The position numbers and the translations under genes were made by a program. Shown here piece by piece: positions 1 through 64,000 of a stretch of DNA of 64,000 nt (its first letter is position 1; every line of letters starts with the position of its first letter). This stretch comes from Clostridioides sp. ES-S-0054-01 (GTDB taxonomy: Bacteria; Bacillota; Clostridia; Peptostreptococcales; Peptostreptococcaceae), in the NCBI GenBank assembly GCA_021561035.1, contig CP067346.1, positions 589,001-653,000 on the forward strand. The letters run 5' to 3'. The notes under the pieces were generated by a model that ran no database searches, had not been told where the DNA came from, and saw only the letters and a program-made list of their open reading frames with translations.

Positions 1-69
1 TATAAATGAATACTACTTTATAAATAAATATAAATGAATACTACTTTATGAATAAATATATATGAATGA

Positions 70-181
70 AGTTTTTTATATAAGTCTTCTTGTTGATAGC
101 AAGAGACTCACCTGTAAGTGATGCTTGATTAACCATAGCTTCTCCTGATATTATAACTCCATCTAATGGAATCAGATTTCC
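70..181 (-). pseudogene. Heavy-metal P-type ATPase fragment
   Basis: On the minus strand an uninterrupted stretch of about 37 codons reads GNLIPLDGVIISGEA followed by VNQASLTGES, the actuator-domain signature (IPxDG ... TGES) of P1B-type metal-transporting ATPases. No start codon, no phosphorylation-site DKTGT and no membrane domain remain, so this is a decayed scrap of a gene of roughly 700 codons. The flanking DNA carries short ATGAATACTACTTTAT-type direct repeats at 1-60 that look like further debris. The family assignment is firm because the motif is diagnostic; which metal it moved cannot be said. Confidence 0.75.
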
Positions 182-295
182 TATAGTAGAATTTTATAAT
201 GAATTAGATGGATATTAGTATGTGATGGAGTTATTATAGTATTTATCATTTCTAGTTTGGAAAGAAACTAATATAATTTAAATATGTATTAGTTA

Positions 296-1330
296 TTAAT
301 TACTTAAATTAGAATCACGATATTCCTTAGGAGTAGAATTAAAATGTTCCTTAAATTTTTTATAGAAAAAGGTCTCATTTTTGTATCCTATACACTCACA
401 AATTTCATTTATGGTCAAATCGCTATTTTTTAATAAAGAACAAGCTTTATTTAATCTCTGCTTTTGAATTATTTCTTTAAACGTAAGCCCAGTACCTTGT
501 TTAATGTATCTACTAAGGTAATTAGGATGGAATAAAAATTCCTTTGATACAGATTCTAAAGTACAATTACTATAATTTTTTTCTATGAATTGAAGAATTT
601 CACCGATATATATTTTATTAGAAGATTTATATGAAGAAGTTTCATTTTCTTGGTGGCTTTTAAGTAATTCTATAAAAATTAAAATCATATAAGAATCTAT
701 AGTATCTTTTATACAAAATGAAGGATTATAGTATTCACAAAGTAAGTTTTCCACTAAATTTAAAAGTAGATTACTATTTTGACAATCGAAAATGATGTAC
801 TTATCATGTTTTTGTGTATTAGAGATTGCATCTAATAAAAAATTAGAGATAATACCGTTATTTGATAAACGACTAAGCATAGTTGTATCAAAATATTTTT
901 TTTGTATTATTAAGTTTATTAGTATATCTTGTTCACCTAAAGGTTTTATAGTGTGAGGAACATTTGTATCTAAAATACATACGTTTCCTTTTTTAAATTT
1001 AATTTCTTTTTCTAAAATTAATGCTGTAGCTTCTCCTGAGTACATAATATTCATTTCTACAAAATCGTGAACATGCAAAGGTACATTTGAAAATCGTGTT
1101 TGACGACTAATTTGAAATTGAACACTTTGAGAAAGATTAGTTATATCTTTATTGTTATCTTGTTTTTCCTTTTCTGCATCAAAGGAAAATGAATAAACTT
1201 CTCCAAATGTTTTTATATTTCTTTTTTCTAATTTATCGTAAAAAGAAGAAACATGGTTTGGATTTTTTTTATAGTAAGCTTCTTTTTCAGATAAAGATGT
1301 TAGAAAATTAATTAATTGACTTTTATTCAT
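296..1330 (-). CDS. AraC-family transcriptional regulator with cupin sensor domain
   Basis: A 344-residue regulator. Residues about 75-130 form a cupin-like sugar-sensing region (HVHDFVEMN, then NVPHTI), and the last 100 residues contain the two helix-turn-helix motifs of the AraC/XylS family, ending in the characteristic IGYKNETFFYKKFKEHF and TPKEYR. It is transcribed divergently from the PTS/glycosidase pair starting at 1529, with a good palindrome between them, so it is most likely the local activator responding to the imported sugar. The start ATG at 1330 is preceded on the minus strand by AAAGGGG. The inducer is not known. Confidence 0.9.
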   Translation of the reverse strand: MNKSQLINFLTSLSEKEAYYKKNPNHVSSFYDKLEKRNIKTFGEVYSFSFDAEKEKQDNNKDITNLSQSVQFQISRQTRFSNVPLHVHDFVEMNIMYSGEATALILEKEIKFKKGNVCILDTNVPHTIKPLGEQDILINLIIQKKYFDTTMLSRLSNNGIISNFLLDAISNTQKHDKYIIFDCQNSNLLLNLVENLLCEYYNPSFCIKDTIDSYMILIFIELLKSHQENETSSYKSSNKIYIGEILQFIEKNYSNCTLESVSKEFLFHPNYLSRYIKQGTGLTFKEIIQKQRLNKACSLLKNSDLTINEICECIGYKNETFFYKKFKEHFNSTPKEYRDSNLSN

Positions 1331-1385
1331 AAGAAACCCCTTTCATAAAGGTTAAGTTTGGATAGTAAATAAGTTAAGTATTGAG

Positions 1386-1415
1386 ATTTTATTTTATCAT
1401 AGGATGAAATAAAAT
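1386..1415. promoter_or_regulatory. Palindromic operator candidate
   Basis: ATTTTATTTTATC-ATAG-GATGAAATAAAAT: two 13-base arms match at 12 positions around a 4-base centre. It lies between the divergent AraC gene and the PTS gene, where an operator for one of them would be expected. There is no T-run typical of a terminator. Which protein binds is inferred from position only. Confidence 0.45.
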
Positions 1416-1528
1416 ACAATTATAAGAATGAATAAACGATTATTTCAAAGGTTATAACTAATGAATTAAATTGTAAAGGTAATAAAAGGCATTTTAAATT
1501 AAGTTAAATTAGGAGGGGTGGGTTAAAT

Positions 1529-2902
1529 ATGGATTATTCTATTTTAGCAGAAAACATTATAAGTCTTGTAGGTGGTAAAGAAAATATTAATACAGTTAAC
1601 CATTGTATGACGAGGTTAAGAATTGTACTTGAAGATTTGGACAAGGTCAAAACTGAAGAAATAAAGTCACAAAAAGACGTGCTTGGAGTGGCTATATCTG
1701 GAGGACAATACCAAATAATAATAGGTCCAGAAGTTAAAAAAGTTTATGCAGAAATAACAAGTAAACTTAGTATACCAAATCAAGAAAAAATTCAGATAAA
1801 GAAAGAAAAAGAAAAAACAAGTATTTTTAATCAGTTTTTTAAGGCAATATCGGGAATTATACATCCAGTCCTTGGAGTTATGACTGCCGCGGGTATAACA
1901 AAAGGAATTCTGGCAGGATTAACATCTTTTGGTATTATAGGTACAGATAGCGGAACATATCAAATATTATTTGCCTTTGCAGATGGTTTTTATTATTTCT
2001 TACCAATTATATTAGGATTTTCGGCTGCAAAAAAACTTGGCTCTAATCCGTATATAGGAGTAACAATAGGAGCAGCTTTAGTGTATCCAGCAATAGTAAC
2101 AGCTTATAATGATGGATTTGCATTATCATTTTTAAATATACCAGTCGTATTAACTAGTTATGGTAACTCGGTTTTTCCAGTGTTAATAGCAACATATGTA
2201 GCATCTATAATTGAGCTTAAGATAAAAGATAAAATATATACTGCTATAACAGCATTTATCACACCACTTATTACATTAATTGTTGTAGTTCCTCTTACTT
2301 TCTTAGTTATAGGACCTATAGCTACTATGCTTAGTGATATATTAGCTTCATCAACTCAAAACATATATGCATTTAGCCCTATAGTAACAGGTGTAATTTT
2401 AGGAGCATTCTGGCAAGTAATAGTAATTTTTGGACTACATTATGCATTTATTCCAATTTTAATGAACAATGTAGCTACATTAGGAAAAGATCCAATAAAT
2501 GCAATATTAAATGTAACTGTATTTGCTTTAGCTGGTGCGGCAATAGGATTTGGTTTAAGAACTAAAAATAAAGATGAAAGAGCACTAGGACTTTCTACAG
2601 GTGTAATAGGTTTATTAGGTGTTACAGAGCCTATAATATATGGAATTGCACTTCCAAATAAAAATGTATTTGTGTTAGCATTTATTGGAGGAGGTCTAGC
2701 TGGAGCAATCACTGCATCAATGAATGCTCATATGTTTAGCTTTGGAGGAAATGCACTTTTTGCAGCACCTATGTTTATAAATCCACAGGGTATAGATAGT
2801 AACTTTACAGCTTATATAATAGCATCTATAGTTGCATTTTTCGTACCTTTAGCATTAAGTTACCTATTTGGAGTTAAAAAATTAGTTAAGGAATTAGCAT
2901 AA
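1529..2902 (+). CDS. PTS transporter subunit EIIBC, glucose/sucrose/beta-glucoside superfamily
   Basis: A 457-residue fused PTS permease. The N-terminal EIIB domain (about residues 1-85) has the phosphocysteine site in NHCMTRLR; a short lysine-rich linker leads into the EIIC domain (about 105-450) with around ten hydrophobic segments and the conserved GVTEPIIYG motif. No EIIA domain or gene is nearby, so phosphate must come from a shared EIIA. The RBS AGGAGGGG precedes the start. It is followed by a glycosidase, suggesting that the imported, phosphorylated substrate is a glycoside. The exact sugar cannot be read from the sequence. Confidence 0.9.
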   Translation: MDYSILAENIISLVGGKENINTVNHCMTRLRIVLEDLDKVKTEEIKSQKDVLGVAISGGQYQIIIGPEVKKVYAEITSKLSIPNQEKIQIKKEKEKTSIFNQFFKAISGIIHPVLGVMTAAGITKGILAGLTSFGIIGTDSGTYQILFAFADGFYYFLPIILGFSAAKKLGSNPYIGVTIGAALVYPAIVTAYNDGFALSFLNIPVVLTSYGNSVFPVLIATYVASIIELKIKDKIYTAITAFITPLITLIVVVPLTFLVIGPIATMLSDILASSTQNIYAFSPIVTGVILGAFWQVIVIFGLHYAFIPILMNNVATLGKDPINAILNVTVFALAGAAIGFGLRTKNKDERALGLSTGVIGLLGVTEPIIYGIALPNKNVFVLAFIGGGLAGAITASMNAHMFSFGGNALFAAPMFINPQGIDSNFTAYIIASIVAFFVPLALSYLFGVKKLVKELA

Positions 2903-2913
2903 ATTATATAAGA

Positions 2914-2948
2914 GGAGTAAGGTAAGTTTTAAAAACATATCTTACTCC
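2914..2948 (+). other. Intercistronic hairpin
   Basis: GGAGTAAG and CTTACTCC are perfect 8-bp arms around a 19-base loop between the EIIBC gene and the glycosidase. No U-run follows, so it is more likely to stabilise or partition the transcript than to terminate it. Confidence 0.45.
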
Positions 2949-2977
2949 ATAATATCGTTATAAGAAAGGATGAAGGT

Positions 2978-5629
2978 ATGAATAAAATAGAGATATTGTT
3001 AAACAATCAAGAGAAAAACTACATCTTTCCTTTTCTTTGGATGCATGGAGAAGATGAGAAAACAATAAGAAGTTATATAGATAAAATATATGAAAGTGGT
3101 ATTAAAGAAGTTTGTGTAGAGCCAAGACCTCACCCAGATTTTGCCGGACCAAGGTGGTGGGAAGATTTAAGGGTTGTAATTGAGTCAGCCAAAGAAAAAA
3201 ATATGAGAGTTTGGTTATTTGACGATTGCCATTTTCCCACTGGATATGCTAACGGTGCTATTAAGAATAAGTATCCAGAACTTAGAGAGAAGTATTTAAA
3301 AATAAATCAATTAGATTATCATGGTCCTCAAGAAGATGCAGGAATAATTGTTAAATGGCATGCAGGTGGAGAGCGTAACTCTATAATGAATGTTGGTACA
3401 GATAAGAATAAACTTAACATAAAAAAGGAAAATGAAGAAATTATAATAGGTGTCGTTGCTGCGAAATCTACAGGGTACAGCAGTATAGATTCATCTACAT
3501 TAATTGATTTAACAGATAAGCTAGAAGATGGTGTAGTATATTGGGACATACCAGAGGGACAATGGCGTATATTCGTATTAGTACAAACTTATAATGGTGG
3601 AGAAGTTTCCACAGAGAATTACCTAAATCCAATAGATTCAAAAGCTACACAGGTGCTTATAGATGAGGTTTATGAAACTCATTATGAACAGTTTGGTGAG
3701 TATTTTGGAAATACAATAGCTGGATTCTTTTCAGATGAACCTAGGTTTGGAAATGTAAAGGGTTCAAATGCATCTATAGGTAGATTTGAAATGGTTTTAC
3801 CTTGGAGAGCGGACTTAATGGAACTTTTATCTAAAGAAATTGATTCGGATATATGTAAATTACTACCATTGTTGATTTCAGATGGACAAGGCAGTCAAAG
3901 AATACGATATGGATATATGAATATAATTTCTGATTTATACTCGAAAAACTTTACAGATAAATTAGCTAACTGGTGTGTAAAACATAATTTAGAATATGTA
4001 GGTCATGTAATTGAAGATAATAATGCTCATGCTAGATTGGGCTATGGAACAGGACACTTCTTTAGAGCAATAAGTGGGCAAACTATGTCAGGAATAGATG
4101 TTGTACTTCACCAGCTTCTTCCAGGAATGGATAAAGAATACTTCCGTACTTTTACATCTATTGGATGGGATGGAGAATTTTTCCACTATACACTAGCTAA
4201 ATTAGGGAGTTCACTTGGACACTTGGATTCAAAGAAAAAGGGAAGAACATTATGTGAATTATATGGTGCTTATGGATGGTCTGAAGGATTAAATTTAATG
4301 AAATGGTTGACTGACCATATGTTAGTCCGTGGAGTTAATCACTTTATTCCTCATGCATTTTCAATGGCTCCATTCCCAGATTCTGACTGTCCACCACATT
4401 TTTATGCTCACGGGAACAATCCACAGTATAGGTATCTTTCACACTTAATGAATTACTCTAACCGTGTAAGTGAACTTATAAGTGACGGGATTCATATAGC
4501 ATCAGCTTTAATACTTTATCATGCAGAAGCAGAGTGGTCAGGCAACTATATGTTAATGCAAAAGCCAGCAAAAGCTCTTACTCAAAATCAAATTGATTTT
4601 GATATAATTTCAGGAGATTTATTAAAAGATGCAAAACTTAATGATAATAAAATTATAGTCAATAAGGAAGAATTTAAAACGTTAATAATACCTTATTCGG
4701 AAGGGTTACCAAAAGAGATTTTAGAAAGCATAAAGAGGTTAGTCGATAATAATATATCTGTAATATTTATAGATGAACTACCTTCTTATATTAGTAATGC
4801 TCTAGATACAGGGGTAGAGAAATATCTAAGTATAAATAATAAAAACTTATCGGTAGTTCAATTAGATAATCTAGTATCTTATCTAAAAGAAAAACAAATA
4901 TATGATATTTTACCTGAAAGGTCAGAAGAATACTTAAGATATTATCACTATAAGCAAAAAGAAATGGATGTATATCTTTTCTTTAATGAATCACCTGATA
5001 GTACTATTATTAATAAGATAGCTACTAATAGTAATGGAGTAATTTATCAGTATGATGCAATGGAAAATAAACTTATAAAGATTAAAAATAGACAAAAAGA
5101 TATTGTAGTCGACTTAATATTAGCTCCTCAAGAAGCGACCATATATATAATTAGTGACAAGGAATTTAAAGCAGATACCAAGGAACGCTATTCATTATTA
5201 AAAGAAGAAATAATAAAAACAAAGTGGAATGTATCATTGACTGACAGCAATGGTTATCCCAATTTCAGCGATAAGTTTGTAATGGAAAAGTTAACAAATA
5301 TATCTTCACCTAAATTATATCCGGATTTCTCTGGAACTATAAAATATGAAACTGTATTTAGTATAGAAGATGAAAAACAAGAAATAGAAATTGACTTAGG
5401 TAATGTTTATGAAGTAGCAGAAGTGTTTTTAAATGGAGTTTCTCTAGGTGTTAAAATGAGTAAACCATATATATTTAAATTATCTGATAAGGTAAAAAAT
5501 GGAGAGAATAACCTTACTATAGAAGTAACTAATACACTAGGTACTTCGCAAAAGGATTTTTTGTCACAATACAGAAGTTTACAACCAAGTGGAATAATTG
5601 GGGATGTAAAAATAAAGTACTATAAGTAA
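2978..5629 (+). CDS. GH106-like glycoside hydrolase (alpha-L-rhamnosidase-related)
   Basis: An 883-residue cytosolic protein with no signal peptide. The N-terminal part begins with a catalytic-barrel pattern (FPFLWMHGEDEKTI, then GIKEVCVEPRPHPDF and WLFDDCHFPTGYANG) typical of the GH106-like alpha-L-rhamnosidase superfamily. The last 110 residues (from about 775) form a GH2-type sugar-binding jelly roll with VAEVFLNGVSLGV. Being cytosolic and paired with a PTS EIIBC, it probably cleaves the imported glycoside. The start has RBS GAAAGGATGA. Family assignment is by recalled resemblance; substrate and even the bond cleaved are not established. Confidence 0.7.
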   Translation: MNKIEILLNNQEKNYIFPFLWMHGEDEKTIRSYIDKIYESGIKEVCVEPRPHPDFAGPRWWEDLRVVIESAKEKNMRVWLFDDCHFPTGYANGAIKNKYPELREKYLKINQLDYHGPQEDAGIIVKWHAGGERNSIMNVGTDKNKLNIKKENEEIIIGVVAAKSTGYSSIDSSTLIDLTDKLEDGVVYWDIPEGQWRIFVLVQTYNGGEVSTENYLNPIDSKATQVLIDEVYETHYEQFGEYFGNTIAGFFSDEPRFGNVKGSNASIGRFEMVLPWRADLMELLSKEIDSDICKLLPLLISDGQGSQRIRYGYMNIISDLYSKNFTDKLANWCVKHNLEYVGHVIEDNNAHARLGYGTGHFFRAISGQTMSGIDVVLHQLLPGMDKEYFRTFTSIGWDGEFFHYTLAKLGSSLGHLDSKKKGRTLCELYGAYGWSEGLNLMKWLTDHMLVRGVNHFIPHAFSMAPFPDSDCPPHFYAHGNNPQYRYLSHLMNYSNRVSELISDGIHIASALILYHAEAEWSGNYMLMQKPAKALTQNQIDFDIISGDLLKDAKLNDNKIIVNKEEFKTLIIPYSEGLPKEILESIKRLVDNNISVIFIDELPSYISNALDTGVEKYLSINNKNLSVVQLDNLVSYLKEKQIYDILPERSEEYLRYYHYKQKEMDVYLFFNESPDSTIINKIATNSNGVIYQYDAMENKLIKIKNRQKDIVVDLILAPQEATIYIISDKEFKADTKERYSLLKEEIIKTKWNVSLTDSNGYPNFSDKFVMEKLTNISSPKLYPDFSGTIKYETVFSIEDEKQEIEIDLGNVYEVAEVFLNGVSLGVKMSKPYIFKLSDKVKNGENNLTIEVTNTLGTSQKDFLSQYRSLQPSGIIGDVKIKYYK

Positions 5630-5648
5630 AATATTAAATTGTATGTAT

Positions 5649-5681
5649 AAGTATTAGATAAATATAGATTATCTAATACTT
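5649..5681 (+). terminator. Terminator-like hairpin after the glycosidase
   Basis: AAGTATTAGATAA and TTATCTAATACTT are perfect 13-bp arms around a 7-base loop, 20 bases after the glycosidase stop; the sequence then continues ATTTATT. This is probably the end of the EIIBC-glycosidase transcript. Confidence 0.65.
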
Positions 5682-6118
5682 ATTTATTAAAAAGGGAAAA
5701 CAAATGAATAGATTTCTATCTGAAATCACTATTCTTTGATGTATATGATTTAATCTAATATCATTGAGTATATTGAGTATAATAAAGTAATCATGACAAC
5801 AGTTTGTCATGTTTTTTATTTCTTATTTAAACAGTATGTATAAAATATAGAGTAGTCAACTTTAATTGATAGAAAAATATGTTATCTATTATATGTTGGA
5901 AAAAAATGTAAAATGATATACATATATATTAGAAAAAAATGTAAAATAATGATAGAATATAGTTTATAATACAAAAGTATAATTTTATTATAATTATATG
6001 TGTTTAGTTGTATTTGTGTATTTAAGTAATGTATAATTTATGCTAATTACTGCTAAAAAGCATAATAATATTGCATTGTAAGGTTTCATAAACTTCTAGT
6101 TGAAAGGGGAGAATTCGA
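5682..6118. other. AT-rich gene-free stretch
   Basis: Between the two terminators is an isolated RBS-like AAAGGG with a 12-codon reading frame that is too short to call. After 5820 the DNA is very AT-rich with near-repeats of TAGAAAAAAATGTAAAAT at about 5894-5950; it presumably carries the promoter of the next operon, but no convincing -35/-10 pair was assigned. Confidence 0.3.
5792..5820 (+). terminator. Rho-independent terminator
   Basis: CATGACA and TGTCATG form a 7-bp perfect stem with a 6-base loop, followed directly by TTTTTT. No intact gene lies just upstream, so it may be a backup terminator or the relic of a lost gene. Confidence 0.7.
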
Positions 6119-7432
6119 ATGGATAAGAGATATTTAGAATCCGATGTATTTGAAGCTTTTCAAGAAAGACTTTCTTATCTTTTCAATGAATTTGATTATA
6201 TCTATGTATCTTTTAGCGGGGGAAAAGATAGTGGTTTACTTCTAAATTTAATTTTGGATTTTAAGAGAAAGAATAATATAAGTTCCAAAATAGGAGTATT
6301 TCATCAAGATTTTGAGGCTCAATATAGTATGACTACTGAATATGTTGAAAAAGTGTTTGAGGAGAATATTGAAGATATTGAACCATATTGGGTGTGTTTG
6401 CCAATGGCTACAAGAACTGCTTTAGGAAATTATGAAATGTTTTGGTATCCATGGGATGATGAGAAAGAAGAGTTATGGGTAAGAGAAATGCCGGTTAAAG
6501 AATACATAATAAATCAAAAAAATAATCCTTTTACTTATTATAAATATAAAATGAGACAAGAAAATTTGGCAAAACAATTTGGGAGATGGATTAGAGATAT
6601 ACACGAAGGTGCAAAAGTTGTTTGCTTATTGGGAACAAGAGCAGCAGAATCTCTGCAACGTTATTGTTCTATTGTAAATAAGCAGCATGGATATAAAGGA
6701 AAGTGTTGGATAACTAAGGAATTTAAAAATGTCTGGACAGCATCCCCTATATATGATTGGGAGATAGAAGATGTCTGGCTAGCTCACTATAAATTTAACT
6801 ATGATTATAATAAAATTTATGATTTATTCTATAAAGCCGGAGTAGCTCCAAGAAAAATGAGAGTAGCATCTCCTTTTAATGATTCAGCTAAAGAGAGTTT
6901 AAATTTATATAGAGTATTAGACCCAGAGGTATGGATGAAATTGGTTGCTAGAGTACAAGGAGTTAATTTCACTTCTATTTATGGAAAAACAAAAGCTATG
7001 GGATATCGTAGTGTTAAGTTGCCATATGGACATACTTGGAAGAGTTTCACCTATTTTTTGCTTGATACCTTACCTGAAAATATAAGGAATAACTATATTA
7101 AAAAATTTTCAACATCTATTGATTTTTGGCATAATACAGGTGGTGGTTTGTCAGAAATCGTTATACGTGAATTAATAAGAAAGGGTTATAAAATAGAATT
7201 AAATGGAGTTTCAAATCATACAAAAGACAAAAAGAGTAGAGTCATATTTTTGGATGATATACCTGATGATACAGATGATATTAAATTCACCAAAGATATA
7301 CCAAGTTGGAAAAGAATGTGCTATTGTATTTTAAAAAATGACCATATGTGTAAGTTTATGGGATTTGGTCCTACAAAAGACCAAAAAATTAGAACAGAGT
7401 ATATAAAAAAAAAATATGAAAAAATTCATTAG
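6119..7432 (+). CDS. IbrA-like PAPS-reductase-family protein (DUF3440)
   Basis: A 437-residue protein with the PP-loop nucleotide-binding motif SGGKDS at residues 33-38, the mark of the phosphoadenosine phosphosulfate reductase / N-type ATP pyrophosphatase fold, followed by a long C-terminal DUF3440-type region. It lacks the catalytic Cys motif of true PAPS reductases as far as can be seen. It is 17 bases upstream of a ParB-like gene, exactly the IbrA-IbrB arrangement known from E. coli, where the pair affects expression of immunoglobulin-binding proteins by an unknown mechanism. RBS GAAAGGGGA. In this organism the role, whether regulation, nucleic-acid modification or phage defence, is unknown. 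Confidence 0.85.
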   Translation: MDKRYLESDVFEAFQERLSYLFNEFDYIYVSFSGGKDSGLLLNLILDFKRKNNISSKIGVFHQDFEAQYSMTTEYVEKVFEENIEDIEPYWVCLPMATRTALGNYEMFWYPWDDEKEELWVREMPVKEYIINQKNNPFTYYKYKMRQENLAKQFGRWIRDIHEGAKVVCLLGTRAAESLQRYCSIVNKQHGYKGKCWITKEFKNVWTASPIYDWEIEDVWLAHYKFNYDYNKIYDLFYKAGVAPRKMRVASPFNDSAKESLNLYRVLDPEVWMKLVARVQGVNFTSIYGKTKAMGYRSVKLPYGHTWKSFTYFLLDTLPENIRNNYIKKFSTSIDFWHNTGGGLSEIVIRELIRKGYKIELNGVSNHTKDKKSRVIFLDDIPDDTDDIKFTKDIPSWKRMCYCILKNDHMCKFMGFGPTKDQKIRTEYIKKKYEKIH

Positions 7433-7449
7433 ATAGGAGTTAAGGTGCT

Positions 7450-7986
7450 ATGGAATATAAAAGTCCTGTATATGGAATCATCGCAGTGCCAATTGAAAAG
7501 ATAGAATCTAACGACTATAATCCAAATTCAGTAGCCCCACCAGAAATGCAGTTGTTGTATAGAAGTATAAAAGAAGATGGTTATACAATGCCAATTGTTT
7601 GCTATTATAATCAGGAAAAAGATAAGTATATTATTGTAGATGGTTTTCATCGTTATAGGATAATGCTTGAAAATAAGGATATATATGATAGAGAAAGCGG
7701 GCTTCTTCCTGTTTCAGTAATTGATAAATCTCTTGATGAGAGAATGGCAAGTACTATTCGACATAATCGTGCAAGGGGTTCACATAATGTTGATTTAATG
7801 AGCAATATTATAACTGAACTTTGTGAAATTGGAAAATCTGATAAATGGATATCAAAGCATCTGGGTATGGAGATTGATGAAATTCTTAGATTAAAGCAAA
7901 TAACTGGATTAGCTTATTTGTTTAAAGATAAAGAGTTTGGTAATGCATGGATTCCCTTTAATTCTGATATAAAAGAAGAAAATTAA
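7450..7986 (+). CDS. IbrB-like ParB/Srx-fold nuclease-like protein
   Basis: A 178-residue protein with the ParB/sulfiredoxin fold. It shows an N-terminal IPIEKIESNDYNPN-type strand region and the conserved DGFHRYR phosphate-binding box at about residues 63-69, then a helical segment resembling the ParB HTH. It follows the IbrA-like gene by 17 bases with its own RBS (AGGAGTTAAG), so the two are co-transcribed. ParB-fold proteins of this class can bind or hydrolyse nucleotides. The pair is often accessory and horizontally mobile; nothing here shows its target. Confidence 0.8.
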   Translation: MEYKSPVYGIIAVPIEKIESNDYNPNSVAPPEMQLLYRSIKEDGYTMPIVCYYNQEKDKYIIVDGFHRYRIMLENKDIYDRESGLLPVSVIDKSLDERMASTIRHNRARGSHNVDLMSNIITELCEIGKSDKWISKHLGMEIDEILRLKQITGLAYLFKDKEFGNAWIPFNSDIKEEN

Positions 7987-8040
7987 AGATATACATTAAA
8001 AATGAAGAGTTTTAATAGTATATATGTATAAATAAGAGAA

Positions 8041-8071
8041 AAGAGTAGGAAAATGTCCTATTCTTTTTTTA
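8041..8071 (+). terminator. Rho-independent terminator
   Basis: AAGAGTAGGA / TCCTATTCTT arms (one G-T pair) with a 5-base loop and a run of T, 55 bases after the ibrB-like stop. It closes the ibrAB transcript. Confidence 0.8.
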
Positions 8072-8449
8072 TGATTATACTCTTGAATTAAATAAAATTA
8101 TATAATAAAAAATATTTTAATATAAATTTATTTGATGGAAAAAAGTATTGAAATGTATATTTATGTTATTTTTAATAAAACATAATCACATTTTCTTTAA
8201 AAATGAATAATATATAGTAAATAGTAATTAAATTATAAAAAATTGTATAAACTCTATATCAACTATTTAAAATAGATACTTATAAAATATTAGTTAATTA
8301 GGAAGATTTTTAAGAACAAAATAAGAACAAAAAAGATATTTATTCCTATTATTAAGGTCTATTAAAACTGCTGTTTATAATATAGCACAAGTATACAATT
8401 ATTAAAAATAATACTATTTTAAGATTCTAAAAATTAAGGAGGATAATTA
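8072..8449. other. Upstream region of the cotJ operon
   Basis: An AT-rich 378-base gap. Just upstream of the cotJA-like gene, GTATACAATT near 8390 resembles the -10 element of mother-cell sigma-E/sigma-K promoters (CATACAAT-like), fitting a spore-coat operon. The -35 could not be assigned with confidence, and no other structure was seen. Confidence 0.3.
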
Positions 8450-8671
8450 ATGGAGTATTTAAAAAATGATAGAGAAGATTATTGTTGTGAATTTGCTAGA
8501 CCATACATTAATCATCAAATTTATGATGACACATACAATCCAAAAACAGCATTAGAAAGAGGTACTTTATTTCCTGAATTGGATTTAATAGAGTCAAATA
8601 ATTATAATGATTGGCTATATGCAAATCCTAAAAATAGAGTTAGAGCTAAAAAAGGGGGTAACATGTACTAA
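8450..8671 (+). CDS. cotJA: Spore coat associated protein CotJA-like
   Basis: A 73-residue protein matching CotJA: a short N-terminal tail, an ARPYINHQIYDDTYNP segment and then the diagnostic ALERGTLFPEL. It is the first gene of a three-gene coat operon (A-B-C), with RBS AAGGAGG; its stop codon overlaps the next start by one base (TAATG), indicating translational coupling. In Bacillus, CotJ proteins are inner-coat components made in the mother cell. The role in C. difficile is inferred from that order and similarity. Confidence 0.85.
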   Translation: MEYLKNDREDYCCEFARPYINHQIYDDTYNPKTALERGTLFPELDLIESNNYNDWLYANPKNRVRAKKGGNMY

Positions 8672-8934
8672 TGTCATTAAATAGAAGAGAGCTTTTAGAA
8701 CGAATTTCAGAATATCAATTTGCATGTATAGAATTAAATTTATATTTAGATAACAATCCAAGAGATGAGAGAGCTCTTGATTCATATAGAAGATACTGCG
8801 ACAAATTTACACAAGCTGTATGTGATTATGAATCTAGATATGGAGCATTAACTAATTTTGGATATGAATCAGGTTCATATCCTTGGTCATGGATATCTGA
8901 ACCTTGGCCATGGGATAAGTCATTTTATAAATAG
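8671..8934 (+). CDS. cotJB: Spore coat protein CotJB
   Basis: An 87-residue protein with the CotJB pattern: a helical N-terminus (ELLERISEYQFACIELNLYLD) continuing to NNPRDERAL, and the aromatic C-terminal WSWISEPWPWD. It starts one base inside the cotJA stop and is followed 61 bases later by the manganese-catalase gene, the canonical cotJABC order. C. difficile literature refers to this gene as cotJB1/cotF. It is a structural coat component; no enzymatic motif is present. Confidence 0.9.
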   Translation: MSLNRRELLERISEYQFACIELNLYLDNNPRDERALDSYRRYCDKFTQAVCDYESRYGALTNFGYESGSYPWSWISEPWPWDKSFYK

Positions 8935-8995
8935 AATTATGCAGTTTTAAAATTAGATTTATTATTAAATATATATTAAGGAGGAGTAATATAAT

Positions 8996-9568
8996 ATGTG
9001 GATTTATCAAAAAACACTGGAACATCCAGTTAACATAAGACAGGCAGACCCAAGAATGGCAAAATATATAATGACTCAGTTGGGAGGACCTAATGGTGAG
9101 CTAGCAGCTGCAACTAGATATCTTCAACAGAGATATACTATGCCAACTGGAAAATCTCGCGCACTTTTAACTGATATAGGTACAGAAGAAATGGCTCATG
9201 TTGAGATAATTTCTTCAATGTTATATCAGTTAATAAGTAATTGTAGTCCAGAAGAGCTTAAGGATGCTGGGCTTGGAAGTAATTATGCTACTTTTGGACA
9301 TGGTCTTCAGCCAGTAGATTCTAATGGAGTAAACTTTACTACAAGCTATATTAATGTCTTTGGCGATTCGGTAACTGATTTACATGAAGATATGGCTGCT
9401 GAACAAAAAGCATTGGCTACGTACTATCAATTAATAAATTTAACTGATGACCCTGATTTAAAAGATATATTGAGATTCTTAGGTCAAAGGGAAGTAGTAC
9501 ACTATCAAAGATTTGGTGAAGCACTAATGGATGTTTACGAATTTACAGAATGTAAACATCAGTTCTAA
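8996..9568 (+). CDS. cotJC: CotJC / manganese catalase spore coat protein
   Basis: A 190-residue ferritin-like four-helix protein of the manganese catalase family, with Glu/His ligand motifs visible as GGPNGELAAATRYLQQ, GTEEMAHVE, DMAAEQKAL and REVVHYQRF. It is about the length of B. subtilis CotJC, the C-terminal gene of the operon, with RBS AAGGAGGAG. The C. difficile protein is called CotCB and is reported as a spore-surface catalase. The expected role is destruction of peroxide on the coat or coat assembly. The operon ends at the hairpin at 9581. Confidence 0.92.
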   Translation: MWIYQKTLEHPVNIRQADPRMAKYIMTQLGGPNGELAAATRYLQQRYTMPTGKSRALLTDIGTEEMAHVEIISSMLYQLISNCSPEELKDAGLGSNYATFGHGLQPVDSNGVNFTTSYINVFGDSVTDLHEDMAAEQKALATYYQLINLTDDPDLKDILRFLGQREVVHYQRFGEALMDVYEFTECKHQF

Positions 9569-9580
9569 TAAAATATTAAA

Positions 9581-9629
9581 AATAAGAGGTAAAGGCTTGG
9601 ATTAATTTCCTTTATCTCTTATTTTTTAT
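9581..9629 (+). terminator. Terminator of the cotJ operon
   Basis: AATAAGAGGTAAAGG and CCTTTATCTCTTATT (15-bp arms, near perfect) followed by TTTTATT, 12 bases after the cotJC stop. Confidence 0.85.
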
Positions 9630-9811
9630 TGTTTAAATAGATTACCTTGCTATTTAAACATATTATTTTATCAAAGAAAATACTCTATTCTAAACGTAAG
9701 TATGCTGGAGATGTAAGAACTATGGTTATATAAAGCGATAGATACGGATTGTTGTATTATGTAAGTAATTAATATATAATACCATTGTGGATAATAAGTA
9801 TAAATCAAAAT

Positions 9812-9946
9812 GAATTTTCACATCTAACAACGAAACTTCCAATTTTATGGACAAATAGTTATTTTATTTCTACTGTTGGCGAAGCACCTTTGTCAGTAAT
9901 AAAGCAATACGTAGAAAGTCAAAAAACATCTCAAAGGAAGCGATAA
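9812..9946 (+). pseudogene. IS200/IS605 TnpA (Y1 transposase) C-terminal remnant
   Basis: About 44 codons ending at TAA 9944-9946 read LPILWTNSYFISTVGEAP and then VIKQYVESQK, the C-terminal signature of IS200-type Y1 transposases. There is no catalytic HUH or Tyr region and no start codon, so only the tail of the gene survives. It sits just upstream of the CLC gene. The region 9630-9811 is otherwise featureless debris. Confidence 0.75.
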
Positions 9947-10021
9947 ATTTTTCTATATTTAGTAAATAAAAAGTTATCTTTGTTTATATTGTACAGAACT
10001 GTTGGGTTAAGGAGGAAAAGT

Positions 10022-11596
10022 ATGAAAAAGGATACATCTCACGTTATTAAACGGGCAGAGCATTTTCAGTTAATTTTAATTGGAGAAGGACTGATGGTCG
10101 GTGCTGTAGCTGGTTTGCTTGTGCTTTTGTATAGGATACTTTTGGGTCAGGCTGGTACTTGGCTTAATCAAATTTTAAAGTTTGTAGAAGGCTCTACAAT
10201 AAAAATAATAGCTTGGTTTGCAGTGCTTGCACTACTTGCTTGGATTGTATCAAAGTTGGTAGACTGGGAACCAATGATTTCTGGAAGTGGTATCCCTCAG
10301 CTTGAGGGGGAAATGACAGGGAAAATTAAGCAAGTATGGTGGCGTGTGTTGCCAGCAAAGTTTATAGGTGGATTTTTATCACTTATGGGTGGTCTTTCTT
10401 TAGGAAGAGAAGGTCCTTCCATTCAGCTTGGTGCTATGGCAGGGAAGGGTATTTCTAGAGCACTTGACCGAGGTAAGACAGAGGAAAAATTCCTATTAAC
10501 ATGTGGGGCAAGTGCTGGATTATCAGCAGCCTTTCATGCACCACTAGCAGGTGTTATGTTTTCACTTGAAGAAGTCCATAAAAATTTTTCAGTATCTGTT
10601 TTAATTTCTGTGATGACAGCATCTTTGACAGCAGACTATATTTCAGCCAATTTCCTAGGAATGGAGTCTGTGTTCCAGTTTAATATTGGCAATGTATTGC
10701 CACAGGATTATTATGGGTTAATAGTGATTTTAGGTGTTATTCTTGGAGTTATGGGTGCATTTTATAATTGGTTTACTCTATATGTGCAGTCTTTATATAA
10801 GAAGATTTCTAAAATCGGTACATTTGGAAAACTGTTGATTCCATTTATAATGGCTGGTATTCTTGGGTTTGTAATGCCCGAAGTGTTGGGAAGTGGACAC
10901 AATTTAGTTGAAGCACTTACAAGTCATGAATATATTTTTAGAATGGTCGTTTTGATTTTTGTTATACGTTTTATATTTTCGGCTGTCAGTTTTGGGTCAG
11001 GTGCACCAGGGGGAATCTTTTTTCCACTGCTTGTTTTAGGAGCATTTATAGGTGGAATATTTGGAATGATAGGTGTTAAAGTTTTTGGGATGAATCCAGA
11101 TTATGTCAATAATTTTGTACTTTTGGCTATGGCAGGATATTTTACAGCTATTGTGCGTGCCCCTTTGACTGGAATTATATTGATTTTTGAAATGACAGGT
11201 TCTGTTAGTCAAATGCTTTCACTTTCTATAATTTCGATTGTGGCATATATTGTGGCTACACTTATGAAGTCAAAACCTATTTATGAAAGTCTTTTGGAGC
11301 GATTACTTGAGAAAAATGGAGAATCTGTTCCTAAAGAGAGGGGAGAAAAGATATTAGACCAGTTTTCGGTTATGTTTGGCTCTCCTGTTGCAAATAAGAA
11401 AATTCAGGATATACAGTGGCCAGAGAATTGTCTTCTGGTAGCTATTCAAAGAGGTGGAGAAGAGATTATTCCTAGGGGTAAAACAGTTCTAAAGCCAAGT
11501 GATGTAATTGTTACTATGACAGATGAGAGAGATAGTGGTGTTGTGTATGATAAGATGGAAAATCTATGTAAAGAGCATACATCCCATATTTTATAG
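10022..11596 (+). CDS. ClC-family chloride/proton antiporter with TrkA-C domain
   Basis: A membrane protein of 524 residues with the three CLC selectivity signatures: GSGIP, GREGPSIQLGA (containing the gating glutamate of H+-coupled antiporters) and GAPGGIFFPLL. About 10-12 hydrophobic segments are followed by a cytosolic C-terminal domain of about 80 residues resembling TrkA_C (VAIQRGGEEIIPRGKT). The ATG at 10022 is chosen because AAGGAGG sits 7 bases ahead; a longer in-frame start at 9980 lacks an RBS. It is a single-gene unit. Probable function: chloride export or acid-stress ion exchange. Confidence 0.9.
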   Translation: MKKDTSHVIKRAEHFQLILIGEGLMVGAVAGLLVLLYRILLGQAGTWLNQILKFVEGSTIKIIAWFAVLALLAWIVSKLVDWEPMISGSGIPQLEGEMTGKIKQVWWRVLPAKFIGGFLSLMGGLSLGREGPSIQLGAMAGKGISRALDRGKTEEKFLLTCGASAGLSAAFHAPLAGVMFSLEEVHKNFSVSVLISVMTASLTADYISANFLGMESVFQFNIGNVLPQDYYGLIVILGVILGVMGAFYNWFTLYVQSLYKKISKIGTFGKLLIPFIMAGILGFVMPEVLGSGHNLVEALTSHEYIFRMVVLIFVIRFIFSAVSFGSGAPGGIFFPLLVLGAFIGGIFGMIGVKVFGMNPDYVNNFVLLAMAGYFTAIVRAPLTGIILIFEMTGSVSQMLSLSIISIVAYIVATLMKSKPIYESLLERLLEKNGESVPKERGEKILDQFSVMFGSPVANKKIQDIQWPENCLLVAIQRGGEEIIPRGKTVLKPSDVIVTMTDERDSGVVYDKMENLCKEHTSHIL

Positions 11597-11705
11597 AGAT
11601 GATGAAAGGTTTAATAAAGACTTAATAATTACAAAATTGATAATTTGAAATATAATTAAAGTGTTGATAGAATATAATAGTAAAGAAGTCATCATAACAA
11701 AGACA

Positions 11706-11882
11706 TTAATTTTTTACTAAAAAGGCTACTACAATTAACAGTGAAAAAGCGATTGAAAGTATTGAAAAAGTAAAGTGAGAATTCGAGTCATTATTACGAT
11801 TATTAAGTTTTATCCATAAACCACATATAATTGTACACAATAATAAGATTGCTGATATTACTCCTATAGATGTAAAAAACAT
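11706..11882 (-). CDS. Small two-helix membrane protein
   Basis: A 58-residue reading frame with start ATG at 11882-11880 and a good RBS (AAGGGGTGAG) 5 bases upstream. It begins MFFTSIGVISAILLLCTII (first membrane helix), has a short basic/polar loop with NNRNND, and ends with a second helix (FSILSIAFSLLIVVAFLV). I do not recognise the family; the size and layout recall small membrane stress proteins or holin-like peptides. It is convergent with the CLC gene. Confidence 0.6.
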   Translation of the reverse strand: MFFTSIGVISAILLLCTIICGLWIKLNNRNNDSNSHFTFSILSIAFSLLIVVAFLVKN

Positions 11883-11985
11883 TAAAACTCACCCCTTATT
11901 TAATGTAAGTATATTTTAGTCAATGAGAATATTTTCAACCATTACCAGAGAATAACAAAGGTGTACGTGAAAAATTAATATATTA

Positions 11986-12199
11986 TTATTTTGTAATATC
12001 TACTAAGAGCAAATATAATTGAAAATCTATTAAACTATTTCTCTGCTCAACATTCAAAATATCAATACCACTATACTTAAAAAAAGCATCAGAACAGAGA
12101 AAAAGTAACTGAATTAATGAAGTTATTTGATATGCAATAGTTCTGTATTCAGCTTCAGTTTTTTGGTTGTTCTGATTTTCATTTTGAATCTGCTTTCAT
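11986..12199 (-). pseudogene. Frameshifted small gene of unknown function
   Basis: RBS AAGGGG and ATG at 12199 start a frame that hits TGA after six codons (MKADSK). In the neighbouring frame, beginning immediately after ATGAAA, 66 codons are open: QIQNENQNNQKTEAEYRTIA, then an amphipathic middle with a SLIQLLFLC-type hydrophobic segment, ending LLVDITK and TAA at 11986. One extra G after ATGAAA would account for the break, so this looks like a recent single-base frameshift, a sequencing error, or coincidence. No family recognised. Confidence 0.5.
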
Positions 12200-12233
12200 A
12201 GTTTTTCCCCTTAAAAATTTATCCATAAAAAAA

Positions 12234-12258
12234 CTAAACGTGTTTAATACACGTTTAG
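12234..12258. promoter_or_regulatory. Perfect inverted repeat (operator or terminator)
   Basis: CTAAACGTGT-TTAAT-ACACGTTTAG: perfect 10-bp arms with a 5-base centre. On the minus strand a run of seven T follows, so it can terminate transcription, but its position about 35 bases upstream of the small gene starting at 12199 also fits a TetR-like operator overlapping that gene's promoter. Confidence 0.5.
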
Positions 12259-12330
12259 ATATTATCATGAAAATTTTGGGATGTCAATGGGTGTGGCTAT
12301 CCCAAAATAGAGATGAGCGATTTCATGCAA

Positions 12331-12373
12331 AAAAGAGTGTCTCATGAACTAAAAAGCTCACTTTGAGACAACC
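12331..12373 (-). terminator. Terminator hairpin of the MerR gene, copy of a dispersed repeat
   Basis: On the minus strand TGTCTCA ... TGAGACA frames a loop containing GAGCTTTTTAGTTCATG, followed by a T-run (CTCTTTTTT). It begins 5 bases after the MerR stop. The same 40-base element recurs at 24120-24162 on the plus strand with about 85% identity by eye, so it is a dispersed repeat reused as a terminator. Confidence 0.75.
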
Positions 12374-12377
12374 ACCA

Positions 12378-13202
12378 TTATACCTTTATAAGGGGGATTT
12401 GAATTTCTGTAAGATAATTTTCAGGATTTGTTTCATTATGTTTCCCCTTATGACTAATTTGTCTATTTATACTCGACATTTTATAATCATTATTTTTATC
12501 CAACCAATAACAGAAGGATTCATATGCACCAGCTATATTTTCGTAAGGACCATATACCATGGTACATGCCATTATATCAACTTCTTCTGTCTCACGATAT
12601 ATAAATCTAGATTTATTCTTTCCAATCTTCCTTACGACCATTCCAACCTCAATATCTACACCATTATCTCTAAGTTCTTCATCATAGTAAAAGGATATAT
12701 TATTGTTGGATTGACGTGATACTTCTATATGTTCTTCTTTAACAAAGTTATATAATTTTTTCCAGAGTATACCTTCAGAGTAGTAATCCGGGATTACTTC
12801 TCTAAGTGATATGATTTTATAACTTGGAATTTTTTTAAATACAACATTATAATGAATTTCATCTTTATCATAGTTTATAGCTTCTATAAATTTATCAATT
12901 TTATTTATTCTCTGTTGTTCCTGCTTTATTTCATTTTGTATTTCATTCTTTTTTCGATTCAATTCCTTAATTACGAATTCATCATTCCAATTATGTACGA
13001 TATTTGCTATTTCTGCGACACTAAATTTTGAATCTCTCAATAAGACAATTTTTTGTAGAGTTGAAATCTGTTCAACTGAGTATAGTCGATGACCTGTATA
13101 TTTGTCTATTTCTGCGGGCTTTATAATACCAAGCTCATCATAATAACGTAACATACGAATAGAAATTTGTGTCAGTTTTGAAACCTCTCCAATTTTAAAC
13201 AT
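12378..13202 (-). CDS. MerR-family transcriptional regulator with GyrI-like effector domain
   Basis: A 274-residue protein. Residues 1-70 are a MerR winged helix (MFKIGEVSKLTQISIRMLRYYDELGII), residues 75-115 a charged coiled-coil dimerisation helix, and the rest a GyrI/BmrR-like ligand-binding domain (HYNVVFKKIPSYKIISLREV). This layout belongs to activators of multidrug-resistance genes. It is not next to an obvious pump; a CPBP-type membrane protein lies 170 bases upstream on the same strand. RBS AGGAGGTC precedes the start. The ligand is not known. Confidence 0.9.
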   Translation of the reverse strand: MFKIGEVSKLTQISIRMLRYYDELGIIKPAEIDKYTGHRLYSVEQISTLQKIVLLRDSKFSVAEIANIVHNWNDEFVIKELNRKKNEIQNEIKQEQQRINKIDKFIEAINYDKDEIHYNVVFKKIPSYKIISLREVIPDYYSEGILWKKLYNFVKEEHIEVSRQSNNNISFYYDEELRDNGVDIEVGMVVRKIGKNKSRFIYRETEEVDIMACTMVYGPYENIAGAYESFCYWLDKNNDYKMSSINRQISHKGKHNETNPENYLTEIQIPLIKV

Positions 13203-13371
13203 GAAAATATGACCTCCTTTTCACTTATAATCAGTATATATTTTGTTTTTATATACTTCAAGCGTTTAGGGAAATACCAATATTTTTCAGATGTTATTAT
13301 AAACTATTAGTTACTGTATTTGAGTCATAATCGTATCAAATTACAGATTATCTTAAATTTTATAATTCATA

Positions 13372-14271
13372 TTAAAATTGCCAGTCTAACTCAAATTCAA
13401 AATCATCCAACTTTATCTGTTCAATTTCAGAATTTACCTTCTGTTTAAATTTATTAGAAGAAATCATATATGTAAGAAATATTAGACCAAATATTATTTG
13501 TACATATTGAGCTATTATACATAATTTAATAGGGCAGTGTAAAAGTAATTGAACATTGAAGAAATTGTGTATCATATGAGTAAATCCAGCTGCTAAAATA
13601 CTTCTATTCGTATTGATATATACAAAATTAATGATAAAGTTTAAAAGTATGATGCTTGGTATGAATAAAAAGGCATCAAATAGAGAGTATTGTGCTAGAT
13701 TATACGGCATTTGATTAGGTGTAAAATACGACCCTAGATACCAAATTCCACAAATAAGCCCTAAAATCATTGAAGAACCTATAAATCCAAATCTGACTAA
13801 CAGTTTATCAATAGCGTACCCTCTCCATCCAGCTTCTTGACTAAGTATACTCAATATAAAACTTGCGAATAACATATAAGTTATTTGAGAAGGTCTAAAT
13901 ATTGCTATATATCCCCAATCTATACCAGAAGTCTTTACATTAAAGTAATTTCCGATTATTAAAGAAATAATAAAAGTTAAAGAAAAAAATAATATTGTTA
14001 ATAATGACCATTTTATTCCCATTTTTTTAAAGCTGAGATACCTATAAATGAAATCTTGTTTTGCACTTTGTGGATAGATTGTAGAGATAAAAAATAGACC
14101 TACAATAGCTGGTGATGTATATGCAAGGTAAAAAATGATTTCTCCAAGTATCGTATTTGTAATTCCAAGTAATACGGGTATAAGACTAAATATCCAGTTC
14201 AATAATATAGTAAATGTAAAGAAATAGATTAAGTGTTTATTTGTGTTAAAAGGGGTGTTATATAGTTGCAT
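13372..14271 (-). CDS. CPBP-family intramembrane protease-like protein
   Basis: A 299-residue protein with about eight hydrophobic segments. It has CPBP (CAAX protease and bacteriocin-processing) motifs: QEAGWRGYAID near the middle, equivalent to EExxxR with Gln for the first Glu, a common variant, and HMIHNFFN near the C-terminus. Family members cleave within membranes or confer bacteriocin self-immunity. It stands alone between the MerR and LytTR genes; the start ATG at 14271 has a weak GAAAGGA RBS. No substrate can be inferred. Confidence 0.8.
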   Translation of the reverse strand: MQLYNTPFNTNKHLIYFFTFTILLNWIFSLIPVLLGITNTILGEIIFYLAYTSPAIVGLFFISTIYPQSAKQDFIYRYLSFKKMGIKWSLLTILFFSLTFIISLIIGNYFNVKTSGIDWGYIAIFRPSQITYMLFASFILSILSQEAGWRGYAIDKLLVRFGFIGSSMILGLICGIWYLGSYFTPNQMPYNLAQYSLFDAFLFIPSIILLNFIINFVYINTNRSILAAGFTHMIHNFFNVQLLLHCPIKLCIIAQYVQIIFGLIFLTYMISSNKFKQKVNSEIEQIKLDDFEFELDWQF

Positions 14272-14524
14272 TTTTTACTATCCTTTCGCTTTATAATAAA
14301 CTTTAAATTTATATTAATTATTTATTTCTTTCTTATGTATTAAGTTGTCGTTTAATATTAGTTGCTGGTTATAATAATATCTTATTTTTTATATTTTGGC
14401 TAATTATTTCTACACTAAATATAATCGGTTAGTACTTAATATCAAGTATATTATATTATTTTGACTATTAAATACGTCAATAAATGTACAATTAGTGATA
14501 TTAATAAAGTAATTTAGATTTTTA

Positions 14525-14962
14525 TTAAATATTCAGTTTTTCTCTAATATTTTTTATGTAACGACGATTTATAATAACTTTTTCATTGTTTCTTAAAGTG
14601 GCTTGCATACGACTATGTGATATTATTTTTATACTTTTTATGTAGTCCATATTTAAAATCATAGACTTGGATATTCGTGAGAAGGATGTATTAGCTAATA
14701 ATTTTGATAATTTATATATTTTTAAATCAATTTCAAACACATCATCTTCACAATAAGCAAAAGTTTTATTTCCAACTGTCTCAAAATATAAAATATCGCA
14801 GACATTAAGCTTATAAATCTCCCCTGATTTTTTACCTTTTATATTAAGTAACGGTGTACTTAATAATGAAATTATTTTTTCGATGTTATTATCTAGAGTA
14901 GAACATTTTATAGTTATTTCAATATCGTCGCAATTAATAGCTTGTTCGACATGTATTTTCAT
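14525..14962 (-). CDS. LytTR DNA-binding domain regulator
   Basis: A 145-residue protein: the first 45 residues have no recognised domain, and residues about 48-143 are a LytTR domain (GEIYKLNVCDILYFET, then SFSRISKSMILNMDYI and VIINRRY). There is no receiver domain, so it is one of the stand-alone LytTR regulators that in Firmicutes often precede a DUF3021 membrane protein; no such partner is present here. RBS AGGTGATG. It may regulate the region to its right, but no binding site was identified. Confidence 0.85.
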   Translation of the reverse strand: MKIHVEQAINCDDIEITIKCSTLDNNIEKIISLLSTPLLNIKGKKSGEIYKLNVCDILYFETVGNKTFAYCEDDVFEIDLKIYKLSKLLANTSFSRISKSMILNMDYIKSIKIISHSRMQATLRNNEKVIINRRYIKNIREKLNI

Positions 14963-15103
14963 TAATCATCACCTCATTTTATTACTGTCATTAGAATAGC
15001 ATTATATCTTATTGAGTCCAACTATATGCGTTATAAATTTCAAATTAAGTATAGTAAAATTCAAAAATAAAACAGTAAAATTCAAATTTTAGGTGGTAAA
15101 ATT

Positions 15104-15158
15104 AAAAAAAATACTATAGATATTTGGATAAATTATCCAAATATCTTAGTATTTTTTA
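15104..15158 (-). terminator. Terminator of the YvrJ operon
   Basis: ATACTATAGATATTTGGATA and TATCCAAATATCTTAGTAT form a long, nearly perfect stem with T-rich flanks on both sides, so it can work in both directions. It lies about 60 bases beyond the yvrJ stop on the minus strand. Confidence 0.85.
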
Positions 15159-15218
15159 TAGAACATATCTAATTATTTTACAAATAAACCTATTTTATGA
15201 TTTACATATATTGTCAAA

Positions 15219-15368
15219 TTATTTCTTAAATAGCAAAATATTTTTGGATAGTGTATCAATACTGTTTGATAAAGTGTTTAGTTTGTTCTCGATTCTAACC
15301 AATAAATACATGGATAGAGCTATGGGAAAACCAACATTGGTTATTAACAGCTGTAAACTATCATCCAT
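15219..15368 (-). CDS. YvrJ-family small membrane protein
   Basis: A 49-residue protein, MDDSLQLLITNVGFPIALSM..., matching the YvrJ family: a single N-terminal membrane helix with the NVGFPIA motif, then a charged coil (VRIENKLNTLSNSIDTLSKN). RBS AGGGGGC precedes ATG at 15368, and it starts 12 bases after the DUF2922 gene. In B. subtilis yvrJ belongs to the SigO/RsoA acid-response locus; in clostridia YvrJ, DUF2922 and DUF1659 genes travel together. Function unknown. Confidence 0.85.
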   Translation of the reverse strand: MDDSLQLLITNVGFPIALSMYLLVRIENKLNTLSNSIDTLSKNILLFKK

Positions 15369-15380
15369 AAAATTAGCCCC

Positions 15381-15611
15381 CTATTCTATAACTAAGTCAT
15401 AAGGAGTGGTATTTGTTTCCACAACCTTGGCTTCAACAACAGAAGCGAGGTCAAATCCTCCAACTGAAAAAATATTTTTAGATACTATCAAATCCATGAC
15501 AGATTTTATATTTTCTTCAGTCAAGTCATCCTTTGGATTTTCTATAGAAAAAGAAACTTGTTTATCCTTTACATTTTTAAAACTCATGACTAATTTTTTC
15601 TTAATCTCCAT
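15381..15611 (-). CDS. DUF2922 protein
   Basis: A 76-residue soluble protein with the DUF2922 pattern (KKLVMSFKNVKDKQVSFSIE, NPKDDLTEENIKSVMDLI, and the C-terminal end TTPYDLVIE). RBS GGAGGTAA. It is the middle gene of a DUF1659-DUF2922-YvrJ set. Such genes often sit beside extracytoplasmic or toxin-type sigma factors, but none is visible in this window. Its function is not known. Confidence 0.88.
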   Translation of the reverse strand: MEIKKKLVMSFKNVKDKQVSFSIENPKDDLTEENIKSVMDLIVSKNIFSVGGFDLASVVEAKVVETNTTPYDLVIE

Positions 15612-15934
15612 ACAATTACCTCCGATATAATAATTTATATTTTTAATTGTTAATATTAATTGTTTAATTGTTGATACTAATTGTTGTTGGTATAGAAAAT
15701 GCCTTGCTTTATTTTAATTAGTTTAGATTGAAGTACGACAGCATTTAAAATAGCTAACATGTTTAGAGATAAATATGTCTAATATATTAATTTTTAAAGT
15801 ATCAATATATCAAATTTATAATCCACATTGAAGTTATAACCTGCTAAATCTATAGCACATTAAGTGCATTATATAACTTAGTCTTTTACATAAAGAGTTA
15901 ATTTATTTGTAAAGCAGATTATGTTTAAAAGATA
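15612..15934. other. Gene-free spacer inside the DUF1659-DUF2922 set
   Basis: A 323-base AT-rich gap between two genes that are usually adjacent. It holds short direct repeats (TTAATTGTT at about 15645-15685), but no reading frame or hairpin I would call. Confidence 0.3.
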
Positions 15935-16156
15935 CTATTTAGATAGTGATGTACTGTCTAATTTTAAAATATCAACAATAGGTTTTTCTTGAAGACTTGC
16001 TATTGCTTCTGCAACAGCATAAACATCTTCATTTAATGCCTCTGCCTTTACATTTGCAAATGACTTGCTTTTAATAACTGCCTTACCCTTATCATCAAAA
16101 CCAGCATCCAATTTTAGTTTTATACTAGATAAGTTTTTTGTTGAAACAACTTCCAT
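15935..16156 (-). CDS. DUF1659 protein
   Basis: A 73-residue protein matching DUF1659: an N-terminal STKNLSSIKLKLDAGFDDKG strand region, then KSKSFANVKAEALNEDVY and the family-typical AVAEAIASLQEKP. RBS AGGAGGTAA, 7 bases before the start. It probably heads the operon with DUF2922 and YvrJ, although 323 bases separate it from DUF2922. Function unknown. Confidence 0.88.
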   Translation of the reverse strand: MEVVSTKNLSSIKLKLDAGFDDKGKAVIKSKSFANVKAEALNEDVYAVAEAIASLQEKPIVDILKLDSTSLSK

Positions 16157-16599
16157 AAAATTACCTCCTAAAAATTTAATTTCAAAGATTTGTCGACTTT
16201 CTTTGTTAACTATAATACTATCATCTAAAATAGTATCGGAGTTAAACAGTAATTTCTTAAGATTTTTTGTGTAAATTTCTACAGGAAAGATTTACCTGTA
16301 TATAGTAAGTTTATAAGTTATTTAGGAAGATATATTTTTAGTATTTTGAAATAGTATTTATATATTTTCCTACTAGTTGAGTTATTTTATATGGAGTTTT
16401 ATATATGTAGAGTTGAATATTATATGTTAAAGTTTATGTTAAAAATTTTATTAAATTTAATCTGTAAATAAAAAAGTTAAAAGTCCAATATTAACATTTT
16501 ACTTTTAAACCATTAAAATCTTTATTAAAGCTAACAAAGTTACTAGGTTATGAAAAGTTTTATTAAAGTTAATACAGTTATCAGATTAAGAAAAATTAT
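16157..16599. other. Gene-free region upstream of DUF1659
   Basis: Presumably contains the minus-strand promoter of the DUF1659 operon. Imperfect copies of the 44-bp repeat family (TTTTATTAAAGTTAATACAG and similar) begin near 16520. No reading frame of note. Confidence 0.3.
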
Positions 16600-16975
16600 A
16601 TTAGAGTTAATAAATGAATTGATTTAAAGGCTGATATATTTTTATTAGGGTCAATAAAGGAATTGATTTAAAGGATAATATATTTTTATTAGGGTCAAGA
16701 AAGGAATTGATTTAGAGTCTAATATATTTTTATTAGGGTCAAGAAAGAAATTGATTTAGAGTCTAATATATTTTTATTAGGGTCAAGAGAAAAATTGATT
16801 TAGAGTCTAATATATTTTTATTAGGGTCAAGAGAGAAATTGATTTTAAGATTAATATATTTTTATTAAGGTCAAGAAAGGAATTGATTTAAAGGCTGATA
16901 TATTTTTATTAAGGTCAAGAAAGGAATTAACTTTAAAGCTAATATATTTTTTATTAGGTCTAATAAAGCTAATAA
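16600..16975. repeat. Array of about eight 44-bp tandem repeats
   Basis: The element TATTTTTATTAGGGTCAAGA plus a GAATTGATTTAGAGTCTAAT-like half recurs with exactly 44-base spacing (GGG positions 16648, 16692, 16736 and onwards). Middle copies are nearly identical; edge copies decay (AAGGTC replaces GGGTC). There are no unique spacers, so it is not a CRISPR array. It ends 75 bases before a Mor-like regulator and flanks a replication-like module together with the 45-bp array at 18990. Confidence 0.9.
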
Positions 16976-17051
16976 ATATAGTTTAGTTAATAATGTATTA
17001 AACAAAAACTCTGTTGAGGCTAGAAAAATATTTTAAAAGGAAGTGAAGCTT

Positions 17052-17309
17052 ATGAAAATAAAAGTAGAAGATATACCAGTTCAGTTTCATGCAATGGTAG
17101 AAATAGTGGGAATTGATAAGTTTGTAGAGGTTACTAAGTTGTATGGAGGAACAAATACTTATATACCTACATATAAGGGGATTTTTAGATATGCTAGAAA
17201 TAGGGAAATAGTAAAACAATTTAACGGAGTCAACTACAATGAATTGGCTATTAGATATAATATGTGTGTAGGCAATATTAAGCGAATACTCAATGAAAAT
17301 AGTATATAA
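17052..17309 (+). CDS. Mor/HTH-type transcription activator-like protein
   Basis: An 85-residue protein, MKIKVEDIPVQFHAMVEIVG.... The central KLYGGTNTYIPTYKGIFRYA and the C-terminal HTH-like FNGVNYNELAIRYNM match the Mor transcription-activator family (phage Mu middle promoter activator), here reduced to a single domain. ATG at 17052 is preferred over an in-frame GTG at 17043 that overlaps the AAGGAAG RBS. A second member lies at 20879, on the far side of the DnaD/DnaB genes. Target promoters are unknown. Confidence 0.75.
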   Translation: MKIKVEDIPVQFHAMVEIVGIDKFVEVTKLYGGTNTYIPTYKGIFRYARNREIVKQFNGVNYNELAIRYNMCVGNIKRILNENSI

Positions 17310-17759
17310 ACATAATGTAAATAGTCTTATTAAATGTAAGTGTAAAGATAAAAAAGGCATTTTATAAAGTTTTTTCAGACAAATTAACTAAATTTATTAC
17401 TTATTAATTTAAATACATTGTATATTCTATAAAAAAATTTGTTAGATACTGGAGATATATTTAGAATACAAAGAAAATAGTCGAAAATATTTGTTGGCTA
17501 AAAAATAGATAAAATGATACAATTGCTTGTATAAAGGGGAAAAATAAATAAATGAACTATATAAATAAAGAAATTTAAACTAATATGACATAATATATTT
17601 ATAAATTTAAGAATATAAATAGATATTTTCAGAAATTAGTTATGAAATTAAAAAATATTAAAGAAAATATATATTTATATTTAAATTATTTTGTTGTTTA
17701 TATAAAAATAATAATTATCTAGTTGATAGCAATTATTAGTAGAAATGGGGGAAATAGAG
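17310..17759. other. AT-rich region upstream of the DnaD-like gene
   Basis: A 450-base gap of extreme AT content with no reading frame and no repeat unit shared with either neighbouring array. It is the likely promoter region, and, if the module ever replicated on its own, a candidate DNA-unwinding region. Confidence 0.3.
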
Positions 17760-18908
17760 ATGAATAATGGATTTTACAAGTTGAATTCAGTGGTATTGGG
17801 CTTTGATATAAGGAATGATATTAACAAAATAAGATTTAATCATTACATAATGAGAAAGGAAAATGTGCAAAGACTTCAAGGGACTCTGCCAAGAGGACAA
17901 TTTTATATGACAGTTAGGAGAACTTCTACAGATTTACAACTTTCTATTTCTACTATAAGCAGGCTTGTAAAAGAGTTTTTGGATTTAGGGATAATAAGAT
18001 TGGTATCTAAGGGTGTAAAAGGTAATCGTTCTGTATACAGTTATGTAAGTATAGAACTTAATGGAAGTCTATTTGATGATGATAGGTGTATGGAACTTGA
18101 TTGTGTAGATAATGGTGATTGTGTTGACGGTAATGATATAGAAAGTGATTATGTAGGTAACGGCGATTGTCTTGACAGTAGTGATATAGAATTTTCTAGT
18201 ATTAACACTAACCAAAACTATATCAATGAATCTTTTGATGTAAGAAAATTAAAAGAAGAAAATTCTAATCCACAATCAGAGTCAATAAATCTTAATTTTA
18301 ATGATACACATAATGATATATATAAAAGAACTAATAATAATATGGAAAATAGTCAAAATAAAAAGGTTATGAAATTAAGCAATAGCAAGGTATACAGTGA
18401 TATAAGCGTTAAAAGTCAAAAGAATACTTTTAATGATACTCATGACATGCAAAAAAAGACTAAATGTGTAACAAAGAAAAAAGAGTCTTTAAATAAAATT
18501 AATAAAAAAAATATACAGCAAAGCATTATAAATATGCTAAACAAAAAATCAGGCAAGAATTTTAAAATCAATTCTCCAATAAGCATAAAACTTATCAATG
18601 AAAGGCTAAGGGAAGGTTATGTATTAGAAGATTTCTACAAAGTTATTGAGGTAAAAGTAGCTAAGTGGAAAGATACCATAATGGAAATGTATATAAGACC
18701 AGAAACCTTATTTAGTTATAAGTTTGAATCCTATGTAAATGAAAACATATCTATAAAAAGTCAAAGTAATGTTTACCAGTATAGAGAAGGCAACAATCGT
18801 GACAGTAGTAACTATATACATTCTGATTGTGCAACATATGATGATAGTGTCTGTGAGAGAAAAAAACATGAAAATGTAAGATACTGGAATCCAATATGTG
18901 AACTTTAA
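17760..18908 (+). CDS. DnaD-like replication protein with N-terminal winged helix
   Basis: A 382-residue protein. Residues about 35-95 form a winged helix (LPRGQFYMTVRRTSTDLQLS then SRLVKEFLDLGIIRLVSKG), the middle (100-225) is low-complexity and Asn/Asp rich, and residues about 245-320 match a DnaD/DnaB-type C-terminal domain (INMLNKKSGKNFK, KLINERLREGYVLEDFYKVI, then PETLFSYKFESYV). Such proteins load replicative helicases in phages and plasmids. The start at 17760 follows TGGGGGAAA. A DnaB-like helicase is the next gene, so the pair looks like a replication-initiation module. Confidence 0.8.
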   Translation: MNNGFYKLNSVVLGFDIRNDINKIRFNHYIMRKENVQRLQGTLPRGQFYMTVRRTSTDLQLSISTISRLVKEFLDLGIIRLVSKGVKGNRSVYSYVSIELNGSLFDDDRCMELDCVDNGDCVDGNDIESDYVGNGDCLDSSDIEFSSINTNQNYINESFDVRKLKEENSNPQSESINLNFNDTHNDIYKRTNNNMENSQNKKVMKLSNSKVYSDISVKSQKNTFNDTHDMQKKTKCVTKKKESLNKINKKNIQQSIINMLNKKSGKNFKINSPISIKLINERLREGYVLEDFYKVIEVKVAKWKDTIMEMYIRPETLFSYKFESYVNENISIKSQSNVYQYREGNNRDSSNYIHSDCATYDDSVCERKKHENVRYWNPICEL

Positions 18909-18989
18909 TCAGTCCAAAGATGTATTCAAAATAAATAAGACATTCATAGTAGACAATGTATTATAACTAACAATTATTCATAGCGAATA

Positions 18990-19460
18990 TTGTGTCATAA
19001 TGGATAGTGTATTTATAACTAGTAGTATATCAAATTGTATCATAATGAATAGTGTATTTATAACTAGTAGTATATCAAATTGTATCATAATGAATAGTGT
19101 ATTTATAACTAGTAGTATATTAAATTGTATCATACATGGATAGTGTATTTATAACTAGTAGTATATTAAATAGTGTCATAATGAATAATGTATTTATAAC
19201 TAGTATTATATTAAATTATGTCATAATAAATAGTGTATTTATAACTAGTAGTATATTAAATAGTGTCATAATGGATAGTGTATTTATAACTAGTAGTATA
19301 TCAAATAGTGTCATAATGAATAATGTATTTATAACTAGTAGCATATTAAGAAGAATAATATATACACAATAACTAATGTATCATAATAAATAGCGTATTC
19401 ATGACTAGTAGTGTATCATAACTAAATAATGTATTTATAACTGATAACGTATTTAAAAAT
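18990..19460. repeat. Array of about nine 45-bp tandem repeats
   Basis: ATTTATAACTAGTAGTATAT recurs every 45 bases (19011, 19056, 19101, 19147, 19192, 19237, 19282, 19327), with one 46-base step and decay after 19345. Each unit also carries GTCATAATGAATAGTGT. Because 45 is a multiple of three the array gives an artefactual open frame with a 15-residue period. It lies between the DnaD-like and DnaB-like genes, a position where iteron-like elements would be found; no function is shown. Confidence 0.9.
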
Positions 19461-19501
19461 CAAAATATAAAAACTTATTGAGGAAAGAGAGATTAATTTA
19501 T

Positions 19502-20803
19502 ATGGTTAAATCAAAAGATGTTGAAATAGAACAATCTATTTTAGGTACAATTCTTTTAGACGATAAATTAAGCTATAAGCTAGATGAGTTAAATGAAAAC
19601 ATGTTTATGACTCCTATGTGTATTGAGATATTTAAAATTATGAAAGAACTTAAAAAAGAAAACATAGTGATTGATGTAGCCACTGTGAAATCAAAGATAG
19701 ATAAAAAATCTCTAGCAATAAAAACTAGTGACTTAACTAGCATAATCACTTGGGGTAGAACTTTTGGGATTGATAGTCACATTAAAATCTTAAAAGAAAA
19801 CCTAGCTAGAAGAAGTATAAATCAAAGCTGTCAAAGACTTTTACAAAGTCTAAATCTTGGAGAAAATATAGATACTTGTATTTACAAATTTGAAAGTAAT
19901 ATAAAAGAAATTTTGGATAAGGATACCTATGAAAATGATGATGTACATAGTATAGCAGAAAAGGTCCTCGATTTTTTAGAAAACAAAAAAGAGGTTGGAT
20001 TTAAATTTGGTATAAAATTACTTGATACGACTATAGGGGGGCTTTTTAAAGGGGAGCTAACTACAATAGCAGCTAAATCAGGGGTTGGAAAAACTGCTTT
20101 GGCACTTCAAATAATGTTAAATTCATTTAAGCAAGGTAAAAAGACTTTATTTATAAGTAGAGAGATGACCAGCGAGCAAGTATTTATGAGAAATATATGT
20201 AGAGTAACTGGTGTAAGTACAAGGGATATGAAATCTAAAGAGATAAATGAAAATGATTGGAAACTTATTGTAAATGCAATAGGTGATTTAAGTGAGAATA
20301 ACTTAATTTATATTAACGATAAGATAGATACAATTAGTGCAATTAGAAAGAGGATAAGACAGGTAAAGCCAGATTTATTAATAGTGGATTATGTGCAACT
20401 CCTTACATCACAGAAAAGCATGGATAAAAGAGAAAGGGAGGTAGCTACTTTTTCAAGAGAACTTAAAAATATGACTTTAGATTTTAATATACCCGTAATT
20501 CAATTAAGTCAGTTAAATGATGAAATGAAAGATTCAAGACCTTATGGAGATAGACCTATGAGGGATAGCAAAGCCATCTACCACGATAGCAACAATGTGG
20601 TTTATATACATCAATTAAAGGGGAGTGATTATGAAGAAGCAGTAAAAGATATAGGAGAAAGTGAGGAAGCAGTTAGAGAAGCAGAGTACAGGGGGATTAA
20701 GATAGTTGATTTAATAGTTGCGAAGTGTAGAGATGGACAGACTAGGCATAAGCATTTTTGTTACTTTGGGGATAAGTTACATTTTCAAGAGCTAAATTAT
20801 TAG
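19502..20803 (+). CDS. DnaB-like replicative helicase
   Basis: A 433-residue protein with the two DnaB domains. The N-terminal helical domain (EQSILGTILLDDKLSYKLDE) is followed by the RecA-like ATPase: Walker A KSGVGKTALA near residue 200, Walker B LLIVDYVQLL, and downstream VIQLSQLND and an RDSKAIYHDSNNVVYIHQL-type segment. Length is close to chromosomal DnaB (about 440), but it is divergent, more like phage or plasmid copies. ATG at 19502 is preferred to TTG at 19478. It is the helicase partner of the DnaD-like protein upstream. Confidence 0.9.
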   Translation: MVKSKDVEIEQSILGTILLDDKLSYKLDELNENMFMTPMCIEIFKIMKELKKENIVIDVATVKSKIDKKSLAIKTSDLTSIITWGRTFGIDSHIKILKENLARRSINQSCQRLLQSLNLGENIDTCIYKFESNIKEILDKDTYENDDVHSIAEKVLDFLENKKEVGFKFGIKLLDTTIGGLFKGELTTIAAKSGVGKTALALQIMLNSFKQGKKTLFISREMTSEQVFMRNICRVTGVSTRDMKSKEINENDWKLIVNAIGDLSENNLIYINDKIDTISAIRKRIRQVKPDLLIVDYVQLLTSQKSMDKREREVATFSRELKNMTLDFNIPVIQLSQLNDEMKDSRPYGDRPMRDSKAIYHDSNNVVYIHQLKGSDYEEAVKDIGESEEAVREAEYRGIKIVDLIVAKCRDGQTRHKHFCYFGDKLHFQELNY

Positions 20804-20878
20804 GTCAATAGGATAGCGATAACAAGTTTATTAAAAGTCAAGTAATAGCAAATATAGTATAAAATATGAGGTGAAGAT

Positions 20879-21154
20879 ATGTTAGATTTAGAAAAAGTAA
20901 TAGAATTACTTGAAGAACACAATATACAAGTGAGTATTCCAAAAGAGTTGCATAAGTATAGTTTGTTGGAGTATCTTGAGTTGTGCCAACAAAGTGGGGG
21001 AACATATTTTTATATTAAGACAGTGGAGGGTGCTTTAAAAGAGGCTAGAAATGAGCTTATAATTAAATTATTTAATGGAAAAAATTATACAGAATTGGCA
21101 AGAATGTTTGATATGAGTGTTATTAATGTCAGGTACATTGTTAGAAAAAAATAG
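20879..21154 (+). CDS. Mor-type transcription activator-like protein, second copy
   Basis: A 91-residue protein. After an N-terminal helix (MLDLEKVIELLEEHNIQVSI) it has QQSGGTYFYIKTVEGALKEA and LFNGKNYTELARMFDMS, the same two blocks seen in the protein at 17052, so the two are paralogues of the Mor family. RBS GAGGTGAAG. It follows the DnaB-like gene by 75 bases and probably belongs to the same module. Confidence 0.75.
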   Translation: MLDLEKVIELLEEHNIQVSIPKELHKYSLLEYLELCQQSGGTYFYIKTVEGALKEARNELIIKLFNGKNYTELARMFDMSVINVRYIVRKK

Positions 21155-21233
21155 ATATATTGTGATTAAGTCACAGATAAAAAATAAATGCCATGATATA
21201 ATTCTTATAGATTAATAATATAGGGAGGTTATT

Positions 21234-21464
21234 ATGTCTAATAAAAAAAAGAGATATGCAAATATTTTAGAAAATGAGTGCGTAGCTTGTGGAAGCTGTA
21301 TAAAGGCATGTCCAAGAGGTGCTATTTCAGTTCCATGTGGTATTAGTGCAAAAGTTGATATAGACCTATGTGTTGGATGTGGTATTTGTGAAAAGATATG
21401 TCCGGCATCTGTGATTGAGATTAGAACAATATTAAATGAGGAAGAAGGTAAGTGTCATGAATAA
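21234..21464 (+). CDS. 2[4Fe-4S] ferredoxin-type protein
   Basis: A 76-residue protein with two classic cluster motifs: CVACGSCIKACPRGA and CVGCGICEKICPASV. RBS AGGGAGG. Its last codons overlap the next gene by 8 bases (ATGAATAA), indicating coupling to the membrane Fe-S protein. It likely passes electrons to or from that protein. Confidence 0.92.
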   Translation: MSNKKKRYANILENECVACGSCIKACPRGAISVPCGISAKVDIDLCVGCGICEKICPASVIEIRTILNEEEGKCHE

Positions 21465-22041
21465 TAAAAAACATTGGTATGACTATTTATGGATTTTTTC
21501 TTCAATATATTTGATATTGGGATTTGTAAATATTATTTTCGCTTGGATTGGATTAATTTGTTTCTTTGTGCCGCTAATTATTTCCATTGTTAAGGGAAAT
21601 AAAGCGTACTGCAATAAGTATTGTGGAAGAGGGCAACTGTTTAATTTGCTTGGAAATAAATTAAAGCTATCAAGAAATAAAGATATTCCTAAATTTATTA
21701 GAAGTAAGTGGTTTAGATATGGTTTTTTGACATTTTTTATGGTGATGTTTGGCAACATGCTTTTTTCAACTTATTTGGTGTTTGAAGGGAGTAGAAGCTT
21801 TAAAGAGGTAGTGACTTTGTTGTGGACTATAAAAATGCCTTGGCAATGGGCGTATCATGGGACTTTAGTTTCTCCGTGGGTGGTACAATTTGCATTTGGT
21901 TTTTATAGTGTTATGCTTACATCTACTGTTCTTGGATTGATTACTATGATATTATTTAAGCCTCGTTCATGGTGCGTTTATTGTCCTATGGGTACTATGA
22001 CCCAGATGATATGTAAGGCAAAGTGTAAGTCATCTTTATAG
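21457..22041 (+). CDS. 4Fe-4S binding membrane protein, NapH/YccM-like
   Basis: A 194-residue protein with about four membrane helices. Cysteine pairs occur in YCNKYCGRGQLF and at the C-terminus WCVYCPMGTMTQ...CKAKC, as in polyferredoxin-type membrane proteins (NapH, YccM). The start at 21457 is preceded by GGAAGAAGGTAAG and overlaps the ferredoxin. The pair probably forms a small electron-transfer unit. A divergent Crp/Fnr regulator follows convergently; a link to nitrosative or redox stress is possible but inferred. Confidence 0.8.
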   Translation: MNNKKHWYDYLWIFSSIYLILGFVNIIFAWIGLICFFVPLIISIVKGNKAYCNKYCGRGQLFNLLGNKLKLSRNKDIPKFIRSKWFRYGFLTFFMVMFGNMLFSTYLVFEGSRSFKEVVTLLWTIKMPWQWAYHGTLVSPWVVQFAFGFYSVMLTSTVLGLITMILFKPRSWCVYCPMGTMTQMICKAKCKSSL

Positions 22042-22123
22042 AAAGAGTTTATGTTAAGACTTCTAAGAATTTATGATTTCAGTAATATTTTTTTGTCAGT
22101 AAATACTAATAATAAAATTTTGT

Positions 22124-22167
22124 GGAGCTATCACAGAACAAATTTAATTTGCTCCTGCGATAGCTCC
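22124..22167. terminator. Convergent terminator hairpin
   Basis: GGAGCTATCACAG and CTGCGATAGCTCC pair with one mismatch around a loop that itself has CAAATT/AATTTG pairing. It lies between the converging Fe-S and Crp genes and probably serves both, although the U-runs are weak. Confidence 0.6.
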
Positions 22168-22845
22168 CTATAATGTCAAAGAACGAAGTTTATTTTTATC
22201 CAATACTTTTATTCCACCACGAGATAAAGATACAATACTTTCACTAGCAAAATATTTTAACATCCTAGATACAACTTCTCTGGCACTACCCATATACTTA
22301 GCAATTTGCTCATGAGTTAGATTTATAGTGTTATTATCGTTTCTAGTTATCTCATCAATTAAAAAAGATGCCAAACGCTTATCAAAACTCATAAAGAGAA
22401 TTTGTTGCATAGCCCACATAACATCAGAAAAACGTTCAGTAGCTAATTTATATGAGAATAACTCTGCATGAATATTTTCTGTAGATAATTTTGAAAAAAC
22501 AGAGGAACTAATCTGTATAATTTCGCAGTCTGTTTCAGCATCTACATATACATCAAAAGTTATTGTTTTTAGAATACATGAAGCTGATAAAATACATACA
22601 TCACCATTATCAAGACGGAAGAGTGTAACCTCACGACCTTCATCTGAAAGTATGTATGTACGTATTGTTCCAGACTTTATAATTAAAACACCAATACAGT
22701 CACTGTCTCCACAATGTATGGGATTTCCTTTTTTATAGTGGGAGATGTTTGCTGAAGTAATTAACAACTCTTTTTGTAAGTCAGTGAGTTTATCCCAAAA
22801 CGGCAAACTGTGTGTAAGTATATCAATATCATTTTGTGAAATCAT
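22168..22845 (-). CDS. Crp/Fnr-family transcriptional regulator
   Basis: A 225-residue protein: cyclic-nucleotide-binding-like beta-roll at about residues 30-120 (GVLIIKSGTIRTYILSDEGRE) and a C-terminal HTH (LTHEQIAKYMGSAREVVSRMLKYF). It has an HC pair at the start of the beta-roll (NPIHCGDSDC) but no four-Cys FNR cluster motif. RBS AAGGAG. Members of this group in clostridia often respond to NO or redox and control hcp-like or Fe-S genes. Its neighbours are two Fe-S proteins, which fits such a role by inference. Confidence 0.9.
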   Translation of the reverse strand: MISQNDIDILTHSLPFWDKLTDLQKELLITSANISHYKKGNPIHCGDSDCIGVLIIKSGTIRTYILSDEGREVTLFRLDNGDVCILSASCILKTITFDVYVDAETDCEIIQISSSVFSKLSTENIHAELFSYKLATERFSDVMWAMQQILFMSFDKRLASFLIDEITRNDNNTINLTHEQIAKYMGSAREVVSRMLKYFASESIVSLSRGGIKVLDKNKLRSLTL

Positions 22846-23177
22846 GTAATGACTCCTTTCTTAAAATATTATAATCCCATGATACAAGTGAATAGATAAA
22901 ATGACAAGTAGTTTATTAGTAGGATTATTTAAGTGGATATTAATAGTATGATTTGTGTAGAAAAAATATGATAATATCTCTATTCTTGCCTATTAATTAG
23001 TAAATTATATAAATGGGTGAGTAGCTTACCTATAATAATATAATTATGGAATACTGTTACTATATAGAGTAAGAAATATATAAATTTAGGTATATATAGT
23101 AAGCAAAAAGGACTATATGATAATTTAATGTTTGATACAGCTAGCCAATAAATATTCTTTTAGATTTTGATGCTGTT

Positions 23178-23258
23178 ATGGTAAATTTAAATAGTATTAC
23201 ACCAGAAAAACAGAAATTATGTCTAAAAAACATTGAAGAAAAATTAAGGTTTGGATAA
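23178..23258 (+). other. Possible small ORF or remnant
   Basis: MVNLNSITPEKQKLCL... (26 codons, then TAA) is open, also upstream as ILLDFDAV, but has no RBS. It may be the tail of a decayed gene. The rest of 22860-23275 is AT-rich and holds the promoters of the flanking genes, but I can assign none. Confidence 0.25.
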
Positions 23259-23275
23259 AGTGAGGAGAAGAACTT

Positions 23276-23719
23276 ATGATAGAAATAAAAACTATAGAAA
23301 TAAATAAAAAAGGTCAGATTGACCTTTTGATGTTAGCAGACCCATGTGAAGAAATGATTGATAAATATCTTGATAAAGGTACTATGTACGCTTTGTATGA
23401 TAATGAAGAACTTACTTGTATAGCAGTAGTAAATGAGATTTCCAAAGAAATATGTGAGTTAAAAAACATTGCTACATATGAGCATTTTCAAAATATGGGT
23501 TATGCATCAAAGATGATTTATCATCTTTTAGATATTTATAGTAAAAAATATTCATCAATAGTTGTTGGTACAGCTGAAAGTGGAGTTCCATTTTATGAGA
23601 AGTTTGGATTTGTTTATTCGCATAAAATCAAAAACTTTTTTGTAGATAATTACCCAGAACCAATCTTTGAGGAAGAATTACAATGTGTTGATATGCTGTA
23701 TTTATCGTATAGCTTTTAG
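23276..23719 (+). CDS. GNAT-family N-acetyltransferase
   Basis: A 147-residue protein with the GNAT acetyl-CoA-binding pattern: CELKNIATYEHFQNMGYASKMI (motif A, with QNMGYAS in place of QxxGxG/A) and VPFYEKFGFVYSHKI (motif B). RBS GTGAGGAG, 7 bases before the ATG. It is a single gene; substrate unknown. Confidence 0.9.
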   Translation: MIEIKTIEINKKGQIDLLMLADPCEEMIDKYLDKGTMYALYDNEELTCIAVVNEISKEICELKNIATYEHFQNMGYASKMIYHLLDIYSKKYSSIVVGTAESGVPFYEKFGFVYSHKIKNFFVDNYPEPIFEEELQCVDMLYLSYSF

Positions 23720-23890
23720 GTAGGATAATATTTTTAGGCAGATATAATTAATTTATTCATATAATTATTTGGATTATAATTCATAACTTATGTATAATAA
23801 GAGTATAACTTATTTAGAAGATGTTATATTGTTTTAAATTCAAATAAGATATATAATAATTTGTTTAGTTTGAATTTTGGAGGGGTAATT

Positions 23891-24061
23891 ATGGATTCAA
23901 ATAATAATGCTATAAAGTCAACTGTTAAAAAGGGTATTTCTTTTGGCTCTTGTTTAGCAATGATTATTTCTTATACTGCATGGAAATCTATCCCATGGGC
24001 TATTTTTCACGGCTTAATGAGTTGGATATATGTACTTTATTATTGGGTTAAATATGTGTAG
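23891..24061 (+). CDS. Small membrane protein
   Basis: 56 residues, MDSNNNAIKSTVKKGISFGS..., with a hydrophobic C-terminal two thirds (AMIISYTAWKSIPWAIFHGL and WIYVLYYWVKYV). A strong RBS (GGAGGGG) five bases before ATG 23891 supports it over an in-frame ATG at 23861. The pattern resembles short holin-like or stress-induced membrane peptides seen in clostridia; I cannot name a family with certainty. Followed by a terminator. Confidence 0.75.
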   Translation: MDSNNNAIKSTVKKGISFGSCLAMIISYTAWKSIPWAIFHGLMSWIYVLYYWVKYV

Positions 24062-24119
24062 ATTAAAATAATAAATAAGTATGTAATATTGCGAAGTATA
24101 AGAAACCAAATGTAATGGG

Positions 24120-24162
24120 GTGTCTCAAAATGAACTTTTTAGTTTATGGGACACTCTTTTTT
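24120..24162 (+). terminator. Terminator hairpin, second copy of the dispersed repeat
   Basis: GTGTCTCA and TGGGACAC enclose AAATGAACTTTTTAGTTTA and are followed by TCTTTTTT. It is nearly the same sequence as the minus-strand element at 12331-12373. It ends the small membrane gene. Confidence 0.8.
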
Positions 24163-24214
24163 ATATGAGATAAAATATATTTTTATCACTTAAACAATGA
24201 AAAAGAGGATTATT

Positions 24215-24567
24215 TGTACTGAGACCTAAAAGTTGGCTTTATACAGGAATGGAATTTTCATTCCTGTTTTTTTACTTTGTGTAATTTTAGATTCATATTC
24301 AAATCTATATTTAACAGGGCTACGCTAATTTAATTTTTCTTTAATTATTTTGTTATTATAATAGTAAATATATTCTGTTATAGCTTTCTCTAATTCGTTG
24401 AAACTTTTATATGTTTTTCTATAATACATTTCTTGCTTCATTATTCCAAAGAAATTTTCCATAGGAGAATTATCAAGGCATGTACCCTTATGAGGCATAA
24501 TTATGAAGTCAGAAGAATTTTTACATGATTTATCAGGCAATGCAAATGGATAGAGATGTTGTATCAT
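24215..24567 (-). mobile_element. IS3-family (IS150-like) remnant
   Basis: TGTACTGAGACCTAAAAGTT at 24215 resembles the terminal inverted repeat of IS150-group elements. Next, on the minus strand, the last 70 or so codons of an orfB integrase are intact (24325 to about 24545): IMPHKGTCLDNSPMENFFG with the final D and E of the DDE domain, then MKQEMYYRKTYKSFNELEKA and YIYYYNN. The rest of the element is missing and the frame runs into unrelated DNA. A short terminator, CAGGAATG/CATTCCTG plus T7, lies inside at 24244-24273. Confidence 0.8.
24244..24273 (+). terminator. Terminator inside the IS3 remnant
   Basis: Perfect 8-bp stem CAGGAATG/CATTCCTG with a 7-base loop and seven T. It may protect the element from read-through or belong to a lost upstream gene. 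Confidence 0.65.
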
Positions 24568-24764
24568 TAAATACTGAAGGAGCTACAATAGAAAATATTA
24601 GATTTGGTAATCATTATGCTCAATACGTTGAAAAAGGGAATACACAACAATTATTATGTGATGATAAAAATAACATATACATATTGTCTAAAGAACTAGC
24701 AACGAAAAAAATAACAAAAAAAGATAAAATAGAATTTATTAAAATTACAGAAAATGTTAGATAA
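24540..24764 (+). pseudogene. 3' fragment of an unidentified gene
   Basis: About 74 codons open to TAA at 24762-24764 (MDRDVVSLNTEGATIENIRF, then NHYAQYVEKGNTQQ and a Lys-rich end). The nominal start lies in IS-derived sequence and has no RBS, so this is probably the tail of a gene cut by the IS3 event. A further short open piece (MAIVSAGNESKTL...) follows to 24840. I recognise no family. Confidence 0.4.
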
Positions 24765-24871
24765 AAAGAGCTATGGCAATAGTTTCTGCTGGGAATGAAT
24801 CTAAAACGTTAATAAGTACATCACAAAAAACTAGTGTTTAAATCAATTTTAGAAAAGATAAGAAATTCATA

Positions 24872-24912
24872 AAAGGGTATATATCAAATTTTTATTTTGA
24901 TATATACCCTTT
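24872..24912. terminator. Bidirectional terminator
   Basis: AAAGGGTATATATCAAA and TTTGATATATACCCTTT are perfect 17-bp arms with a 7-base loop and A/T-rich flanks on both sides. It lies between the plus-strand gene fragment and the minus-strand HipA-like pair. Confidence 0.85.
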
Positions 24913-25052
24913 GTTTATTGGCTTGAAAACGTTCAGATAGATATTCTATTTATCTACTAAATTTATCTTCATATTTAGATATAACTTCTTCAAATTTATT
25001 AAGAAATTCATCTGATAAAATCTCACTAGTTGGTAATAAAAATGTTGTTAGA

Positions 25053-25619
25053 TTAATAAAAGTTTATATATTTTCTTTTTTCAAGATAATTAGGATATTT
25101 TTCTATAGGGAAAGGAGATTTATATTTAGGTTCTTTTCCATTTAATGCACAATATCTTATATTAAAGTCTTTATAATCAAGACTATTATCTTTTGTAATC
25201 CAAAAATAATCCTCTATACTCATTGCTAGATTTGTTCTACATATATCCCACTCATCATAATGGTTAAGTTTCAATTCTTTCAAAATAGAATTAACTTCAG
25301 GTCTACATTCTTGGATAGTTCTCTCACTTATCCAAATCCTTATAAATTCATCCCACATATCGTCAGTTATATCCTCAATATTTTTTAATCTTGTTATAGG
25401 GAAAGGTTCTATTCCTTTATAATCTTTATTGGGTTTAAATACAAATTTATCTTTTATAAAATTATAGATAATAGTCCCTGTAGTTGCATTTTTATATTTT
25501 AAAAAATAAGAATCATAAGGAGAAGAAGGTCCTATAATTTTACTTGGAGAAGCTTTTATATATTTTATTTTTCTATTATTATCACTATTAGGCTCTATCA
25601 TCATATCTAAATTATTCAT
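25053..25619 (-). CDS. Partner protein of the HipA-like kinase
   Basis: A 188-residue protein of unknown family, starting MNNLDMMIEPNSDN. It overlaps the end of the HipA-like gene by 8 bases (ATGAATAA) with RBS AAAGAGGTG, so the two are coupled. Recognisable blocks are ASPSKIIGPSSPYDSYFL near the N-terminus, a GIEPFPITRL segment and a C-terminal FPIEKYPNYLEK. The same C-terminal block reappears at the HipA remnant at 59786, so this pairing is a conserved unit. It may be the antitoxin or a companion domain; that is inference. Confidence 0.7.
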   Translation of the reverse strand: MNNLDMMIEPNSDNNRKIKYIKASPSKIIGPSSPYDSYFLKYKNATTGTIIYNFIKDKFVFKPNKDYKGIEPFPITRLKNIEDITDDMWDEFIRIWISERTIQECRPEVNSILKELKLNHYDEWDICRTNLAMSIEDYFWITKDNSLDYKDFNIRYCALNGKEPKYKSPFPIEKYPNYLEKRKYINFY

Positions 25620-26403
25620 ATAAAACACCTCTTTCTATTAAATATTCTATCCTCAATTTTAATAAATATTTAATACAATTGATTCTATGTGGTTTTAATA
25701 AATCCCTATAATTGTCAACAATTTTCAATAGTTCAGATAAATTAACTTTTATGTGAATATCAGACACTAATTTTATTTGTTCATAATGTGAATTTTTAAA
25801 AGGTTTACAGTCATCGACAAGTTCTAAGTCTTCAGGCGTATCTAACTGTAGTTCTTCATCGCTTTTATCACCATAAAGTGAAAAACCATGGTCAAATAGT
25901 GGAGCGAAAGTTAAATTTTTAGACTCATCTTCCAACATCCCAAAATTTCTAAGGTGTCTATCTATATTGTTTATTATAAAATCTACTATTATCATAGTAT
26001 CTAACTCTTTTTTATTTATATTAAGCTCCTTGATTAAATAGATATATAAGTCAATGTCACTATTACCAACAAATTCTCGCATAGTAATATACCTAGAATC
26101 TTTTGCAAAGTCATAAGAATAGCATACATCGAAAATTTTATCATTTTTTTCTAATTTAGTGTAGTAATATCTAACATGGTTTATACCTAAATTGTGCAAT
26201 ATATCTGATACTAAAGCTTCTGTAATAGGTTGTATATCACTATATGTATTTCTATATCTGAGACCGGTTTTTATATATATTAATTGATTATTAAGTATTG
26301 CAGTCCATTTGTATAACATACCCTTTGATGATGAATTTGCACCAAATGTACCATAGATGTCAAACTTTTTATTATCGATACTCAATAGTGTATATTTTTC
26401 CAT
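25612..26403 (-). CDS. HipA-like kinase domain protein
   Basis: A 263-residue protein, shorter than HipA (about 440), corresponding to the HipA C-terminal kinase lobe: catalytic DFIINNIDRHLRNFG at residues 141-155 (Asp148, Asn153) and metal-binding APLFDHG with Asp171. An N-terminal GANSSSKGMLYKWTA region resembles the glycine-rich P-loop. RBS AAAGGGTT. HipA proteins are Ser/Thr kinases acting as toxins in HipAB modules. No HipB-like HTH gene is adjacent; the downstream coupled gene is the only candidate partner. Confidence 0.8.
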   Translation of the reverse strand: MEKYTLLSIDNKKFDIYGTFGANSSSKGMLYKWTAILNNQLIYIKTGLRYRNTYSDIQPITEALVSDILHNLGINHVRYYYTKLEKNDKIFDVCYSYDFAKDSRYITMREFVGNSDIDLYIYLIKELNINKKELDTMIIVDFIINNIDRHLRNFGMLEDESKNLTFAPLFDHGFSLYGDKSDEELQLDTPEDLELVDDCKPFKNSHYEQIKLVSDIHIKVNLSELLKIVDNYRDLLKPHRINCIKYLLKLRIEYLIERGVLYE

Positions 26404-26538
26404 AAGATAACCCTTTCTAGTATTAAAAGTATTTATTTTATTTTAACATAGAATTAAGTATGATTGCTTTCTAAAATAAAAAAGAGAAAATCTTAATTTA
26501 AAATTGTAGAATGGCTCTCTTATCTGATTATTTAATCT

Positions 26539-26986
26539 TCTTCATAAGAAATTACTATACCAAATATTTTTATAGATGTATTTATGCCAATGGCTGATGG
26601 ATTATATGTCAAAACTTATTTATTAGATTATAGACAAGCATGTGATGGAAACTCTAACCCTAATTTTAATAATAGCCCTATAGCTAAGAACTTAAATATA
26701 CCCTTATCTGATATGTTAAATGCTTGGAAATTTTGGGAAGAAAATTATAAAAATACATAATGATAATGACGAAGACAATTTGAATTATTCAATAGAGTTT
26801 TTAGATTTAAAAAGCTTTTATCTTAATAATATATTGAATAGCAATTCTACATCAAAACAGGAGCATACTGAAAATTTTCTTGAAACTGAGAACCAAGACA
26901 TTAGAAATATGTTTATAGAAATCAACAATATTTTTAAAAAAGAAAGATATTCAAAACTCTATTGTAATCTAATTGTTTCTCTTTAA
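26539..26986 (+). pseudogene. DnaD-domain protein, truncated and frameshifted
   Basis: Frame 1 (26539 to about 26759) reads ITIPNIFIDVFMPMADGLYV, YRQACD and NIPLSDMLNAWKFWEE; after a +1 shift near 26735 the next frame continues IIKIHNDNDEDNLNYSIEFL to 26986. This order matches the N-terminal part of clostridial DnaD-domain proteins. There is no start codon (TAA lies just upstream) and the C-terminal DnaD repeat is missing. It is a dead copy, unrelated in detail to the intact DnaD-like gene at 17760. Confidence 0.7.
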
Positions 26987-27107
26987 AGTTTTAAATTTAG
27001 TAATGATATATGAGTTTATCAGACTCTTATTTCAATAATGCAAATTTTTATTTAGAAGTAAAGACTTTGGTATGAAGAAATTGGTATAATAAAAAAGAGG
27101 TGTTGAT

Positions 27108-28253
27108 ATGAGAGAAAAATTAGAAGAAAAATCTAAGATTGTTAAAACGTCAAAAGAGTATAAACGAACTATGGTTGAAGAAAAGGACAGAGAATGGACT
27201 AAAAAATTAAATGATATACTTAGTAGAGGTGATTTTTCTAATGAGAAGTTAGATAAAATCAAGGGTTTAATCCCAAAAGAAATATTGACTAGTGAAAATG
27301 TTGGTGAAGTTGTAACTGAAGATGGATATGCTAAGCCTGAGTATGATGAGGTATTTAAATCATTATTTACTCTAAATAATGATTACGATTTACTTGCAAA
27401 TTTTATAAATGATATTCTCAAAGATGCTCCATATGCTAATAAGAATATCAAACCGTTTACTCAAATAAAAAGAATAATTAGAGTTGAAACTGACCCAACA
27501 ATTAATTACATTGGAGAGAAAAGACCTAGACTTGATATTTTGGCTGAAGATGAAGAAAATAATCATATAAATATTGAAATGCAAAGAGCACTTGAAGATG
27601 ATTATTTGGAAAGAGCTGAATATTATCTTAGTCGTGTACATGGTAGAAAATTAAAAGAAGGAAAAGGATATAAAGAGATTGGAAAAACTATTGGAATACA
27701 TATACTAAATCATGTAAAATATAATCACATAGAAGATTATGTAAACTGTCTAAGATTAACAATGGACGGACATCCAGATATTTTTTCTAGTAAAACTGCA
27801 TTATATTTTATAGAACTTCCAAAAATCCGTAAATCCAGTTGTATAGCAAACAGAGTTCTAATATGGGGTAAACTTATTGACAACCCTTCTCATATAGATA
27901 TTAGAATACTATCTAAAACGGATTATGTTGTTAAAAGAGCACTTGATAGATTAAAAGAGTTAGGAAGCAATGAAGAATATTTATTAAATTTAAAGAGAGG
28001 TGCATATATTATGAATAAAAGTAGAAATTTTAAAGAAGAAATTTTTAAAGAAGGCATTAAAGAAGGCATTGAAAAAGGCATTGAAAAAGGTATCGCAAAA
28101 GGTATCGCAAAAGGTATCGCAAAAGGGAAAAGAGAAGAGAAATTTAACATCATTATAAAGTTAAAAAATAAAGGATATAATTTGAGTGAAATATGTGATA
28201 TTATAGATGATTTAAATAAATCAGAGGTTGAAAAAGTCTATAATCAAAACTAA
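27108..28253 (+). CDS. Rpn-family recombination-promoting nuclease (PD-(D/E)XK)
   Basis: A 381-residue protein. After a charged N-terminus, residues about 75-300 match the Rpn/YhgA-like nuclease domain: YDEVFKSLF, RPRLDILAEDEENNHINIEMQ (catalytic D...ExQ core) and RAEYYLSRVHGRKLKEGKGY. Residues about 325-345 are a low-complexity repeat (KEGIKEGIEKGIEKGIAKG...) made by near-perfect 12-base DNA repeats, probably variable between strains. RBS AGAGGTG. The family promotes RecA-independent recombination in E. coli and has been linked to mobile-element or phage-related roles. Confidence 0.9.
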   Translation: MREKLEEKSKIVKTSKEYKRTMVEEKDREWTKKLNDILSRGDFSNEKLDKIKGLIPKEILTSENVGEVVTEDGYAKPEYDEVFKSLFTLNNDYDLLANFINDILKDAPYANKNIKPFTQIKRIIRVETDPTINYIGEKRPRLDILAEDEENNHINIEMQRALEDDYLERAEYYLSRVHGRKLKEGKGYKEIGKTIGIHILNHVKYNHIEDYVNCLRLTMDGHPDIFSSKTALYFIELPKIRKSSCIANRVLIWGKLIDNPSHIDIRILSKTDYVVKRALDRLKELGSNEEYLLNLKRGAYIMNKSRNFKEEIFKEGIKEGIEKGIEKGIAKGIAKGIAKGKREEKFNIIIKLKNKGYNLSEICDIIDDLNKSEVEKVYNQN

Positions 28254-28731
28254 TACTATAATTGAAATAGTGCTAGATAAATTAATGTAATTATGTAATA
28301 ATAAGGTGTTTGTATCCTTATTATAATAATTTGCCTCAAAGCTCCTTCCTTTAATTGTCAATCAATATAAAAATTTGTTATTTAAATATGGTAAATACAA
28401 AGAGATATATAAGTAAAGGAGATGATTCAAGACAAAAATTTGAATTATCTCCTTTTTATAGAAAAAGAAAGGGTTTGACTTAATACCATATAGGGAGATA
28501 TTTAATAGAATTTTCATACTTACTAGACATCAACTTCTTGAGTGTAAAAGATTCTAGTAAGTGTTTTTGACTAAGTATGGAAAGAGACATATTTTAATAA
28601 TTAATATTTACATAAAAACTAAAAGTTAATATTAACTTTACTATATTTTTTGAAAGTAATTTCAATTTTGAGCATATAGATTATTTTTTGTAATAAAATA
28701 TCGAAAGTTCTTTCTAATATGTCTGATTTTA
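28254..28731. other. Gene-free region before the amino-sugar operon
   Basis: Contains the terminator at 28415 and a second stem (ACTTACTAGA ... TCTAGTAAGT then GTTTTT, 28532-28568). No reading frame of note. Confidence 0.3.
28415..28457 (+). terminator. Rho-independent terminator
   Basis: AAAGGAGATGATTCAA and TTGAATTATCTCCTTT pair over 16 positions with one mismatch, followed by TT. It lies downstream of the Rpn gene and upstream of the amino-sugar operon. Confidence 0.8.
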
Positions 28732-28760
28732 TTGTTTGCACATATATCGGGTGATATAAT
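28732..28760 (+). promoter_or_regulatory. Sigma-A promoter of the nanE operon
   Basis: TTGTTT, a 17-base spacer, and TATAAT at 28755-28760 preceded by TGA (extended -10). The RBS AAGGAGGG lies about 15 bases beyond the expected start of transcription. Confidence 0.6.
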
Positions 28761-28785
28761 TGGCTTATTACAAAGGAGGGATACA

Positions 28786-29469
28786 ATGTTACCAAAAGGA
28801 TTGATAGTTTCATGTCAGGCACTAGATAATGAACCGCTTTATTCTTCATTTATTATGGGGAGAATGGCACTTGCGGCAAAGCAGGGAGGAGCAGTTGGGA
28901 TACGTGCTAATTCTGTATCTGATATTGCCGAAATTAAACATATAGTATCATTGCCTATTATCGGGATTATTAAACGCGAAATAGATGGCAGTGATGTGTA
29001 TATAACGCCAACAATGAAAGAAGTAGATTTACTTGTAGAAGCAAATGTAGATGTGATTGCTATGGATGCAACATGTAATACACGCTATGGAGGTATGTCC
29101 ATTGATAAATTTTTTAGTCTTGTTAAGAAGAAATATCCTAATCAGCAGTTTATGGCAGATTGTGCAAGTGTAGAAGAAGCATTAGTTGCTGATAAGCTTG
29201 GATTTGACTACATTGGGACAACACTAGTAGGTTACACAAAACAAACAAGAGGTTTTAAAGTTGAAGAAAACGATTTCGAAATAATTCGTGAGATTTTATC
29301 CAAGGTTAAACATCCTGTTATAGCAGAAGGAAACATAGATACTCCAGAAAAGGCAAAACGTGTTCTTGAATTAGGATGTCATAGTGTGGTGGTAGGTTCT
29401 ATAATTACTAGACCACAAGTGATAACAAAAAGATTTAGTGATGAAATTACATTGTTAGGAGGAGAATAA
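28786..29469 (+). CDS. nanE: N-acetylmannosamine-6-phosphate 2-epimerase
   Basis: A 227-residue TIM-barrel enzyme converting ManNAc-6-P to GlcNAc-6-P. Family blocks are clear: [37 protein letters not shown] (catalytic Lys), [11 protein letters not shown] and [16 protein letters not shown] 28786 follows AAGGAGGG; an in-frame ATG at 28732 falls inside the promoter and is rejected. It is the first gene of an operon with a PTS, which suggests the imported sugar yields ManNAc-6-P. A second nanE in the sialic-acid locus of this species would be expected elsewhere. Confidence 0.93.
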
Positions 29470-29473
29470 GTTT

Positions 29474-30736
29474 ATGGAAAAATTAGAACGATTATTACTT
29501 CCACTTGCCAATAAACTATCAGCAAATAAATATCTAGCGGTAATTCGTGACGGATTTGTTGCAATAATGCCAATTATGATTGTTGGCTCATTTTTTACAC
29601 TTATTAATAATGTAATTATTGGTGAAAATGGTTTTACTAATAAATTATTTGGTATGCCTTTTACAGAACTAACAAAGTTTGGGGAAGCAATATCTCCAGC
29701 TACAATGTCAATTATGGCTATATTATTAACATTTACAACAGCTAAGGCCTTATGTGAACATTATAAAGAAGAAACAACTATTGTACCTGCCATTGCAGTT
29801 GTGTGTTTATTTATATTGATGCCTGTAACTTTTGATGCAAATCTTGGTATAGAATATATCAATACACAATATACAGGTGCTGCTGGTATGTTCATGTCTT
29901 TCATTTGTGCTATTTTTACAGTTGAAATAATAAGAAAATTATCATCAATTCGTCAATTAGTTATTAAGATGCCAGAGAGCGTTCCACCTTCAATTGCTCG
30001 CTCATTTAATAAATTAATTCCAGTAATGCTTGCAGTTATTGTTTTTGGTCTGGTTCGCATGATTACAAATTTATCAGGAGAACCATTAAATGATTTTGTA
30101 TTCAAAATAATACAACAACCATTTACTAATATAGTAAGTTCTCCAGTTGGTTTAGCAATTATCTACTTCTTATATATGTTATTATGGGGTATGGGAGTAC
30201 ACTCTGCGTTCATTTTTAATCCAATTTTAGAACCTATTTATTTAGCAAGTCTTACAGCAAATGCAAATGCAGTTGTATCTAATCAAGCAATGACTTCTAT
30301 TATGACAAAACCATTTCTTGACTCAGTTGCATTTATGGGAGGGGCAGGAAATATGCTTGCTCTTGTAGTGGCTATATTCCTTGTTAGTAAGCGGTCTGAC
30401 CAAAAAGAAATTGCTAAACTTGGTTTTATTCCTGCTTTATTTAATATTTCAGAACCGATTATGTTTGGGCTTCCAGTTGTTATGAATCCTATTTTGATTA
30501 TTCCGATGATTCTGACAAGTATGCTTGGTATTGGTATAGGAACAATTTCAACTATAGTTGGTTTTATGGGGCATACGTATGTTCTTATACCGTGGACAAC
30601 TCCACCGATTATTAGTGCATATCTTGCTTCTGGAGCAAATATTGGTGCGATAATTACAACTTTAATAATTTTTATTATTTCTGTGTTAATTTATATGCCA
30701 TTTGTAAAATTATCTAATAAGCAGGTGAGTGAATGA
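29474..30736 (+). CDS. PTS EIIC, lactose/cellobiose family
   Basis: A 420-residue membrane protein of the Lac/Cel EIIC family: N-terminal LLLPLANKLSANKYLAVIRD, WGMGVHSAFIFNPIL in the middle, and the substrate-site region FNISEPIMFGLPVVMNP near residue 330. It starts 4 bases after nanE with RBS TTAGGAGGAG and ends overlapping the HAD gene. With the separate EIIA and EIIB downstream it forms a complete permease. The family normally transports beta-linked disaccharides or GlcNAc-containing sugars; here an N-acetylmannosamine-containing glycoside is plausible. Confidence 0.92.
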   Translation: MEKLERLLLPLANKLSANKYLAVIRDGFVAIMPIMIVGSFFTLINNVIIGENGFTNKLFGMPFTELTKFGEAISPATMSIMAILLTFTTAKALCEHYKEETTIVPAIAVVCLFILMPVTFDANLGIEYINTQYTGAAGMFMSFICAIFTVEIIRKLSSIRQLVIKMPESVPPSIARSFNKLIPVMLAVIVFGLVRMITNLSGEPLNDFVFKIIQQPFTNIVSSPVGLAIIYFLYMLLWGMGVHSAFIFNPILEPIYLASLTANANAVVSNQAMTSIMTKPFLDSVAFMGGAGNMLALVVAIFLVSKRSDQKEIAKLGFIPALFNISEPIMFGLPVVMNPILIIPMILTSMLGIGIGTISTIVGFMGHTYVLIPWTTPPIISAYLASGANIGAIITTLIIFIISVLIYMPFVKLSNKQVSE

Positions 30737-31494
30737 TGAATACTATATTAATGTTTGATCTTGACGGAACACTGATTGATTCTAATAATGAGGTTATTGG
30801 TGGTAAACGTACAATTAATTTATTAAAAAAGTTACAAACATATGGTATACGCCTTATGGCGAATACAGGACGTTTGGACCATGATGCGTACTATATTGAC
30901 CATAAGTATGGCTTACAAATTGATTGTAGAATTTCTCAAAATGGAGCAGTAATTCAAAATGAACAAGAAATTCAGGCGAAACTGCTAAATAAAGAAGAAG
31001 CAAAAAAACTTTATAACGAATTACGTAATCTTAATATTCGTGTTGAATTAAATACTGTAAGTAATCGCTATTGGCATAGTGATAGAGATAAAGATTTTCC
31101 AAAAGAATACTATGATTCAAGTAAGATTGTTGAGGACTTTAAAAATATTATTGAATATCAGCCGATAGTATTATTTCTTATTATTGGTGAACTTTCTGAA
31201 ATTGAAAAGTTACAAAGTCATGTTAATGAGAATTATAAGTATCTAGAGGCTGTTAAAACAAGCAATACATCATTAGAAATTTTACAAAAATATGTTAGCA
31301 AAGGTAATAAGATAAAAGAGATGTATCCAAATAGCAAAATTATATCTATTGGTGATTCAGAAAATGATTACTCTATGTTTGAAAAAAGCGATTTGGCTTA
31401 TTATGTAGGGAATGAGAGTTATAGTGGACCTGCTCAAAAAATGACTTCTATATTAGAAGCATTAGAAGACATAGAAAGGAGAATTTTAAAATGA
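30733..31494 (+). CDS. HAD-superfamily (Cof-type) phosphatase
   Basis: A 253-residue hydrolase: motif I FDLDGTLIDS, a C2B-type cap with sugar-phosphate specificity, and motif IV IISIGDSENDYSMF. The start overlaps the EIIC stop (ATGATGA) and the end overlaps the EIIA start by 4 bases, so it is embedded in the PTS operon. It probably dephosphorylates a sugar phosphate made by the pathway, or relieves its toxicity; the substrate is not known. Confidence 0.88.
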   Translation: MMNTILMFDLDGTLIDSNNEVIGGKRTINLLKKLQTYGIRLMANTGRLDHDAYYIDHKYGLQIDCRISQNGAVIQNEQEIQAKLLNKEEAKKLYNELRNLNIRVELNTVSNRYWHSDRDKDFPKEYYDSSKIVEDFKNIIEYQPIVLFLIIGELSEIEKLQSHVNENYKYLEAVKTSNTSLEILQKYVSKGNKIKEMYPNSKIISIGDSENDYSMFEKSDLAYYVGNESYSGPAQKMTSILEALEDIERRILK

Positions 31495-31820
31495 GTGAAG
31501 AATTAGAAATGAATGAAGAACAACATACTGCATTTGCTATTATATCCCAAGTAGGTGCAGCAAAGTCTTTGTATATGGAAATTATACAATTATGTGAACA
31601 AAGAAAGTTTAATAATATTGATAAACTTATGGAAGAAGCTGAAAGTTACTTGATTGCAGGGCATAAAGAACATACTAAATTGGTTCAAAAAGAGGCGCAA
31701 GGAAATATTGGTCAATATTCTTTATTGCTTGTGCATGCAGAAGACCAGCTTATGAATGCAGAAACATTAAAGTTCATAGCACAAAAATTCATACATTTAT
31801 ATAAGGAGGAATTAAAATAA
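31491..31820 (+). CDS. PTS EIIA, lactose/cellobiose family
   Basis: A 109-residue three-helix protein of the LacF/CelC type with the phosphorylated histidine in LLLVHAEDQLMNAET. A preceding conserved IISQVGAAKSLYMEI block is also present. RBS AAAGGAG lies in the HAD gene. It passes phosphate from HPr to the EIIB encoded next. Confidence 0.93.
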   Translation: MSEELEMNEEQHTAFAIISQVGAAKSLYMEIIQLCEQRKFNNIDKLMEEAESYLIAGHKEHTKLVQKEAQGNIGQYSLLLVHAEDQLMNAETLKFIAQKFIHLYKEELK

Positions 31821-32116
31821 TGAAAAAAATATTATTAGTATGCAATGCAGGTATGTCTACGTCTATACTCGTAGAAAAAATGAAAAAAGTTGCTCAACAA
31901 AGGGAACTAGACGTTAAAATATGGGCTTTATCGAATAGTGAAGCTGCTACTTTGGATGAAGAAGTTGATTGCGTTCTTATTGGACCACAATTAAAGTTTG
32001 CTCTTAACCAAGTAGAGGAGAATTTTCCAGGAAAACCAGTGGCTGTAATTGATATGAGAGTTTATGGAACAATTAATGGAGAGAAAGCACTAAATCAAGC
32101 GCTTGAATTAATGTAA
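31820..32116 (+). CDS. PTS EIIB, lactose/cellobiose family
   Basis: A 98-residue EIIB with the N-terminal phosphocysteine loop LLVCNAGMSTSILVEKM (Cys8). It overlaps both neighbours by a single base (TAATG), which gives tight translational coupling. RBS AAGGAGG. Together with the EIIA and EIIC it completes the transporter. Confidence 0.93.
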   Translation: MKKILLVCNAGMSTSILVEKMKKVAQQRELDVKIWALSNSEAATLDEEVDCVLIGPQLKFALNQVEENFPGKPVAVIDMRVYGTINGEKALNQALELM

Positions 32117-33615
32117 TGAAGATTCTGTATGTACCACTAGATGAGCGTCCTTGTAATATAAAGTTTCCATCACTAATAACTGCTTCTAGAAAAGATGTAG
32201 AGCTTATTATTCCTCCTCAGTCATTATTGCCCAAAAAGAAAAAGCCTGCAAACATAGGAGGATTATGGGAGTTTGTATTAGAACAGTCAAAAAACTGTCA
32301 ATACGCAGTGATTTCTTTAGATATGTTACTATATGGAGGATTATTACCATCTCGTATCCATACCGAGACAAAAGAAGCAGTTTATCAGCGTATTGAAAAA
32401 TTAAAACAACTTAGAAAACTATATCCACAACTTGTTATATATGCATTTCAGTGTATAATGAGATGTCCACACTATAATTCTAGTGAGGAAGAACCAGATT
32501 ATTATGGACAATATGGAGAAAATTTATTTACACGAGCATGGCTTTTAAATAAAAAAGAACGTATTGGAATCAATGAAGAAGAGGAAAATAAACTTCAAGG
32601 TATAGAAATACCACCAGAATATATTCAAGACTATGAAAATAGATGTGAATTCAATCTTTCTTATAATTTACACGTAGCAGGACTAGTAAAAGACAAATTT
32701 ATTGATACTTTAGTTATTCCACAAGATGATTCTAGTGAATTTGGTTATACATCAATTGCTCAAAAAGAAGTAGTTTCATTTATAAATAAAGAAAAACTAG
32801 AAAGATATATTTATGTATATCCAGGAGCAGATGAAGTAGGTAGTTCCTTGATTGCTAAAGCTTGGAATCATTATAATAATCGTACCTTAAAAGTATATCC
32901 ATTTTTTTCTTCGACTATGGGTAAATATATTACCCCGCTATATGAAGATAGACCTATCATGGAGAGTTTAAAGCATCATGTACGTGTTATAAATGGAGAA
33001 CTTGTTGAAGATGAAAAGGAAGCAGATATTATTCTTGCGTATAATACTTGTGGAAAAATCATGCAAGAGTCATTTAATCAATTAGAGAGTCAAGATTTAA
33101 CTTACACAAGTCACCGTAATCTTATGGATTTTGTACAACGCATTGAATCATACGTAAATCGTGGTATGAAAGTAGCACTTTGTGATAGTGCATTTTCCAA
33201 TGGAAGTGATTTGACATTACTTAGATATCTAGATGAGCATGGTCTTATGGATAAATTATATGGATATGCTGGATGGAATACTAACTGCAATTCTTTAGGA
33301 ACTGTTTTATCTACGGCAACATTTAGTCTTGATAGTATATCTAAAGAAACTTTGTATCATTTAGCTTATAGATATATAGAGGATGGTATCTACCAAGCAT
33401 ATGTAAGACAAATTATAGTTAATGATATACTTCCAACTATGGGACTTTCTTATTATGATTTTAAAGATAAACAAAAGTATGTAGAACAAGAAATTCGTAA
33501 ACGATGTCAACAATATTTTGAGTCGTTTGAGTTTTTTAATAAATATAAGTTTAAAATAGAAAGTATTTATATGCCATGGAAAAGAATGTTTGAAATTGGC
33601 ATAGAATTGAAATAA
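32116..33615 (+). CDS. DUF4127 protein, possible sugar-active enzyme
   Basis: A 499-residue cytosolic protein of the DUF4127 family, beginning YVPLDERPCNIKFP and containing IPQDDSSEFGYTS near residue 200, YPGADEVGSSLIAK near 235, and a C-terminal YAGWNTNCNSLGT. Acidic, Asp/Glu-rich conserved blocks (LDERP, QDDS, GADE) look like catalytic or metal sites. It is the last gene of the NanE-PTS operon, starting on the stop of the EIIB gene. No glycosidase is present otherwise, so DUF4127 is the best candidate to split the imported phospho-sugar. This is inference. Confidence 0.85.
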   Translation: MKILYVPLDERPCNIKFPSLITASRKDVELIIPPQSLLPKKKKPANIGGLWEFVLEQSKNCQYAVISLDMLLYGGLLPSRIHTETKEAVYQRIEKLKQLRKLYPQLVIYAFQCIMRCPHYNSSEEEPDYYGQYGENLFTRAWLLNKKERIGINEEEENKLQGIEIPPEYIQDYENRCEFNLSYNLHVAGLVKDKFIDTLVIPQDDSSEFGYTSIAQKEVVSFINKEKLERYIYVYPGADEVGSSLIAKAWNHYNNRTLKVYPFFSSTMGKYITPLYEDRPIMESLKHHVRVINGELVEDEKEADIILAYNTCGKIMQESFNQLESQDLTYTSHRNLMDFVQRIESYVNRGMKVALCDSAFSNGSDLTLLRYLDEHGLMDKLYGYAGWNTNCNSLGTVLSTATFSLDSISKETLYHLAYRYIEDGIYQAYVRQIIVNDILPTMGLSYYDFKDKQKYVEQEIRKRCQQYFESFEFFNKYKFKIESIYMPWKRMFEIGIELK

Positions 33616-33629
33616 ATATCGAAAAAAAA

Positions 33630-33666
33630 AGCTCAGTCTGTTATATTATAGACATGAGCTTTTTTA
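33630..33666 (+). terminator. Rho-independent terminator
   Basis: AGCTCAGTCT and AGACATGAGCT pair (one bulged A) with a 10-base loop and TTTTTT, 15 bases after the DUF4127 stop. It separates the structural genes from the regulator. Confidence 0.8.
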
Positions 33667-33695
33667 TGAGGTTATCTTTAGTTAATGGAGGTATT

Positions 33696-34517
33696 ATGAA
33701 TCAATATAATAAAAGTATTGTTCCAATATTAGAATCTGTTTATACAGATTTATCACCAACAGAAAAAAGAATTGCAGATTTTTTTATTAAGAATAAGAAA
33801 AAACAAGACTTTAAAGCAAAAACAATATCGACTAAATTATATGTTTCAGAAGCAGCTTTATCACGATTTTCAAAGAAATGTGGATTTTCAGGGTATCGTC
33901 AATTTATATTTGCATATGAAAATAATATAGTTGAGTATAATGAGAATATCGCTAGTATTACAAAAGAGGTATTTACTACTTATCAGGAGTTACTAAATAA
34001 AAGTTATTCGCTAATCAAGGATGAGCAAATGAATAGGATTGCATATATGATGGTACAAGCTAAATATGTGTACATATACGGAATTGGTAGCTCTGGAATG
34101 TGTGCACGTGATTTTAAAATCAGATTTATGAGACTTGGTCTGCGTGTGGAATATGTTACAGATGAACATATAATGAAGATGAATTCCGTAATTATTAATG
34201 AGCAATCTTTACTTATATGCATTAGCGTTAGTGGTGCTAATTTACAACAATATTTGAAGATGGCAAAAGAAAAAGGTGCAAAGACGGTATTAATAACTTG
34301 TAATTATAAATATAGAATGAAGGAATATTGTGATGAAGTCTTAAAAGCTGCTGTAACGAAAAATCTTGATGTAGGAGATGTTATATCCCCTCAGTTTGTA
34401 ATTTTAGTGATTATTGATGTTTTGCATTCTCATTTTCTTAACCTCGATTATTCAGTGAAATATGCACTATTGAAAGATACACTTTCATTTGTTCATGAGG
34501 ATATAGAAAATAGATAA
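33696..34517 (+). CDS. RpiR/MurR-family regulator of the amino-sugar operon
   Basis: A 273-residue protein: N-terminal RpiR HTH (LSPTEKRIADFFIKN, then VSEAALSRFSKKCGFSGYRQF) and a C-terminal SIS sugar-phosphate-binding domain (VYIYGIGSSGMCARDF and LICISVSGANLQQYL). ATG 33696 follows TGGAGG; an ATG at 33654 lies in the terminator and is rejected. Its position directly after the NanE-PTS operon suggests it senses an amino-sugar 6-phosphate. Confidence 0.9.
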   Translation: MNQYNKSIVPILESVYTDLSPTEKRIADFFIKNKKKQDFKAKTISTKLYVSEAALSRFSKKCGFSGYRQFIFAYENNIVEYNENIASITKEVFTTYQELLNKSYSLIKDEQMNRIAYMMVQAKYVYIYGIGSSGMCARDFKIRFMRLGLRVEYVTDEHIMKMNSVIINEQSLLICISVSGANLQQYLKMAKEKGAKTVLITCNYKYRMKEYCDEVLKAAVTKNLDVGDVISPQFVILVIIDVLHSHFLNLDYSVKYALLKDTLSFVHEDIENR

Positions 34518-34520
34518 AAA

Positions 34521-34646
34521 TGTATATTTTTAGACTTAGATATTAATGCTCGCTATTTTAATGAAAATCCTAATTTTCCAGAATTATCTAAATATAGTAC
34601 AGATATATCTATAAATAGTTTTATAGATATATACGACTTATTCTAA
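34521..34646 (+). pseudogene. Short remnant of an unidentified gene
   Basis: 42 codons read IFLDLDINARYFNENPNFPE then LSKYSTDIS to a TAA, with no start codon or RBS. The DNA is open only in this frame. It looks like the tail of a lost gene; I cannot name it. Confidence 0.3.
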
Positions 34647-34817
34647 ATAGTTTATTAATTCTAGAAAGTAATACTTGTAGGGTAAATATCTAATCTTCAA
34701 TAATTTTAAAAAATTTTGAAGATTAAAATGTTTTATATAAATTATTCATGTATATAGATTATTATATTATACTCTGCAAATGGTTACAATATAAAAAATG
34801 GAAAGGAGAGTATAATT

Positions 34818-35171
34818 ATGGAGATAGACTATAACGCATTAGGAAAAAGAATTAAAATTGCAAGGATTAAAAAAAATGTGACTCAGGAAGTAATTGCAGA
34901 AAAGATAGACATAACACCATCTCATATGAGTAACATTGAAACTGGAAAAACTAAATTAAGTTTGCATGTATTAATTAATATTGCCAATGTTCTTTCTGTT
35001 ACAATAGATGAATTATTATGTGATAATGTATTAAATTCTAAAGTTATATTTGAGGGAGAAGCTAAAGAAATTTTTAACGACTGTGATGAGTATGAAGTTA
35101 GAATGCTTGTTGATGTTTTAAAACATATGAAAGAGGTAATGCGTAAAGATAGAGAAATAAGAAATTTATAA
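34818..35171 (+). CDS. XRE-family HTH regulator
   Basis: A 117-residue protein with a Cro/CI-type HTH at residues 8-63 (LGKRIKIARIKKNVTQEVIA, then SHMSNIETGKTKLSLHVLI) and a short acidic C-terminal helix region. RBS GAAAGGAGAG. It is a stand-alone regulator; its 3' half lies antisense to the end of the BlaI-like frame. Confidence 0.9.
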   Translation: MEIDYNALGKRIKIARIKKNVTQEVIAEKIDITPSHMSNIETGKTKLSLHVLINIANVLSVTIDELLCDNVLNSKVIFEGEAKEIFNDCDEYEVRMLVDVLKHMKEVMRKDREIRNL

Positions 35172-35458
35172 ACTAAAAGTTTATGTATTTTTTTTGATAT
35201 GAATTCATAATACTTATCTTCTTTAATTGAGATTGTATAATATGTACATTTGCTTGTTTCTTGGATATACAGAAATCTTTTATTTGATAATTTAGATAAA
35301 GTTTTTAAGGTTGTTTTTTCTGACCAGCTATATTTATCTTTCATATAATTAATAACCTCATATGATTTTACTTTTGTATTTAAATTCCAAATAAATTTCA
35401 TTACAGTTAATTCTGACTTTGATAGTTTTCTTAAACACACAATTATTGCCCCAATCAT
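34922..35458 (-). pseudogene. BlaI/MecI-family repressor with replaced C-terminus
   Basis: Residues 10-85 match a BlaI/MecI winged helix: LSKSELTVMKFIWNLNTKVK, SYEVINYMKDKYSW, SEKTTLKTLSKLSNK and RFLYIQETSKCTYY. Past the HTH the frame does not show the dimerisation helices of BlaI; instead it runs on into the antisense strand of the XRE gene. The functional part therefore ends near 35190 and the gene is probably truncated. A second, much shorter BlaI scrap lies at 62770. No beta-lactamase or blaR gene is nearby. Confidence 0.65.
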
Positions 35459-35650
35459 TTGTTTATTTAATTAAATATTACAACAATAATTTCATGTAAT
35501 CAAATCCAATTATTTCCATATATTTTTAGAACAATAATAAGTATATACTTACAAAGTTTGTGTTAATATTTTCAATTTGTAACATAATAAAAGCAAAGAA
35601 ACATACTTTACTTAATTTTGAGTGATGTTTCCTTCAACAAATTATTTCAT

Positions 35651-35752
35651 TCATACAGGATTCCTAATTCCTATTTCTTTTAGATATTCAATTCCTACTT
35701 TTAATAAATGTTTAATACATTCTATACTATGTGGTTTTAAGGAAGATATTTT
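35651..35752 (-). pseudogene. HipA-like C-terminal remnant
   Basis: 33 codons read SSLKPHSIECIKHLLKVGIE then YLKEIG, closely matching the C-terminus of the HipA-like protein at 25612 (LLKPHRINCIKYLLKLRIEY). It has no start and ends at TGA. It is a relic of another copy. Confidence 0.7.
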
Positions 35753-35775
35753 TACTTATAACTATATCTTTTTTA

Positions 35776-36507
35776 TTATTCAATAAAATTTAGATAAGTC
35801 TCAAATAAGATATCTATAATAACTAATATAGTAGACCTTGGAGTAGTGTCGTATCCAGAAATATTAAGCTTTTGAGAACATGTATTTATAGGTATGTCTA
35901 CTAGCATAGATAGCGTAGAATTAGGGCTATTTATTATAGCTGCTGTGTTTAAGTTTTTGTATCTAAACTTTTCACATGCTGTAATTAGTGTGCGTGTTTC
36001 TCCACTATTAGATACAAATATTACTAAGTCTTGTTTTTTTGTTGTTTTATCTAATAGGTCAATCATATGAGATTCATATACATAAAAACTATTTTTATTA
36101 GCCTGCATTAGTAGTTTTGAGAAGTATTCTCCAATAGGCTTTGATAGTCCTACTGCAACTATTATTATTCTATTGGCAGATTTAATATTTTTAGCTAGTT
36201 TATTTATATTTGTTAAATTAAGATTTGATAGATTTTGATTTAAGTTATCTATTATATTACTAACATGATAGTCACCAGATATAGATGTATATTCCTTATC
36301 TAAATCTTTAAGTATATGCTTTAATTCAGAGTAACCTGATAATCCTATCTTAGAACACATTCTTATTATTGTGGTAGTGCTTACGTTATTTATATCAGCT
36401 AAAGCTGTAAGTGATAAATCCTTCACTGTATGTATACTCGAGTCTATATAATAAAATATATGTTTCTCAGCATGACTAAGATTATTTAATTTATGTGAAA
36501 ATTTCAT
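35776..36507 (-). CDS. RpiR/MurR-family regulator of the GH38 operon
   Basis: A protein of about 243 residues with the RpiR HTH (LSHAEKHIFYYIDSS, then NNVSTTTIIRMCSKIGLSGY) and a SIS domain (RIIIVAVGLSKPIGEYF and LVIFVSNSGETRTLI). The start is uncertain: the RBS AAGGTGGTG lies 17 bases before ATG 36507, and GTG 36534 would overlap the RBS. It is divergent from the PTS-GH38-GH13 operon, with a perfect palindrome in between, so it most likely represses or activates that operon in response to a sugar phosphate. Confidence 0.88.
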   Translation of the reverse strand: MKFSHKLNNLSHAEKHIFYYIDSSIHTVKDLSLTALADINNVSTTTIIRMCSKIGLSGYSELKHILKDLDKEYTSISGDYHVSNIIDNLNQNLSNLNLTNINKLAKNIKSANRIIIVAVGLSKPIGEYFSKLLMQANKNSFYVYESHMIDLLDKTTKKQDLVIFVSNSGETRTLITACEKFRYKNLNTAAIINSPNSTLSMLVDIPINTCSQKLNISGYDTTPRSTILVIIDILFETYLNFIE

Positions 36508-36548
36508 TATGAAACTACTAATATTAATCACCACCTTTGTATATAGTT

Positions 36549-36570
36549 AAAAAGTACAAATGTACTTTTT
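36549..36570. promoter_or_regulatory. Palindromic operator candidate
   Basis: AAAAAGTAC-AAAT-GTACTTTTT: perfect 9-bp arms with a 4-base centre in the divergent promoter region between the RpiR gene and the PTS operon. Probable RpiR binding site. Confidence 0.6.
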
Positions 36571-36659
36571 GTGTATAAGAAAATGTTTTTTATATAATAT
36601 ATAATAATATTATAAGATAAATAAGCATTTAAGTAAATGTATTAATAGGAGGGTGAGAT

Positions 36660-38630
36660 ATGAATTTAGCTAAAATGACCAACAAAAATTTAATAGTATT
36701 AGATGTAAATGTAGCTACAAAGGAAGACGCTATAAGGTTGTTAATAGACAAGCTTTATAAAGAGAATACTATTAGTTCAAAAGAACAATTCTTTGATACC
36801 GTAATGGAAAGAGAAAAACATTCTCCAACTGGGCTAGAAAGAGGGCTAGCTATACCACATGGTAAATGTGACTCTGTAAATAAGGCAGTTTTTGCTGTAG
36901 CTAGATTAAACAATAAAATAAATGACTGGGAAAGTATAGATGAAAGTAATGAAGTGGATTTAGTATTCTTATTGGCTATACCTAAGTCTGAACAAGAGAC
37001 TACCCACTTGAAGTTATTATCTGAATTATCTGTAGCTTTAATGGATGAGAATTTCTATAATGATTTAAGAACTTCTAAAAATGCTAATGAATTTTTGAAG
37101 AATTTAAATCGTGGAGATAAAGAAGAAAAAGATACAAATAAATATAATAAAACTGTATTGGTAGTAACTGCTTGTGCAGCTGGGATAGCTCATACATATA
37201 TGTCTGCTGAAGCTTTAGAAAAAGCAGGTAAAGAAATGGGCATAAAAGTAATATCAGAAAAACAAGGTGCTAGTGGTATAGAAGATAGACATACAAAAGA
37301 GCAAATACAAAAAGCAGATGGAGTAATATTTGCTTGTGATGTTGCTGTTAAAAATATAGAAAGATACCAAGGAAAGTCATTCGTTAAGGTTAGAGTAGCA
37401 GAGCCTTTAAAACATTCTAAAGATTTACTTAACAAAGTACTTCAAAATCCAGATGGGAAAGTCGAAGTTTCAGATAATGAAGTAGATGTTACGTCTACAT
37501 CTGAGTCAAAACAGGGTATATTAAAAGAAATGATGGAAGCTGTAATGACAGGTATATCATATATGATTCCTGTAATAGTTTCAGCAGGTCTTATGATGGG
37601 GATAGCTAAGCTTACTGCTATGGCTATCGGTCAAATCGACAATATGGGAACTTTTATAGAAAGTGGAAATGCATTTTATGAATTGTTAGGATATTTAGAT
37701 ATGTTTGGAGGTATGATATTTAAGTTTATATACCCAGTATTTTCAGCTTATGTAGCATACTCTATTGCTGATAGACCAGCTTTAGTACCAGGATTTATAG
37801 GTGGTGCATTTGCTGGAGGACTTCATTTTACTTTCTGGGGTGTAGAAGGTGGAGTACCATCAGGGTTTATAGGAGCTTTAATATTAGGCTTAGTTGCAGG
37901 TTATGTTACTAGATTCTTAAATGAAAACATAAAGTTAAACAAGAACTTACAAGCTATGAAGCCCATGTTCTTATTACCAGGTATAACAATGTTAGTAATA
38001 TTCTTATTAAACTTCTATGCTGTAGACCCTGCATTTGGTAGAGTAAATGCATTTATAGCAAATATAATAGAATCTTTTGGTACTGCTAGTACAATAGCAT
38101 TAACTGTAGTTATAGCAGCGTGTACTGCGTTTGACTTAGGTGGACCAGTAAACAAGGCAGCAGGTGCTATAGCTATAGGTCTTTCAGCTGATGGTGTATT
38201 CCCATTAACAGCTAGAGTATTATCTATAGTAATACCACCAATAGGATTAGGCTTAGCTACTGTTTTAGATAAGATTATAGTTAAGAGAAGAGTATTTGAT
38301 GATAACTTAAGAGTGGTGGGTAACTCTTCTATAATACTTGGACTAATAGCTGTGAGTGAGGGGGCGATACCTTTCATGCTGAAAAATCCTCTAATAACAA
38401 TACCTATAAATATATTAGGTGCAATAATAGGTTCTCTAACAGCAGTGATGTTGGGTGCTATTCAATGGAATCCATTGCCAGCTATATGGGGGTGGCCTTT
38501 AGTAGAAAATTTATGGGCATACCTAGTAGGTTTAATAGTAGGTACGTTATTTATAGCATTAGCTAATATATTTATAAGATTCAATATTATAAAAAGACAA
38601 GAGAAAAATGATATAGATAAAACAGCATAA
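36660..38630 (+). CDS. PTS EIIABC, fructose/mannosylglycerate type (MngA-like)
   Basis: A 656-residue fused permease. EIIA (about 1-150) has ERGLAIPHGK with the active His; EIIB (about 160-260) has VTACAAGIAHTYMSAEAL with the active Cys; EIIC (about 285-640) contains PGFIGGAFAGGLHFTFW. A fructose-family EIIABC next to a GH38 alpha-mannosidase is the arrangement of E. coli mngAB, which imports 2-O-alpha-mannosylglycerate as the 6-phosphate. RBS AGGAGGGTG. Substrate assignment is from context. Confidence 0.85.
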   Translation: MNLAKMTNKNLIVLDVNVATKEDAIRLLIDKLYKENTISSKEQFFDTVMEREKHSPTGLERGLAIPHGKCDSVNKAVFAVARLNNKINDWESIDESNEVDLVFLLAIPKSEQETTHLKLLSELSVALMDENFYNDLRTSKNANEFLKNLNRGDKEEKDTNKYNKTVLVVTACAAGIAHTYMSAEALEKAGKEMGIKVISEKQGASGIEDRHTKEQIQKADGVIFACDVAVKNIERYQGKSFVKVRVAEPLKHSKDLLNKVLQNPDGKVEVSDNEVDVTSTSESKQGILKEMMEAVMTGISYMIPVIVSAGLMMGIAKLTAMAIGQIDNMGTFIESGNAFYELLGYLDMFGGMIFKFIYPVFSAYVAYSIADRPALVPGFIGGAFAGGLHFTFWGVEGGVPSGFIGALILGLVAGYVTRFLNENIKLNKNLQAMKPMFLLPGITMLVIFLLNFYAVDPAFGRVNAFIANIIESFGTASTIALTVVIAACTAFDLGGPVNKAAGAIAIGLSADGVFPLTARVLSIVIPPIGLGLATVLDKIIVKRRVFDDNLRVVGNSSIILGLIAVSEGAIPFMLKNPLITIPINILGAIIGSLTAVMLGAIQWNPLPAIWGWPLVENLWAYLVGLIVGTLFIALANIFIRFNIIKRQEKNDIDKTA

Positions 38631-38638
38631 TAATAATT

Positions 38639-38679
38639 GGGAATTATTCGGATAAATTTAACTAGAATAATTCCCATTT
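38639..38679 (+). terminator. Intercistronic terminator/attenuator
   Basis: GGGAATTATTC and GAATAATTCCC, perfect 11-bp arms with a 15-base loop and a short ATTT tail, between the PTS gene and the GH38 gene. It probably reduces expression of the downstream enzymes relative to the transporter. Confidence 0.65.
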
Positions 38680-38757
38680 ACACAAGTAGATATTTAATAA
38701 AATTATTTAAAATTATTTAAAATTAGTTAAAAAAGATGATTTTATATGGAGGAAGAT

Positions 38758-41424
38758 ATGAATAGTAGGAAAAAAGTATATGTAGTACCTCACTCTCATT
38801 GGGATAGAGAATGGTACTTTACTATAGAAGATTCAAATATATTATTAAGTGAAAATATGCCTTATTTAATGGATGTACTTGAAAAGGATATGGATTATAC
38901 TTCTTACACTTTTGATGCACAGTTATCTGTTGTTGAAGAATTAGTAAAGATATATCCTGAAGAAAAAGAAAGACTTAAGAAGTTAGTAAGTGACAAAAGA
39001 ATATTTATAGGTCCTTGGTACACCCAAACAGATTCCATACTTGTGAACAAGGAATCTATAATAAGAAATCTTTTATATGGCACAAGACTTGGAAACAAGT
39101 ATGGGCATAGTATGAAGGTAGGATATATTCCTGATATATTTGGACAAAATGCATATTTACCATCCATATTCAACGGATTTGATATGGAATATAGTATATT
39201 ACAAAGGGGAATATACATAGATGATTTAAGGGGAAATTTAAACTTCAAGTGGGTTTCTCCTGATAATGAAAGTGTTGGAGCTAACAATATATTCTTAGGA
39301 TATGGACCAGGTAAGTTCTTATCATCTGATAATCAGTATATACAAGATAAGTTAATACCTATGCTTGAAAAATTAGAAAGTTTAAATAGGGATTGTGACA
39401 ACTTGCTTTTGCCATGTGGTGGAGACCAAGTCTTAGTAAGAAAGCATTTCCCACAAATTATAAAAGAATTAAATGAAAAGCAAGATAAGTATGAGTTTGT
39501 ATTATCAGATTACGAAACTTTTATGAAGGATACTTGGACTAACGATTTTGATAATAAGATACATGGAGAGCTAATAGCATGTGAAAAATCTAGAATACAC
39601 AATACTATAAAATCTCAAAGATACGATATAAAATACTTAAACACTTTAGTAGAAAATAAGATTCTTTATGTATTAGAGCCATTATCTGTAATAGGTAAAT
39701 TTTCTGGAATAAGCTATAAATCTAGATGGTTAGATATTATGTGGAAGTTACTATTTGATGCACATGCACATGATAGTATAGGTGGGTGCAACTCGGATGA
39801 GACGAATAGAGACATAGTTACAAGACTCGAAAAAGTTAATGTAATGTGTGATGATATTATAAATATTGTTAAGAAACAAATAACAATAGCTATAAGTAAA
39901 TATTTAAATAGAGATAATATATTAGTTGTATTTAACACTAAAAATAAATGTATGAATGAAATAATAGAGGCTGTAATATTTACTAAGGAAAAAGACTTTA
40001 CAATAAATACTATAGACAAAGAAACTGTAGAATTCACTATAAATAACCAAGAAGTTCTAAGTGGTGGTAAGCAGATATTAGTAACTGCTGAAGGTGAAAA
40101 AGAAGTAGAATTACTTGGATACTATAGAACTGAAATCAGATTAGCTAATGTAAATGTTAAACCCATGGGATTTACTACATTAGTAATTAATCAAGATAGC
40201 AAAGAAACAGCTGATATGTTAGTTGTATCTAATGATAGGAGTATAGAAAATGATTTATATGAATTAATATTCGATAACAATAACTTACTATTAGTTAATA
40301 AATCTACTAATAAAAGAATAGATAATATAGTTCATTTTGAAAATTGTGGTGACTATGGAGATTCATATGATTTTTCCCCATTAGGTAACGATAAAGATAT
40401 ATTAGCAACTAAAGCAGAGTTATTAGAAGTATCAAAGAGCAATTTAGTACAAACTATGAAGTTAAAACATAGTGTAGAATTACCTTTTGATATAGATGAA
40501 AGAAAATCAAATAAAAAATCAACTATATTAGAAATAATAACTAAGATAGAAGTAAGAAATGGTGAAAATTTTATAAGAGTTTCACATGATATAGAAAATA
40601 CTGTAAAAGACCACAGATTAAGAGTTGTATACAATACAAATATAAAATCAAAAGTGTCATTAAGTGACCAAGGATTCTCTGCCATAACAAGACAAAACTA
40701 CAATATGTACTTAGATAATTGGAAAGAAAGAAAGTTTGCTGAAAAGCCAGTATGTATATATGGTTTAGAGAACTTTGTAGCTTTAAAAGATAATAGCAAT
40801 ACTTTTGCTTTGGTCACAAAAGGTATAAAAGAATATGAAATATTAGAAGATAGCAAAATAGCACTTACTTTATATAGAAGTGTTGGTTTACTGGGAAGAG
40901 ATAACTTGGCTTGGAGACCAGGTAGAGCCTCTGGTATAAATAACAAGGTCGTGTATACTAAAGATGCACAACTTCTTAATAAGAAATTAAAGTTTGAGTA
41001 TGCCATATACTATGATGAGTCAGATGAAGATGTAGCAGAGTTATTTGATGTTACTGATAAATTTATAAATAAATATACTACTTACCAAAATCAAGATTTG
41101 AATTTATTTGAAGAAAGATTAGAAAGATTTGAAATACCTAAAGATAATACTATAAACTTATCAAGCTATAGCTTATTTAATATAGATAATGATGATGTAT
41201 TTATGAGTGTGTGTAAAGAATCTTACGAAAAAGATGGAGTAATAGTAAGATTATTTAATCCAACAAGTGAAGCTAAAGAAGTAAGTATAAATAGCAAATA
41301 TATAAAGGATATAAAGATAACCAATTTATATGAGAGGGAGTTGGATACTTTGGATTCTAATGTACAAATAAAAGCTAAAGGATACATAACTCTTAAATTA
41401 TTAGGAGGAGAATACCATGAATAA
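38758..41424 (+). CDS. GH38 alpha-mannosidase (MngB-like)
   Basis: An 888-residue enzyme with GH38 signatures: VVPHSHWDREWYF at residues 9-21 (zinc ligands His and Asp), GYIPDIFGQNAYLP with the nucleophile Asp, and HAHDSIGGCNSDE. ATG 38758 follows TGGAGGAAGAT, which itself contains the upstream ATG 38746. It overlaps the next gene by 8 bases. MngB hydrolyses mannosyl-D-glycerate-6-phosphate to mannose-6-P and glycerate, the expected step here. It could instead act on another alpha-mannoside phosphate. Confidence 0.88.
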   Translation: MNSRKKVYVVPHSHWDREWYFTIEDSNILLSENMPYLMDVLEKDMDYTSYTFDAQLSVVEELVKIYPEEKERLKKLVSDKRIFIGPWYTQTDSILVNKESIIRNLLYGTRLGNKYGHSMKVGYIPDIFGQNAYLPSIFNGFDMEYSILQRGIYIDDLRGNLNFKWVSPDNESVGANNIFLGYGPGKFLSSDNQYIQDKLIPMLEKLESLNRDCDNLLLPCGGDQVLVRKHFPQIIKELNEKQDKYEFVLSDYETFMKDTWTNDFDNKIHGELIACEKSRIHNTIKSQRYDIKYLNTLVENKILYVLEPLSVIGKFSGISYKSRWLDIMWKLLFDAHAHDSIGGCNSDETNRDIVTRLEKVNVMCDDIINIVKKQITIAISKYLNRDNILVVFNTKNKCMNEIIEAVIFTKEKDFTINTIDKETVEFTINNQEVLSGGKQILVTAEGEKEVELLGYYRTEIRLANVNVKPMGFTTLVINQDSKETADMLVVSNDRSIENDLYELIFDNNNLLLVNKSTNKRIDNIVHFENCGDYGDSYDFSPLGNDKDILATKAELLEVSKSNLVQTMKLKHSVELPFDIDERKSNKKSTILEIITKIEVRNGENFIRVSHDIENTVKDHRLRVVYNTNIKSKVSLSDQGFSAITRQNYNMYLDNWKERKFAEKPVCIYGLENFVALKDNSNTFALVTKGIKEYEILEDSKIALTLYRSVGLLGRDNLAWRPGRASGINNKVVYTKDAQLLNKKLKFEYAIYYDESDEDVAELFDVTDKFINKYTTYQNQDLNLFEERLERFEIPKDNTINLSSYSLFNIDNDDVFMSVCKESYEKDGVIVRLFNPTSEAKEVSINSKYIKDIKITNLYERELDTLDSNVQIKAKGYITLKLLGGEYHE

Positions 41425-43111
41425 GACGATACTGTTACAAGGTATAGAACAAAAACTTAAAGAAATATATAAAGAAAAGTACAAACCAAAGTTCTTTGAT
41501 ATGATGAAAGCTACTATTGAGAAGTTTGAAGGTAAGGATTTTGACAAGGTGGATGCTATATCTGAAAAGAATGTATATTTAATAACTTACGGAGATAGTA
41601 TATATGAAGAAGGTGTACCCACTATAGATACTTTGAAGAAATTCTTAAACAATAAAGTAGGAGATACTATAACTGATGTTCATATACTTCCTATGTTTGA
41701 ATACACTTCAGATGATGGATTCTCTGTTGTTGATTATATGAAAATAGATAACAATCTTGGAAATTGGGATAGTATAAACAATTTGTCTAAAGATTATAGA
41801 TTAATGTATGATTTTGTTGCAAATCATATATCAAAGAGTAGTAGATGGTTTAAGGGATACTTAAGTGGAGAAGAGAAGTATCAAAATTATTTTATACCAG
41901 GAGATAAAAATTTTGATTACTCAAATGTAGTAAGACCTAGAACTTCTCCAATAATACATAAGTACCAAGGAAAAGACAGTGTGAAGACTGCTTGGACTAC
42001 ATTTAGTGAAGACCAAATAGATATAAATGTTAAACATTTCCCAGTACTTATAGAGATTACTGAAGTTTTGCTTAACTATGCATTAAATGGTGCAAATTCT
42101 ATAAGACTTGATGCTATAGGATTCTTATGGAAGGAGTCTGGTACTACCTGTATACATTTACCACAAACTCACATGATAATACAACTATGGAGAATAATAC
42201 TTGATTACTTTAAGAAAAATACTCAAATAATAACTGAGACTAACGTACCTCATTTAGAAAATATAAGCTATTTTGGTGATACTACAAATGAAGCACATAT
42301 GGTATATCAATTTACATTACCACCATTAACGCTTCATACATTCACTACACATGATTCTACTAAGCTTACAAAATGGGCTTCGACTATAGATAAGGTATCT
42401 GATAATGCTACATTCTTTAACTTCTTAGCAAGTCATGATGGAATAGGAATGAGACCTACAGAGGGTATACTTACAGAAGAAGAATGTAAAATGTTAGTAG
42501 ATAAGACTATAGTTAATGGTGGTAGAGTATCATACAAGGATAATCCAGATGGAACTAAGTCTGTATATGAGTTAAATATAAATTATTTAGACGCTTTATT
42601 AAATAAAGATGAAGATATAGAGGAAGATGTCCAAATACAAAAGATATTATCGGCACATGCATTATTATTATCATTTATAGGTGTACCAGCTATATACTAT
42701 CATTCTCTATTATGCTCTAGAAACTATTATGAAGGAGTAGAAAAATCAGGTATAAACAGAAGAATAAACAGAGAAAAGTTAGAGTATAGTAGGATTTGTT
42801 ATGAATTAGAAAATAATTCTAGAAGAAATAAGATATTTACTCAACTTAAAAATATGATAGATATACGAAAAGAAGAGAGTGCATTCTCTCCATATGCAAA
42901 TCAAAATGTATTGGATTTTGGAAGAGAGATATTTGCACTAGAGCGTGAGAATAAAGAAACTAATGAGAAGGTAGTATTTGTAACTAATGTTACATCTAAT
43001 GAGAGGACTATAGACTGTGGTTTTAGTGGTGTAAATATATTGGAAAATACTAATATCAAAGGTAAGCTAACTTTAGGTGCATATAAATTTGCTTGGATAA
43101 AAATCAAATAA
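41417..43111 (+). CDS. GH13_18 sucrose-phosphorylase-like enzyme
   Basis: A 564-residue protein with the GH13 catalytic residues: nucleophile in NSIRLDAIGFLWK, acid/base Glu in IITETNVPHLEN and the third Asp in FLASHDGIG. Subfamily 18 contains sucrose phosphorylase, sucrose-6-phosphate phosphorylase and glucosylglycerate phosphorylase. Downstream of a mannosylglycerate-type PTS and GH38, glucosylglycerate phosphorolysis to glucose-1-P and glycerate is the attractive reading, but is not proven. RBS TTAGGAGG inside the GH38 gene. Confidence 0.85.
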   Translation: MNKTILLQGIEQKLKEIYKEKYKPKFFDMMKATIEKFEGKDFDKVDAISEKNVYLITYGDSIYEEGVPTIDTLKKFLNNKVGDTITDVHILPMFEYTSDDGFSVVDYMKIDNNLGNWDSINNLSKDYRLMYDFVANHISKSSRWFKGYLSGEEKYQNYFIPGDKNFDYSNVVRPRTSPIIHKYQGKDSVKTAWTTFSEDQIDINVKHFPVLIEITEVLLNYALNGANSIRLDAIGFLWKESGTTCIHLPQTHMIIQLWRIILDYFKKNTQIITETNVPHLENISYFGDTTNEAHMVYQFTLPPLTLHTFTTHDSTKLTKWASTIDKVSDNATFFNFLASHDGIGMRPTEGILTEEECKMLVDKTIVNGGRVSYKDNPDGTKSVYELNINYLDALLNKDEDIEEDVQIQKILSAHALLLSFIGVPAIYYHSLLCSRNYYEGVEKSGINRRINREKLEYSRICYELENNSRRNKIFTQLKNMIDIRKEESAFSPYANQNVLDFGREIFALERENKETNEKVVFVTNVTSNERTIDCGFSGVNILENTNIKGKLTLGAYKFAWIKIK

Positions 43112-43202
43112 GAGTCTCTGCCTTCAGATATTACCTAAGGTAGTTAATATGGAGTAGCATGGTATTTATTTAAATATAAGGTCATTTATTATGGTTTAGC
43201 CC

Positions 43203-43265
43203 AAAATGTTACATTTAAGTTCTGAAAAGTAATATTTATTGTCCAAAAAGTAGTATTTAAAGTCT
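43203..43265 (+). promoter_or_regulatory. Three phased direct repeats upstream of agrA
   Basis: AAAATGTTACATTTAAGTTC, AAAAGTAATATTTATTGTC and AAAAGTAGTATTTAAAGTC begin at 43203, 43225 and 43246, i.e. every 21-22 bases, two helical turns. LytTR regulators such as AgrA bind direct repeats on one DNA face, so this is a good candidate for an autoregulatory AgrA site. Sequence shows only the repeats; binding is inference. Confidence 0.55.
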
Positions 43266-43360
43266 AAATAGCCATAAAGCTATAAATATATGGCAAAAAG
43301 ATGTAAATTGAAGTAATATAAAAGTAAGTTCAAGTATACCAATGAAAGGATGTTTAGACT

Positions 43361-44071
43361 TTGATTAATATAGGGATATGTGATGATGAATTACATTATA
43401 GATTAAAGATAAAAGATATATTAAAAAAGGTATTAAGCTCATATACCATGGATTATAATATATATGAATTTTCATCAGGAAAAGAGTTGTTACGTAACTA
43501 TCCAAAAAATTTAGACATATTAATTATTGATATACAAATGGAGATATTAAATGGTATGGATACCTCAAGAAAAATACGAGAGTTTGACGAAAATCTGGAG
43601 ATAATATTTATGACTTCATTTCCTGAATTTATGCAAGAAGGGTATGAAGTCAAAGCATATAGATACATATTGAAACCAATAAATGAAAAAAAAATTACAA
43701 AAAATATTTTACCTTGTATAGATGAGATAATGAAAAAAAGGAATAATTATTTGACTATCAAAGTTAAGAACTATGTAGATAGGATTAAAATAGATTCTAT
43801 TATTTATATAGAAACAGATAGACCTAATATAGTGATTTATACACATGATAATACATACACTACAAAAATGAGTATTTCCAAAATAGAAAAAATATTAAGT
43901 GAATTTGGATTTTTCAGATGCCATAATAGCTATATAATTAATTTAAAATTAGTACAATCTATGAATGGAAATAGTGTAGTAATAAATGGAAAGAGTATAC
44001 AAGTAAGTAAATATAGAGTGAAAGGGTTAAAATTAGCAATAACTAATATATTAGGAGATATAATATGTTAG
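43361..44071 (+). CDS. agrA: AgrA-type response regulator
   Basis: A 236-residue protein with a receiver domain (NIGICDDELHYR; phospho-acceptor in LDILIIDIQM) and a C-terminal LytTR DNA-binding domain (LTIKVKNYVDRIKIDSIIYI and GFFRCHNSYIINLKLV). The start is TTG 43361, eight bases after AAAGGATG. The end overlaps agrC by 7 bases. It is the transcriptional output of the agr quorum-sensing circuit, expected to act on agr and perhaps on the peptide cluster downstream. Confidence 0.9.
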   Translation: MINIGICDDELHYRLKIKDILKKVLSSYTMDYNIYEFSSGKELLRNYPKNLDILIIDIQMEILNGMDTSRKIREFDENLEIIFMTSFPEFMQEGYEVKAYRYILKPINEKKITKNILPCIDEIMKKRNNYLTIKVKNYVDRIKIDSIIYIETDRPNIVIYTHDNTYTTKMSISKIEKILSEFGFFRCHNSYIINLKLVQSMNGNSVVINGKSIQVSKYRVKGLKLAITNILGDIIC

Positions 44072-45381
44072 AAACATTAAATATAAATCTTTGGGATATT
44101 ATTAATATAATCACAGGCTGTATAGATTGGATTATATTCTTTTTAGCTATGAGTATATTGGGGAAAAAAAATATATCTTTCAGAAAATATACAATTTATA
44201 TGATACTTGTACTCGTATTTATGTCATTGGTCAATTTTATGAATATATTTCCAAATTTTAAGATTATCATATGTATAGTAATAGGTTCTTTATTTTATAT
44301 TGCTTCATACAAAGAGAGTATATATAAATGTATATTAATTAGCTTATTATTTTGGTTAGGATTAATGATGGGGGAAGGTTTAGCTATAGGTATAGTTGTA
44401 GTTATAAATCAATTAAATAATATTGATATAATACTAAATGGAAATTTATTTAGGTTAGAATCCATTGTGATATCTAAAATATTCTTATTTATAATATTTA
44501 TATCAATTAAGTATTTTAAATTATCTATAGAATTTAAACCTAAGGATATGGTGCTTATAGGTTTACCTATATTATCAAATATAGTAAGTTTGTTATTAAT
44601 ATTTGGGTATAATCTTAAGAATAATTCTGTAAGCGATGATAATATATTTGTAATTATACTTTCAACTTTATTGATTGTGTCATCTAGCATAATAATTTTA
44701 ATAGTAATAGGGAAAATTGTACAAGATGATAAAGTCAAGTTAGAATATGAACTGATAAATGAGAGAATAAAAATAGATCATAAAAGTTATGAGTCTATAA
44801 ATGAAATACATGATAAATTAAAATATGTTTATCATGATTTAAAAAATCATATGATTTGTATAAAAAACTATGATACTAAAGAAGAAATTATATCTTATGT
44901 AAATAATTTAGAAAATAAAATAAATGATTTTGAGTATTTTAGAAATACAGGCAATAAAACATTAGATATAATTTTAGGAGAAAAGATATATCTTTGTAAA
45001 AAATATAATATTGAATTTGAAGACAGTATAAATATATCAAAATTACAATTTATTCAAGATGTTGATATATGTGCAATATTTGCAAATGCACTAGATAATG
45101 CAATTGAAGCATGTATGAAAATGAATAATAATACAGAAAAAAGAATAGAGGTTAAAGCTACATACGTAAATGGATTTGCCATAATAAAGTTCATAAATAC
45201 TAAAGTAAATGATATTAAGTTTATTGATGAACGTATTAAGACTAGTAAGGATAATAATAGGGTACATGGAATAGGTCTTGCAAGTATCAAATATATGGTA
45301 AGCAAATATGATGGAGAACTTACAGTTAATTACTCAGATAATGAGTTTATATTAAAAATAATGATACCAATAAAAGATTAG
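44065..45381 (+). CDS. agrC: AgrC-type sensor histidine kinase
   Basis: A 438-residue membrane kinase. Residues 1-215 contain six to seven hydrophobic helices that form the peptide sensor; the kinase follows with the phospho-acceptor histidine in YHDLKNHMICIKN, the N-box NALDNAIEAC and the G-box VHGIGLASIKYMV of the GHKL class. The start overlaps agrA. It should bind the cyclic peptide made from AgrD and signal to AgrA. Confidence 0.92.
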   Translation: MLETLNINLWDIINIITGCIDWIIFFLAMSILGKKNISFRKYTIYMILVLVFMSLVNFMNIFPNFKIIICIVIGSLFYIASYKESIYKCILISLLFWLGLMMGEGLAIGIVVVINQLNNIDIILNGNLFRLESIVISKIFLFIIFISIKYFKLSIEFKPKDMVLIGLPILSNIVSLLLIFGYNLKNNSVSDDNIFVIILSTLLIVSSSIIILIVIGKIVQDDKVKLEYELINERIKIDHKSYESINEIHDKLKYVYHDLKNHMICIKNYDTKEEIISYVNNLENKINDFEYFRNTGNKTLDIILGEKIYLCKKYNIEFEDSINISKLQFIQDVDICAIFANALDNAIEACMKMNNNTEKRIEVKATYVNGFAIIKFINTKVNDIKFIDERIKTSKDNNRVHGIGLASIKYMVSKYDGELTVNYSDNEFILKIMIPIKD

Positions 45382-45393
45382 GAGGAAGTACAA

Positions 45394-45537
45394 ATGAAAA
45401 AAATAGCATTAAGTTTACTTAAAAGTATGTCAACATTAAGCCTAGGAATATCTAGATTATCAGCAAATACTGCAAGCTCATGGATAGCTCATCAAGCAGA
45501 AGAGCCACAGGCTTTAAAAAAATTGAAAAAAAAGTAA
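45394..45537 (+). CDS. agrD: AgrD-type autoinducing peptide precursor
   Basis: A 47-residue precursor with RBS TTAGGAGG. An amphipathic leader (MKKIALSLLKSMSTLSLGIS) is followed by the presumed signal region NTASSWIA (residues 25-32) and a C-terminal recognition tail HQAEEPQALKKLKKK. The ring-forming residue is normally Cys; here only Ser28/Ser29 are available, which suggests a lactone rather than a thiolactone. Its place between agrC and agrB fits the agrACDB order. The exact boundaries of the mature peptide are not known. Confidence 0.9.
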   Translation: MKKIALSLLKSMSTLSLGISRLSANTASSWIAHQAEEPQALKKLKKK

Positions 45538-45551
45538 TACAAGTAAAAAAT

Positions 45552-45578
45552 TCTCTCTCTAATCAAGAGAGAGTTTTT
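45552..45578 (+). terminator. Terminator/attenuator between agrD and agrB
   Basis: CTCTCTCT-AATCA-AGAGAGAG, perfect 8-bp arms, followed by TTTTT. It lies 15 bases after agrD and 24 before agrB, so only read-through transcripts make AgrB; this would keep peptide precursor above processing enzyme. Confidence 0.75.
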
Positions 45579-45601
45579 GTATTTAAGGAGGAAATATAAA
45601 T

Positions 45602-46186
45602 ATGTTTAAAAGTTTATCATATAAATTTGCAAATATTTTGGTTAGAAATGAAGTTATAGAAGATGAAGATTTTGAAATATATAGATATGGATTTGAGACA
45701 TTAGTTTATTTTATCATTAATATTTCAGTAGCATTACTTATAGGTATTGCTCTTAATAAATTTATACAAACAATTATATTTTTAGTCTGCTACTGTACTT
45801 TGAGGCAATTTACAGGTGGATATCATGCTAGAAATTATACAGAATGTACAATAACATTTGCACTAATTTATATATCAATTATTTTAGTTACTGAGAATAT
45901 AGACATTTATAAGTTTAAATATATATTAATACTATTACTTTTACTAAGTACAGTTATAATACATAAGGTTGCGCCCTTAGAGCATAGAAATAAACCTCTT
46001 AGTATCTATGAGAAGGAGAACTATAGAAATATTATAAAAAAGATAACATTATCAATAATTATAATAGTTATAATAAGTTTAATATTTAATATTATGAGTG
46101 AATACATTATATATTCCTCATTAGCTGTATTTTTAATTACAATATTACTATTAGTACAAATTATTATTAATTTCTTCAAAAAATAA
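45602..46186 (+). CDS. agrB: AgrB-type peptide-processing membrane protease
   Basis: A 194-residue membrane cysteine protease. The catalytic pair lies in RQFTGGYHARNYTECTITF (His and Cys separated by 6 residues), followed by about four hydrophobic helices and the conserved APLEHRNKPL loop. RBS AAGGAGG. AgrB cleaves the AgrD tail and helps form the cyclic peptide. It completes the agr locus. Confidence 0.93.
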   Translation: MFKSLSYKFANILVRNEVIEDEDFEIYRYGFETLVYFIINISVALLIGIALNKFIQTIIFLVCYCTLRQFTGGYHARNYTECTITFALIYISIILVTENIDIYKFKYILILLLLLSTVIIHKVAPLEHRNKPLSIYEKENYRNIIKKITLSIIIIVIISLIFNIMSEYIIYSSLAVFLITILLLVQIIINFFKK

Positions 46187-46886
46187 TCTATTTAGCTAAG
46201 CTTAATGTCCAGTTAGATATAGTATATTGAATCTAAAACTTGAGGGTGATATCATAATAGCAAGATAGATATTAGAAAAGTAATTTTATTAGACATTTGT
46301 AGTTTTGATATATTTATTGATATTTTCTGATTAGAAATATATTAGATAATTACAATACTTTCTGTAACATATTTAAAAGGCAGTAAGAAGACATATATTG
46401 AAAAAATAAATTAATCTTAATATACAGTAAAAAAGGTTATAAAAATATAAATCAAAGTCTGAAAGTATATGAGTGTTTTATTGAAACTAAGAAGAAAAAT
46501 TTAACATATAAAAATTTTATAAAGATGTATTTGGTAATTACCAGGTGTATATAAGACAGTTAAGAAATAAAATAAGTAAATTTCTTATAAAAAGAAAATT
46601 AAGAAATATTAACATAATATCGTTTATTTATTTTTCTATTAAAAAGGTTTTATAGATTTATTTTTTATATTAAGATAAGTAATTTATAGGAGATACAAAT
46701 AATTAAATCTGTAATTACAGAGCAATTGTTAGAATTGTAATCTGTTTTACATATAGAAAATATTTATTTATATATTTTATCGATAGGATAAGGCGCCGTG
46801 TATAAAAAATATTTTCAAACAAATTAAATTGATATGTAGCTTGTGTAAGTTAAAAAGTACAAAGTTACAGAAAGGTGGGAATAATT
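46187..46886. other. 700-base region upstream of the precursor peptide gene
   Basis: It holds a decayed reading frame (next entry) and the promoter region of the RiPP precursor. ACAGTTAAG occurs at 46556, which equals the core of staphylococcal AgrA sites, but only one copy was found, so it may be chance. No terminator with a clear T-run after agrB was found. Confidence 0.3.
46430..46655 (+). pseudogene. Decayed reading frame of unknown family
   Basis: Two adjacent frames joined by a single-base shift near 46527 read KGYKNINQSLKVYECFIETK then KDVFGNYQVYIRQLRNKISK to TAG 46655, together about 75 codons. No start or RBS. It may be the end of a lost regulator; I do not recognise it. Confidence 0.3.
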
Positions 46887-47051
46887 ATGGAAAATAAAAA
46901 ATTACAAATCGAAAAAATCACTGACAAAATAGAGATAGAAGAGGTAGAAGTGCAAGCAGATCCATGTAAAAATGATCCATATAATGGAATATATGATTGC
47001 TTAAGAGATTGTAGCTCAGGAACATCACCAAAAGGCTCACCAGCATATTAA
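46887..47051 (+). CDS. RiPP precursor peptide (three-Cys, CxxD motifs)
   Basis: A 54-residue peptide with RBS GAAAGGTGGG. The N-terminal half is a charged, helical leader (MENKKLQIEKITDKIEIEEV). The C-terminal part has Cys27, Cys38 and Cys42 in two CxxD units, CKND (27-30) and CLRD (38-41), plus a flexible Ser/Gly/Pro end SSGTSPKGSPAY. It is too short for most automatic gene calls. Placed directly ahead of three radical SAM maturases, a protease and an exporter, it is almost certainly their substrate. Cys-to-Asp thioether links of the ranthipeptide kind are a reasonable guess; the real chemistry is unknown. Confidence 0.85.
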   Translation: MENKKLQIEKITDKIEIEEVEVQADPCKNDPYNGIYDCLRDCSSGTSPKGSPAY

Positions 47052-47429
47052 GTTTTACTATGAAAGTTTAGATTATTGACAACAATAAGCCACCTGCTAT
47101 GCGGGTGGCATTCTTGGTTATACAAAAATTAATCATATTCTAACATAAGCTATTTAAGGATTTAACTTAATAAAGTTATTTAAAAATTATGTAAGTATAA
47201 AGGTATAGATATAATAGAATAACATATAAGTTTAGATTATACATGTTAGTCAAAGTCTCAATTTAAAATTTTATGTAGTACTTGAAATGCATCAAACTTA
47301 AAGTGTAAATAGGATAATAGAAAGTTTTATAAATAAGAATGTTATGTAATTAAGCAATGAGTTATGTCCCCAAAATAGGAAATTTGTTTTATAAGGTATG
47401 ATAAATTTTTGTCATGGAGGTGAGAAGTT
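47052..47429. other. Spacer between precursor gene and permease gene
   Basis: A 378-base gap with the hairpin at 47089 and an AT-rich remainder. It may carry a second promoter for the maturation genes; none was assigned. No further precursor-like ORF was found. Confidence 0.35.
47089..47109 (+). other. Strong hairpin after the precursor gene
   Basis: GCCACCTGC-TAT-GCGGGTGGC: a 9-bp GC-rich stem (one T-G pair) with a 3-base loop, in otherwise AT-rich DNA. No T-run follows, so it probably protects the 3' end of a short abundant precursor mRNA, or partly blocks read-through. Confidence 0.6.
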
Positions 47430-50003
47430 TTGTTTACAGTAAAACTTGCAATTTCTTATATGAAAAAACAAAGAGGAAAAACAGTAGCACTATTATCGAG
47501 TATTATACTTTCAGTCATGCTTATTTTCTCAATTATTGTAATTAGAGCCTCGGGTTATGATTCTCAAATACAAGAAGCAAAAAACTTACATGGTGAATAT
47601 CAAATATGGTTTGAAGGAATTGATATAAATAAAGCAAAAAAGTTGAAAAATGATACTGAAGTAAAAAAATCAAGCAGTGTTGAATATTTTTGTGAAGTAA
47701 TTAATAAGGCAAGTGGTGTTAAACTTGCTTTAAATTCATTCGATAAAGATTTTATAGAGTCACTTAATTATAAGATGATAGGAAGAAATCCAACTAAAGA
47801 AGGCGAAATAGTCATAGAAAAAGAGGTTGCAAAACAGATAGGTATAATTAATCCATTAAACAAGAATATTGATTTAATGTTAATGAATAAGTATGTTGAT
47901 AGTGATGGAACTAACAAAATGGATAGTGCCAATCAAACTTTTAAAATAGTTGGTTTAATTGAAAAGCCAAATAAATACTATACCTCTCTATCCGGTTCAC
48001 TAGGAGGAATTAAAACTCAGGCTTTTATATATAAAGGCACAAAACTTCCAATAAGAACTGAAGATACATATAAAGGTGTAATATTCCTTAAATCTGAAAA
48101 AAATACATCTAAATTTATCAGTAAAATGGAAAAGAAACTAAATCTTACTTGGGATTACTTACATGAAAATACAGAAGTTAGTGCAGCAAAACTATTAAAA
48201 GATTTATCTGAAAATAAGGAAAATATTCAAAAGATGTTTCTTTTAGTTATTGTATCTAGCCTTGTAATCTACAATATTTTTAATATTATTCTGCAAGATA
48301 TGATAGTTCAAATAGGACTTATGAGATCAATTGGTATGTCAAATAAGAAAATCAAGAGTATGTTTGCAGTACTGAGTCTTATTTATATAGTTTTAGGAAC
48401 GATAATAGGTATGTTACTTGGAATGATTTTATCATACATTGGAGTGAGATTAATCTATGGATATAGCTCTATGATGACTGTAGAGATTTCAAGTATAATT
48501 TATTCTTTTTCAGTTTCTACATTAGCAGTGTCAATAAGTAGTTTTATAGTAGTCAGAAAAGCTGTGAAGATGTCTATAATTAATTCAATAAGAAGTAGTG
48601 AAATGTATGAAAGAAAATTAAAATATAGTAGTAATAAAACAAACAAAACGCAGGGTAACATAATTAGAAGTCTTGCAATTAGAAATATAGGGAGAAATAA
48701 ATCTAGAACAATTATAACAATACTTGTGATTACCATGGTTGGAACAATGTTTATATTTAACCTTGGCACAAAAAGTCTATTAAAAGCCAACATAGAATCA
48801 GGAGTAACTGGTGGCGGACTTGGCATGTCATATGGAAGTGTAGATAAAACCGTAAGCGGTAGTTACAATGGTACAGAAAGCTTATTTTACAAAATTGATG
48901 AAAGTATGATAGAAGAGATAAAAAATATAGAAGGGGTAGAAAGTGTAGAACCAAACTTTTTTAATCCTAATGGATATATTTTATTATCTAAGGATAAAAT
49001 ATCAAAATCTTATAAAGAGGAACTAGATAGAAGAAATTTACTATTTCAAGACAAAAATGATAATGAATATCCACTTCTTATAAGAGGTTATAGCGACGAA
49101 TTATTAAAGAAAAGAGAATCATTTATTGAAGAAGGGAAAAATTTGATAAATACTAAAAATGGACAATATAAGAAAGTTATGTTGGTGAATAATACAAATT
49201 CACAAGTTACACATTCATTTGATGCTAAGGTAATTGAGAATGTAAAGGTTGGAGATGTTATAGACATAAAATTACCTGTATACAAAGATGGTACTCAAAA
49301 GTATGAAACATTTAAGGTTGAAGTTAGTGCGATTATGAAAGAAGTATATGCTGCAGCTCAAGATGGCAATGTTCATGCTAGTGGAGCACAAGTAATATTT
49401 AGAGAAGATGACTATAGAGAACTAACAGGTCAAAAGGAATATAATAAGCTTTATGTGATGACTCAAAAAGGTAAATTATATCCAGTGGAAAAAAAATTAG
49501 AAGAATTAACAAAGAATTATTCATTTACATCAATTGGTGGAAAAGGTGAGGATTTGAAACTGGTTGGGATACAACAAAGCTCAGAGGAAAGGCTTGCAGT
49601 AATATATCAATGCCTAATTATACTTATACTTGCTGTAAATAGTATTTTCATTATGAGAAGTAACATTATATCAAGGAGAAAAGAATTGTCAACGCTAAGA
49701 GCAATTGGAATGAGTATCAAGAGTATTAAAAAAGTTCTAATAATTGAAAGTGAATTATATGGAATCATTGCAACTATAATAGGAACTATAATTGCAACCA
49801 TATATTATAACTGGGGAATTTCAAAATCAAATAAAACTCTTTTAGCAGGAGGATTTAATAGGACTATAGAATATAACATTCCTTTTAATCAGATATTTAT
49901 ACTATTTGCGATTTTTATTATTATGGGGTTTGTTGCAGTATATCTATCTAAAGATAAGATTGAAGGAACAGAGATAACAGAGGGTATTTCACAAAATGAT
50001 TAA
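47430..50003 (+). CDS. FtsX-type ABC transporter permease
   Basis: An 857-residue permease with two FtsX halves: an N-terminal helix (residues 17-38), three helices at about 265-390, a second anchor helix near 430, an extracellular domain at 450-730 and a final three-helix bundle (about 735-850) with SRRKELSTLRAIGMS. The start is TTG, six bases after GGAGGTGAG. Its ATPase is most likely the gene at 54886. MacB/BceB-like pairs act in peptide export or in immunity to antimicrobial peptides, which fits this cluster. Confidence 0.88.
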   Translation: MFTVKLAISYMKKQRGKTVALLSSIILSVMLIFSIIVIRASGYDSQIQEAKNLHGEYQIWFEGIDINKAKKLKNDTEVKKSSSVEYFCEVINKASGVKLALNSFDKDFIESLNYKMIGRNPTKEGEIVIEKEVAKQIGIINPLNKNIDLMLMNKYVDSDGTNKMDSANQTFKIVGLIEKPNKYYTSLSGSLGGIKTQAFIYKGTKLPIRTEDTYKGVIFLKSEKNTSKFISKMEKKLNLTWDYLHENTEVSAAKLLKDLSENKENIQKMFLLVIVSSLVIYNIFNIILQDMIVQIGLMRSIGMSNKKIKSMFAVLSLIYIVLGTIIGMLLGMILSYIGVRLIYGYSSMMTVEISSIIYSFSVSTLAVSISSFIVVRKAVKMSIINSIRSSEMYERKLKYSSNKTNKTQGNIIRSLAIRNIGRNKSRTIITILVITMVGTMFIFNLGTKSLLKANIESGVTGGGLGMSYGSVDKTVSGSYNGTESLFYKIDESMIEEIKNIEGVESVEPNFFNPNGYILLSKDKISKSYKEELDRRNLLFQDKNDNEYPLLIRGYSDELLKKRESFIEEGKNLINTKNGQYKKVMLVNNTNSQVTHSFDAKVIENVKVGDVIDIKLPVYKDGTQKYETFKVEVSAIMKEVYAAAQDGNVHASGAQVIFREDDYRELTGQKEYNKLYVMTQKGKLYPVEKKLEELTKNYSFTSIGGKGEDLKLVGIQQSSEERLAVIYQCLIILILAVNSIFIMRSNIISRRKELSTLRAIGMSIKSIKKVLIIESELYGIIATIIGTIIATIYYNWGISKSNKTLLAGGFNRTIEYNIPFNQIFILFAIFIIMGFVAVYLSKDKIEGTEITEGISQND

Positions 50004-50037
50004 GTTTGAGATTCTAAGATAACATGGGGTGATAAGA

Positions 50038-51315
50038 TTGTTTGATGATATACAGATAAAGTTTAGAGAAAATGATTTATTAATAAACAAAAGAAATGGA
50101 AAAGTTATTCTATATAATAAAGAAAAAAAGAGACATGTAAAATTATCAGAAGAAGTATATGAATATACTAGACTTGCTGAAAAAAACAAGTGGAAAGTCA
50201 GAGAATTAATAGATTGTTTTAAAAAAGATGAAGATAAGAAATATATCGAATCTATATTAAATATTATGATAAAAAACGAAGTAATTGATGGGAATCTATT
50301 CAACAAAAAAAACTTTAAAGACATACATCTTTCTCTTACAAATAGATGTAATCTTAGTTGTAATCACTGCGTTTCAAGTTGTAGTCCTAAAGAAGAAGAT
50401 TATATGGATACTAGTATGATTTTAAAATTAATAGATAATTTATGTGAGTTAAATGTAAGAAGTTTGGTTTTAACTGGTGGAGAGCCATTGGTCAGAGAAG
50501 ATTTTTTTGAAATTGTGAATTATATCAAAAAAAAACTTCCATTAGAAGAACTTAGTTTATCAACAAATGCAACATTAATTAATGATACAAATATTGACTT
50601 TATTATCAGTAAATTTCATAAAGTTGATATAAGTTTAGATGGAATTGATGAAGAAACATGTAGCAACATAAGAGGAAAAGGTGTATTTAAAAAAGTATTA
50701 AATGTAGTGTATGAACTTCAAAATAAGAAATTTAATAATATAAGTTTATCTATGGTTTTTGGTGAAAAAAATTATCAAATGTCAGAAAAATTTAAAAAAC
50801 TTAATGAAGATCTTAATACAAAAGCTATTGAAAGATATTTTCTTCCGAGTGGAAGAGGTCTAATAAATAGAGAAATTTACTCAGATGAAAACTCTGTTTT
50901 ACCACTTGTGATACCTAAGTTTCGTGAAAATGAAATGAATGGTAAGAAGAATAGGATAAATCCGTGTTCGTGTTCATGTAATGCTTGTATTGAGCAAGTA
51001 TTTATAGATCATAAGGGAAATATATATCCTTGTCCCTCTCTTATGGAAAAGGAATACTTAGTTGGAAGTGTATTTGATAAAAAAATTATAAATAACCTGA
51101 AAGAGAATGACCTAAAAGAAAATCAAGCTTTTAGGAATCTTAATAAATTATATCCATTTAACTTTGAAAAATGTAAAGATTGTGATGTGAATATTTTTTG
51201 TTTTAAGTGTCCAGCTATGGTAAACAAAGTAAAAAATGATGATAAAGAATTAAACATATGGTGCAATTTAACGAAGAGAAATATGGAGCTAGCAATTTGG
51301 GGAGGTGAAGTATAA
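50038..51315 (+). CDS. Radical SAM/SPASM peptide maturase 1, with PqqD-like domain
   Basis: About 425 residues. The N-terminal 85 resemble a PqqD-like RiPP recognition element (LLINKRNGKVILYNKEKKRH, then winged-helix pattern). The radical SAM core follows with CNLSCNHC near residue 104 and LTGGEPL. A C-terminal SPASM region has CSCSCNACIEQVFIDHKGN and CKDCDVNIFCFKCP for auxiliary Fe-S clusters. TTG 50038 (after GGGGTG) is preferred over GTG 50029. It should bind the precursor leader and install a crosslink. Confidence 0.9.
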   Translation: MFDDIQIKFRENDLLINKRNGKVILYNKEKKRHVKLSEEVYEYTRLAEKNKWKVRELIDCFKKDEDKKYIESILNIMIKNEVIDGNLFNKKNFKDIHLSLTNRCNLSCNHCVSSCSPKEEDYMDTSMILKLIDNLCELNVRSLVLTGGEPLVREDFFEIVNYIKKKLPLEELSLSTNATLINDTNIDFIISKFHKVDISLDGIDEETCSNIRGKGVFKKVLNVVYELQNKKFNNISLSMVFGEKNYQMSEKFKKLNEDLNTKAIERYFLPSGRGLINREIYSDENSVLPLVIPKFRENEMNGKKNRINPCSCSCNACIEQVFIDHKGNIYPCPSLMEKEYLVGSVFDKKIINNLKENDLKENQAFRNLNKLYPFNFEKCKDCDVNIFCFKCPAMVNKVKNDDKELNIWCNLTKRNMELAIWGGEV

Positions 51316-52362
51316 ATGAAATTTACGATATTTGTTACAGAAAAATGTAATTTAAGATGTACATATTGCTATGAACGAGGAATGGATAGAGGTAAGAGCA
51401 TGGATATAAATACTGCTAATAAAACCATAGACTTTATTTGTAAGAATATTAAAAATGAAGAACTTGATATTCCATTATATATTGTATTTCATGGTGGAGA
51501 ACCTCTTATAAACTTTAAATTAGTAAAGCATATACATAAAGAGCTATCCAAAAGAGTATTGGAAAGAAAAATTATTTATGATATGACGACTAATGCAACT
51601 TGTTTAGATGAAGAAATTATAAATTTTATATGTAAAAATATAGATAATATTTCAATTAGTATTGATGGAACTAAGAAATTCCATGATAAAAATAGAATAT
51701 TTCCAAATGGTGATGGTAGTTACGATTTAGTGATAAAAAATGCCAAAAGATTTTTAGATATAGGCAAAGATGTCAGAGTAAGAATGACATATACACCAGA
51801 TACAATTTCTGAACTATATGAAAGTATAGCTCAAATTGTAAGGTATGGATTTACTAATATAGTACCAATTGCTGATTTTATGAGTTTAAACTGGACAAAT
51901 AATCATATAGATATAATTAATGAGCAAATTTCAAAGTTAATAAATTTAAAAAAAGAACATCCGAACATAGATATTAGCTTACTTGATATTAAAAATTTGA
52001 ATATTAAAAAGGGAGAATGTTTTGGTGGAATTGTCAGTTTTGCAATAGATGTTAATGGAGATATATTCCCATGTACTTTTAGTGTTGGAGATAATGAGTT
52101 TAAACTTGGAAGTGTCTTTGACAGAAATATTAGTGAAGAAAAAAGACAAGAGCTTATTAAAATTTATATTTCAGAGAATGAAGAGTGTAAGGATTGCTTA
52201 AGGAAAGAGTGGTGTACTTCAGTTAGATGTAAACTTATGAATAGAAAAGTTACAGGGGAATTTAATAAAGCAATTCCAATAATATGTGCACTGGAGAAAG
52301 TTATCTTAACAACAACAAGAAAAATAAAGATGGAAGAGAAATCTAAAGAGGCAATGATATAG
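51316..52362 (+). CDS. Radical SAM/SPASM peptide maturase 2, without recognition domain
   Basis: A 348-residue enzyme beginning directly with the radical SAM core (FVTEKCNLRCTYCYERGMDR, Cys11/15/18), HGGEPL, and a SPASM tail (GECFGGIVSFAIDVNGDIFP, then CKDCLRKEWC and further Cys). It resembles anaerobic sulfatase-maturase-type and CXXX-repeat-type peptide maturases. It starts on the base after maturase 1 stops (TAAATG). Because it lacks a PqqD-like domain it may rely on the partner enzymes for substrate binding. Confidence 0.9.
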   Translation: MKFTIFVTEKCNLRCTYCYERGMDRGKSMDINTANKTIDFICKNIKNEELDIPLYIVFHGGEPLINFKLVKHIHKELSKRVLERKIIYDMTTNATCLDEEIINFICKNIDNISISIDGTKKFHDKNRIFPNGDGSYDLVIKNAKRFLDIGKDVRVRMTYTPDTISELYESIAQIVRYGFTNIVPIADFMSLNWTNNHIDIINEQISKLINLKKEHPNIDISLLDIKNLNIKKGECFGGIVSFAIDVNGDIFPCTFSVGDNEFKLGSVFDRNISEEKRQELIKIYISENEECKDCLRKEWCTSVRCKLMNRKVTGEFNKAIPIICALEKVILTTTRKIKMEEKSKEAMI

Positions 52363-52425
52363 CATAAAAATTTAATATGGAAGTACAATTCTTTATACTG
52401 TCATAAATATAGGGGGTAATAAAAT

Positions 52426-53664
52426 ATGGAAGATAGATTTTTTATAAATGATGTATGTGACAACATAATAAATGAAAATCAAGTAATTCTTGCTAATAAG
52501 ATAAATGGTAAATGGATAAAAATTCCTATTGAATGTTATAAAGTTATAGAATATTCAATAAAAAATAAAAAACCTCTTGATAAACTGGAAGATGTATTTA
52601 ATTTTGATGAAGATAAAAAATATTATAAACAAGTTGTAGATAAATTAGAACAATTAGGTTTTGTAAGTAATTTTATTGTAGATAAATTTAAATTAGAGAG
52701 AGTGAATTTAGTTTCATTTTCTCCAACAAATAGATGTAATTTAAGATGCGATTATTGTTGTGCAGATTCTAAAATTGAAAATAAGGATTATTTGGATACA
52801 GAGGAGTTAAAAGAAGCAATAGATAATATAGTTAAAATAAACCCAAGAATTTTAACTATTACAGGTGGAGAACCATTACTTAGGGATGATTTTTTTGAAA
52901 TACTATCTTATACAAAAGAAAAATTCAAAGGAAAGATAAGGTTATCTACAAATGCTACTTTAATCAAAGAGAATCAGGTAGATGAGATAATTGATGGTTT
53001 ATATGCAATAGAAATTAGCTTAGATGGTTATGATGAATTAAGCTGTAGTAAGGTAAGAGGAAAAGGTGTATTTACTAAAGTAATAAATTTAATTAAATAT
53101 ATTAAATCAAAAGGATTTAATAATATTGGTTTGTCTATGGTTGTAGGAAAAAACAATGAAAATGACATAGATAAATTTAATAAGATAAATTATGAATTAG
53201 GGACAATTCCTATAATAAGAAATTTTATGAATATTGGTAGAGGAAATGAAAGTTATATTAGATACCTTAATGATGAACTTGATATTGGATATATTTGTGA
53301 AGATGATTATATAAATAAAAATAGTTTAAATTCAAATATGTGTAAAGCTGGTGTAAACCAAATAAGTATTGACTATAAGGGGGATGTATATCCATGTCCA
53401 AACTTAGAGTATGATGATTTAAAGATGTTTAATATATTACAATTTGATGAAAGTATGTTAGAAAAAATTTTAAACAGAAATATGGAAATATTTGATAAGT
53501 TTGATACTTTAAAGCCTATGAACATGGAAGAATGCAAAGATTGTAAAGTAAATGTATTTTGTACAACATGCCCATCTAAAATGTATACTTTAAAAAATAA
53601 TAAAGAGATGTTAAATTCAAATTGTAAAAAAATGAAAAGTATTTTAGAGCCTATTGTGTGGTAA
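52426..53664 (+). CDS. Radical SAM/SPASM peptide maturase 3, with PqqD-like domain
   Basis: A 412-residue paralogue of maturase 1. An N-terminal recognition domain (ILANKINGKWIKIPIECYKV) is followed by the radical SAM motif CNLRCDYC (Cys104/108/111), ITGGEPLLRDDFFEILSY, and a SPASM region (CKAGVNQISIDYKGDVYPCP and CKDCKVNVFCTTCP). RBS TAGGGGG. Closest to the first maturase in domain layout and motifs, suggesting duplication and then division of labour. Confidence 0.9.
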   Translation: MEDRFFINDVCDNIINENQVILANKINGKWIKIPIECYKVIEYSIKNKKPLDKLEDVFNFDEDKKYYKQVVDKLEQLGFVSNFIVDKFKLERVNLVSFSPTNRCNLRCDYCCADSKIENKDYLDTEELKEAIDNIVKINPRILTITGGEPLLRDDFFEILSYTKEKFKGKIRLSTNATLIKENQVDEIIDGLYAIEISLDGYDELSCSKVRGKGVFTKVINLIKYIKSKGFNNIGLSMVVGKNNENDIDKFNKINYELGTIPIIRNFMNIGRGNESYIRYLNDELDIGYICEDDYINKNSLNSNMCKAGVNQISIDYKGDVYPCPNLEYDDLKMFNILQFDESMLEKILNRNMEIFDKFDTLKPMNMEECKDCKVNVFCTTCPSKMYTLKNNKEMLNSNCKKMKSILEPIVW

Positions 53665-53744
53665 ATACTATTATTTTAAATATATACATACTAAAAATAT
53701 TTTTATAATATAAAGATTTAAGAAAGGTAAAAGTTGGTTGTTGG

Positions 53745-54788
53745 ATGGAAAAAATAAAAGTAGCAGTAGTTGATACTGGTATAGATGTAAATGATGATTC
53801 TATAAAAAAATATATAAAATTTAATAAAAATATTCAGCTTGAAGAAATAGTTGAATATAAAGATTTAGATGATACACATGGGCATGGAACTCTTTGTTCA
53901 AAAACAATCCTATCAGTATGTAGAAATACTGATAGGATTGAAATTTATCCAATAAAAATTTTTAATCAAGGAGGGCGTACTAGTGGAGAGAGATTATTAG
54001 AAGCATTAGAAAGAAATTTAGATTCAGATATCGATTTAATAAATATTTCAGCATCTACTTTAAATGATAAATATAAGCGAGAATTAAAATATATATGTGA
54101 AGAACTTTGTAAGAAAGGAAAAATTATAATATCATCTCACCATAAAAGAGCTAAGGATTGTGATAGTTTTCCTACTGTTTTTAATTCTGTTATAGGTGTA
54201 ACTGGAAGTAATGATATTTATAATGATAATGATTATATCTATGAAAAGGGAAAAAAGATTCAAATGATAGCGAATACAAAAGAGTGTTTTGTTGAATTTA
54301 GGAATGAAGTAACTCATTTTGGAAAGAGCAGTAGAGCTTCAGCTGTTGTAACAGGGATTATCTGTAACATATTTAATAAATATGGAAAAGTAATGTTTGA
54401 TGAACTTGAAAAAATTTTTGAAAAAGAAAGCTTAGATAAAAATATTAATACAGTTAAATCAAAATTTAGAAATAAGCAGAATGATTTTGATATATGTATT
54501 ACCAAAAACCAAAAATTAGATATTTCAAGACGAATTGTCAATATGATAAATAAAAAGTTTGCTGTACATAAAATAGACTTAGATTTTTTAGATAAATATT
54601 CTATATTTAATAACTTTACAGATTTAGGAAATCATAATGCGTTTAAGTTTCTTACAGAGATAAATAAAGAATTTGAAATTGAGATAAGTTATAAAGGACT
54701 GTTTTTATATGAGCTAGAGAATTTAAATGATTTGGTGAATTTGGTATGTAAGCATTTGAATAAAGCTAGTGTCAATAACTCTATTTAA
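53745..54788 (+). CDS. Subtilisin-like (S8) protease fused to a carrier-protein-like domain
   Basis: A 347-residue cytosolic protein without signal peptide. Subtilase triad: Asp10 in VVDTGIDV, His47 in THGHGTLC, Ser196 in GKSSRASAVVTG (normally GTSMA). The usual oxyanion Asn region (AAGN) reads SSHH, an odd change. Residues about 270-340 look like an acyl-carrier-protein fold (FTDLGNHNAFKFLTEINKEF, then ELENLNDLVNLV) but the DSL serine that carries phosphopantetheine is replaced, so it cannot be charged. Likely leader peptidase; the extra domain may dock the precursor or a maturase. Confidence 0.8.
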   Translation: MEKIKVAVVDTGIDVNDDSIKKYIKFNKNIQLEEIVEYKDLDDTHGHGTLCSKTILSVCRNTDRIEIYPIKIFNQGGRTSGERLLEALERNLDSDIDLINISASTLNDKYKRELKYICEELCKKGKIIISSHHKRAKDCDSFPTVFNSVIGVTGSNDIYNDNDYIYEKGKKIQMIANTKECFVEFRNEVTHFGKSSRASAVVTGIICNIFNKYGKVMFDELEKIFEKESLDKNINTVKSKFRNKQNDFDICITKNQKLDISRRIVNMINKKFAVHKIDLDFLDKYSIFNNFTDLGNHNAFKFLTEINKEFEIEISYKGLFLYELENLNDLVNLVCKHLNKASVNNSI

Positions 54789-54885
54789 TTAAAATCTATT
54801 TTACATAAACGAAAATACAATAAAAGTGAATATTTTATTTGATATTTTAAAATTGCACATTACTAGAAAAGAAATGGAGGAAATA

Positions 54886-55605
54886 ATGAAAACACTGAAA
54901 ATAAAAAATTTAAAAAAGATATATGGTAAATATGAAAATGAAGTTCATGCAATAGCAGGAATTGACCTTGAAATAGAACCTAAAAAGTTTACAGCAATAG
55001 TAGGAGCTAGTGGTTCTGGGAAAAGTACATTACTTCATTGTATGGCAGGTCTTGACAAACCAACATCAGGAAACGTGTATTTAGATGATTTAGATATTTA
55101 TACATTAAATGATGATAAGTTATCAAAAATACGTAGAGAAGAGTTTGGATTTATATTTCAAAGTTATAATCTTATACCTGTTATAAATGTATATGACAAT
55201 ATAGTATTACCTGTATTATTAGATTCAAAACGAGAGGATAAAACACATATAAATAATCTTATATTCCGTTTAGGATTAGAGTCACAAGTAAAAAGGTTTC
55301 CTAATGAGCTTTCTGGAGGTCAACAACAAAGAGTTGCAATTGCAAGAGCCTTAGCAAATAAACCATCTGTGATATTTGCAGATGAACCAACAGGAAACTT
55401 AGATAGTAAGACTACAGCGGAGGTAATGGAGTTGCTTGAAATTTGTGTAAAGGAGTTTTCTCAAACACTTGTTATGATTACTCACAGTGATAAAATAGCG
55501 GAGACTGCAGATAAAATAATTACTATAAGTGATGGGAAAATTGTGAAAATTTTAGATAAAAGTTTGAAAGAGCATAATATGGGTGAAACTGAAATTAAAA
55601 TTTAA
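54886..55605 (+). CDS. ABC transporter ATPase, MacB/LolD type
   Basis: A 239-residue ATPase: Walker A GASGSGKST (residues 40-48), Q-loop FQSYNLIP, signature ELSGGQQQRVAIARAL and Walker B VIFADEPTGNLD. This group pairs with FtsX-type permeases, so the partner should be the permease at 47430, eight genes' length upstream in the same cluster. ATG 54886 follows TGGAGGA; an ATG at 54826 has no RBS. Confidence 0.93.
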   Translation: MKTLKIKNLKKIYGKYENEVHAIAGIDLEIEPKKFTAIVGASGSGKSTLLHCMAGLDKPTSGNVYLDDLDIYTLNDDKLSKIRREEFGFIFQSYNLIPVINVYDNIVLPVLLDSKREDKTHINNLIFRLGLESQVKRFPNELSGGQQQRVAIARALANKPSVIFADEPTGNLDSKTTAEVMELLEICVKEFSQTLVMITHSDKIAETADKIITISDGKIVKILDKSLKEHNMGETEIKI

Positions 55606-55738
55606 TGTTGTCAAAGAAGAATAACTTTTAAATAATAAAATCCATATAGTAAATACATATCAATAATATAGAATATTAAAATAAAAAGTCTTGGAAGTTA
55701 TATTTAGTATTGATTAATAATTAAATAAGGTGGATGAA

Positions 55739-57583
55739 ATGAAGAAAAAGTGTTCTAAAAATAAAAAAATAGAAAATAGGAATAATAAGAATAAGAGCTT
55801 AAAACGATTTGCGTTCCTTACTTTTAAGAAGAATAAGGGAAAGCTTTTACTTTCGTTTATTCTGGTAATAATTGTAGCAGTAGTTGATTTAGTACAGCCT
55901 CAAGTAACAAGAATGATAGTTGATGAAGGGATAGGAACAAAAGATGTTAACCTTCTTTTAAAACTAATGTTTATATATGGAGCTGCTGGAGTATCTTCAG
56001 CAATACTTTATCTTCTTTTATCATATTTATATTCGGCTATAAAAAAGAATGTAACAGTAGATATAAAGATAAAATTACTCAATCATTTATCTAAACTATC
56101 AGGAAAATACTATTCAAATATAAAGACAGGGAATATTATTTCAATAATTGAAAGTGATATATTTATAATAGAAAATTTTGGAGCAGAACTTGCATTTTCT
56201 ATATTAGTAAATATATTTACAGCTTCAATGGCTTTATTTTTCCTAGTAAGAATGCAAGTTGATTTGTTTTTGATAGTTCTAATACTTCAAATAATTTTAA
56301 GTATTTTTCAAAATAAATTTACCAAACTTATATCTAAAAACACAAGAGAGATAAGAGAAGATTCAGGAAGTTTATCAAATAAAATCCAAGAATATGTTTC
56401 AAATATCAAGAATGTAGTTGTTTCAAAATCAAGAATGAAGTTTTTTTCATCATATCTAAGTGAAGAAAAAAATCTTATAAGAAAGTACTTAAAACTGGAT
56501 TTAATAATGAATGGGAATATTGCAATCGCAAAATCTATTAGTATCTTAGTAACAGTATCCATTTATGGTGTTGGAGGGTACAAGATAATAAGTGGAAATA
56601 TGACAATAGGAGAACTGCTTGCATTTCAACAATATACAAATATGTTTATTGGACCATGTATAAGTATAGTGAGAGCAAATACAAGAATACAACAGGCTAA
56701 AGCATCTTTAGATAGAGTATACTCAGTAATAGATGAGGAAATAGATATAAAAGTAAATAATAGAGGATTGAGAATAGAGGATAAAGAGTGCAATATAATA
56801 GAATTTAAGAATATCTATTTTTCATATAAAGAAATAGGAAAGAAAAAATTACAAAATTTAGAACAAGATGAGCAAATTGATTGTACATATGAAGATATAG
56901 AAACAGATAGTTATATTCTAAGTAACATAAATATTACATTTAGAAAGGGAGAAACTACAGCTCTTATTGGTGAAAGTGGAAGTGGGAAATCTACAATAGT
57001 AAATTTACTTTACAGATTATGGGATATTCAAAAAGGTGAAATAACTATTGATGGAATAAATATAAAAAATATAAATCTAAAATCTCTTAGAAAAAGTATA
57101 AATATTGTTACTCAAGATATGCTTATGTTTGACGATACAATTAGAAATAATATAAGTATAAATAAAAGTTTAAGTGATGAAGAACTTAAAAATATATGTA
57201 GTGTAGTAGGAATGAACGATTTTATAAGTAGACTTGAAAATGGATTTGATACAATTATAGGAGAAAAAGGAGTCAAGATATCAGGTGGTCAAAAACAGAG
57301 AATTGCACTCGCAAGGTCGTTAGTAAATGATAGTAAGATATTGATACTAGATGAAGCAACATCTGCACTTGACAATATATCCCAAAGCGAGATATTAAGA
57401 AATATTAGGGCGTATGTAAAAGGTAAGATAGTGATTATTATAGCACATAGACTTTCAACTATAAAAGATGCAGACAATATTTATGTTCTTGAAAAAGGAA
57501 AAGTTGTGGAATCAGGTAAAGATAAAGAACTATTTATAAGAAATGGTATATATAGAAAACTAGTTACTTTAAATACACAATAG
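55739..57583 (+). CDS. ABC exporter, fused permease and ATPase
   Basis: A 614-residue ABC exporter half-transporter: six membrane helices (about 40-320), then the ATPase with Walker A GESGSGKST, signature KISGGQKQRIALARSL and Walker B ILILDEATSAL. No N-terminal C39 peptidase domain, consistent with a separate protease (53745). An acidic insertion of about 28 residues (KKKLQNLEQDEQID...) sits between the first ATPase strands, unusual for the family. Start ATG 55739 after AAGGTGG. It is the probable exporter of the mature peptide and the last gene of the cluster. Confidence 0.9.
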   Translation: MKKKCSKNKKIENRNNKNKSLKRFAFLTFKKNKGKLLLSFILVIIVAVVDLVQPQVTRMIVDEGIGTKDVNLLLKLMFIYGAAGVSSAILYLLLSYLYSAIKKNVTVDIKIKLLNHLSKLSGKYYSNIKTGNIISIIESDIFIIENFGAELAFSILVNIFTASMALFFLVRMQVDLFLIVLILQIILSIFQNKFTKLISKNTREIREDSGSLSNKIQEYVSNIKNVVVSKSRMKFFSSYLSEEKNLIRKYLKLDLIMNGNIAIAKSISILVTVSIYGVGGYKIISGNMTIGELLAFQQYTNMFIGPCISIVRANTRIQQAKASLDRVYSVIDEEIDIKVNNRGLRIEDKECNIIEFKNIYFSYKEIGKKKLQNLEQDEQIDCTYEDIETDSYILSNINITFRKGETTALIGESGSGKSTIVNLLYRLWDIQKGEITIDGINIKNINLKSLRKSINIVTQDMLMFDDTIRNNISINKSLSDEELKNICSVVGMNDFISRLENGFDTIIGEKGVKISGGQKQRIALARSLVNDSKILILDEATSALDNISQSEILRNIRAYVKGKIVIIIAHRLSTIKDADNIYVLEKGKVVESGKDKELFIRNGIYRKLVTLNTQ

Positions 57584-57750
57584 AATTATTACTTATAGTA
57601 GAAATAGATATAATTCAATAACTTTAATGGAATATACAGAATATTATTTAAAATATTGTTATGAAAAAAAGTAATCATTTTATTTATTTTATCTTTGTTA
57701 AAGTATTTTAAATTTTCGTTTGCGACAAGTAAGAATTTTTCTAAGGTTTC

Positions 57751-57787
57751 ACGGTATAGCATTTTCTTTATGTTATACCGTTTTTTC
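57751..57787 (+). terminator. Terminator of the RiPP cluster
   Basis: ACGGTATA and TATACCGT arms, an inner GCA/TGT partial pairing, then TTTTTT. It is the first strong terminator after the exporter gene. The rest of 57584-57925 is AT-rich with no ORF. Confidence 0.8.
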
Positions 57788-57925
57788 TTAAAGCATCAAC
57801 TATAATACTCTATTATAGTGATTATAATGTAAGTATAGATTTTATATTTTCCTTTAAGTATAGTAGAAGCACTATTATTTACTAAGCGAATTAATATTGG
57901 AGCCAAAGCTTCAGATAAGTACATC

Positions 57926-58414
57926 CTAAAAATTATCTCTATTAGGGTACAATTGATACCTCATAACAAAGAATTCTCCATTTCCTAAAGGTGTTTTTTG
58001 TATCTTAGTCTCAACTATTTTAAAACCTTGAGACTCATAGCATTTGACAGCCCTCATATTCCAAGTTCTTACCTCTAATACAATGGGTTTAGTATTATAT
58101 TTATTTCTACATTCTTGTAAGCCTAAACTGATTATTTTTTTACCAATTCCCATTCCACAATAATCTGGTTTTATACCAATACCAAAGAATACGGAGCTTC
58201 CTTTATCTAATAAGTTTATAAAACCTATTAATTCTTTATTGTCATCTATAAAACTTATAAAATTTTTTCGTTTATCTTCTTTTGCTAGTGAGAAATTATT
58301 CTTTTTAATTTCCTCCCATGAAGGTAAATTGTATATTGAATATTCACCTTCATATTTCCAATTAGTAACTTCTATAGCATGTTCTTCTGTAAATCTAACT
58401 TTATTCAAATGCAT
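57926..58414 (-). CDS. GNAT-family N-acetyltransferase
   Basis: A 162-residue protein with GNAT motif A (FFGIGIKPDYCGMGIGKKII, containing the CoA loop GMGIGK) and motif B (VLEVRTWNMRAVKCYESQGF). It resembles RimI/SpeG-like acetyltransferases of unknown substrate. The RBS is weak. It is downstream of, and convergent with, the RiPP cluster, so it is not part of that operon. Confidence 0.9.
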   Translation of the reverse strand: MHLNKVRFTEEHAIEVTNWKYEGEYSIYNLPSWEEIKKNNFSLAKEDKRKNFISFIDDNKELIGFINLLDKGSSVFFGIGIKPDYCGMGIGKKIISLGLQECRNKYNTKPIVLEVRTWNMRAVKCYESQGFKIVETKIQKTPLGNGEFFVMRYQLYPNRDNF

Positions 58415-58429
58415 ATATTCTGCTACTCA

Positions 58430-58560
58430 AAATATGGTCAAATATATCCATATCGAGATTTTTCCTTCTTCATTGAACCTCGCCTTGCCTAAGCTACTAC
58501 GATTTGGTATAGTTCTCCAAAGGCTTAAATTCCGAAGTTAGCCCTCCGTACATATATAAG
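58430..58560 (-). mobile_element. Right end of the IS605-type element (possible omega RNA region)
   Basis: The 130 bases following tnpB on its coding strand are GC-richer than the surroundings and contain several short inverted pairs (CTTCGGAA, GCCTTTGGAG, and GCTTAGGCAAGGCGAGG). TnpB proteins use a guide RNA transcribed from this end of their element, so the region probably is the element's right end and guide scaffold. No target-site sequence could be fixed. Confidence 0.5.
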
Positions 58561-58565
58561 TGATT

Positions 58566-59758
58566 TTAAGATATCTTATATTTTTTAGCATTTTTAAGAT
58601 TAATACTTGCATTTAAATCTCTATCAATAGATAATCCACATTCACATTTGTACACTCTATCTTTAAGTTTTAAACCTTTATTAATCTCTCCACATTGGCT
58701 ACAAGTCTTTGATGATGGATGCCATCTGTCAACTACTCTAAGTTCTATATTATTTTGCTTACACTTAGCAGTTAGTTTAGTTCTAAATTCAAAAAACTTT
58801 TGACTTGATATTGCCTTTGATAAATGCTTATTTTTCATCATTCCATTAACATTTAAATCTTCAATGGTTATATAGCTTGGCTTTTGCTCTATTACCTCGG
58901 ATACTGTTTTATTAATATAATCAATTCTTATATTAGCTAATCTTTGATGAATTTTTTGTACTTTGACTACCTGTTTTTGGATATTTTGACGAGTAGCTAC
59001 TCCTTCTTTTATATTTTTATTTCTTACTTTTAAACTCTCATATTTTCTTGAAAGTTTTCTTTGTTCTCTTTTTAATTTCTTTTCAACTTTTTTGACAGTC
59101 GAAGTCTTATTTATATTTTTAAATTTACTTGAACATATTGCAAAATCTTTAATTCCTAAGTCAATACCTATTCCTTCATTAGTACAGTTAGATACTTGAA
59201 TATCATCTTCCTCAACTAATATAGATACATAGTATCTATCAGATTTTTGACTTACTGTACCACTTTTAACTATTGAATTTGTTGGTATATATCCAAATTC
59301 TTTTAGTCTTACCCAACCAAGAGTAGGTATTTTGACCCTATGCCTTTCAATAGTCCAATCAGTTTTGTTATTCCTTGGAAAATATGCTTTAACATCCTGA
59401 TTTTTCTTTCTGATTTTTCTTTCTGATTTTTCTTTTTCTTGAACTTAGGAAAACCTTTAGTTTTTTTAAAGAAATCTTTAAAAGCTTTATCTCCATTCAT
59501 AATAGCTTGTTTTGTAGTCTTAGAAGATACATCTTTAATCCATTTCATATCTTGATTATTAGGAATATATTCATTATTTAACCATTTAGAAAAATCCATA
59601 CCGTTTATAAATTCACCTTTACTCTCATAAACTTCTTTATTGTGAGCAATATAGAAGTTATATATAAATCTACTAACACCAATCGTTTGATGTATTTTAG
59701 ATTTTTGTTCAGTAGTAGGATTAATTTCTATTTTGTATGCCCTTTTCAACTTCTTCAT
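58566..59758 (-). pseudogene. tnpB: IS605-type TnpB, frameshifted by a 13-bp tandem duplication
   Basis: Start MKKLKRAYKIEINPTTEQ at 59758. The frame is broken near 59400-59426 where a 13-bp unit (TTTTTCTTTCTGA on the plus strand) occurs about three times; two extra copies (26 bases) shift the frame. Beyond it, another frame is open to the end: GIDLGIKDFA (RuvC Asp), YITIEDLNVNGM (Glu), the zinc finger CSQCGEINKGLKLKDRVYKC and SIDRDLNASINL (Asp). All catalytic residues persist, so the inactivation appears recent. No tnpA gene accompanies it. Confidence 0.85.
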
Positions 59759-59785
59759 CCTCTCTAATCTTTTTCTTGTATTTTC

Positions 59786-60043
59786 TTAATCCATATATCC
59801 ATCTTTGCCCAAATTCTTATCTCTATATATTAATCTTAATGAGTTTTCAATTCTATGAAAATCAATTATTGAGAATTCTAATATTTTTTCAAAATAATTA
59901 GGATACTCAATTATAATGAAAGGTGAATAGTACTTTGGAGTGATATTATTTAAAGCACCTTGCTCATCTTGTAACATACCAAAATTTCTTAAATATCTGT
60001 CAATATTGTTGATAGACGTATATGCTATGAAAGATTTGTACAC
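59786..60043 (-). pseudogene. HipA-like kinase and partner remnant
   Basis: The fragment starts with NNIDRYLRNFGMLQDEQ, matching the catalytic block of the HipA-like protein at 25612, then jumps to SPFIIIEYPNYFEKILEFS, matching the C-terminus of that protein's partner (25053). So an internal deletion fused the tails of a two-gene unit. There is no proper start. The TnpB element lies directly downstream. Confidence 0.7.
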
Positions 60044-60117
60044 ATGGCATAGGATATGGGCATAAAGAATCTATTGAAATTTTTGAAAAAGCATACTATG
60101 AAGGAGTGATATATTGA
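60031..60117 (+). pseudogene. Short plus-strand remnant
   Basis: 28 codons (THGIGYGHKESIEIFEKAYY, then EGVIY and TGA) open without a start, antisense to the beginning of the HipA remnant. Probably the tail of a lost gene. The stretch from 60118 to 60345 carries an inverted repeat (TAATTAGAGG ... CCTCTAATTA, 60269-60323) just before the MBL gene and nothing else. Confidence 0.3.
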
Positions 60118-60345
60118 TGATTATAAAAAAATAAAAGTAGTCTTAAAGCTTGTAATTACTCATTTCTATATTAAATACTATACTATAAAATGACGGAAAA
60201 ATCAAGTCGAGTAATCCCTCAACTTAAGTGATATACTAGATATTAATAATTTTTAATGAATAAAATATAATTAGAGGGAAATCTATACTTTCTCGATTTC
60301 TTTAATTAAATAACCTCTAATTAAGTAATTATAAGGAGAAAAATT

Positions 60346-61080
60346 ATGAATTTAACAAAAGGATTGGATATTTTAAAAATTTCATCAAATGTATTAGGTG
60401 AAGATAAAGTTATGTATATTCCTGTAATCTATACAGAAGATGAAGCAACACTTGTTGATACTGGTCTTCCAGGGCAAGGTGATTTAATAATTGATGCTCT
60501 TAATAAAAGTAATACGAGCTTTGACAAGTTAAAAAATATAATAATCACTCATCATGATATAGACCACATAGGGAACATAAATTATCTAAGAGAAAAATCT
60601 AAGAATAATATTAAAGTATACGCATATAAAAGCGAAGTCAGCTATATAACAGGAGAGGAAACGCCTTTTAAACTTTATATGCTAGAACAAATGGTAGATA
60701 ATATTGATGATAAAATGCTTGGGATGTTAAATGTTATGGGGCTTGGATTTAAATCATCATATGCTGAAGTAGATATATCTTTGGATAACCATGAAATTTT
60801 GAATTTAGGTGAGGAAATTGAAGTTATACATACAGGAGGTCATACTAGGGGTCATATATGTCTTTATTTAAAAAAATCTAAAGTACTTATTGCTGGAGAT
60901 TTGCTACAGATAAATGATGGAGAACTTAAACCCGTTGATGTAATGCATAGCAATAAACAAGAGTTGGCAGAAGCTATTAAAAATATAAGTAATTATGATA
61001 TAGAAGATGTAGTTTTTAGCCATGGTGGATTATATCAAAAAAATATAATTGAAGCATTGAAAAACATAGTTATTGAGTAG
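60346..61080 (+). CDS. MBL-fold metallo-hydrolase
   Basis: A 244-residue beta-lactamase-fold protein with the HHDIDHIGN zinc motif at residues about 67-75 (HxHxDH variant), further ligands in HTGGHTRGHICLYL, AGDLLQ and FSHGG. Such proteins are thioesterases, lactonases or hydrolases of varied substrates. RBS AAGGAG. A single-gene unit closed by a strong terminator. An N-acyl lactonase or other specific role cannot be read from the sequence. Confidence 0.9.
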   Translation: MNLTKGLDILKISSNVLGEDKVMYIPVIYTEDEATLVDTGLPGQGDLIIDALNKSNTSFDKLKNIIITHHDIDHIGNINYLREKSKNNIKVYAYKSEVSYITGEETPFKLYMLEQMVDNIDDKMLGMLNVMGLGFKSSYAEVDISLDNHEILNLGEEIEVIHTGGHTRGHICLYLKKSKVLIAGDLLQINDGELKPVDVMHSNKQELAEAIKNISNYDIEDVVFSHGGLYQKNIIEALKNIVIE

Positions 61081-61086
61081 TATTAT

Positions 61087-61138
61087 AAGATTTAAAATAA
61101 TTTATAATAATCTATTAAATTATTTTAAATCTTATTTA
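61087..61138 (+). terminator. Terminator of the MBL gene
   Basis: AAGATTTAAAATAATTTA and TAAATTATTTTAAATCTT are perfect 18-bp arms with an 11-base loop, 6 bases after the stop, followed by ATTT. Confidence 0.8.
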
Positions 61139-61346
61139 AAGATGTAGAATGAAAATTAAATATGAACAGTAAGAACTTTATTTTAGAATTATACTTAAGT
61201 TTCAAGGATGATATTATAGTATTACAAGTATTTTAGAATATGATTTACTGTAAAGAATTTGAAGGTCTTACAGTACTCAGTTGAAAAACATTCTTAGAGT
61301 ATTTTAAGAAATAGAAGAGAAAATTAAGATGTTATAACATTTTCAA

Positions 61347-61409
61347 AATATTTCATTGAACAGATAGAATATTTCATTGAGCAAATAGAATATTTCATTG
61401 AACAGAAGA
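61347..61409 (+). repeat. Three 21-bp direct repeats upstream of the second CLC gene
   Basis: AATATTTCATTGAACAGATAG, then AATATTTCATTGAGCAAATAG and AATATTTCATTGAACAGAAG follow one another just before the start codon at 61421. They may be regulator binding sites or a small unstable repeat. No fluoride-riboswitch-like sequence was recognised in 61139-61420. Confidence 0.7.
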
Positions 61410-61420
61410 AAGGAATTAAA

Positions 61421-62638
61421 ATGATAATAAGAATTAAAAGAGTTTATCAAACGTATGGTGGATTATTTCTGTTGGGGATTACAGGGATACCAATTGGTGC
61501 AGTTATAGGTCTTATAGATACCATATTTGGAAAAGTTCTTCTAAAAATTACAGATATTCGAGAAACATATCCAATGTATTTGATACCATTTTTAGCAGTA
61601 GTAGGTATTGTTATTGATTACTGCTATCTTAAATATGGTGGAAAAAGTAGCAAAGGAATGAATCTAATATTTGAGGTAGGTCATGGGGAAGAAGAAATTA
61701 TTCCTTTAAGATTAGTTCCATTCATAATATCAGGAACATGGTTAACTCATTTATTCGGTGGTAGTGCAGGACGAGAAGGGGTTGCTGTTCAGATTGGTGC
61801 GACTTTTTCACATTGGATAGGTAAGAAGTTGCCTATAAAAAATGCTTCTAGTATTTTCTTAGTCACTGGTATGTCAGCTGGTTTTGCAGGGCTATTTGGG
61901 ACACCAATATCAGCAATTCTGTTTGCTATGGAGGTTTTGGTAGCTGGTTCACTAGAATATAAGTCACTTTTGCCTGCACTTACTGCATCTTTTACAGCAA
62001 GTACAGTATCAAAAGCTTTGGGGTTAGAGAAATTTTCTTTTGCACTTTCTTCTAAAATTGTGTTTGACTTGGCAATATTTTGGAAGCTTATTGCTTTGGG
62101 AATTATATTTGGAATGGTTGGGGGAGCATTTGCATGGTGTTTGAAGCTGTCAAAGAGAAGATTAGGCAATAGATTAAAAAACCCTATAATAAGGATTGCT
62201 GTTACTGGAGCGTGTTTAAGTGTATTATTCCTTTTATTTTATAAGGGAAGATATTCTGGTCTAGGGACAAATTTAATTCAAAATAGTTTTTATGGTGGAG
62301 AAATTTATTCTTTTGACTGGTTATTGAAGTTTATACTTACAATACTGACTTTGTCAGCAGGTTTTCAAGGAGGAGAGGTTACACCTTTATTTTCCATTGG
62401 AGCTAGTCTGGGTGTATTATTAGCTGGATTTTTTAATTTACAAATTGAATTAGTTGCAGCACTTGGGTATATTAGTGTATTTGGCAGTGCTACAAATACT
62501 TTTTTTGCACCTGTATTTATCGGAGCAGAGGTTTTTGGATACAGCTATTTGCCTTATTTCTTTGTGGTATGTGCTATTTCATATGTATTTAATATGGATA
62601 AGTCCATTTACTCATTACAAAAAATTTCAGGAAAATAA
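61421..62638 (+). CDS. CLC-family antiporter, fluoride-exporter (CLC-F) type
   Basis: A 405-residue membrane protein of about ten helices and no C-terminal CBS or TrkA-C domain. CLC motifs are altered relative to the chloride type: the GSGIP segment is replaced by EVGHGEEEIIP, GxEGP reads GREGVAVQIGA and GxFxP reads GGEVTPLFSIGASLG. These changes are those I associate with the CLC-F branch of fluoride/proton antiporters. RBS AAAGGAATT. The first CLC in the window (10022) keeps the chloride-type motifs, so the two have probably different ions. Confidence 0.8.
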   Translation: MIIRIKRVYQTYGGLFLLGITGIPIGAVIGLIDTIFGKVLLKITDIRETYPMYLIPFLAVVGIVIDYCYLKYGGKSSKGMNLIFEVGHGEEEIIPLRLVPFIISGTWLTHLFGGSAGREGVAVQIGATFSHWIGKKLPIKNASSIFLVTGMSAGFAGLFGTPISAILFAMEVLVAGSLEYKSLLPALTASFTASTVSKALGLEKFSFALSSKIVFDLAIFWKLIALGIIFGMVGGAFAWCLKLSKRRLGNRLKNPIIRIAVTGACLSVLFLLFYKGRYSGLGTNLIQNSFYGGEIYSFDWLLKFILTILTLSAGFQGGEVTPLFSIGASLGVLLAGFFNLQIELVAALGYISVFGSATNTFFAPVFIGAEVFGYSYLPYFFVVCAISYVFNMDKSIYSLQKISGK

Positions 62639-62769
62639 TAAATAAAACAACATAATTTATTTTTTTCTTAGGAATGGTCTCTGGAGATGTGCAATTATTA
62701 TTAGAATTGATTTTGTGAAATTATTATTATAATATTTAATTATATGGATAAAGAAGTGGAGTGATAACT

Positions 62770-62895
62770 ATGTATTTAAAAAAATTATCAAAATTAGAGT
62801 TAGTTATTATGAAATTTATTTGGAATTTAGATATAAAAATCAATTCATATGAGGTTATTGATTATATGCAAAAAGAGCATAATTTACAATTATAA
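62770..62895 (+). pseudogene. BlaI/MecI-family repressor fragment
   Basis: 41 codons from ATG: MYLKKLSKLELVIMKFIWNL then NSYEVIDYMQKEHN, ending at TAA. This matches the first 40 residues of the BlaI-like protein at 35458 almost position for position, and stops before the recognition helix. An RBS-like GGAGTGATAAC precedes it. The gene is truncated and unlikely to bind DNA. Confidence 0.7.
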
Positions 62896-63099
62896 AGCTT
62901 TTTTAACTATGTAAATTTAATATAAAATAATTTTGATATTAATTAGAATAAAAAGACATCCTAGAATTTTCAGATTAAATCATTAAATTAATTATAAAAT
63001 TTAACTAGAATAAAAGATGAATATACAAAAATAAGAAACCAGTTATATAAGAATTGATAACTTTAGTCATGGGATGTTCAGAAAAGGAGGTTTTATAAT

Positions 63100-63906
63100 A
63101 TGAAAAACGAGATAGTAGTTATTGCTCCTTCTAAGCTATTTTCAGATATTGTAAATGAAGTGCTTGAAGAACTACATATAAAAATTCCATCATACATTGC
63201 TACAGGTAAAGAAACCATAGAACTAGCAGACAATCTAATCAACTTAGGTACTAAAGTAATAATTACTCGTGGTCAAAATGTTGATTTATTGCGTAATCAT
63301 GTTTCAATACCTATAGTAGATATTGGATATAAATACGAAGATATATTTTATTCATATAAAAAAGCACTAAAATATTCTTCAAAAATAGGATTTATAGGTC
63401 TAGAATCATCATATAAAACTGCTAAGCGATTCAAAGAAATCTCAAATTTTGATTTGGAAATACCTAAATTAAATTCTCTCTATGAATTTGAACATAAAAT
63501 AAAAGAATTAATTGACAATGGTACTGAGATTTTCATAGGGGGAAAAACAACAAAAGAAATCACTTCTAAATACAATAAGCCTTGTATAGAGACGGAAGTT
63601 GAAAAATCATCTATTCATGCATCTATAAATGAAGCAATTCATCTATATAACATAGGTATTGAAAAGAGAATAAGCAATTCTATTACAGAAGAAATCTTAG
63701 AATGTACTCATAGTGGTATAATTGCCATTGATAAAAATCACTCACCACTTTTTATAAATAATCAAGCAAAAAGGTTGCTATTTAACCAAGTTGATAAATT
63801 TATAAAGGATTATTTATCTTCTGATGATATTTTAGATTCACTTAAAAATGGACATTCTCTATGTAACAATATAATTAATTTTAAAGGTTTATCTCTTACA
63901 TTTGAT
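63100..63906 (+). CDS. PrpR-type sigma-54 activator, interrupted by an IStron
   Basis: The 5' exon encodes 269 residues: a PrpR N-terminal sensor domain (IVVIAPSKLFSDIVNEVLEE, then IITRGQNVDLLRNHVSIPIV, GGKTTKEIT) and the beginning of a PAS domain (EILECTHSGIIAIDKNHSPL). A full protein would continue to AAA+ and HTH domains. Reading stops at a TAA that belongs to the inserted element starting at 63907. If the element's intron splices, the full activator could be made. RBS AAAGGAGG. Confidence 0.8.
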
Positions 63907-64000
63907 TAAAAAATAGTCAGCATATAGGGAAACTTATATGTAGAGATAGGATAGAACCTATCCAATACTACTTGAATTGCTGGAAAACCCTAAAGCTAAT
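63907..64000 (+). mobile_element. 5' end of a CdISt1-type IStron (group I intron)
   Basis: The sequence starts right after TTGAT (63902-63906), the target I recall for CdISt1. It contains AATTGCTGGAAAACCCTAAA near 63976, typical of the conserved P-Q core of group I introns, and an AGGATAGAACCTATCC hairpin before it. The element leaves the window before its transposase genes, so identification rests on the core motif, the TTGAT junction and the broken reading frame. Confidence 0.75.

Follow-up and report, generated by a model that had tools for sequence, protein, structure and literature searches.

What does a gene cluster make that sets three radical SAM maturases beside one short precursor, and to which kind of maturation system does it belong? 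The cluster is located in a 64-kb stretch of DNA, hereafter the window, which is part of a single-contig Clostridioides genome of 3.93 Mb. The original prediction had described a complete cluster of eight ORFs on one strand, and its description agrees with what we found: all eight genes lie on the plus strand in the predicted order, and behind the precursor gene the domains follow as FtsX, three times radical SAM plus SPASM, Peptidase_S8, ABC ATPase and ABC exporter. The predicted agr genes also adjoin it; agrA (43361-44071), agrC (44065-45381), agrD (45394-45537) and agrB (45602-46186), all plus-strand entries of the ORF list, sit immediately 5′ of the precursor-to-exporter genes. As to the product, a bacteriocin or signal with thioether crosslinks is the most likely reading.

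The precursor gene (46887..47051, plus strand) starts with the ATG at 46887, with GAAAGGTGG standing before the start codon, and encodes 54 residues with three cysteines and a C-x-x-D-C motif. It is followed by a terminator-like stem-loop with a 9-bp stem (47089..47109, plus strand). Neither Pfam nor NCBIfam gave a family for the peptide. The comparison comprised 20 clusters, chosen loci with a radical SAM gene, one source being the best 80 of at least 210 matches; it includes the near-identical L047 and L063 and leaves out same-locus copies, the divergent variant L059/L169 and distant loci with 600-residue proteases (L083, L095, L097, L103, L116). Precursor relatives were present in 18 of these clusters and were not found in the other two, L074 and L075; L064 is counted with a precursor although an overlap filter masked its entry in the cluster profile table, and the L173 precursor was picked by its cysteines, not through a profile. 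By neighbourhood profiles, relatives occur in Peptacetobacter, Peptostreptococcus, Tepidibacter, Clostridioides, Velocimicrobium, Lachnospiraceae and Paenibacillus. The window's own genome carries a second precursor copy, and two congeners have relatives (E 2e-5 and 0.07). Precursor homologues are present in homologous clusters of other genera, which exceeds chance, and the predicted radical-modified RiPP pathway is supported. The 46887 ORF, which had been put forward as the substrate gene, is conserved beside the maturases and, judged from sequence, is likely their substrate.

The C-x-x-D-C motif is present in 23 of 24 precursors, against 0.6 expected with shuffled cores; because the sequences are related, this count reflects conservation and not 24 independent matches. 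The motif recurs in four precursors beyond those 24 (L169, two in L180, and the L181 remnant). Cores vary more than leaders: the L043 and L171 precursors are alike at 10 of 31 core positions and at 19 of 24 leader positions. The sole precursor without C-x-x-D-C is that of L073, whose cluster has no maturases; the only rSAM_B-profile match in that genome is a longer, weaker protein of a class seen in all 14 genomes searched, perhaps of the SCIFF type. The idea that the motif is lost together with the maturases fits L073 only, since the L181 remnant of the same genome keeps it (one case of two), and was rejected.

The three maturases are rSAM_A (50029..51315), rSAM_B (51316..52362) and rSAM_C (52426..53664), all radical SAM/SPASM enzymes on the plus strand. 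They were assigned by domain search and alignment, with a model search for rSAM_B, a tree for rSAM_A and its paralogue rSAM_C, and a structure model for rSAM_A. Three such enzymes had been thought more than a short precursor needs. However, 10 of the 20 clusters carry three maturases, so that this is a recurring layout; nine carry two and one carries a single enzyme. rSAM_B, which is PapB-like and has no RRE, is present in 19 of 20 clusters, each time with an RRE-type partner. The structure model of rSAM_A (pLDDT 87.5) has at its N-terminus strands 17-22, 25-30 and 35-40 and helices 41-52, 57-61 and 67-82, a three-strand winged-helix arrangement that is RRE-like. Its best PDB matches are CteB, SkfB and SuiB, with TM scores of 0.50-0.54 by query length and an rmsd of about 10 Å, which indicates that the domains are placed differently; CteB and SuiB align with it over 440 or more columns. 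The RRE-like N-terminal domain of rSAM_C was assigned through the A/C alignment only. In a tree of 30 RRE-type maturases, the A clade (9 rows, 99/99) and the C clade (8 rows, 100/100) are separate, and both occur together in the window, two Paraclostridium sordellii plasmids, G006, Peptacetobacter and Peptostreptococcus. This co-occurrence across the window, plasmids and other genera indicates that sets of three maturases are old in this group.

A different division of labor, in which a single maturase is the catalyst and the others assist it, as TrnD assists TrnC in thuricin CD, would suit the nine clusters with two maturases. However, no row of the A/C alignment (19 rows) or of the B alignment (10 rows) departs from the CxxxCxxC motif or the seven SPASM cysteines, whereas TrnD has a shortened SPASM. 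Moreover, eight clusters retain an A-clade and a C-clade enzyme together, L047 and L063 among them being nearly identical and two of the rows sitting on long branches. We therefore regard a single catalytic maturase as rather doubtful, and retain three active enzymes in the reading that follows.

The residues before the first Cys offered a possible correspondence between enzymes and motifs. By eye, an Asp two places before the first Cys is present in all 12 precursors whose clusters have an A-clade maturase and in none of 12 from radical-SAM clusters without that clade; because the A clade is one lineage, this pattern amounts to about one event. An Asp in the position just ahead of the C-x-x-D-C motif initially accompanied rSAM_C in nine of nine cases, and L066, whose genome is without rSAM_C, has Asn there. 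Two further precursors of G031 also have Asn, although G031 has rSAM_C. They break the pairing of rSAM_C with this Asp, which was one version of the original suggestion that three maturases may give several crosslink types, and with it the scheme of one maturase per Cys-Asp motif was rejected.

To judge the type of crosslink, we compared the cluster with characterized systems. As described in PMC9413430, PapB links the Cys sulfur to the beta carbon of Asp, and its in vitro substrates include Cys-Xn-Asp with n of 0-6. PapB (NF047865) is the best-scoring NCBIfam model for rSAM_B, at 214.3 bits, below the 340-bit cut-off, and, in contrast to the PapA/PapB ranthipeptides, rSAM_B works beside RRE-bearing partners. 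This affinity, together with the Cys-x-x-Asp motif, suggests Cys-Asp thioethers. On the other hand, rSAM_A, rSAM_B and rSAM_C all fall below the cut-off of every NCBIfam model among the matches listed, so that they may carry out a different chemistry. Lachnocin (NF038169/NF038170) is touched as well: two of 20 precursors reach the lachnocin model (best E 0.008) and rSAM_B scores 102.9 bits to the maturase model, whose cut-off is 550 bits. The proposed scheme of steps is like that of QHNDH maturation, for which PMC7876137 describes Cys-Asp/Glu thioethers, cytosolic leader removal by a subtilisin-like protease and ABC export, with QhpD as the radical SAM enzyme, QhpE as the protease and QhpF as the exporter. 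QhpE (NF049966) is also the best NCBIfam model for the window's protease, at 86.9 bits, below its cut-off of 165. In QHNDH maturation, however, the substrate is an enzyme subunit, whereas here it is a short peptide, and the window's protease has a carrier-like domain.

The protease (53745..54788, plus strand) has no hydrophobic segment and is predicted to be cytosolic; its model (pLDDT 90) has a subtilisin fold with subtilisin matches, and D10, H47 and S196 are invariant in 22 of 22 aligned sequences. From residue 254 on the model is helical. The extra domain that had been noticed in this protein is present, at about residues 253-340, and can now be specified as carrier-protein-like. A profile of 15 relatives of the domain gave 19 matches among PDB sequences at E 10, 14 of them to proteins named as carriers. 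Two matches were under E 0.01: the best, 2lki (E 4e-5), which is uncharacterised, and an aminoacyl carrier protein (0.003). NCBIfam ACP models match up to 8 of the 15 members, and the TIGR04069 model matches four (best E 1.1e-4), the window's domain not among them. No NCBIfam model matched the window's own domain, and its E value to Pfam PP-binding was 0.046, under the cut-off. Against a profile of ten stand-alone TIGR04069-type proteins the domain gave an hhalign probability of 96.4 and an E value of 1.3e-9 over 86 columns. The phosphopantetheine serine is absent: no Ser stands in the aligned column, or in either of the two that follow, in any of the 15 domains, and the ten TIGR04069-type proteins have, by eye, Ala or Pro at this position. 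The domain occurs in 14 of the 20 cluster proteases, including that of Paenibacillus, which lies outside the profile; five gave no match and L168 was marginal. By these profile comparisons, the domain is carrier-protein (ACP) like, and the TIGR04069-type protein that stands alone in CcpM/CLI_3235 systems is its homologue.

The fusion suggests that the S8 protease and the TIGR04069-type protein work together. An S8 gene accompanies 5 of the 10 stand-alone proteins in the profile, and in CcpM-type loci it was within the fetched stretch in 5 of 13 (L158, L161-L164). From the natural fusion, the TIGR04069 protein of CcpM systems would be expected to cooperate with the S8 protease, a prediction open to in vitro tests. 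In a more speculative proposal, which we consider unlikely, the serine-less domain would handle the peptide and not acyl groups, retaining either the maturase complex or the crosslinked precursor until crosslinking is complete and only then allowing the leader cut, with each of the three maturases serving one of the three Cys. If true, a peptide-handling carrier domain would explain the TIGR04069 protein, which is separate in CcpM systems. Protease relatives without maturases also lie near valS, identified by eye, in Clostridioides and Metaclostridioides (L044, L060, L061, L076-L080, L098), with a LytTR-type regulator and a 432-residue gene; none of the cluster partners, FtsX included, was in view there.

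These likenesses raise the question of whether the cluster is itself a member of the CcpM/CLI_3235 systems (TIGR04065/66/68/69; SacP23), whose cluster content is also reported in PMC4573289 and PMC10731318. The resemblance noted in the original prediction holds for the radical SAM maturase, the S8 protease, the serine-less carrier domain and the ABC exporter, and agr-like genes occasionally accompany both, as in the distant CcpM-like locus L167 with agrA/C/B-like genes. Membership does not hold by the scores. To the CcpM model (TIGR04068, cut-off 500) rSAM_A, rSAM_B and rSAM_C gave 69.9, 154.6 and 69.2 bits; none of the 20 precursors matched the CLI_3235 precursor model at E 10, at which HMMER filters drop most weak matches; TIGR04069 had no match at E 1e-5 in the window's genome; and the family matches listed for the eight proteins do not include TIGR04066. 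The CcpM systems keep the carrier separate and have one maturase of about 480 residues, whereas here protease and carrier form one protein, the maturases number two or three and have 340-450 residues, FtsX and MacB are added and the precursor family is different. Membership is thus highly improbable, and some parts may share common ancestry with CcpM systems. Despite its resemblance to the QHNDH and CcpM systems, the cluster stays below the defining scores of both, as well as those of PapB and the lachnocin maturase, and is taken here as a variant of radical-SAM RiPPs.

Judging from its position, agrA is, with agrC, agrD and agrB, the probable regulator, and we infer agr control of the precursor from the same arrangement. 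Four of the 20 clusters have a full agr set (that of the window and, with the same four genes beside them, L171, L172 and L046), and four more have agrA plus agrC only; the remaining 12 show no agrA-agrC pair in the stretch seen, with agrC matches below 60 bits dropped. Between the window and L171, the agr proteins are less alike than the biosynthetic proteins. The window's AgrD has Ser at the expected AIP cysteine, as have L171 and L046, and L172 has Cys; the Ser suggests a lactone signal. The motif TCAAAGTCT, noticed via repeats, stands at agrA, before the precursor and before FtsX, and L171 has it only elsewhere; its three occurrences in 64 kb were reached in 4 of 100 shuffles, and it was rejected as a shared promoter motif. 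The 11-mers common to three promoter regions do not include the window's, and there was no Rfam match.

The agr genes also allow the product to be read as a signal and not a bacteriocin, that is, as a crosslinked pheromone sensed by the cluster's AgrC-type kinase. In L047, L063, L066 and L168, agrA and agrC adjoin the cluster and profiles find no agrB or agrD, and a G031 region has four precursors with two agrA-agrC pairs. However, the agrBD pair of the window, L171, L172 and L046 supplies a peptide of its own, the 12 clusters described above show no agrA-agrC pair, and cores are more variable than leaders, as in weapons, though signals diversify too. We consider the signal improbable and continue with the bacteriocin.

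The probable immunity transporter, or else a second transporter, is the FtsX-type permease (47430..50003, plus strand; 857 residues, eight hydrophobic segments) with its partner, a MacB/LolD-type ABC ATPase (54826..55605, plus strand; translation may begin at an internal ATG). An FtsX gene persists at eight loci where no maturases are in view (L043, L045, L062, L067, L071, L072, L073, L181), which fits immunity; most of them were found through the adjoining protease, three are short or edge contigs, and several keep protease and exporter. L067, L072 and L073 lack maturases and retain protease, exporter, FtsX and MacB. At one such site, a 2.9-kb piece carrying the precursor and two maturases is present in G010 and absent from G006, and the four remaining genes are 96-99% identical, with pN/pS of 0.06-0.17. 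Such constraint, at a site where one allele lacks maturases, suggests that the protease-exporter-FtsX-MacB part may have a role of its own. In the window's genome, L043:8608-11524 (G000:C1:1162607-1165523) contains an orphan precursor with an intact FtsX and scraps of agrB and an ABC exporter; this FtsX is 83% identical to that of the P. sordellii plasmid (711/853) and 64% to the window's (541/851). On the C. difficile plasmid p_TW11, a murJ in divergent orientation (L173:4907-6448) lies beside a related cluster. FtsX and MacB are absent within the 17 kb in view, and this one case is a hint of a cell-wall target and possibly of target-based immunity. MurJ as general immunity was rejected, as it was seen only there; in the two P. 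bifermentans murJ plasmids inspected, of 55 plasmid records with a murJ match, no radical SAM genes were present within 10 kb.

From gene content, conservation, folds and distribution, we propose with good confidence a model for crosslink type, step order, docking, immunity, regulation and activity. The RRE-like domains of rSAM_A and rSAM_C would bind the precursor via its conserved leader, and the three radical SAM/SPASM enzymes, probably in one complex that also recruits the RRE-less rSAM_B, would install Cys-to-acidic-residue thioether crosslinks, the constant one within C-x-x-D-C. The serine-less carrier domain would probably dock the modified peptide or the maturases, the protease would then take off the leader in the cytosol, and the product would be secreted by the ABC exporter (55730..57583, plus strand), which has membrane and ATPase domains and no C39 peptidase match. 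FtsX and the MacB-type ATPase would protect the producer or serve as a second transporter, and the upstream agr system would control production. The product would most likely be a bacteriocin of narrow range that has spread in Peptostreptococcaceae in part through plasmids.

The distribution of the cluster is that of an accessory region: none of the seven congeners fully matches the upstream gene (41417-43111), the downstream gene at 60346 is present in all eight genomes, and three congeners have no cluster beside its counterpart. A near-identical layout, including agr and the three maturases, is present on P. sordellii plasmid NZ_CP124296.1, where agrB precedes agrD, and related clusters occur on P. 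sordellii plasmid NZ_CP124282.1 and on p_TW11. Identities to the P. sordellii plasmid relative are 61% for the precursor, 64% for FtsX, 70, 70 and 73% for rSAM_A, rSAM_B and rSAM_C, 63% for the protease, 78% for MacB, 55% for the exporter and 35-51% for agr. Over the eight genes, pN/pS between the window and the plasmid relative L171 is 0.22-0.45, with synonymous sites near saturation. The reference libraries searched have no model for this cluster family, and the open-licence PMC literature, partial in its coverage, yielded no description of the cluster. It belongs to a wider family of probable radical-SAM RiPP clusters of gut clostridia, sometimes plasmid-borne, whose broad membership is brought together here. 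A variant cluster (L169:6674-19000 and L059) has a C-E-N-D-C precursor, rSAM_B-like enzymes and, by eye, a possible B12-type radical SAM protein. Elsewhere in the window's genome, L170:2443-10423 has a radical SAM gene of 717 residues with an ABC exporter, a MacB-like ATPase and a weak FtsX match. Downstream of the cluster, at 58566-59758, the window contains pieces that resemble, by eye, an IS200/IS605-type TnpB gene.
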